This document shows positions 1 to 28,306 of a stretch of 28,306 nucleotides of DNA, piece after piece. The number at the start of each line of letters is the position of its first letter. Within the stretch, counting starts at the first letter, position 1. The notes beneath the pieces were generated by a model that was not told the DNA's origin, ran no database searches, and was given only the letters and a program-made list of their open reading frames with translations. The translations under genes and the position numbers were made by a program. The DNA is from a virus: positions 1-28,306 of IMG/VR virus record IMGVR_UViG_3300043429_000737; one strand, 5' to 3'.

Positions 1-263
1 TCATTTTGGTTCATAGTCATATTTTTATTTCAATTTGGTAGACTTCAAAAGTTTTATATTGAGTAATGAATCCCAATCCAATTAATTCTTGAATTGTTGA
101 TTTAACATCTTCTTCATTGATACCAGTAGTTTCTGATATCTGTTTTGTTTTGAGTTCACCAGTCCATTCGAAACCGTTGTGCTCAGCGTTGAAGTCACAT
201 TTCTTTTTCATCAATGTAAGAATAGCTCCTTTATTCTTTCCATATTTGATTTCTAATTCATTC
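1..263. repeat. Terminal direct repeat, left copy
   Basis: These bases are repeated at 28044-28306 with an offset of 28043. Only two differences are visible: A at 128 against G at 28171, and A at 242 against G at 28285. Both fall in third codon positions of the minus-strand gene at 17-265 and are synonymous (Thr and Tyr). The repeat means the sequence closes into a circle of about 28,043 bp. Bases 1-20 hold only the first codons of the gene whose complete copy lies at 27827-28063. This fits an assembly overlap of a circular or circularly permuted genome better than a functional terminal repeat, because functional repeats are normally identical. Confidence 0.95.
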
Positions 264-265
264 AT
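17..265 (-). CDS. Small early protein, probable winged-helix-like fold
   Basis: The gene encodes 82 residues of unknown function. The pattern is a helical segment followed by a stretch around residues 40-75 (KQISETTGINEEDV, then IQELIGLGFI). This resembles the recognition part of a small winged-helix or MarR-type domain: a helix, a turn and a second helix, followed by a hydrophobic strand near the C-terminus. DNA binding is therefore possible but unproven. The ATG at 265 overlaps the end of the upstream gene by 8 bp, and its TGA stop overlaps the next start as ATGA, so it is translationally coupled in an operon that continues across the circular junction. A second copy, lacking two bases of its start codon, lies at 28060-28306. 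Confidence 0.75.
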   Translation of the reverse strand: MNELEIKYGKNKGAILTLMKKKCDFNAEHNGFEWTGELKTKQISETTGINEEDVKSTIQELIGLGFITQYKTFEVYQIEIKI

Positions 266-503
266 CTATTTCAACTGTTTGATGTTTCCAACCCATTCTT
301 AATTGATTAATATTGGTTAATTGAGATGTGTAATTCATAAAATTATTCCATTCACCAGCACAAGAATAAACAACTCTAATTGCAGTATTTGTGTGCTCAG
401 GAATTTCTTTAACCATTCCATTCTCATATTGAGATTCATCACATCCTTCAAATGGAATGTAGTGCACCCTATCACCAATTTTTAACTTTGATATATCAAT
501 CAT
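258..503 (-). CDS. Conserved small phage protein, early operon
   Basis: The gene encodes 81 residues. The N-terminus (DISKLKIGDRVHYIPFEG) and the centre (ENGMVKEIPEHTNTAIRVVY, then AGEWNNFMNYTSQLTN) look like a small beta-barrel of SH3 or KOW type. I recognise this as a family of short phage hypothetical proteins with no established function. It overlaps the upstream gene (ending at 496) by 8 bp and the downstream gene (starting at 265) by 8 bp, so the three are probably translated in a coupled fashion. The role is unknown. A nucleic-acid or host-protein binding role would fit the fold guess, but that is inference. Confidence 0.8.
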   Translation of the reverse strand: MIDISKLKIGDRVHYIPFEGCDESQYENGMVKEIPEHTNTAIRVVYSCAGEWNNFMNYTSQLTNINQLRMGWKHQTVEIDE

Positions 504-726
504 AATATTCGTTTATTAATTCTTTTAGTAGAGCATCTTGTTCAATCTTTGAATTGAATCTAGCAACCATAGCTTCCTTTCCTTGTTGGAGGAATACATT
601 TACGGTGTGTTGACCATATTGCAAAATATTTGCAATGGTTTGTTTGATTTCATACTTGTCCAAATTGTTTGGCTCGCCAGCCACATTGAACAACATTTCT
701 TCTAGTGTTTGGTTGGTGTTTTCCAT
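496..726 (-). CDS. Small acidic helical early protein
   Basis: The gene encodes about 76 residues from the ATG at 726 (MENTNQTLEEML). An upstream in-frame ATG at 762 would add 12 residues. I prefer 726 because a near-perfect Bacteroidetes promoter at 732-763 lies over that extension and would start transcription at about the ATG. The protein is predicted to be mostly helical, with a central stretch (KQTIANILQYGQHTVNVFLQ), and has no recognised family. Its position just after the replication initiator is where lambda-like phages carry a helicase loader, but it is too short and lacks a Walker motif, so that role is not supported. Confidence 0.75.
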   Translation of the reverse strand: MENTNQTLEEMLFNVAGEPNNLDKYEIKQTIANILQYGQHTVNVFLQQGKEAMVARFNSKIEQDALLKELINEYYD

Positions 727-731
727 ATATA

Positions 732-763
732 CAAATTTATAAAATTTATCTGCAAATTCCAAA
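732..763 (-). promoter_or_regulatory. Bacteroidetes-type promoter, minus strand
   Basis: On the minus strand the -33 element TTTG (plus 760-763) is followed by a 20-base spacer and the -7 element TAAATTTG (plus 732-739), matching TTTG-N19..21-TAnnTTTG. The expected transcription start is about 725-728, which coincides with the ATG at 726. The message would be leaderless or nearly so. It would allow the small early genes to be transcribed separately from the replication gene upstream. Confidence 0.7.
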
Positions 764-783
764 TTTTACATATTAGTAGAATT

Positions 784-1521
784 TCATTTTACATATTGCA
801 CCAGTAATTCTGGTAATTCTTCCGTTGGATAATCCTTTGTTATATCAATATCCCTATGCCAAATAAATAATTCTATTTGTTCTGGCTTAATACAATCTAA
901 TTTTGTTTTATTGATAATTGCATTATAATCAGAATTATCAATGCTCGCAAACAAATATTCTCTTTGCTCAAATTCTGTTTTGTAATACGTTGAGAAATCT
1001 TTCAATATTTGCTCTTTAATCTTTTTTTTCAAATCCCATCCTTTTACAACCGCCCCAGTATTATGGTGCAATATTTCTTTAATTTGGTTATTTAATTCGT
1101 TATTTGATTGGTTAGCTAATTTTTTATTTAATGAAGGGTATATAATTGCGCCAACTACACCGACCATCGACTGTTCGGTATTCCGACCATTATCAGTCGG
1201 TACATCGACCATGGTAGTCGGTACATCGACCACATTGGTCGGTATTTCGACCATCCTTAACGGAATGATGATTCTTCGTTTACTGTTAATTTCTTTGGTT
1301 TCAATGTAACCTTTTTCTCTCAATGAATTAATTCTATCAATTGCAGTGGTTCTACTTACACCCATTCTTGATGCCATTTTTCCATATGACATGTACATTT
1401 CTTTTTTATTATTATGAAATGAATATATCAATGCAAGGGTTATTTTTTCACCAGCATTCAATTGTTTATTTTCAAGAATGTCATATGACATTTTAAGGAA
1501 CTGTTCTGTTTCGTTTTTCAT
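784..1521 (-). CDS. Winged-helix replication initiator protein
   Basis: The gene encodes 245 residues. Residues 20-80 form a winged-helix domain of the HTH_36 type (LNAGEKITLALIYSFHNNKK, then MASRMGVSRTTAIDRINSLR and EKGYIETK). This domain is common at the N-terminus of phage and plasmid replication initiators. The middle, residues about 90-118, is a set of heptads of the form V-(D/E)-(V/I)-P-T-x-x, encoded by 21-bp iterons. It is followed by an Asn-rich low-complexity linker (132-145) over AT-rich DNA and then a helical C-terminal domain of unknown fold. The layout mirrors lambda gpO, whose gene contains its own origin. I infer that the protein binds the internal iterons and recruits host replication proteins. 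No helicase or polymerase is encoded nearby. Confidence 0.75.
   Translation of the reverse strand: MKNETEQFLKMSYDILENKQLNAGEKITLALIYSFHNNKKEMYMSYGKMASRMGVSRTTAIDRINSLREKGYIETKEINSKRRIIIPLRMVEIPTNVVDVPTTMVDVPTDNGRNTEQSMVGVVGAIIYPSLNKKLANQSNNELNNQIKEILHHNTGAVVKGWDLKKKIKEQILKDFSTYYKTEFEQREYLFASIDNSDYNAIINKTKLDCIKPEQIELFIWHRDIDITKDYPTEELPELLVQYVK
1074..1145. other. AT-rich stretch next to iterons, candidate unwinding element
   Basis: This stretch inside the initiator gene is very AT-rich and encodes the low-complexity Asn/Leu linker. It directly adjoins the iteron array at 1158-1256. In lambda-type origins the iterons sit beside such an AT-rich block, where the duplex opens. The assignment is by position and composition only. 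Confidence 0.5.
1158..1256. repeat. 21-bp iterons inside the replication gene, candidate origin
   Basis: Four copies of TCGGTAnnnCGACCA start at 1175, 1197, 1218 and 1239, giving periods of 22, 21 and 21 bp. A degenerate half copy (ACCGACCATCGACTG) lies at about 1159-1173. The best copies read GTCGGTACATCGAC, an imperfect palindrome GTCG-N6-CGAC. The GC-rich array is unlike its AT-rich surroundings and is read as heptads in the initiator protein. Iterons inside the initiator gene are the hallmark of lambda-like replication origins. This is the best origin candidate in the window. Confidence 0.75.
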
Positions 1522-1523
1522 TT

Positions 1524-1748
1524 TTATATTCTTTTATACGGATTATATGATTGTTCCTTCAACGTAGCTTTCAAGAATTTCCATTGCCTGAATGTTATTC
1601 TTCCATTATTATTAATATCTTTGATAACCGCAGTAACTTTTTCATCGCCCTCAATTTGTTTGCATTGAGATAGTAATGACATCAAGTCTTCCGATGTTTG
1701 CTCATCGAATACTGTTTCAAGATTCTTTAATTCAATTCTGTTCGCCAT
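1524..1748 (-). CDS. Small protein at head of the replication operon
   Basis: The gene encodes 74 residues (starting MANRIELKNLETVFDEQT, ending SYNPYKRI) and is not recognised. The central part (GDEKVTAVIKDINNNGRITF) is charged and may form short strands and helices. It is the first gene of the minus-strand early operon, two bases before the replication initiator, and sits behind two overlapping promoters. A regulatory role at the divergent promoter region would fit, but nothing in the sequence proves it. Confidence 0.75.
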   Translation of the reverse strand: MANRIELKNLETVFDEQTSEDLMSLLSQCKQIEGDEKVTAVIKDINNNGRITFRQWKFLKATLKEQSYNPYKRI

Positions 1749-1752
1749 GATA

Positions 1753-1785
1753 CAAAGTTATTTATTTTCCTATAAATATTACAAA
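1753..1785 (-). promoter_or_regulatory. Proximal early promoter, minus strand
   Basis: On the minus strand TTTG (plus 1782-1785), a 21-base spacer and TAACTTTG (plus 1753-1760) match the Bacteroidetes promoter consensus. Only four bases separate the -7 element from the ATG at 1748. A transcript from here would be leaderless or would start inside the start codon, so the distal promoter may be the productive one. Confidence 0.6.
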
Positions 1786-1812
1786 TATACATAAAGATTT
1801 GGATTTTCCAAA
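1782..1812 (-). promoter_or_regulatory. Distal early promoter, minus strand
   Basis: On the minus strand TTTG (plus 1809-1812), a 19-base spacer and TATATTTG (plus 1782-1789) form a second consensus promoter. Its -7 element shares the TTTG that serves as the -33 element of the proximal promoter. The predicted start near 1776 would give a leader of about 28 bases for the gene at 1748. Confidence 0.65.
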
Positions 1813-1828
1813 TTTATTTGTATATTTA
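1798..1828 (+). promoter_or_regulatory. Divergent plus-strand promoter, one mismatch
   Basis: TTTG at 1798-1801, a 19-base spacer and TATATTTA at 1821-1828 match the same consensus except for the last base (A instead of G). The predicted start is at about 1834, exactly the ATG of the plus-strand gene, so this message would also be leaderless. It overlaps the minus-strand early promoters, so one regulator could switch both directions. Confidence 0.45.
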
Positions 1829-1833
1829 TTAGT

Positions 1834-2169
1834 ATGGCGGGAAAAAAGAAATTTGAAGACCTACTCTCACGCAGGATTATGGGTGAGAATGGTTGGATGT
1901 TCTTCTGTAGGTTATGTGGGAAATACCAACCTGAAGAACAATTTTACAAAAAGAAAGGTGGCAAATGGGGATTAGACTCCAAATGCAAAATACATTATCA
2001 TCGTAAAGATAAAGATGAGGACCCTGAGATGGACTATCTCAAACTCGACCCAATCAGGGAAGAGGATTTCAAGAATACCGCAGAACTATTATGTTCATTA
2101 GGATATAAATTTGATAACGGTATATCAATTCATAAACAATTCTGTAAAAAACACAATTTACCATGCTAG
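1834..2169 (+). CDS. Small zinc-finger-type protein
   Basis: The gene encodes 111 residues. Residues 25-65 contain CRLCGKYQPEEQFYKKKGG followed by a Cys and a His-rich turn (SKCKIHYHRKD). This resembles the zinc-binding core of endonuclease VII-like and related phage zinc-finger proteins, which normally read CxxC...F...KG...SxCK. The C-terminal part (ELLCSLGYKF, then HKQFCKKHNL) is helical with further Cys and His. The key catalytic residues of a nuclease cannot be assigned, so DNA binding is as likely as cleavage. It is divergent from the early operon, and its stop overlaps the start of the next gene by 7 bp. Confidence 0.7.
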   Translation: MAGKKKFEDLLSRRIMGENGWMFFCRLCGKYQPEEQFYKKKGGKWGLDSKCKIHYHRKDKDEDPEMDYLKLDPIREEDFKNTAELLCSLGYKFDNGISIHKQFCKKHNLPC

Positions 2170-2576
2170 GAGCACACAAACTCAAAATCGAACAAGTAAA
2201 AGAAATAAAGAAACTATTTGTTCAAAATCTAAAGGATTCAGAAATCGCCAAGATGTATGGGGTCAGTAGACCATTAATCAATATGATTCGAAACGGTAAT
2301 CGATGGCCTGAAGAAAAGGAAAAGGTTAAATCTCAAATTGAAGAAGTAGAAGAACTCGGATATATTTGTGAAAGGGTAACCATCAATTCAAATATGATGT
2401 ATGACATTGAATCAAGAATATGTCCTATAATCACTCCAAATGGAAAATTGTACATAATCCTACACTATCTGCAAGATAGGTTAACCAGTGAAAGATTTAG
2501 TGGGCTATTCAACGAAATACCAACTGACACTGATTTACAAATCAATCACGACAAGTTCAAAAATAAGATTTGGTAA
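2163..2576 (+). CDS. HTH protein of the phage-endonuclease-associated type
   Basis: The gene encodes 137 residues. Residues 6-50 form a helix-turn-helix (KLKIEQVKEIKKLF, then DSEIAKMYGVSRPLINMIRN and G-R-W) of the kind seen beside or within phage HNH endonucleases and small regulators. The rest, residues 60-137, is unassigned. It reads through a segment IICPNGKLY-like (positions about 88-100) and ends in a basic tail. The start ATG overlaps the tail of the zinc-finger gene, so the two are coupled. A perfect promoter for the following non-coding RNA begins within its last codons. Confidence 0.7.
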   Translation: MLGAHKLKIEQVKEIKKLFVQNLKDSEIAKMYGVSRPLINMIRNGNRWPEEKEKVKSQIEEVEELGYICERVTINSNMMYDIESRICPIITPNGKLYIILHYLQDRLTSERFSGLFNEIPTDTDLQINHDKFKNKIW

Positions 2577-2600
2577 TTACCAAATTATGTATTATCTTTG
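2569..2600 (+). promoter_or_regulatory. Perfect promoter facing a non-coding region, plus strand
   Basis: TTTG at 2569-2572, a 20-base spacer and TATCTTTG at 2593-2600 match the Bacteroidetes consensus exactly. The predicted start is about 2605-2607. No open frame follows until 2868. The -33 element overlaps the last codons of the upstream gene. Confidence 0.7.
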
Positions 2601-2605
2601 AATCA

Positions 2606-2724
2606 TAACCGAACCACAAAAAACCACGAAGCTCCAACAGTGGTTTCTATCTCCCCCTTTTAGTTTATCCATATTTTTTTACTGTCCGTAGGGGGGGATA
2701 GTTTTGCTTCTAAATTTTTTTTTG
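2606..2724 (+). ncRNA. Candidate structured small RNA, about 115 nt
   Basis: This interval begins at the start predicted from the promoter at 2569-2600. It contains two back-to-back hairpins. The first has a perfect 7-bp stem (AAACCAC 2621-2627 with GTGGTTT 2640-2646) and a 12-base loop. The second has an 11-bp stem (2647-2657 with 2691-2701), including one U.G wobble valid only on the plus strand, and a 33-base loop. It ends in a T-rich tail with a T run at 2715-2723. No credible reading frame is present. A discrete small RNA is inferred; expression is not shown. Confidence 0.6.
2647..2723 (+). terminator. Intrinsic terminator ending the small RNA
   Basis: The stem CTATCTCCCCC (2647-2657) pairs with GGGGGGGATAG (2691-2701), followed by T-rich sequence with nine T at 2715-2723. 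The G.U pair and the T tail both point to the plus strand. The 33-base loop is long for a simple terminator. The loop sequence TATCC (2666-2670) could compete for GGATA (2696-2700), so an alternative fold exists. Confidence 0.6.
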
Positions 2725-2763
2725 TATATTTAATATTAGAAATTAATATCTCTTTATTTCTTT

Positions 2764-2822
2764 ACCCGGCTCCTTACCCATTATTACTATTCGCCATTTT
2801 ATAACAGGAGCCGGGTTTTTTA
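2764..2822 (+). terminator. GC-rich hairpin with T run, plus strand
   Basis: ACCCGGCTCC (2764-2773) pairs perfectly with GGAGCCGGGT (2807-2816), with a 33-base loop and a T run immediately after. It is GC-rich in an AT-rich setting. It lies 46 bases before the HNH gene, so it either ends leftover transcription from upstream or acts as an attenuator for that gene. Confidence 0.7.
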
Positions 2823-2867
2823 TGCATCGTACTTTTTATTTTTAATATTTATTTATATATTTTGATT

Positions 2868-3317
2868 ATGAAAAGATTTAGAGATACAAATTATTACGTT
2901 ACCACAGATGGTCGTGTATTCAATAAAAACAGAGTTCAGAAGAAAGTTCAGAACGTAAATGACTATCCTCAGATGATGTTGTACATCAAAAAGAAATATA
3001 CGTTCCATTACGTTCATAGATTGGTTGCTGAGGTTTACTTACCTAATCCAAACAACTACGAATATGTAAAACATAAGGATGGTAATCGTTGGAACAACAA
3101 TATATCAAATCTTGAATGGGACCCAAATAGAGAACGTGGAAATGTAACCAATTTCAGAGATGATATCAAAATGGAAACCGTTCTTGCAATACGAGAGAAA
3201 TATAGTAAAGGAGAGAAACAACAAGTCCTTGCAGATGAGTATGGTTTGTCCCAAGCTTATGTATCCAATTTGGTGAATAATAAGTTTAGGAATAAAATAA
3301 AAAATCCCACCGAATAA
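2868..3317 (+). CDS. HNH endonuclease with C-terminal HTH
   Basis: The gene encodes 149 residues from the ATG at 2868. A TTG at 2862 would add two residues and is less likely. The N-terminal part (YYVTTDGRVFNK) is the strand-rich NUMOD4-like start of many phage homing-type HNH proteins. The HNH_3 core follows at about residues 45-85: VHRLVAEVYLPNP, KHKDGNRWNNNISNLEW. It holds the expected His and the Asn-rich second half of the motif, with the final His position replaced by Asn. Residues 105-140 are an HTH (LADEYGLSQAYVSNLVNNK). Such genes are often selfish homing elements, and this one is free-standing. Its last codons form part of a terminator hairpin. Confidence 0.85.
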   Translation: MKRFRDTNYYVTTDGRVFNKNRVQKKVQNVNDYPQMMLYIKKKYTFHYVHRLVAEVYLPNPNNYEYVKHKDGNRWNNNISNLEWDPNRERGNVTNFRDDIKMETVLAIREKYSKGEKQQVLADEYGLSQAYVSNLVNNKFRNKIKNPTE

Positions 3318-3326
3318 GTGGGATTT
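3302..3326. terminator. Bidirectional terminator between convergent genes
   Basis: AAATCCCAC (3302-3310) pairs with GTGGGATTT (3318-3326) around a 7-base loop, flanked by A-rich sequence on the left and T-rich sequence on the right. It can therefore act in both directions, for the plus-strand HNH gene ending at 3317 and the minus-strand gene ending at 3331. The same stem recurs at 3857-3880. Confidence 0.8.
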
Positions 3327-3330
3327 AATT

Positions 3331-3774
3331 TTATATTTTAACTGTTGTCTTTCGAAAGACTACAAGTAGAATACCTAACAGAAATCCTATTGAAATCGGT
3401 AGAACACCATATTTGAATGTTACTGAATTTCGAAATACTTTAATACTTCTAATCATTTTTTCGAAAGATGATTCGTTTTCTAATTCGTAGTAATATTCCA
3501 ACATATCCAAATCCGCTTTTCTGTCTACTTCAATTACTTCCAAATCTACTTTTTTAGATTCAGTATAATCAATAGTTCTCCAACCAGAACTATATTCTTT
3601 GATTACTTCCTCTTTTTTAGAATCGTAATACTGATTCAATTCCTTTTTGTGGAGTTGATAAGATTTCTCATCAAAGTTATTCCAATCATACTCAGGCTTC
3701 ATCATTTGAGCCATTGACGTGGTTGTTACCAAGGTAAACAACAAACTTGCAAATACTGTTTTCATGTCTTTCAT
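3331..3774 (-). CDS. Secreted or membrane-anchored protein, candidate moron
   Basis: The gene encodes 147 residues from the ATG at 3774; another ATG at 3765 is also possible. A TTG at 3792 would extend the frame but lies inside the promoter, so it is rejected. Residues 4-23 are a signal peptide (KTVFASLLFTLVTTTSMAQ), with the SMAQ end common in Bacteroidetes. Residues 30-105 are highly charged and probably helical (EVIEVDRKADLDMLEYYY). Residues about 120-141 are a transmembrane segment (VLPISIGFLLGILLVVF) with a basic tail. The protein would cross the envelope or lie in the periplasm with a C-terminal anchor. No family is recognised. Its own promoter and flanking identical terminators suggest an independently expressed moron gene, perhaps for exclusion or lysis. 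Confidence 0.75.
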   Translation of the reverse strand: MKDMKTVFASLLFTLVTTTSMAQMMKPEYDWNNFDEKSYQLHKKELNQYYDSKKEEVIKEYSSGWRTIDYTESKKVDLEVIEVDRKADLDMLEYYYELENESSFEKMIRSIKVFRNSVTFKYGVLPISIGFLLGILLVVFRKTTVKI

Positions 3775-3789
3775 TTTTAAATTGATATA

Positions 3790-3822
3790 CAAAGATATTC
3801 TAAAAAATTTGAGATATCCAAA
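3790..3822 (-). promoter_or_regulatory. Promoter of the candidate moron, minus strand
   Basis: On the minus strand TTTG (plus 3819-3822), a 21-base spacer and TATCTTTG (plus 3790-3797) match the consensus exactly. The predicted start is near 3784, giving a leader of about 10 bases before the ATG at 3774. It lies downstream of the terminator at 3857-3880, so this gene is isolated from late transcription. Confidence 0.7.
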
Positions 3823-3856
3823 CTTTTTGAAATATTTTTTGCCAGACTAAAATAAA

Positions 3857-3880
3857 AAATCCCACCGAGTAGTGGGATTT
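3857..3880 (-). terminator. Terminator of the late operon
   Basis: AAATCCCAC (3857-3865) pairs with GTGGGATTT (3872-3880) around a 6-base loop. On the minus strand it is followed by a T-rich run. It closes the late block after the gene ending at 3911. Its stem and flanks are nearly identical to the hairpin at 3302-3326. Confidence 0.8.
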
Positions 3881-3910
3881 AATATTCATAGATTAGTTTG
3901 TGTAGGATTG

Positions 3911-4186
3911 TCAAGCTGACAACTGTTTTTTCAGTTCCTTGTTTTCTGTTTCCAAACGTAGAACATGATTCTCCAATTCGTCAATTCTCTTGACCATGGA
4001 TTTCATTTCTTCTTTCAATTGTTGGATTTCTAACTTTTGAGCTGTGGCAGTTTCTTTCCACATTTCCAAAACAGCTTGTGCGTTTTGTACTTCAATGGAT
4101 TGTTTTGTAAAACGACCACTTGTAACCCATCCAACAATTCCCGCGATTACAGCGGTGACTATTTCTGATACTGGTAAATTCTGCAT
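3911..4186 (-). CDS. Membrane and coiled-coil protein, possible holin or spanin
   Basis: The gene encodes 91 residues. Residues 7-23 form one hydrophobic segment (EIVTAVIAGIVGWVTS). The remainder, from about residue 45 to 88, is a strong heptad coiled coil (KLEIQQLKEEMKSMVKRIDE, then LENHVLRLETENKELKKQL). One N-terminal membrane helix with a coiled coil is the form of an inner-membrane spanin or a small class III-like holin. It is the last gene of the late block, directly after the head-tail connector, which is a usual place for lysis genes. No endolysin partner is recognisable nearby, so the lysis assignment is tentative. Confidence 0.75.
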   Translation of the reverse strand: MQNLPVSEIVTAVIAGIVGWVTSGRFTKQSIEVQNAQAVLEMWKETATAQKLEIQQLKEEMKSMVKRIDELENHVLRLETENKELKKQLSA

Positions 4187-4189
4187 AGA

Positions 4190-4834
4190 TTAAGAATGTG
4201 TTCCTGGCGAATTGTTTGGGGAACCATACCACTGAGGGAATGGACTATCTGCACATAAAGGACTTGTACAACCATATCTCACACCTTTTCTGTTCCAATA
4301 GAAACCAGCACCTGGTAAAGTGATTGGTGATTGGAATGGAGCTTGAGGTATTGGAGGTAATTGACCTTCGTTAAGATTCCCGTTATTGTATTCAGGATAC
4401 AAACCTGATTTGAATATTAAATGTCTTCTCAACAAATTATCTTGAAACTGAGCATCTTGTTTTGCTTGAGTTTTAATGTGCAAGAATAATTTGAAATCAA
4501 TTGGGTTACCTTGTTCTGAACGATTCTGAACGGTACCAACTGACATAAGTTTTGCCATGAAGTTATCCACGGCTCTATACAAAGCATAACCAACCAAAGC
4601 CGGTTGGATATATTTGTCTAATAAGTTTTTATAGTTTGCGTTGGATGGACTTGAGATGGTACCATCATCAACAGCATCGATGATATATTGATATAGATTT
4701 GTACCAAGGGATTCTTGAATCTCAATATTCTGAGAAACCATGATTGCATATCTCAATTCATCACTCTGCACATTCTCATTGATATAAGAATATGTTTTTA
4801 ATAATTCCTCTGATATAAGTAAAACGTTGTTCAT
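4190..4834 (-). CDS. Head-tail connector protein, DUF6712-like
   Basis: The gene encodes 214 residues. Residues 4-45 (LLISEELLKTYSYINENVQS, then LRYAIMVSQNIEIQESLG) and the following helical part (YKNLLDKYIQPALVGYALYR) match the pattern of the head-completion or adaptor proteins of Bacteroidetes phages. Those proteins are helical bundles that sit under the portal. The C-terminal 50 residues are Pro, Gly and Asn-rich and end in a Cys-containing tail, an addition not typical of the family. It lies immediately after the portal gene (one-base gap), which supports a connector role. The family assignment is from memory of the sequence pattern. Confidence 0.7.
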   Translation of the reverse strand: MNNVLLISEELLKTYSYINENVQSDELRYAIMVSQNIEIQESLGTNLYQYIIDAVDDGTISSPSNANYKNLLDKYIQPALVGYALYRAVDNFMAKLMSVGTVQNRSEQGNPIDFKLFLHIKTQAKQDAQFQDNLLRRHLIFKSGLYPEYNNGNLNEGQLPPIPQAPFQSPITLPGAGFYWNRKGVRYGCTSPLCADSPFPQWYGSPNNSPGTHS

Positions 4835-4835
4835 A

Positions 4836-5909
4836 TTAGTTTAAGATTTGGTTTTGTTGAATGACTAAACTTATTTCTTGGTCAGGGTGAATCAATTCAA
4901 TCAGAGGTTGTAATTCTCTATTCATGAAATTCTGTAAAGGTCTCACACTTGTATTCATAAATAGTTTATAAGCTGTTTCCAATTGGTCAGCTGATGATGT
5001 AAATCCGCCAGGGTTTGGTAAACCAATTAAACTACCATCAATGATTTTGTGACCACTCATGATTTGTTTTTGAACCAATTCAAAGATGTTTGAGAAATAT
5101 CCCGATTCAACTGTTGATTGGATTTGAGTGATGTCAGGTTTTTGTTCTGCTTCACCATAAGATACAATTACACGACCAGCGTTTTCAGGACCCATATAAC
5201 GGTCTTCAATACTTTTCAATATTTGTGTTTGTTCGTTCTGTGAGTCAGGTGCGTTCATGTTGAAGTGAACCCATAATGATGGTGATAAACCGTTTTGGAT
5301 ATTGGCTAAATTGAATACGGTGATGGCGTGGTTTAATCTCACGTCATTGATTACAGATAACCAATCAGGAGCTCCGTAATAATCGTATCCACTTTGGTAT
5401 TGTTTGATATGAACAATCTGTCTGTCTGTGTAATTATTTGGGTCAAATTCACAGAACTCAACTACACCCGCTTTTCTCCAATTCGCCCAATCTCTACAAT
5501 ACATGTATTTGCTTACATCCTCACCCATTTCCTTTGGTTTACCCAATCTCATATAACGTGAAGGAATTACATATAAACCAGCAAGTCCTTGAGACCTGTC
5601 TTGTTTCCAAACCACTTCCAAAAATAAATTACCAGTTGTAATAAACTCATAATACATTTTTCTTGCGGCATCATTTAATGTTTCTTTGGTGTTAATTTTA
5701 TAATCGTTAACATAACCCATTCCAATGGCGTTATCTACTTTACTACGAACACATGCGTTTTGAATTGGTGATGCATCGTTAAGTAGATATAGTTCATTAA
5801 CGAACATATTATCCACCCCCCAACGAATAAAGAACTCGTTGCGGTTAAACACCTCTTGGAAACTAGTTAGGGTGTTTGCACCAAATTTTAATTTTTCAAT
5901 GTTAATCAT
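4836..5909 (-). CDS. Portal protein
   Basis: The gene encodes 357 residues and belongs to the HK97/PBSX-like portal group. Characteristic stretches are an N-terminal helical part with SPIQNACVRSKVDNAIGMG (about 47-65), the clip/wing strand region (TTGNLFLEVVW), the segment YYGAPDWLSVINDVRLNHAI (about 177-196), and a C-terminal stem and crown with SGHKIIDGSLIGLPNPGGFT and a SVRPLQNFMNREL helix. The length is short but within the range for this group. The portal forms the dodecameric ring through which DNA enters the head. Here it lies near the end of the late operon, far from the terminase, which is unusual. Confidence 0.9.
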   Translation of the reverse strand: MINIEKLKFGANTLTSFQEVFNRNEFFIRWGVDNMFVNELYLLNDASPIQNACVRSKVDNAIGMGYVNDYKINTKETLNDAARKMYYEFITTGNLFLEVVWKQDRSQGLAGLYVIPSRYMRLGKPKEMGEDVSKYMYCRDWANWRKAGVVEFCEFDPNNYTDRQIVHIKQYQSGYDYYGAPDWLSVINDVRLNHAITVFNLANIQNGLSPSLWVHFNMNAPDSQNEQTQILKSIEDRYMGPENAGRVIVSYGEAEQKPDITQIQSTVESGYFSNIFELVQKQIMSGHKIIDGSLIGLPNPGGFTSSADQLETAYKLFMNTSVRPLQNFMNRELQPLIELIHPDQEISLVIQQNQILN

Positions 5910-6355
5910 CCTTGATATACTTTAAATATTTGACTCGATGATGTGCCAGAGTATGACACAATTTCGTTATAAACAGGGTTGGTTCCAATTACATTGGCCA
6001 TTCCTTCATACACCACATCGAATGCGGTTATTGGGTTCAAATTTGTCGGAGACGCTTGTTCATAGATTTTCACATAATATTGACCCGGTATTAAGTGTAG
6101 ATTTACTGGTGTTGTGGTTCCTGTTGCAATGAATACCTCAGAACTTCCTGAATCAACATCAATTTGAAATTGGTCATAACTTGGCTCATATCCAACTGCA
6201 CCTGTTGCTGGTAACAAGTATGGAATGAACTTCCAATTTTGTTTGGTTAATTTGTGAGTGATTGTCCACAAATAATAGACAGTCCCTGTTAACTGTTTAT
6301 TACGAGAACAGGTTGCAACTACTGTATTTAATTGAGCTTGGTTTATTGGTATCAT
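5906..6355 (-). CDS. Unrecognised virion-type protein next to the portal
   Basis: The gene encodes 149 residues of mostly beta pattern (LTGTVYYLWTITHKLTKQNW, then QFQIDVDSGSSEVFIATG and PGQYYVKIYEQASPTNL). This resembles a small beta-sandwich structural protein, with no signal peptide or membrane segment. Its start is 12 bases from the end of the adhesin gene, and its stop overlaps the portal start by 4 bp. A decoration, neck or fibre-attachment role is plausible from position. No family is recognised. Confidence 0.7.
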   Translation of the reverse strand: MIPINQAQLNTVVATCSRNKQLTGTVYYLWTITHKLTKQNWKFIPYLLPATGAVGYEPSYDQFQIDVDSGSSEVFIATGTTTPVNLHLIPGQYYVKIYEQASPTNLNPITAFDVVYEGMANVIGTNPVYNEIVSYSGTSSSQIFKVYQG

Positions 6356-6366
6356 ATTAAATTATA

Positions 6367-9126
6367 TTAAACACAAGGTGGTGAAGATTTATATGGGTGA
6401 CCAGATGGTAAATCTGCTTCCATTCCCCATTTCCATGCAAGGTATCCTTCTACCTTTTCTCTATTTGTAGTTGATAAAGCTGAATCACATACAATAATTT
6501 CAGCAATAGCACCATCGAAGTAATCGTTATATTGGTCTTTACCAATTAATGAATCTGAGAATGTACCAGAAGATGGTAATACAATTGAAGTTGGTGTATT
6601 ATCGGATGCACCATCTAACCATAAACTAATTGAACCTGTACCTCCACCAGTGTCTGTTCTAACAATTGATGTGAAATAGTATGTTCCATTTGATAAAGTT
6701 GTATTACCTCTAATTTCTTCGTTTGGTACACCATAGTACATGTAGTCAGTTGGATAACCACTACTACCCCATAATTCACCAAATGAACATGTATTAGATG
6801 GTGAATATAATGTTAACATGGCTTGATAACTTGATGATGTATCTCTTCTTGCCAAAACAAATACAGTTGCGTCATATCCTAATGTGAAGTCTGGCAAATC
6901 AAACCATTTAGATGGGAAATCAATTGTATCCTTACCATCCAAATTTGCGGTCAATAAACTTGGTTCATTACCACTTGTTGTTGTTGCATCTCTGTTGTTA
7001 CCACTCTTATCGTCCCATTGAGTTACCAATGAACCACTTAATGTTAATGTTGCAGTATCAGATGAATCCAACCATAATGCTGTTGTCAATTGTGTTGGTG
7101 TCCATGGTGTACAACCTCCACCCGAAGGTGTTGGTGTCATTGTTGGTGTAGGCGTTGGACTTGGTGCTGCTGGTGTTGCACTTGGTGTCGGAGTAACTGA
7201 TGAGGTTGCTGATGGGGTTGGTGTTGTTGATGGACAAACAGGAGGATAAGATATGTAACTATTGGCGGTTATCGCTCCATTTGATGGATAATAAATTGAA
7301 CCATCAGTTAAAAGACCATTACCCATTCCAATACCTGTTCCTGAGAATGTCCCACCATTTATTCTATAATCACCAGTAGTTTCTTGGAGCACCCATTGGT
7401 CAGCACCTGATGGGTCATCTTGCCACATAATTATCCAATAAGTTGAACCTGAATATTTTCCGAATGCTGCATATGTATTTCCACTGATTGGACCTGGTGT
7501 AAAAGTTTGTGTATCTGCGGTCCAATATCCACCACTGAATGTTCCACCCGTATATGAATATAATCTATTGTAAATTCCATTAAATTGGGTATTACCTGTA
7601 GTATTAATACGCGTATATTCCAATTGTTCAGGACAAAGTGGATAAGGTGTGATTGACGGTGTGATACTTGGAGTTGCACTTGGGGTACGAGTTATACTTG
7701 GTGTTGGTGATATACTCATAGATGGAGTTGCTGATGGTGTTGCACTCATCGTTGGAGTAGCCGTTGGGGTTACAGATGGAAGTGTAGGACAAGTTCCCCA
7801 TATTGGTTTATTACCATCAATCAAAGGACAACCACCATCACTAAATGTTGCTGGTTCAGAAAGAATTGGTAATACACACCATAGAGTTAAATCTTGGTTG
7901 AATGTTAATGCTCCTGAGAACATATAATCCATGGCTGTATCCAAGATAATTGCTGATGTGTTCCAGTTTCCAATATCTTGGTTAAAAGATGCTGCTTTAT
8001 AGAACATCCATTGGAAATTCTCAACATTAGATGTATCCCAAGTCGTTACGTTACCATTGAATGTTTGTGCTGCAGAAAACATATAGGACATATCGGTCAC
8101 ATTGGTTGTAGACCATAATCCCAAATCTGAATTGAAATTGAAACAACCTTGGAAGGTACCTACCATCAATGTGATATTTGAGGTATCCCAGTTATCTATA
8201 TTTTCTGTAAAGTTTGCACATCCTGCAAACATGTAGGATATGTCTTGAATATTTGAAACATCCCAAGTTTGTAAAGACGCATCAAAACTATTACTACTGT
8301 TGAATCTAAAGAGATAAGCCAAAGATGTACAAGCTGATAAATCAGGTGTATCATTTGCCGCATAAACCATGTTTGAACAACCATCAAAACCATGTGCTAA
8401 TGTATCCCATACAATATTACCCCATCTATCCAATGAGGTTACTTTTTGACAGTCACCAGTGTTGTTAAAATAAAGTCTTGGGAATGTACCTGTAATTGAT
8501 ATTTTATAACTTCCTGGCGTTGAATAAACGTGTAAAACATCACTTAATGTTCCACTATAATTTTCTAAATTTCCATCACCCCAATTGACTTGGAAACTGT
8601 ATCCTGAACCACTTAATGGTAAGTAAAATGAGAACACGTTACTACCAGGGAAATTGGTATCAATTCTAAATTCAAATGCTCCAACACTTGGAGTACTTGA
8701 TGGTGATGGTGTCGGTGTCAATGATGGTGTTGCACTTGGACTTGCGAATGGAGTTAAAGATGGTGTAGCTGATGGTGTTGCCGATGGGGTTACTGACCTT
8801 GTTGGTGTAACCGATGGTGATAATGAAGGTGTCACCGATGGTGTCGGTGAAGTAGATGGTGAAGGGAAATTGGTTTGTGAAGGTGAAGGTGTAATTGAAG
8901 GGGTTTGAGTAACCGTTGGAGTTCTCGTTGGAGAAACCGTTGCGGTAGGGGTTGGTGATAAAGATGGTGTTCTTGTAGGAGTTGCTGTGGGTGTTGGTGA
9001 AGGTGATGCAAACGGTGTTGCGGTTGGAGTTGGTGTTGCACCAAAAAATTGTGTTATGATATCCAACAACGCTCGTTGTTCTCCTAAATAATCTGAAAAT
9101 TTCTTATTAAAAAAATTCCTTGCCAT
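6367..9126 (-). CDS. Modular adhesin or tail fibre with PT-linkers and lectin domain
   Basis: The gene encodes 919 residues. A short anchor (1-30) is followed by a Pro/Thr/Ser linker (31-148). Next come a PKD-like Ig domain (about 150-212, with VNWGDG and HVYSTPGSYKISITG), BspA/DUF285 repeats (about 213-420, repeating the form W-D-T-S-N-V-x-x-x-x-x-M-F), a second linker (448-496) and an unassigned beta domain (498-631). A third linker (633-668) leads to a ConA-like/LamG lectin domain (670-919) ending EGYLAWKWGMEADLPSGHPY, a typical phage tail-fibre ending. BspA repeats and lectin domains bind surface glycans or proteins. I infer receptor or environmental-surface binding. The three linkers lie at about 9036-8683, 7785-7639 and 7230-7123. 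Whether it sits on tail or capsid is unknown. Confidence 0.85.
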   Translation of the reverse strand: MARNFFNKKFSDYLGEQRALLDIITQFFGATPTPTATPFASPSPTPTATPTRTPSLSPTPTATVSPTRTPTVTQTPSITPSPSQTNFPSPSTSPTPSVTPSLSPSVTPTRSVTPSATPSATPSLTPFASPSATPSLTPTPSPSSTPSVGAFEFRIDTNFPGSNVFSFYLPLSGSGYSFQVNWGDGNLENYSGTLSDVLHVYSTPGSYKISITGTFPRLYFNNTGDCQKVTSLDRWGNIVWDTLAHGFDGCSNMVYAANDTPDLSACTSLAYLFRFNSSNSFDASLQTWDVSNIQDISYMFAGCANFTENIDNWDTSNITLMVGTFQGCFNFNSDLGLWSTTNVTDMSYMFSAAQTFNGNVTTWDTSNVENFQWMFYKAASFNQDIGNWNTSAIILDTAMDYMFSGALTFNQDLTLWCVLPILSEPATFSDGGCPLIDGNKPIWGTCPTLPSVTPTATPTMSATPSATPSMSISPTPSITRTPSATPSITPSITPYPLCPEQLEYTRINTTGNTQFNGIYNRLYSYTGGTFSGGYWTADTQTFTPGPISGNTYAAFGKYSGSTYWIIMWQDDPSGADQWVLQETTGDYRINGGTFSGTGIGMGNGLLTDGSIYYPSNGAITANSYISYPPVCPSTTPTPSATSSVTPTPSATPAAPSPTPTPTMTPTPSGGGCTPWTPTQLTTALWLDSSDTATLTLSGSLVTQWDDKSGNNRDATTTSGNEPSLLTANLDGKDTIDFPSKWFDLPDFTLGYDATVFVLARRDTSSSYQAMLTLYSPSNTCSFGELWGSSGYPTDYMYYGVPNEEIRGNTTLSNGTYYFTSIVRTDTGGGTGSISLWLDGASDNTPTSIVLPSSGTFSDSLIGKDQYNDYFDGAIAEIIVCDSALSTTNREKVEGYLAWKWGMEADLPSGHPYKSSPPCV

Positions 9127-9132
9127 CTTTTG

Positions 9133-9366
9133 TTATATTATTATATTTTTATGTATTTCGTGTATCTGATTGATTGCGTCCATTAGGTTAATTTCATCTC
9201 CAACTTTTACCACATAATCTCTCACAGTTTTTGTATGTTTCGTTCTATTGAAATATGATACGTTAATTGTGATGACATCTGTTTGAAAATTGATGACCAT
9301 TGTTTCAATTACATATCCATCATATTCCTGACCATCTAATATTAATTTCTTATTGATGTTTAACAT
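9133..9366 (-). CDS. Small protein between two adhesin genes
   Basis: The gene encodes 77 residues, unrecognised. The pattern is alternating hydrophobic and polar residues (LILDGQEYDGYVIETMVINF, then TDVITINVSYFNRTKH), suggesting a small beta domain, with a helical end (LMDAINQIHEIHK). It overlaps the upstream gene by one base and precedes the large adhesin gene by 6 bases. It could be an attachment or chaperone protein for either adhesin, but this rests only on position. Confidence 0.7.
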   Translation of the reverse strand: MLNINKKLILDGQEYDGYVIETMVINFQTDVITINVSYFNRTKHTKTVRDYVVKVGDEINLMDAINQIHEIHKNIII

Positions 9367-10142
9367 TAGAATGAACGTACAGCTCTAACCTTGTATCCGT
9401 TATTGTTTTTGTTATCTGTATTTGAGGCAATGAAACAACAAATCTCTTGATACCAAGCTTGATTTGAATTGTACTGTGATGATGTCCAATATCTGTCACC
9501 ATCAGAAAATCCTAAACTAGATAAAAGACCACCTGAATAATTGGCATTAATTGAATACCATTCATCTTTGCTTGGAAGATACCAATCTGAATATCCACCT
9601 GAACTCAAATCATCACAAATTCGTGCTGCAATACCAGCTGTCGCACATTGATTGACAATCGCTGTTGTATTTGCTTGACCTGAACCAATTGATTCAGTGG
9701 TACCTGTGATATTTGTTCCTTGACATCCCCACAAAGTGTTTATACCACCAGTATCGGTGGTTGTCATAATTAAACCATGTTGAACATCAGGGTCATAACC
9801 TGTATCACCAGATTGAAGAATGTAAACAATTCTTCCTCCTTGATATGCTTGGTTTAATGTTAAAACAGTTCGTGAAGGTGTTGGAGTGACTGTTGGTGTT
9901 GGAGTTACACTTGGTACTGGTGAAGATGGTGTAACTGATGGGGTAACTGAAGGAGTTGGTGATGGACTTACATCAGGAGTTGTCTCCTTTTCAACATTCA
10001 TAATTTGAGAACCCCAAACATTACCTTTCCATTTCTTTTCAGATAAAGGTTTTAGTAATTCCTCAATAGATTGATTAATTTTTGGTTGCCCTTTCGGTAC
10101 ATTTGCTGGTCGCCACTTTTTTCCTCCCCAATTGAATCCCAT
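9366..10142 (-). CDS. PT-linked adhesin with DUF1566/Lcl domain
   Basis: The gene encodes 258 residues. Residues 1-54 are an anchor rich in Lys, Trp and Pro (GFNWGGKKWRPANVPKGQP). Residues 55-92 are a Pro/Thr/Ser/Val linker (about 9980-9867). Residues 95-258 match the DUF1566/Lcl C-terminal domain: QGGRIVYILQSGDTGYDPDV, HGLIMTT, GGYSDWYLPSKDEW, a W-T-S-S motif, and the closing NNNGYKVRAVRSF. Lcl-type domains have a C-type-lectin/FGE-like fold and occur in adhesins that bind glycans. It probably contributes host or surface binding. It is the first gene after a terminator, and I see no perfect promoter for it, so it may depend on read-through. Confidence 0.8.
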   Translation of the reverse strand: MGFNWGGKKWRPANVPKGQPKINQSIEELLKPLSEKKWKGNVWGSQIMNVEKETTPDVSPSPTPSVTPSVTPSSPVPSVTPTPTVTPTPSRTVLTLNQAYQGGRIVYILQSGDTGYDPDVQHGLIMTTTDTGGINTLWGCQGTNITGTTESIGSGQANTTAIVNQCATAGIAARICDDLSSGGYSDWYLPSKDEWYSINANYSGGLLSSLGFSDGDRYWTSSQYNSNQAWYQEICCFIASNTDNKNNNGYKVRAVRSF

Positions 10143-10186
10143 AATCTTTTTTAAAAATATAAGTAATTTATTTTATAGGATAAATA

Positions 10187-10212
10187 AAAAGGGGGTTTTT
10201 ACGCCCCCTTTT
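10187..10212 (-). terminator. Intrinsic terminator after the tail tube gene
   Basis: AAAAGGGGG (10187-10195) pairs with CCCCCTTTT (10204-10212) around an 8-base loop. On the minus strand the hairpin is followed by a T-rich run. It would lower expression of everything after the capsid and tail-tube genes (adhesins, portal, connector) relative to the abundant proteins upstream. Confidence 0.8.
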
Positions 10213-10233
10213 CGGTATCCAATTTAGATATCA

Positions 10234-10782
10234 TTACTCAGCGTTAACGTTGATACCTTGACACACAGCGTCCAAAGTTGTAGTTACAACGATTTCAGCT
10301 GATGGGTTAGGCTCACCACCTAAGAAGGTAAGGTTAACACCGTTAGCGTCATTGTACGCTAAACCTGATAACATCTGTCCCGCACTGATGTATACACCAT
10401 TCTCGAATCCAACGGCCCAATAACGGTCGTTGTTATCAAGAACAATCATGTACAATGCGTTCTGTTTGATTAATTCGAACCAAAGATTTCTCAATGCTTG
10501 GTTCAGTTTCGGTAGGTTAACTACCACTGTTGGTTGGAACACTATAGATTGGTTAGTATCGTTTACCAATACGTCTTCAGTTAAAGAAGAAGATTGACGT
10601 ACTAACTCAAACTTATAGAAAGTTCCCGTACCAGAAATACTGGTAATAGCATTGTCACCATTATAGGTAACAGATGTAATGGTTGAACCTGAGTCTCCCA
10701 AAATCCACAGAGATTTGATACCACCTGTAGACTCGTTACGACAGTCAAGAGTATAACCATTTTCGATATAACAACTTGCCAT
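10234..10782 (-). CDS. Probable major tail tube protein
   Basis: The gene encodes 182 residues. The N-terminus (ENGYTLDCRNESTGGIKSLW) and the later segments (NLPKLNQALRNLWFELIKQN, VLDNNDRYWAVGFENGVYIS, DANGVNLTFLGGEPNP) are typical of a conserved Bacteroidetes-phage structural protein. I take this protein to be the tail tube subunit: a beta-sandwich with one helix. It lies directly downstream of the major capsid gene and upstream of a terminator, in keeping with a protein needed in high copy. A capsid decoration protein is the alternative. Confidence 0.65.
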   Translation of the reverse strand: MASCYIENGYTLDCRNESTGGIKSLWILGDSGSTITSVTYNGDNAITSISGTGTFYKFELVRQSSSLTEDVLVNDTNQSIVFQPTVVVNLPKLNQALRNLWFELIKQNALYMIVLDNNDRYWAVGFENGVYISAGQMLSGLAYNDANGVNLTFLGGEPNPSAEIVVTTTLDAVCQGINVNAE

Positions 10783-10819
10783 AATTTATTCGTTAGTTAA
10801 TTTAAAGTTTATTTTTTTA

Positions 10820-11767
10820 TTACGATTTACAGATACAGAATGAAGCTGGGTCGAATACACCGATACCGTAAGTTACGTTAGCCATAATCTTAACGATGTC
10901 TTCGAATGGGTCGTAGATAGACTTCACTGTCATGATTTCAGAGTTCATACCGAACATGTAGTATGATGCAGGACCTGCGTAGTACGCATTTACACCATCA
11001 AGACCAACAGTTGGGATAACTCTTACGTTAGTACCAGGAAGAACCAAAGACCACTCTTCACCTGAAGCAGCACCAGCAGCATCAAGAGTGAACAAGTTCA
11101 CATAAGAACTGTTTCTCATAGAAGCAACCAACGCTCTGTAGTTAGCATAAGAACAGTAAATTACTAAGTCATCTCTGTGCAATACGTTAGAAGGAATGTT
11201 TTGGTAGATAGTAGAGAATACATCCAAACCGTTAGATGAAGTAGCACCTGTGTAAGCGATTTGAGTAGCACCATTACCTGAAGTGATTAATGCACCAACA
11301 CCGTTGAAACAAGCTGAACCGTAAGTACCACCTGTAGCAACTGTATTTTGCCATAATTGTTTTTCAACTTGGTTAGCGATTCTGTTAGAGATATCTGTCA
11401 AGATTACTTCTTCAAATGGAACTGACTCTTGGAAGTTAGCGTTTGAAAGAGACTGTGACAAATATGTGTCATACAAATCGTAAGGACAAAGTTGTTGGTT
11501 TACTTTTTTATTACAAAGGTCTACAGTTACCAAGTTTTGGGTTGTAGCACCTGTTGGTGAGAATCCGCAATCTAAGTCTTGTAAGATTACATCGTTGGTT
11601 ACGAAACCAACTTTCTCGGTTGTTCCTTTTAAGTTAGGACGAACTGTAGCATATTTTGGAAGGGTTAATCCCAAAATGGATTTAATCAACATATCTGAAC
11701 CATAGCTGTTGTACGTTGGTAACGCAGCTAAGTCATAGTTGAAGTTGAATTTTTTATTCTTTTCCAT
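10820..11767 (-). CDS. Major capsid protein
   Basis: The gene encodes 315 residues and carries the pattern of Bacteroidetes-phage HK97-fold capsid proteins. The N-terminal arm (YNSYGSDMLIKSILGLTLPK) is followed by a Cys-containing segment (VNQQLCPYDLYDTYLSQS), then the spine helix region (FEEVILTDISNRIANQVEKQ). The C-terminal A-domain contains VRVIPTVGLDGVNAYYAGPA and YDPFEDIVKIMANVTYGIGV. Codon choice looks smoother and GC slightly higher than neighbours, as expected for a highly expressed gene. It follows the scaffold gene directly, as in most tailed phages. Confidence 0.9.
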   Translation of the reverse strand: MEKNKKFNFNYDLAALPTYNSYGSDMLIKSILGLTLPKYATVRPNLKGTTEKVGFVTNDVILQDLDCGFSPTGATTQNLVTVDLCNKKVNQQLCPYDLYDTYLSQSLSNANFQESVPFEEVILTDISNRIANQVEKQLWQNTVATGGTYGSACFNGVGALITSGNGATQIAYTGATSSNGLDVFSTIYQNIPSNVLHRDDLVIYCSYANYRALVASMRNSSYVNLFTLDAAGAASGEEWSLVLPGTNVRVIPTVGLDGVNAYYAGPASYYMFGMNSEIMTVKSIYDPFEDIVKIMANVTYGIGVFDPASFCICKS

Positions 11768-11793
11768 GTTTTTAATTGTTAGTTTATTTTTTA

Positions 11794-12387
11794 TTAACGT
11801 CTCATTGATTTGATAATATCCAATTTGTAATCATCCATAGTTTCTTTGTAGGTCTTTTTTTCTACTACAGAGAATTTCTCAGGTGATTTTTTGAATGAAT
11901 CAAAATCCTTTTTTATTGAAGACATTTCAGTCTCCATTTTTGTCTTTAATTTTTTCATTTCCTCAGCGAGAGTTTTTACTTCTTCAACAAGTGGAAGTAA
12001 AGCATCTACAACTTCAGCAATGACCTCGTCTTTTATAGCGGCTGGTGTTTCCTCAACAATAGCTTCTGCTTCTTCTGACATGTTCTCTTCAGTAGTTTCA
12101 TCAGTGGTTTCTTTTTCAGCATCAGATACTGAACTTTCAATAGCAACAATAACTGACTCAGAATCCACGGTAATCTTGTAACCCTCGCGAGTTGTGTGAG
12201 TACCTGCTGGTGCTGGTGTTAAAGTTGATTCACCTACTACATAAAGAACTTGACCAATCATGAAATCAGAGTCTAAGTTGTTGGTTACTTCCGTACCATC
12301 TTCCAAAGACGTAGTTGCAAAACTCTCTTTCTTGAAAGAAAGATTAAGCATCTCCTTGATTTTGTTTATTGCATCGTGTGCTTTCAT
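11794..12387 (-). CDS. Scaffolding protein
   Basis: The gene encodes 197 residues. Residues 1-85 form a small domain (NLDSDFMIGQVLYVVGES, then TREGYKITVDSESVIVAIES). Residues 88-118 are very acidic (Glu/Thr-rich). Residues 120-172 are a long amphipathic helix or coiled coil (VVDALLPLVEEVKTLAEEMK). The C-terminus is basic (KLDIIKSMRR), as is usual where scaffold contacts capsid. The composition and the place immediately before the capsid gene and after the prohead protease define a scaffold. The N-terminal domain is not a standard part of small scaffolds and may persist in the virion. Confidence 0.75.
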   Translation of the reverse strand: MKAHDAINKIKEMLNLSFKKESFATTSLEDGTEVTNNLDSDFMIGQVLYVVGESTLTPAPAGTHTTREGYKITVDSESVIVAIESSVSDAEKETTDETTEENMSEEAEAIVEETPAAIKDEVIAEVVDALLPLVEEVKTLAEEMKKLKTKMETEMSSIKKDFDSFKKSPEKFSVVEKKTYKETMDDYKLDIIKSMRR

Positions 12388-12451
12388 AATAAAATTTTAA
12401 TTGTTTATTTTATGTATAAGATAAATATTATACTTGTTTATTGACGATAAT

Positions 12452-14995
12452 TCAATCCTCTACTGAATTTAGAATATGAATAATTTCTTCCAATAGAATA
12501 TCATCATCAGTTTTATCAAATTGCTCTTTGAAGAATTTAAGATTGAAGAATCCTTCAACACTAAATCCTTTTACTTTTCCTGTCTTAATTAATTCTTCCC
12601 AAATCTTATCACCTTCTTTGGTTGGTAAAACATAATATCCTCCAACCCATGAACCAATTGGAATTTGATTTTGATTATATCCAAATGAATAGATTTTATC
12701 TTGAGCACTTTCTACAATCCAATTCTCAACCAAAACAACATCGTTAAATGTTTTATTGGAATGTTCCAAATTGGTATTTCTTTGGTACCCATCAATCATG
12801 AATTTTCTTTGAATTTTTTCAATGGTTTCAGGTTTGAATTTCACAAAGTATTTCTCACCAGTTTCTTCTTCGATACGTGGGATTAAAACGTTGGGTAACA
12901 TCAATGGTCCGAATATCATTCTCTTGTCGTTATCCTTGGCAAATTCTATTTTACTGAAATCCTCTTTTTTGTTTGAGTTGTAAGAACAAGATTGGTACAT
13001 TTGTTTGCCCATATAATTTACAGGTTCAACAATTCCACCACAACCATTCTCATAAGAATAATCTTGAGCCATAACCTTATCTTCAAATACTGGCAAACCT
13101 TGAATAAATCCATTTGGAATTAACTTTGAGAATGAATCAGGATTGGTAACTTTTAAAATACCAACACCTCTATAATCTTCTCTTGTTTGTGGATTGTTCT
13201 CAATGGCTTCGACAATGTTAAATCCATCACCAATTAATTCCTTGGCTTTTTTCTGTTTGTTGTATGGAGATTCAACCAAGAATAAATCATCGTACTTGAC
13301 ACCAGCTTTCATCAATTGATTGATGGTCTCAGCTCTTCTCGATGAGTTTCTTGCTGACATGATTGCAATTCTATATCCACCAAACTTGGAATTAACGTAA
13401 TCAATCACATCCTGATTTGGTGTTAATCCATCGAACAAGGTATCATCGATATCAACCAATATCATTCTGTTTACACCACGGTTAAATCCATCTCTTGAAC
13501 CTTTTTGTGGATTTGCTTTTGGATTAACCATACCAGCTTGACCTGTTGCAGGATTGGTTATTTCTGCCTTTCTGATTTCATCATATTTTCTGTTGGTAAT
13601 TGTTTCTTCATAACCCACGTTTGGATTTGGATTTCCAAAGATTAATTGTAACCAATAATGACGACAATTTGCTCCACCTTTATACATCATGATATCAGGT
13701 TGAGTTCCGACAGGTCTTGGGATGATTGTTCTTTCCACATCTTCCGCAGTAATCTCTGCGTTCAATCTCATGATATCTTCATAACGGAATACGAATTGTC
13801 TACCACCCATCATTCTTCTACAAAACTCTCTACTGGTTGCAATCAGGTCTGAACCCATTCCTGATACATAAACGTATCTGATTTTTGCACCAGCAAAATC
13901 TTGTATTGAATTTTCATTCGGGTCTGAGACTATTCTGTAAAATTCTTGTTCAGTTATTTTAGAATATTTCTGTCTAACTGATTGTAATAATTCTTCAGGA
14001 TTAACCTCTTGGATATCTTCAATTACCCATCCTTGTGCCAATAGTGATTCGAGTTCAACACCACCGTCACCTATTTCATCGTGAGTTGCACAAGACATGT
14101 ACACATCATTTCCGTTTTCATCTTGATGTACATGATATCCCTCACAGTTATAATTGATTTTACCGTATGCCGCTGCATCAACAGGATTTGAGAAATATGG
14201 AATACCATCCATATATCCAATCAATGTAAATTCTTCTTTTGATTGTTCTACAGGAATACAATTTGGTGAACCATCAGGTTTTAATCCATAAGGTTCATAA
14301 CCTTTCCAACATGGGTTAGGTGTAATAGCCATTCCTTGTTTACAATTCCCACATTGGGAAAAGTTCTTGTATTCATCGATACAGATTGCAACCGCTTGGT
14401 CTTCATCGTATCCTTCTTGTCTTAAAACGGGAATACATCTTTGTAGATAATCACCCTTACCTTCACCTGGTATCTTTTCAACAAACAATATTGGTTTAAT
14501 CAACATGTTGTTTTCTGTCTCACCAGTGGGATAATTTACATAAGGTGGTAGATTGGATGTATCGATATCCATTTCTTGATTCTCAAGTTGAGATAATACG
14601 GTATCAACCCATTTAAGAGCTTCCTCACCACCCCATAATCCGTAGGCGATGGTTCCTTTATCATCCCAATTTCCTGTGTTGTAAGTTGCCGCACGTTCCA
14701 AATAGGATTTCATGCGTTTAATTGTTTCCAAAGAAATCTCAGATTGGTTACACAATTGTTGTGCTCTTACTTTTCCAACCTGAGTTCCTGCGGGATTTCC
14801 ACGTTCTTCGTTCTCTCTGATTGCCCTACACGCTTTTTGTGAAACGTAATCAGGGGCTTTATAAAATTTCTGTCTACCAAAGAAAACAAATTCGGTGTCA
14901 ATTGCTGGCATTTCAACCAACGCAACACTATCTACACCTGTTTGACCTGATAGAATATTGTTATCAATTTCTAATTCAATGATTTTATATCCCAT
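12452..14995 (-). CDS. Giant head maturation fusion: XkdF-like protease, MuF-like, HAD
   Basis: The gene encodes 847 residues. Residues 1-45 (GVDSVALVEMPAIDTEFVFF) and about 680-825 (LEHSNKTFNDVVLVENWIVE with H745, and GKVKGFSVEGFFNLKF with S812) read as the two halves of an XkdF-type prohead serine protease. Between them lie several parts. Residues 54-138 are a domain with ERGNPAGTQVGKVRAQQL and an LWGG motif. Residues 180-210 carry a C-x-x-L-x-x-E-G-Y...A-I-C motif. Two copies of a Cys motif (about 258-306 and 630-678) end in YMSC or YQSC. Residues 372-450 are MuF-like (SREFCRRMMGG, then GGANCRHYW). Residues 511-615 are a HAD phosphatase-like domain with D515-I-D517-D-T519, S547-A-R and a C-terminal IENNPQTREDY. 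The protein sits before scaffold and capsid. Protease activity is inferred. HAD activity may be vestigial, because motif IV reads E-N-N. Confidence 0.75.
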   Translation of the reverse strand: MGYKIIELEIDNNILSGQTGVDSVALVEMPAIDTEFVFFGRQKFYKAPDYVSQKACRAIRENEERGNPAGTQVGKVRAQQLCNQSEISLETIKRMKSYLERAATYNTGNWDDKGTIAYGLWGGEEALKWVDTVLSQLENQEMDIDTSNLPPYVNYPTGETENNMLIKPILFVEKIPGEGKGDYLQRCIPVLRQEGYDEDQAVAICIDEYKNFSQCGNCKQGMAITPNPCWKGYEPYGLKPDGSPNCIPVEQSKEEFTLIGYMDGIPYFSNPVDAAAYGKINYNCEGYHVHQDENGNDVYMSCATHDEIGDGGVELESLLAQGWVIEDIQEVNPEELLQSVRQKYSKITEQEFYRIVSDPNENSIQDFAGAKIRYVYVSGMGSDLIATSREFCRRMMGGRQFVFRYEDIMRLNAEITAEDVERTIIPRPVGTQPDIMMYKGGANCRHYWLQLIFGNPNPNVGYEETITNRKYDEIRKAEITNPATGQAGMVNPKANPQKGSRDGFNRGVNRMILVDIDDTLFDGLTPNQDVIDYVNSKFGGYRIAIMSARNSSRRAETINQLMKAGVKYDDLFLVESPYNKQKKAKELIGDGFNIVEAIENNPQTREDYRGVGILKVTNPDSFSKLIPNGFIQGLPVFEDKVMAQDYSYENGCGGIVEPVNYMGKQMYQSCSYNSNKKEDFSKIEFAKDNDKRMIFGPLMLPNVLIPRIEEETGEKYFVKFKPETIEKIQRKFMIDGYQRNTNLEHSNKTFNDVVLVENWIVESAQDKIYSFGYNQNQIPIGSWVGGYYVLPTKEGDKIWEELIKTGKVKGFSVEGFFNLKFFKEQFDKTDDDILLEEIIHILNSVED

Positions 14996-15013
14996 TTTAA
15001 TAAATATTTTTGT

Positions 15014-17995
15014 TTAATAACTCGCTAATTGTTCCAATCTTCTGTTTACAGCTTGTGATTTGGTAATGTCTTTTTCTAACACATAAGCTCTGATTGGTTC
15101 TTGTTTAGTTGCCGCCAATACTTCAGCCATACGTGAATCCATTATACTGTTAACATAGATTGGTCTACCACCACCTTGCATGTTTATCTGTGATAGTAAT
15201 GGTGCGTATGCCAATGTTGAACGTCTGTTGATTACAGATTCATTTCCTTCAACCTCAACACCACCAGCTTGGTAGCTAATTCCACCTTGTTCGTGAGATG
15301 GTCCACGTAAGAAACCACCACGAGCCATCGACTTAACCACACCAATTTGTTGAGCAATTATTCCAACTTGAACACCAGCCATAATTGCTGCTAAAGCGGA
15401 TAATGCAATACCCACAGGAGTGAATCCATATTCTGCAAATGTTTTCAAAATCGTTGAAGCGGCATCTGCGGTTGCTTGTGCAATTTGGATTTTCAAAGAG
15501 GTCAATCGAGCTTTCTTTTCAATTTCTTTTTTCTGTGCTTGATACATTGTTTCAAGCTCTTCTCGTTTTTGGTTGGCTTGTTCTGTATCACCTACAACCT
15601 TAGCTAATGTGTTTTGATAATCTAATTCTAATCTTTCTAATTGAAGACTATAAGATTGTGCTGCCAAAGATGCAATTTGAGAAATGGTTGATGAAAAGAT
15701 TTCAATACCTTTTTGTAGGTTTGCAATCAATTCATTTGTATCTTCTTCAGTAGTGGTTGTAGTATTTTTTTGTATCGCTAATAATTTATCATTATATTCA
15801 GTTTCAACTTGTAATAAAGCAGCTTTTACTTCTTTTAATTTCTCAGGATTTATGGTTGGGTCTAACTCTAAAACTCGTAATCTATCTCTTAGAGCATCCC
15901 TTTGTATTTTCAATTGTTTTGCTTGAAATTCAAGTTCTAATTGTATTCTTGCTCTATCAACATCTCTCTTTTGTTGTTTAGATTCTTTTTCACCCTCTTC
16001 ATAAATCTTTTGTTTGTCCTTTTCATACTTTTCATACAAAGCATTTAAGTCACCACCATTCTTTTGAATTAGAGCTTTTTCTTTTTCAAATGCATCTTGT
16101 AACTGAGCTAATTTTCCTGCAGTTGTATAGGTGTCTTGTATTCTTTTTAATTCTGCGTAATAACTTTGATTTAGTTCTAATTGAGCACCTAATTCTTGTT
16201 TTGTAGATTCGGTTAAACCTCTTTCAATCTCTTGACTATTATATTGTAATAAACCTAACTTATTGAAGTAATCTTCATATTTCTTTAATGTTTCATCAAT
16301 AATAGATTTTTCAACACCCGCAGATTCTAAAGCAAGTTTAATTTTATTTAATTCAGTTTCTTTATACTTTTTGAAATTTGAAACGAACAATTCCAATCTC
16401 TTTCTTGCGGCATCTTCTTCAGTCTCAATAACTCCTGTTTGTAGTTGTTTTGCTTTCTCAAATAAATCAACCTGACCTTGTAAATAATCTTTATTGATGG
16501 TTTCTTGAATCTGTTGAATTTTCAATTGTTGAGTAGCTAAACTATCAGCAATTGCTTTGTTTGTATCATCAATATCTTTTTGAGTTGCAACACCGGCTGT
16601 TTTTAAGTTATCAAGTCCCTTTTTTAATTCTTCTCTTTTCTTAGTTTCAACCGCAACCACATCGTCAACTTGTTGTTGATAATTTCTACCTTGAATATCT
16701 AATAATTCTTTATTAGCGGTTTTGGTTAAATTATTTAATTCTTTTTGAGCTTGTTTAATTAAATCATTTCTTTGTTTTACATAGTTCTGTGTTACCAAAT
16801 TAATATTCTCACCATTTTTCTTGGCTTCTCTTAATTCATCTTCATAAGATAATTTTAAATCAGCAAGACCTTTTTTAAGTTCAGCACTAATTAATTCATT
16901 TTTACGTTTCTGATTTGCAATAGAAATATTCAAATCTCGAAGTTGAATTTCTTTGAGAGTATTAATCTTATCAATTTCTGCGTTTACCTCTGCGTTGTTT
17001 CTTGCAACAATTGCGGCTTGTCTTTGAGAATCATATTTGTCATCAACTTTTTTCCTTTCTTCCGCATATTTTTCTTCACTTAATTTACGTTTTTCTAATA
17101 TCTGTAATTCATTCAAGTACGCAGTATTAATTGCACGTACTTTTGCTACTTGTAAATCAATTTCTTCCTTATAGGATTTTTGTCTTAATGCTGCTAATTC
17201 TTCAATACTCTTACCTTCAGCGGCTGCTGATGCTAATTGAATTTTTAAATCGTTTTGTTTTCTACGAGCAACATCATCTAATGTGTCTAATGTTTTTCTC
17301 AAAGTTCTATCCAAATCAGCTACAGCTTTTTCAGCTTCCTCTGTGTCATCACCAAAGACTGCCATGGCGGTTGCTGCGGCGGCTAATGCACCAACGATGA
17401 ATAGAACTGGATTACTCTTAATTGCGTTACCCAATAATTTAATTGCACCTGTAAGACCTACGGTTGCAGTTGTTGCGGCAACCTCAGCTCCTGTTAACGC
17501 AACTGTCGCTGCGGTCTCAGCACCCACCGCACCTGTAGCTGTGACGGTCGCGGCTGTTTGTGCGATTGTTGCATTTCTTGTGAATAATTTCTTAGCCGCA
17601 AGAACACCCTCAGCCACAGTGGTTGCACCAATGGCGATGGTTAAAACGTTTTGAGCGGCTGCTGCGGCTTTGGCCACATCCTCATTATCCTTACCGAATA
17701 ATTGAACCGCAGCACTTGCGGCTGCAAATGCACCCGTTACACCACCAGCGAATTTACCAACAGACTCGACCAATTTCTCGAAACCTAAACCCTCAGTACT
17801 TTTGTTGAAGTCTTCAAGTCTACCTCTCGCAGTTCTAATCTCAGTTGTTAATTGATTAAATTTTGCGGACCCAATGTCCACACCTTTTAACTCTTCCTCT
17901 AATTTACCAATTGAAGACTCTAATTGTTTGATATTGGTGATAGTTTCAGGTACACCATTAATCTGTAATCGTAAGCCAATAGTTCTTTCTGCCAT
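15014..17995 (-). CDS. Tape measure protein
   Basis: The gene encodes 993 residues. After a short N-terminal domain (GLRLQINGVPETITNIKQLE) it has Ala/Thr-rich hydrophobic stretches (about 80-215), a very long charged coiled coil (about 220-740, Lys/Glu/Gln-rich), a second hydrophobic region (about 860-905, GIALSALAAIMAGVQVGIIA) and a typical closing motif (SMARGGFLRGPSHEQGGI). At roughly 0.15 nm per residue the length predicts a tail of about 150 nm, hence a siphophage. The protein fills the tail tube, sets its length and is ejected with the DNA. Here it is followed by head genes rather than baseplate genes, which lie upstream. Confidence 0.9.
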   Translation of the reverse strand: MAERTIGLRLQINGVPETITNIKQLESSIGKLEEELKGVDIGSAKFNQLTTEIRTARGRLEDFNKSTEGLGFEKLVESVGKFAGGVTGAFAAASAAVQLFGKDNEDVAKAAAAAQNVLTIAIGATTVAEGVLAAKKLFTRNATIAQTAATVTATGAVGAETAATVALTGAEVAATTATVGLTGAIKLLGNAIKSNPVLFIVGALAAAATAMAVFGDDTEEAEKAVADLDRTLRKTLDTLDDVARRKQNDLKIQLASAAAEGKSIEELAALRQKSYKEEIDLQVAKVRAINTAYLNELQILEKRKLSEEKYAEERKKVDDKYDSQRQAAIVARNNAEVNAEIDKINTLKEIQLRDLNISIANQKRKNELISAELKKGLADLKLSYEDELREAKKNGENINLVTQNYVKQRNDLIKQAQKELNNLTKTANKELLDIQGRNYQQQVDDVVAVETKKREELKKGLDNLKTAGVATQKDIDDTNKAIADSLATQQLKIQQIQETINKDYLQGQVDLFEKAKQLQTGVIETEEDAARKRLELFVSNFKKYKETELNKIKLALESAGVEKSIIDETLKKYEDYFNKLGLLQYNSQEIERGLTESTKQELGAQLELNQSYYAELKRIQDTYTTAGKLAQLQDAFEKEKALIQKNGGDLNALYEKYEKDKQKIYEEGEKESKQQKRDVDRARIQLELEFQAKQLKIQRDALRDRLRVLELDPTINPEKLKEVKAALLQVETEYNDKLLAIQKNTTTTTEEDTNELIANLQKGIEIFSSTISQIASLAAQSYSLQLERLELDYQNTLAKVVGDTEQANQKREELETMYQAQKKEIEKKARLTSLKIQIAQATADAASTILKTFAEYGFTPVGIALSALAAIMAGVQVGIIAQQIGVVKSMARGGFLRGPSHEQGGISYQAGGVEVEGNESVINRRSTLAYAPLLSQINMQGGGRPIYVNSIMDSRMAEVLAATKQEPIRAYVLEKDITKSQAVNRRLEQLASY

Positions 17996-18009
17996 GATTT
18001 ATATTATGT

Positions 18010-20670
18010 TTAACAAGGGTCCTCGATAATCTGACCGTAGTTGTTTATAACTACAAATATTTTATTTGTGATTGGGGATTTTAAATAAGTTCCTTGAGCG
18101 ACATATGGGATATTACCCACTGTTCCAATAGCGGTAACAACCGTACTTCCTTCATATAATTGTAATCCCCCACCATATTGGTAAATAGTTTGACCAACAC
18201 CTCCACCTGCACAAAGAGTGTCTTTATCACCCGAACTGATTACGTTTAATGCAACAGGTGCAACAAGAACAGGATAGGTTCCTTGACCTTGGGTAATCAA
18301 ATATTCAGGAGATGGTGGTATAATTTTGTAATAACCTCCACGTTCTTTTATCAAAGAAATATCAGTTAATTTATTATCAACCAAATCAGCTTCATCAATT
18401 TTTTCAATTCGATAATATGAATCTTTTAAAAAGATTTTATCGTTATATTTTGTATTGTAAACATCCAATGGTGTAAAGTAAAATTTACCACTGAATCTTC
18501 GTGTTTCATTGGAGTAATTGTTATCCACATAATCCTTCCAAAATGAGTTGTATAATGTGTACGGTGTTATTTGAATTGGTTGTGGATTATCATTATAAAA
18601 GAAATCGAAATCTGAACCAAAATTCAAGTCAGAAACGTATTCAGGAATTGTGATATCCAATGATGATAAATGGGATACACATGGATATGTTGTCCAAGCG
18701 TATGGGGTTGCTCCACTCAATAACCACCATTGTGAACCTGATGTTTTATTATTGTCATTATAACAATATCTATTTCCAACCCAAAAGAATATATGTGGTT
18801 TTGATGAGAATGGTAATTGTTGTCCCGCAGAATTTAATTGATATACGCCAGGAATTACAACATAAGTTGAACCACTTACTGTCTCAGTAGGTAACGCAGA
18901 AAATGGTAATTGATATGTTTGTTCACCAGCTAATAAATTACCTTGAGATAGGTAAGAATATTGACCAAATGTATATCCGTTTTCTGCTGCAAATAATGTG
19001 TTATAATAATCACCAATACTACCATTATCACCAGATAAAGTTTGATTGATTTGAATTTTATCACCTTGAACTGCACTATATGTCCAATTCAATTCTTTGG
19101 ATAAATCAAATGACAATGGTTCAATTTTGTAGGATGAATTTAAATCTAATATTTCAGTCCAATCTCGTTTAATTCTATCTTCATCATTGTAATACCAATT
19201 GTAGGGTTCAATCCTTAATGTTTTATTTGACTCATCTTGTATTACAATTAGATTGAACATGGTAACCATAGCTTTAAAAAAGTCTATGGATTTTATATTG
19301 GGCATTCCCTTTTGGAAATTCACCAAGGTAGGGCTTGATACTGTTGGTGAATTATACAAATCCCAAACAGGAGATGGTGTTACCACACCCGATTGATTGA
19401 ATCCTCTAAATGTAATTTGTGCAACACCTGAGTTTGATGACTGAGCTGTCTTCCAAAATATCTTAACGAAATCACCCGATTGACATGTACCTGAGAAAAA
19501 CCAGTTAACCGATGCTCCGTTTGGTGCGGTATTACTGAAAATTGGAGATGTTGCTGCAAATCCACCACCTGTTTCTAATGCATTCAAATTTGGACCTTTA
19601 CGAGCAATAAATTGACCAGCAACAAAGTCACCTGGTATGTTACCTTCACCACTAAATGTAAATTTAAAATTGAAATAATATGTACCCGCAAATGGTGCTC
19701 TAAAATATGATGAATCAAATGGTGCAAATGGGTTGATTGCCGTTAAGTTTGGATTGGATGGAACAGGACCAAGTTTAAATAAATTTAATGGGTTGTATCC
19801 ATCGTTTCTTAATGTATAAAAATTTTGATTTTGAAAGTTTAAATTATCAGGTCTCAAAATAGTTGATGCCCTCATATAAACTTTGAATAAGTTTTGGTTT
19901 GTTAAACCTGATGCAGATGTAGTTCCAACTTTACCATCTTGGAATGTATCCATGTAGATTGACCTGAAATAGTCTGAGTTAAAAAATTCAGATTCTACTG
20001 TGTATGTTGTGTTCTCAAATATCTTATCGATTATTGTTTTTAATCGAATAGCTGGTTTGAATAAATTTGGAAATACTGCTTTACCAATTTGATAGAAACC
20101 AGTTGAACCAGTAAACTCATAAGTGAATGGTGGAGTAGTTGAACCATCTTGATAAGGTAATCCATAGTTAATCATTGGATATAAAATCTGACCACCAAAT
20201 AAACCACTTGTTGTATCATTCTTAGCTTTCCAAGAATTAACCAAATTGTCATAACTCAATTCATGTTGAAATTCTGTCCAATCATAATCTTGCAAAGAAT
20301 AATCTTTGATTTCAGATACGAAGTCTGCAGTCTGACCCATCAGATATACTTCAAACTCAATCCCATTCGGATTTATGGTAACAGAGTTTAAACGACATAT
20401 TCCAACGAATATATCTGTACCTCGATACATCACCGTTGCATCAATCTTAACCAATGGATTAAAATCAATTCCATTGACCTCGTAATACTCTTCAAAAATT
20501 TTACAGTTATTGGAAGTACCAGGCACAGTGAACTGTTTGGTATAGGCGGATTTTCTTGCTTGCAAATCTGTGATGTCCGTTTCTTGTATCATTAAAGAAA
20601 TCGGAATGTCATCATACAAATCAACATTCATCCATTGATTGTTAAGATATAAAACTAATGAAGTATCCAA
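18010..20670 (-). CDS. Large tail tip or baseplate protein
   Basis: The gene encodes 886 residues. The N-terminal 130 residues (PISLMIQETDITDLQARKSA, then YTKQFTVPGTSNN and VYLMGQTADFVSEI) belong to a tail protein type I have seen in Bacteroidetes siphophages, likely comparable to distal tail plus tail-tip proteins. Residues about 215-240 read FKPAIRLKTIIDKIFENT, a conserved helix in that family. A jelly-roll or carbohydrate-binding-like stretch lies at about 320-440 (FRAPFAGTYYFNFKFTFSGE). The C-terminal part ends in a Gly/Cys-containing beta segment (CAGGGVGQTIYQYGG). No peptidase or glycosidase motif is evident. It directly precedes the tape measure gene. Confidence 0.7.
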   Translation of the reverse strand: MDTSLVLYLNNQWMNVDLYDDIPISLMIQETDITDLQARKSAYTKQFTVPGTSNNCKIFEEYYEVNGIDFNPLVKIDATVMYRGTDIFVGICRLNSVTINPNGIEFEVYLMGQTADFVSEIKDYSLQDYDWTEFQHELSYDNLVNSWKAKNDTTSGLFGGQILYPMINYGLPYQDGSTTPPFTYEFTGSTGFYQIGKAVFPNLFKPAIRLKTIIDKIFENTTYTVESEFFNSDYFRSIYMDTFQDGKVGTTSASGLTNQNLFKVYMRASTILRPDNLNFQNQNFYTLRNDGYNPLNLFKLGPVPSNPNLTAINPFAPFDSSYFRAPFAGTYYFNFKFTFSGEGNIPGDFVAGQFIARKGPNLNALETGGGFAATSPIFSNTAPNGASVNWFFSGTCQSGDFVKIFWKTAQSSNSGVAQITFRGFNQSGVVTPSPVWDLYNSPTVSSPTLVNFQKGMPNIKSIDFFKAMVTMFNLIVIQDESNKTLRIEPYNWYYNDEDRIKRDWTEILDLNSSYKIEPLSFDLSKELNWTYSAVQGDKIQINQTLSGDNGSIGDYYNTLFAAENGYTFGQYSYLSQGNLLAGEQTYQLPFSALPTETVSGSTYVVIPGVYQLNSAGQQLPFSSKPHIFFWVGNRYCYNDNNKTSGSQWWLLSGATPYAWTTYPCVSHLSSLDITIPEYVSDLNFGSDFDFFYNDNPQPIQITPYTLYNSFWKDYVDNNYSNETRRFSGKFYFTPLDVYNTKYNDKIFLKDSYYRIEKIDEADLVDNKLTDISLIKERGGYYKIIPPSPEYLITQGQGTYPVLVAPVALNVISSGDKDTLCAGGGVGQTIYQYGGGLQLYEGSTVVTAIGTVGNIPYVAQGTYLKSPITNKIFVVINNYGQIIEDPC

Positions 20671-20693
20671 AATATAATAATTTTATTTTTCTA

Positions 20694-21227
20694 TTATTCC
20701 ATCAAAGAAATGTTATTACTGTAGACATAGGTTAGTTCCAAGTTTACAATATTTCTATTCCCTTTGATTTTACGTAAAAATTCTGCGTTTGTAATGTTGA
20801 TTGGTCTTGGTATACCATCGGCTCTAAGTTCATAGACTTGGTTGGATGTGTATAGTTCTTCCAAGAACATAAAGTCAGGTTGATTGATGTAACCAGTGTT
20901 GATAACATGTGTTTCTGTTATCGTAATCTGAGCATCAGTCATACCTCTTGAATATGGTTGTTTTGATGGATTGGAACTTCCCCAATCCACAGACCATTTC
21001 TTATAGGTTTGTCTTTCAATGTTTAGACCTTCATCTTTTCCCGCTGTGAATGTGTAGTAATCATACATTCCATATCGATTCTTAAACATCAATTGTAATT
21101 GGTCAACACCAGCTCTATTACAAATAGTTCTGACATTGAAAGTGAATATCTCACTAACAGGTGTATAAGTTGCACATATTCCCTCGGTATAACCGGTAGG
21201 TGGGGGACTTATTGGAGCGATTGCCAT
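20694..21227 (-). CDS. Tail protein, likely separated half of a larger parent
   Basis: The gene encodes 177 residues with FTFNVRTICNRAGVDQLQLM, FKNRYGMYDYYTFTAGKDEG and IERQTYKKW. This pattern in related phages is, to my memory, the C-terminal half of one longer tail protein whose N-terminal half resembles the gene at 21255-22943. The first 20 residues are Pro-rich (PISPPPTGYTEGICATYTP), like a former linker. It ends with IVNLELTYVYSNN, a strand-rich tail. The gene starts 28 bases after its neighbour and is well placed for co-assembly with it. Function is inferred as tail tip structural. Confidence 0.65.
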   Translation of the reverse strand: MAIAPISPPPTGYTEGICATYTPVSEIFTFNVRTICNRAGVDQLQLMFKNRYGMYDYYTFTAGKDEGLNIERQTYKKWSVDWGSSNPSKQPYSRGMTDAQITITETHVINTGYINQPDFMFLEELYTSNQVYELRADGIPRPINITNAEFLRKIKGNRNIVNLELTYVYSNNISLME

Positions 21228-21254
21228 ATATTATTCTATTTTAATTTTATTTTA

Positions 21255-22943
21255 TTAACAAGGACCACCAATTACACAAATCGTTGATACAGTTCCAACA
21301 ACCGCTTCATAGATTACAGAACCATTACTGAAGAAACCTTCATACGGAATTGTCAATGAGGTATTGGTGTATAATAATGCTCCATCGGCGAATGGTGATG
21401 TCACTGAACATGGAGCGTATACTGTGGTTGTACCAGCGTTACTACATACACATACACCACCTGAACATGTGTTGAAACATTGTTGAATTACAAAGGTTCT
21501 GTACAAACAAGACGGTGTTGGTGTCGGAGTTGGTGTAGGTTGATTACATGGAGGTCCAACAATAATTTGAATTTGACCAAAGTATGTGTAGATGTTTTCA
21601 GAACATGCACAATATACCTGACCTGTTTGAGGTGGTAATGTATATGTCTGCCAGCTATTGGTGTTACAGTTGAATAACGCGAAATTCGCTGTGGTTCCTG
21701 TTTGGTTGTTATAGATTGTTACTGAATCACAACTTACACATGGTTTGATTCCACAAGCTGTTCCAACTGTGTAAACAATACCAGGGTTCAATACATTGAT
21801 TGAGTCATTACATGCACAAATTTGTACACCTGTACCGCCAGGTAATGAATACGTTTGTCTTGTTCTTGTATCACAATCAAGGAAGGTAAATTGACCTGTG
21901 CTCAATGATTGGTTTTCTACCAATATCTCAGAACATCCATTACAAATTACTGGTGTTGTGGTTGGGGTTGGAGTAGGTGATGGGGTTGGTGTTGGAGGTA
22001 ATGTTGAACCTGTGAAGTTTCCAAATAACTGAACAGTATATTGTGCGGTATTACTTGGGAAGTCATCAATGTTCATCGGTCCTGCACCCAAATACAATGT
22101 GTTGTATTCTGTATCTGTTTTTGGAATGATGTTGTAATACGACTGATATACGTAATTACAATCGGTCATTGGACCACCACCATTGGAATATACGTTTTGA
22201 TATTGTTTGGTATCAATTAAGTTACCATCAAAGTCATAGAATTTATATTCCGCATAATATGGTTGAGATAGGTTAACTTGGTCAATGTAATAATTGGTAA
22301 AACCTAATGTGTAATATTCTGTTGGTTGAATGTCTCTTGTTCTTGGTGAGTTGGTTAAGAATAATCCTGTGGTTGTTGGATTCATATTCATCGGTGTTCC
22401 CGATAGAATGAATGGACCCATATCAAATGTTTGTTGGGTAGCTCTACCGTTCACACCCATGGTTGCTTGGTAGGTTTTGAAGTTACCTGAACTTACAGCT
22501 GGTAATCCTCTCTCACCATCCAAACTATATTCGTTTGTGGTTGGGTTATAAATCAATTCACCATTACCAGTGAAACCAGTTACAGGTGATATTTCATCTT
22601 CTGCGTATTCGTATCCAAATTTAAGTTCATAAAGAATTACGTTATCCTCTAATGGTCTTGAAAATGGAAATGTTTCATGGGTATAAATTGGTGTAGTTTC
22701 ATAGTAAGATAATGGTAAATTATTTACATAATTTTTTAAGATTTTTGATACATCAACAATCCCTAATCCAAATGGGTTTGGTGTAGCTTTACCTGAGAAA
22801 ACATTATCTCCATTTACATACAAATCATAGACAAATCTAAATTTGGGATAATTCGTTAATGTAGTAATTGTAAAAAACAATCCATCCGTATACACAGGAC
22901 TGAATGTCGGAGGGGTATGTGTTATTGTTATTAATTGAGCCAT
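21255..22943 (-). CDS. Tail protein with PT-linked Cys-rich repeat domains
   Basis: The gene encodes 562 residues. Residues 1-315 are a beta-rich core (FRFVYDLYVNGDNVFSGKAT, IVDVSKILKNYVNNL, ENVILYELKFGYEYAEDE-type strand region). A Pro/Thr linker (316-331) leads to two tandem Cys-rich repeats of about 65 residues (332-398 and 401-466), each with a C-x-x-C start and an I/Y-C-A-C motif. A second linker (468-478) leads to a third, diverged Cys-rich module (479-562) with CSGGVCVCSNAG. Many Cys pairs in a cytoplasmically assembled virion protein are unusual and may bind metal or form disulfides after release. The core is probably tail tip; the added modules look like display domains. Confidence 0.7.
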   Translation of the reverse strand: MAQLITITHTPPTFSPVYTDGLFFTITTLTNYPKFRFVYDLYVNGDNVFSGKATPNPFGLGIVDVSKILKNYVNNLPLSYYETTPIYTHETFPFSRPLEDNVILYELKFGYEYAEDEISPVTGFTGNGELIYNPTTNEYSLDGERGLPAVSSGNFKTYQATMGVNGRATQQTFDMGPFILSGTPMNMNPTTTGLFLTNSPRTRDIQPTEYYTLGFTNYYIDQVNLSQPYYAEYKFYDFDGNLIDTKQYQNVYSNGGGPMTDCNYVYQSYYNIIPKTDTEYNTLYLGAGPMNIDDFPSNTAQYTVQLFGNFTGSTLPPTPTPSPTPTPTTTPVICNGCSEILVENQSLSTGQFTFLDCDTRTRQTYSLPGGTGVQICACNDSINVLNPGIVYTVGTACGIKPCVSCDSVTIYNNQTGTTANFALFNCNTNSWQTYTLPPQTGQVYCACSENIYTYFGQIQIIVGPPCNQPTPTPTPTPSCLYRTFVIQQCFNTCSGGVCVCSNAGTTTVYAPCSVTSPFADGALLYTNTSLTIPYEGFFSNGSVIYEAVVGTVSTICVIGGPC

Positions 22944-22955
22944 TATTTAATTTTT

Positions 22956-23519
22956 TTAAGGTCTGTTAGTATTACTTCTTGGGAATATTCTTCCTTCATC
23001 ATATAATTTTAAAATATATTCTCTTGCTGCATCACCGGCTTTTTCGGTTATTTGTTCTAGAGTTTCAGTTACTGCTTTATCAATGAATTGAATACCATAA
23101 TATCCATATTGTGCGATACTTCTTCTCATTAAGAATACCAAAGATTTTCTTGAAACAAATCGTCCTTTTTCATCTCTGATACCAGCGATACCGGGTTTCT
23201 GTCTAACCCATTTGTCGATAGCCAATAATGGTGGGTATCTACCAGGTCTTCTACCATAGTTAACAAATTCCCAATAATCAGCATCACCAAAATCAACAAC
23301 CAAATTGGGTTTTCCATCCTCGAAATCTGTTTCCCAATATACCCTTGTTTGTTTGTATAAATTACCTGATGCATATCTTGGAGATACTGGCGTTCTACCA
23401 ATACCACTTACAGGTTTGTTTTGACCTGAGAATGTTTTTGCAGGATAAGGTTTTCTAAGTTGACCTTTGATATTATTCTGCAACAATTGGGCTATTTCCT
23501 GTAAGATTTCCTCTTCCAT
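22956..23519 (-). CDS. Neck or tail-completion protein, HK97 gp10-like
   Basis: The gene encodes 187 residues. The pattern is an N-terminal helix (EEILQEIAQLLQNNIKGQLR), then strands (NLYKQTRVYWETDF, NLVVDFGDADYWEFVNYGRR) and the conserved stretch PLLAIDKWVRQKPG, followed by a C-terminal helix (FIDKAVTETLEQITEKAGDA). This is the layout of gp10-family neck/tail-completion proteins, where the Y-W-E-F-V-N-x-G-R-R segment is characteristic. Its start overlaps the stop of the upstream tail terminator-like gene by one base, and neck and terminator genes are usual neighbours. Confidence 0.8.
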   Translation of the reverse strand: MEEEILQEIAQLLQNNIKGQLRKPYPAKTFSGQNKPVSGIGRTPVSPRYASGNLYKQTRVYWETDFEDGKPNLVVDFGDADYWEFVNYGRRPGRYPPLLAIDKWVRQKPGIAGIRDEKGRFVSRKSLVFLMRRSIAQYGYYGIQFIDKAVTETLEQITEKAGDAAREYILKLYDEGRIFPRSNTNRP

Positions 23520-24361
23520 TAATATACTACATTATAACATGCACAGCCAGGTACGGCTGAGGTTATTGTAACTGATACTGCGTTCTCACCTGGTATTAAT
23601 GAGTTCACATTGACGTTATGTTGTGTACTGTTTGCAGGGAATGTTGTGGTACCTGAACCAGTTCCACCTAAATTACCAACAACATTAAATCCAATACTGA
23701 TACTACACTGTGATTGAGCACTGATGGTATGACCTGAGTTTTGCCAAATCAAGAAATTGATATTGTTGGAACCTTGAGGAAGTCCTGTCAGATATTGTGT
23801 AATCAGTGTACAACTTGGTGTTACTGTGGGAGTTGGTGTTGGTGAAGCTGTAATTGTTGGAGTTGGGGTTACACTTGCTGATGGTGTTGGACTTACAGCT
23901 ACACTTGGTGATGGATATGGGTCACATGCGTTGATATCTTCAAATACCACTAATGATACGTCCAATACAACCCCACCAACATGGTCATTAAATCTTTCAA
24001 AGAATGGTGTTGAAGATGCTGGTAATATACAATCCACTTTATCAATCAATGTACCTCGTTTAATTTGAGATAATAGACTTCTGGCTTCTAATTCCATATC
24101 TGTTACCACATCAACCTCATTGGATAAATCTGTGTGAACAATATCCGCAAATATGATGGACATCTGATAGGTTGTTGTATTTTCATCATAACTCATCGCC
24201 AATGGTGTTGCGAACATCAATGGATATTGGATGGTATTTCCACTCATTGAATCAGCGAAATAAACAATATCACCCTGAGCAAATGATTTCATTCTTGGTG
24301 ATGCTTGTTGGACCGATTCCAATAAGTCGATGATTTTATGATATGTTACGTATTTTATCAT
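23519..24361 (-). CDS. Tail terminator-like protein with PT-linked Ig-like domain
   Basis: The gene encodes 280 residues. Residues 1-145 (YHKIIDLLESVQQASPRMKS, MFATPLAMSYDENTTTYQMS, DVSLVVFEDINACDP) have the alpha/beta layout of tail terminator (gpU-like or tail-completion) proteins. Residues 150-183 are a Pro/Thr/Ser/Val linker (about 23914-23813). Residues 184-280 form a beta-sandwich-like module (CTLITQYLTGLPQGSNN, TISAQSQCSISIGFNVVGNL) resembling an Ig-like domain. The core family is normally about 140-150 residues, so half of this protein is an addition. It would place a display domain at the head-tail joint. Confidence 0.7.
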   Translation of the reverse strand: MIKYVTYHKIIDLLESVQQASPRMKSFAQGDIVYFADSMSGNTIQYPLMFATPLAMSYDENTTTYQMSIIFADIVHTDLSNEVDVVTDMELEARSLLSQIKRGTLIDKVDCILPASSTPFFERFNDHVGGVVLDVSLVVFEDINACDPYPSPSVAVSPTPSASVTPTPTITASPTPTPTVTPSCTLITQYLTGLPQGSNNINFLIWQNSGHTISAQSQCSISIGFNVVGNLGGTGSGTTTFPANSTQHNVNVNSLIPGENAVSVTITSAVPGCACYNVVY

Positions 24362-24385
24362 GGTTTTTTATTCTTATAAATAATC

Positions 24386-25212
24386 TTATCTTCTATTCAT
24401 CTGGTATTTCTGTTCCAATTTGCGTTGTTGCTCTCGTTCCCTTTCATATCTATCTTTGATAATTGATGCAACATTCAAACAGATGTATAGATTCATGTTT
24501 TCGACTTGCTCAAATTTTGTAATGTCTTCTTTCGCGAGTTGGTACGTGAGATTAAAATAGAATCGAGCGGTAGCTTCTTTTTGAGAAATTTTGGCATCAT
24601 CTCCCACCCCTTCGTTATCTTCTTGTTCATCTTGTTCTCCCACTCCAAAGAAGCCTGCATATTTTTTATGTATATTTGAGCGATTAAAAAAAAAAACTGC
24701 GCAGCTCCCAACCACATTCTCAGTGGTACGTGTCTCATGATTTCGGCTCTGTCTTCAATCTCTTCTGATTTATATGGAACTATCTTATAATCTTTGACAT
24801 TCTTTTTATCTTTTGATACAATTGGTCTGTATAAAATAGCCATTATTTTATGAAGATTTGTATAGATATTATCTGAGGAATAAACCTCGAAATCTACCCA
24901 AGCTCCCCAAGCTAATTTTGACCAATCATTTTCCAATCCGTATTCTACACCATTGTATTCAAATGTGAGAACAATTTCTTGTTGTTTTGGTAACTTAACT
25001 CTATCGTTTAAAAAGAACTCAATTAATTCGATTTCTTCTGTACTACAATTCTTTAATTGGTTACTTGGAATACCTGTGAATAATGACAATAATTGAATGG
25101 GATTGTCATCATATAATTCAGGATTTATCATCATCTGTTGATACATCCCAAGTGTTATTTCTTTTGGTATTTCAACTACCTCATTATCTATTAATAATTC
25201 TAAATTTTCCAT
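24386..25212 (-). CDS. Conserved phage protein needing a -1 frameshift
   Basis: Two frames are joined here. Frame 0 runs 25212-24493 (239 residues) with ITLGMYQQMM, IQLLSLFTGIPSNQL and NLHKIMAILYRPIV. A -1 frame entered at the T11 run (plus 24686-24696) ends at 24386, giving a fusion of about 275 residues. The -1 tail (ATARFYFNLTYQLAKEDITK, then YICLNVASIIKDRYE) reads as a genuine conserved C-terminus, whereas the frame-0 tail after the run is Lys-rich and looks like shadow coding. Frame 0 reads TTT TTT TTA, the canonical U UUU UUA site, with a GGGAG about 10 bases upstream. The alternative is a homopolymer sequencing error. The position after TerL and before tail genes would fit a tail-assembly chaperone, but the family is not established. 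Confidence 0.7.
24685..24696 (-). promoter_or_regulatory. U UUU UUA slippery site in an 11-T run
   Basis: On the minus strand the coding sequence reads CAG followed by eleven T and then AATCGC. Frame 0 pairs UUU UUA in the P and A sites and can slip back by one to UUU UUU, continuing with AAU CGC. A GGGAG sequence lies about 10 bases before the run, the distance at which an internal Shine-Dalgarno stimulates -1 shifting in dnaX. No clear downstream stem was seen. Confidence 0.6.
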
Positions 25213-26366
25213 TACAATATTTTAAGTGTTCCACTCTTTTTATTTAATTCAGATTCGAGCACATATCTTATAGCATCGATTGCGTGGTTATGGTCATCCT
25301 CGGGAATATCCAATAGTTGACCATCCTTATCTTCTTTGAACTTATATGATTGAAATTCTCTAATCGTATTTGTTGAAGATTGTTCAATAAAAATATGATG
25401 ACGTTTAATCAAATCAATTCCATGTAAAATAGATTTTTTGTTAACCGGTTTTACATTGAATCTAGCTCGTTTTAATTCCTCAATATTTTGTGGTAATGCA
25501 GAATCACACCATATGGTATCGGTCTTTTCAAAACCCAACTGTTCCATTTGATAAATGATATCTGGCATTGTTTTATTTTTGGTGTAGAGTAATTCCCTGA
25601 AATACAAATTATCTTCGTCCTTATACACCTCAATTAGGGTTGTTGGAGAATTGTAACCAAAGTCCATTCCTCGACCTAATAGTTTCATATTTGGGATTTG
25701 CTCTATAGTATTAAATTTGGTGAACACCAATTGGGTTGCAATACCTTTCTCACCCAAGTTATAGATTCGATATAAGTTCTCATCTTTCTCCCTGAGTGAT
25801 TCCAATTCCTTGATGATGGTATCTGATACAAATGGATTATCTCTCCATGTTGTTTTGAATAGATAACAGTCATCTCGTTTCTCCAAGTCATAGACCCAAG
25901 AATTTAAATCAGATGGGTTTAAGTCACAGATAACCTTGTCAGTTGTTCTAAAGATTAATTGGTTCCAATCCTCTATCTTTAATTCATTGGCTTCGTTACA
26001 ATAGAGGTAATCACGTTTCATACCTCGAATCTTTTGTGGTTCATCCACCGATACCCAATTGATGATATTGGTACCCAATTCGTAGAATCCCTCCTGTTTG
26101 TGGAATTTGTTTGGGTCATAAACCTCAAACATCTCAAGAACTTGAATAAGGTCTTTTAAGACACTATTTTTTAATGAAGGTAAAGTTTTACGTACAATCG
26201 TTAAAGTCTTCTTATTCTCATTTAAAAGACGGTAAACCCAATAGATAAGAATGTTGAATGTCTTACCTGAACGTGAACCACCTTGAGCAACAACTATTCG
26301 TTTGTCGAGCTCATCTGATTTTAGTAATTCTTCTAAAACAATTGTACTTTGAATTTTTAACCCCAT
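25212..26366 (-). CDS. terL: Terminase large subunit
   Basis: The gene encodes 384 residues and is of the Terminase_3/PBSX type. The ATPase domain shows Walker A GGSRSGKT at 29-36 and Walker B YLYCNEANE at 120-128, with E125 as the catalytic Glu. A coupling motif is probable around the CDLNPSD stretch (147-153). The RNase-H-like nuclease domain shows D235 (GMDFGY), D288 (IWCDSA) and D364 (NHAIDAIRY), the expected acidic residues. It packages DNA into the prohead through the portal. It overlaps the previous small gene by 10 bp and the next gene by one base. Length and motifs look intact. Confidence 0.95.
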   Translation of the reverse strand: MGLKIQSTIVLEELLKSDELDKRIVVAQGGSRSGKTFNILIYWVYRLLNENKKTLTIVRKTLPSLKNSVLKDLIQVLEMFEVYDPNKFHKQEGFYELGTNIINWVSVDEPQKIRGMKRDYLYCNEANELKIEDWNQLIFRTTDKVICDLNPSDLNSWVYDLEKRDDCYLFKTTWRDNPFVSDTIIKELESLREKDENLYRIYNLGEKGIATQLVFTKFNTIEQIPNMKLLGRGMDFGYNSPTTLIEVYKDEDNLYFRELLYTKNKTMPDIIYQMEQLGFEKTDTIWCDSALPQNIEELKRARFNVKPVNKKSILHGIDLIKRHHIFIEQSSTNTIREFQSYKFKEDKDGQLLDIPEDDHNHAIDAIRYVLESELNKKSGTLKIL

Positions 26367-26554
26367 ACATTCTCTTCAATTTTTGGCTCTTGGGATTCTA
26401 ATAACTTTTCAACCAACACGTTCATTGAGATGTTATGTTTTGATGCAACAGATTTTAATTTCTGATGCAATTCAGGTCTAATCCAAATTGGTTGAAATTT
26501 GTATTCGTATGTGTAGACTTTACCTGTTTTCGATATTACTGTTGTTTTCGACAT
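26357..26554 (-). CDS. Ribbon-helix-helix type small protein
   Basis: The gene encodes 65 residues. Residues 17-55 fit a ribbon-helix-helix: a strand (YKFQPIWIRPEL), a helix (HQKLKSVASKHNI) and a second helix (MNVLVEKLLESQ). Such Arc-like or HicB-tail-like proteins bind DNA as dimers. Its place between the terminase subunits could mean a packaging-site binder or a local regulator. The gene overlaps the upstream small gene by 35 bp and the TerL start by 10 bp. Confidence 0.75.
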   Translation of the reverse strand: MSKTTVISKTGKVYTYEYKFQPIWIRPELHQKLKSVASKHNISMNVLVEKLLESQEPKIEENVWG

Positions 26555-26681
26555 TGGCTTGGTTCATTTGTTCGATTATTTTTCTTGTTAAAGCCAATTT
26601 CTTTTGTTTCAAAACTTGATTTCTGTTGGCTACTCTTTTACGGTGAGCTTTGGCTCCACCTCTTAATCTACTTTTCGGCAT
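26520..26681 (-). CDS. Very small basic protein
   Basis: The gene encodes 53 residues, starting ATG at 26681 (MPKSRLRGGAKAHRKRVANR) and ending at the TAA at 26520. It is strongly basic in the first 20 residues, then helical (VLKQKKLALTRKIIEQMNQA). Small proteins with this PKSR...HRKRV...RN start are, from memory, widespread in Bacteroidetes phages next to terminase genes. The function is unknown; nucleic-acid binding is plausible from its charge. It overlaps the TerS tail by 14 bp and the next gene by 35 bp, so the four terminase-region genes are tightly packed. Confidence 0.7.
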   Translation of the reverse strand: MPKSRLRGGAKAHRKRVANRNQVLKQKKLALTRKIIEQMNQANVENNSNIENR

Positions 26682-27105
26682 CGTCTTTATTTATTACGGT
26701 TTTTATTATTTCAATTTGAATACTGCTATTATTTAATTCTTTACCGGCTGATGTCATATCAACTCGACTTGATTCACTCCATCTATCACCAAATTTGTTT
26801 CTCATGATTAGAGACCAAAGTCTTGAATTGTATCCTGTTCCACCTGTCTCATCCATGTGTTCGTGCATTTGGTTGAACCAATAGTTCTCACATAGTACGT
26901 TGTATTTCTCCACGGCTTCGGAATACTTCTTATTTCGTTTCAATAATGCGTGGTGTGTATCCCAACTAATTCCTAAATCAACTAAGAATTGGGTGATGTG
27001 TTTTCCTTTGTGACCAGCTTCCAATATAATCTTTTCCCATTCGGTTGGCATCGTATGTTCAACTCTTGGTCTACCAGGTCCTTTAGGTTTTTGTTCTTCT
27101 TCCAT
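26668..27105 (-). CDS. terS: Terminase small subunit
   Basis: The gene encodes 145 residues. It starts with an AT-hook-like motif (KGPGRPR, 8-14), followed by an HTH-like part (WEKIILEAGHKGKHITQFLV, then LGISWDTHHALLKRNKKYSE). The conserved stretch SRLWSLIMRNKFGDRWSESS (about 95-114) is typical of small terminase subunits in this kind of phage. The C-terminal tail (IQIEIIKTVIN) would form the oligomer channel or contact TerL. It recognises the packaging site and hands DNA to TerL. It is preceded by a one-base overlap with the gene at 27105-27380. Confidence 0.8.
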   Translation of the reverse strand: MEEEQKPKGPGRPRVEHTMPTEWEKIILEAGHKGKHITQFLVDLGISWDTHHALLKRNKKYSEAVEKYNVLCENYWFNQMHEHMDETGGTGYNSRLWSLIMRNKFGDRWSESSRVDMTSAGKELNNSSIQIEIIKTVINKDDAEK

Positions 27106-27380
27106 TATCGTTTAAATCGTTTACGTTGTTTATCGTCATATAATTCGATACCAATCTTGATATGTTCAATTGCATCAGCAACCGATGGTGTTGTTTGTGC
27201 GTTGGGATATAAAGTAGAATACGCTCCAATAATTTCTATCTTATCCAAATCAGAATATTCACCTGTTGTATTTGGAATTACAACTCGTTCATAGATTTCT
27301 CGAGCATAATTGATATGGTCTACTGAATCCAAATTATTCATTACTTGAGATTTACCTTTTCCTTTGCAATTACAGCCCAT
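27105..27380 (-). CDS. Small protein with N-terminal Cys-Lys-Gly motif
   Basis: The gene encodes 91 residues, beginning MGCNCKGKGKS. The rest is helical (SVDHINYAREIYERVVI, then IEIIGAYSTLYPNAQTTPSV and AIEHIKIGIELYDDKQ). The CNCKGKG start recurs in small phage proteins near terminase genes and may bind a metal or nucleic acid. No function is established. It overlaps its neighbours on both sides by one base, so translation is coupled to TerS. Confidence 0.7.
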   Translation of the reverse strand: MGCNCKGKGKSQVMNNLDSVDHINYAREIYERVVIPNTTGEYSDLDKIEIIGAYSTLYPNAQTTPSVADAIEHIKIGIELYDDKQRKRFKR

Positions 27381-27682
27381 TACTTCATTTGGTCTTTATG
27401 TTGTTTATCTAATTCATCAACTACTTCCATTAATGAATTTCTTACATCTGTCATTACAGCAGCCAATTCAAATCGATTAGATTGCTCTGACATTTCTATA
27501 TCCTTTCTCAGGTCTTCTAAGATATCTTTGAAAGTAGTTCCTACTCTGAATTTACCTTTGATGTAGATATTTGCAAAATCAGCTAAGATTTCATCCTTCT
27601 CATCCTCAGTCATTTCAAAATAGTTTTTTGCTCTATCTTCTATTGCTTCAAAAAATTTTTCCATTGTATTAGTTTTGGCCAT
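27380..27682 (-). CDS. First gene of the late block, helical and acidic
   Basis: The gene encodes 100 residues, acidic and helical throughout (MEKFFEAIEDRAKNYFEMTE, DFANIYIKGKFRVG, LAAVMTDVRNSLMEVVDELD). It is not recognised. It is the first gene after the terminator at 27732-27767. Its position at the head of the late operon, just behind a promoter and terminator pair, is where lambdoid phages keep packaging or antitermination functions, but the sequence gives no direct support for either. Confidence 0.7.
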   Translation of the reverse strand: MAKTNTMEKFFEAIEDRAKNYFEMTEDEKDEILADFANIYIKGKFRVGTTFKDILEDLRKDIEMSEQSNRFELAAVMTDVRNSLMEVVDELDKQHKDQMK

Positions 27683-27731
27683 CTTAAATTAAATATAATA
27701 AAAGGTATTTTGATTGTATAGGTAAAAAGAA

Positions 27732-27767
27732 AAAACCCCCAACACTACACCAAGTATTGAGGGTTTT
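27732..27767 (-). terminator. Terminator between early and late blocks
   Basis: The arms 27732-27746 and 27753-27767 form a 15-bp stem around a 6-base loop. On the plus strand there would be two C-A mismatches. On the minus strand both become G.U pairs, so the structure belongs to the minus-strand RNA. A T-rich tail follows. It lies downstream of the promoter at 27808-27839 and 50 bases before the first late gene. Confidence 0.8.
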
Positions 27768-27807
27768 AAAATGAAAAACAAAAACAGTATCACCTGTTCT
27801 TCTAATA

Positions 27808-27839
27808 CAAATATATGTCAAAAAAATTAGAATGCCAAA
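27808..27839 (-). promoter_or_regulatory. Candidate late promoter upstream of a terminator
   Basis: On the minus strand TTTG (plus 27836-27839), a 20-base spacer and TATATTTG (plus 27808-27815) match the consensus exactly. The predicted start is about 27801-27803, giving a leader RNA of about 75 nt that ends at the hairpin 27732-27767. I found no equally good promoter between that hairpin and the gene at 27682. The layout resembles lambda pR' and tR'. Confidence 0.6.
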
Positions 27840-28063
27840 TCAATCTGCAGTTTTTTCAATCTTTCATTTTCTTCTTCTGTAAGCGATTGTAATCCTTCGT
27901 TCATAATCTTATCGGTGAGTTTTGGTTCAAGTAGTTTAAACTCATTGGAATGGATAAGTGTAAAGATTTCCATTGGAACAATTACTGTCTTAGATTCGGT
28001 GTAATCAGGGGCTTTCTCGAAATCGTAGAACTCGCCCTTTAATTCATTTTGGTTCATAGTCAT
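27827..28063 (-). CDS. Last gene of the early operon, unknown function
   Basis: The gene encodes 78 residues (MTMNQNELKGEFYDFEKAPD, then KTVIVPMEIFTLIHSNEFKL and GLQSLTEEENERLKKLQIDL). It is helical and acidic with no recognised family. Its start overlaps the stop of the upstream gene as ATGA. Because the sequence is circular, it ends the early operon that begins at 1748, and its first 20 bases are duplicated at 1-20. The candidate late promoter lies over its last codons. Confidence 0.75.
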   Translation of the reverse strand: MTMNQNELKGEFYDFEKAPDYTESKTVIVPMEIFTLIHSNEFKLLEPKLTDKIMNEGLQSLTEEENERLKKLQIDLAF

Positions 28064-28306
28064 ATTTTTATTTCAATTTGGTAGACTTCAAAAGTTTTAT
28101 ATTGAGTAATGAATCCCAATCCAATTAATTCTTGAATTGTTGATTTAACATCTTCTTCATTGATACCAGTGGTTTCTGATATCTGTTTTGTTTTGAGTTC
28201 ACCAGTCCATTCGAAACCGTTGTGCTCAGCGTTGAAGTCACATTTCTTTTTCATCAATGTAAGAATAGCTCCTTTATTCTTTCCGTATTTGATTTCTAAT
28301 TCATTC
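28044..28306. repeat. Terminal direct repeat, right copy
   Basis: This copy matches 1-263 at all but two positions (28171 and 28285). Its edge at 28306 cuts the start codon of the minus-strand gene at 28060 by two bases; the full codon is seen at 263-265 in the left copy. See the left copy for the meaning. Confidence 0.95.
28060..28306 (-). CDS. Second, edge-truncated copy of the gene at 17-265
   Basis: This is the same gene as at 17-265. It reads without interruption to the window edge and lacks only part of its ATG, which would lie at 28308. An internal ATG at 28257 (MMKKKCDFN) is not the true start, as the left copy shows 17 upstream codons starting NELEIKYGKNKG. The protein is identical to the left copy; the two base differences are silent. 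Confidence 0.85.
   Translation of the reverse strand, partial: NELEIKYGKNKGAILTLMKKKCDFNAEHNGFEWTGELKTKQISETTGINEEDVKSTIQELIGLGFITQYKTFEVYQIEIKI

Follow-up and report, generated by a model that had tools for sequence, protein, structure and literature searches.

Prohead proteases of the XkdF type (Peptidase_S78_2, PF14550) are exemplified by the product of gene 1 of Nonlabens phage P12024L, in which the whole fold is found in profile order with its histidine and serine conserved, and which is encoded upstream of the major capsid protein (MCP), as is the case here. The P12024L protease is 349 aa long and uninterrupted, its first strand (EGVYALSVVKSPAMESKF) running straight into the core, whereas 637 aa stand between this strand and the core in the protease of the window, i.e. 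the whole 28,306-base IMG/VR virus record that was analysed. Gene 6 of the same phage and the portals of family phrog_33693 have the same tail as that found in the window, with R..FC and GG..C.H conserved. These portals carry the tail themselves; in the window, it is the protease that has the tail, and the portal is 357 aa long.

Other described systems resemble the locus in more general ways. In phage SPP1, the portal targets gp7 to the procapsid interior (PMC6316719). What the locus shares with SPP1 gp7 and the MuF proteins is the idea of a protein that is linked to the portal inside the head and in some cases has fused domains (PMC6316719), but the window chain is devoid of a Pfam MuF match and its carrier is a protease. 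In phage T4, the prohead protease removes the short peptides that serve as capsid targeting sequences (PMC9026906). The likeness is a short peptide through which proteins could be brought into the prohead; unlike those of T4, the candidate peptide of the window is similar to the arm of the coat protein itself and is located inside the chain. Finally, polyvalent proteins (Iyer et al. 2017, PMC5512222) are likewise long phage proteins whose domains are shuffled and whose genes lie among those of the virion, but the window modules are built inside a prohead protease fold, and only a HAD domain among them has a named function.

A prohead protease opened after its first strand

The inserted XkdF-type protease is encoded by a single ORF of 847 aa (12452-14995, minus strand) without any internal stop. 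A single open frame is also observed in 16 relatives, complete or cut by contig ends, which originate from independent metagenome contigs, and an assembly artefact is therefore excluded. The ORF is bordered on one side by a tape-measure-like gene (15014-17995) and on the other by two head genes. The first encodes a probable scaffold protein (11794-12387, minus strand) comprising a coiled coil, assigned from position and composition only. The second (10820-11767, minus strand) encodes the putative MCP, a function deduced from position and family: its product gives a weak SU10_MCP match and is homologous to the ORF located 3' of the protease in relatives. The terminase genes are found at 25212-27105, while the portal gene occupies positions 4836-5909 (minus strand). 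This late gene order (4836-27105) is unusual: terminase, tail genes with the tape measure, protease, scaffold and MCP, with the portal far downstream.

The Pfam XkdF profile (PF14550) matches residues 687-816 of the ORF product (E-value 6e-12; 46 bits for a cut-off of 24). A profile built from 15 uninserted XkdF proteases matches it in two pieces. Profile positions 6-43 are found at residues 3-43 (15.6 bits, i-E-value 1.7e-5), and positions 44-192 at residues 681-838 (134.9 bits, i-E-value 4.6e-42). The two pieces are thus consecutive in the profile, yet 637 aa apart in the window protease, and the other inserted homologues are broken at the same profile point. The N-terminal strand (residues 1-43, GVDSVALVEMPAI; 14867-14995, minus strand) is retained in every intact inserted homologue and directly adjoins the core in the uninserted ones. 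The core itself (residues 681-838; 12482-12955, minus strand) is delineated by Pfam, the split profile and the structure model. It harbors the candidate catalytic residues H745 (12761-12763, minus strand) and S812 (12560-12562, minus strand), whose equivalents are invariant in the protease alignment A1. Both are kept in all complete inserted copies examined, the serine being embedded in AVSVEG in L080, while L016 is cut off. A first-pass annotation of this DNA had described an XkdF-like sequence starting at the N-terminus, broken at about residue 45 and resuming at about 680, and the two-piece match bears this out; H745, S812, D515, LWGG (120), FCRRMMGG (391) and NCRHYW (443) are likewise all at the positions it gave. 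The profile comparison hence confirms the assignment of the 847-aa ORF as a predicted XkdF-type (S78_2) prohead protease, opened after its first strand.

The AlphaFold prediction of the whole chain, based on 68 alignment rows, exhibits confident LWGG and protease-core domains, with pLDDT values of 70-93 for most of the core. The values drop to ~24-34 for residues 1-40, residues 1-41 are not placed on the core, and the overall pTM is 0.30. With this model, Foldseek returned other XkdF proteins among viral models; against the PDB, it yielded no match at an E-value of 0.001 or lower, the weak ones including T4 polynucleotide kinase and other HAD proteins. A sequence search of the protease chain against solved structures returned nothing meaningful, and the chain gives no Pfam or NCBIfam match other than S78_2 and a weak one to HAD.

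A portal tail carried by the protease

The most constant module of the insert, present in 62 of the 71 proteins examined, is a segment spanning residues 329-465 (13601-14011, minus strand), which lies closer to the core than most other modules. It matches the C-terminal tail of the phrog_33693 portals (positions 421-509, E-value 7e-8), the reciprocal search returns portals, and the conserved R..FC and GG..C.H motifs are shared with the Nonlabens phage portal (alignment A3). This 560-aa portal family accordingly matches the window twice: its front (85-341) in the portal gene, which lacks the C-terminal tail of its relatives, and its tail in the protease. The segment had been annotated as MuF-like. 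It is indeed a head-protein segment with its motifs in place, but no Pfam MuF (PF04233) match is found in the window protease at an E-value of 0.1, and what had been called a minor head protein is, by these reciprocal profile matches, the portal's own tail, moved to the protease.

The distribution of the tail follows two patterns, although phage counts do not represent independent events: in the window phage (portal of 357 aa) and 12 others (tail-less portals of 360-388 aa), it is found in the protease, and in eight phages with uninserted proteases, on the portal, which is then 560-721 aa long. The LWGG module described below precedes the portal tail in four of these eight long-portal phages. 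No record among those behind the loci carries the tail on both proteins, most loci being contig fragments, so that such absences apply to the sequenced part only. The relocation of this head part from portal to protease suggests that its location inside the prohead matters, and not the protein that carries it. Predicted alone, the portal-tail segment reaches a pLDDT of 67, and Foldseek found no relative of this model in the PDB. A tblastn search using the common subtype of this segment as query retrieved no annotated phage.

A peptide resembling the arm of the major capsid protein

A second link to the head is a peptide of ~25 aa, absent from the features listed by the first-pass annotation. 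Residues 145-175 of the protease (DTSNLPPYVNYPTGETENNMLIKPIL...; 14471-14563, minus strand) resemble the first residues of the MCP (FNYDLAALPTYNSYGSDMLIKSIL), namely its N-terminal arm (11669-11749, minus strand). A profile of 35 distinct MCP arms retrieves 24 proteases at E-values below 0.01, always at one peptide of the insert, with a best score of 21.5 bits vs a maximum of 6.7 bits in 3550 shuffled sequences. The peptide of the window itself is weaker (E-value 0.045) and aligns in the same register. In the reverse search, the only proteins found outside the proteases are MCPs. Almost every intact member of the main clade has one copy, with varying neighbouring modules; the peptide is missing in the divergent inserted proteases L079 and L080 and partially matched in L061. 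The peptides do not fit the MCP of their own phage better than those of other phages (p = 0.64), and hence no fine co-evolution of the two is visible.

Such a mimic of the capsid arm could serve more generally as a targeting tag. Another possible reading, on which we remain doubtful, is that the peptide is a cleavage site and not a docking signal, the protease recognizing one motif in both the MCP arm and its own linker and cutting there. LPxYxxY...MLxKP is common to both chains, the peptide sits between modules, and autocleavage of the T4 prohead protease gp21 has been discussed (PMC9026906). However, the ~25 conserved positions exceed a usual short cleavage site, and the motif occurs once per chain instead of at every module boundary.

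Exchangeable modules within the insert

A census of the modules was performed by scanning iterated profiles of insert pieces over the 71 proteins. The same point of the protease is interrupted in 41 intact sequences, by inserts of 238-795 aa with 27 module orders. About 10 modules are exchanged within the insert, including DUF5824, CW, HAD, Cys, helical and HVA/TUDOR-like modules. From the N-terminal strand onwards, the census places in the window an LWGG module (residues 48-141; 14573-14854, minus strand), an RC module with the signature GE..D(Y/F)..RC....EG....A..IC (residues 173-211; 14363-14479, minus strand), and a first Cys motif (residues 254-307; 14075-14236, minus strand), which is DUF3721-like according to a weak match in relative L065. 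A second Cys motif precedes the core (residues 624-676; 12968-13126, minus strand). The two Cys motifs had been taken as copies of each other, and they do form one family: a profile from either copy retrieves both.

Between the RC module and the first Cys motif, a CW module (residues 219-248; 14252-14341, minus strand) occupies a slot whose content differs between close relatives. The DNA of the window and that of L005 and L006 are 96-97% identical on either side of this slot, which contains the 30-aa CW module in the former and a ~145-aa DUF5824 module in the latter, a clean swap. A second lineage displays an equal CW/DUF5824 exchange (L031 vs L032). As read from these DNA comparisons, the exchange is recent. 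The dN/dS ratios range from 0.03 to 0.25 in all segments where they are computable, indicating purifying selection, which is stronger on the LWGG and portal-tail modules than on the protease core; silent sites are saturated in the short capsid-arm mimic, and no ratio was obtained. In the window protease and ten relatives, Pfam recognized S78_2, DUF5824, DUF3721 and, weakly, HAD, and nothing else. In the collection of papers searched, none dealt with DUF5824, DUF3721 or inserted XkdF proteases.

The HAD domain of the window (13142-13474, minus strand) is of the polynucleotide 3'-phosphatase-like kind, with matches to the phosphatase region of phage polynucleotide kinases (phrog_415, E-value 5e-12; 32% identity with a Klebsiella phage PNK). 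Its motif I, D515-I-D-D-T519, is intact, and DIDDT is kept in all eight copies of this HAD type, which is confined to the close relatives of the window and L067. A second, differently placed HAD type has lost the motif in nine phages, and a HAD domain is missing altogether from several inserted proteases. The presence of a HAD-type domain with an intact DxDxT, reported in the first pass, is thus correct, but the domain is not a constant part of these proteases, being degenerate or absent in many relatives. It may have an enzymatic role, which would not be constant across the system. The proposal of a single chain combining a protease, a minor head protein and a phosphatase-like activity holds for the split protease, the head segment and the HAD domain, with the corrections that the head segment is a portal tail and that the HAD is unstable. 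The HADs of L013, L025, L049, L059, L066 and L068-L071 lack the catalytic DxD and retain the rest of the fold and an HYD motif; these are perhaps binding modules.

Modules on other carriers

The insert modules are not restricted to inserted proteases. They are found at the C-terminus of uninserted proteases (L081, L103), between the portal and its tail (L110, L111, L113, L114), and in a halovirus portal that has a region annotated as Mu gpF-like. In Roseobacter phages, they form the front part of a fusion between an S78 protease and the MCP. The LWGG module is carried by portals and S78 proteases, and also exists as an ORF of its own. The occurrence of the same modules on proteases, portals, fusions and separate ORFs suggests that their function is independent of the carrier. 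The swapped modules provide a list of small domains that are linked to head proteins in several unrelated phages.

Two loci illustrate these arrangements. In L101 (5074-6705), three small ORFs located just downstream of an uninserted XkdF protease correspond to stand-alone M, LWGG and RC-RC-CW modules. In Roseobacter phage CRP-831 (L019, 3995-6919), a 974-aa protein annotated as MCP assembles LWGG and DUF5824 modules, an S78-type protease-like region and the MCP.

Origin and possible role of the insert

In the protease tree, the inserted group is supported 86/86 and the minimum number of origins forced by the starred branches is one, the long branches making deep placements unsure. This gives moderate support to one origin of the insertion, followed by module exchange. 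Independent insertions in several lineages were considered and rejected, since the tree fits one origin, though its deep branches are long. The sequence comparisons indicate that, in an ancestor of this clade of tailed phages, a foreign stretch entered the XkdF protease right after the first strand. This stretch contains the portal C-terminal tail, often with the LWGG module, and the phages with the tail in the protease have lost it from the portal. The stretch then turned into an array of slots, in which modules are swapped by recombination.

We consider it somewhat probable that the inserted prohead protease is a carrier for head-interior modules. The capsid-arm mimic and the portal tail would draw the chain into the growing prohead, where the protease would fold across the insert from the N-terminal strand and the core. 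It would trim head proteins and probably also cleave the linkers within its own chain, so that the modules would be released into the head interior, close to the portal and the DNA. There, they may act in assembly, protect DNA or be ejected into the host. The proposed loading and trimming are suggested by the sequence findings, by SPP1 gp7 and by the T4 targeting peptides; self-cleavage, encapsidation and ejection of the modules are all predicted steps. More tentatively, the protease might be a dedicated loading vehicle, in which the peptide copied from the coat arm docks inside the shell and exchangeable, self-released modules are delivered to the next host. The system constitutes a testable candidate for protein loading into the heads of phages outside the T4 group.

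It is rather unlikely that the modules are assembly or regulation parts and not cargo. The portal tail and the mimic would then hold the protease in place between portal, scaffold and coat, timing would be tuned by the other modules, and all would be destroyed at maturation. The constancy of the portal tail and its location nearer to the core than that of most other modules agree with such a role, as do the association of the modules with head genes wherever they are found and the persistence of HAD copies that lack catalytic residues. That most modules are optional and quickly exchanged between nearly identical phages is nevertheless unusual for assembly parts, and modules are also encoded by separate ORFs (L101) or borne by other carriers.

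A typical polyvalent protein, whose modules would be injected effectors against host defence, is less likely still. The multidomain organization, the late-gene context and the fast turnover of modules are those of the class described in PMC5512222, but the HAD is the only named enzyme fold besides the protease and is often degenerate or missing, and Pfam found no effector domain of the kinds reported in PMC5512222 in the window protease and ten relatives. A chimeric assembly, a frameshift artefact or decayed sequence is refuted by a frame that is open in many independent contigs and by dN/dS values well below 1 where computable.

Other genes of the window

Beyond the head genes, the window encodes a 919-aa virion protein (6367-9126, minus strand) with a strong match to DUF285 (BspA/Mycoplasma-type repeat) and a PKD-like region, which is probably a host-binding tail protein. 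Low-complexity linkers of the PTPTPTPS type are observed in several virion proteins (9366-10142, 21255-22943 and 23519-24361, minus strand). At the contig end, a gene resembling replication initiation genes (DnaD/O-like) is located at positions 784-1521 (minus strand).
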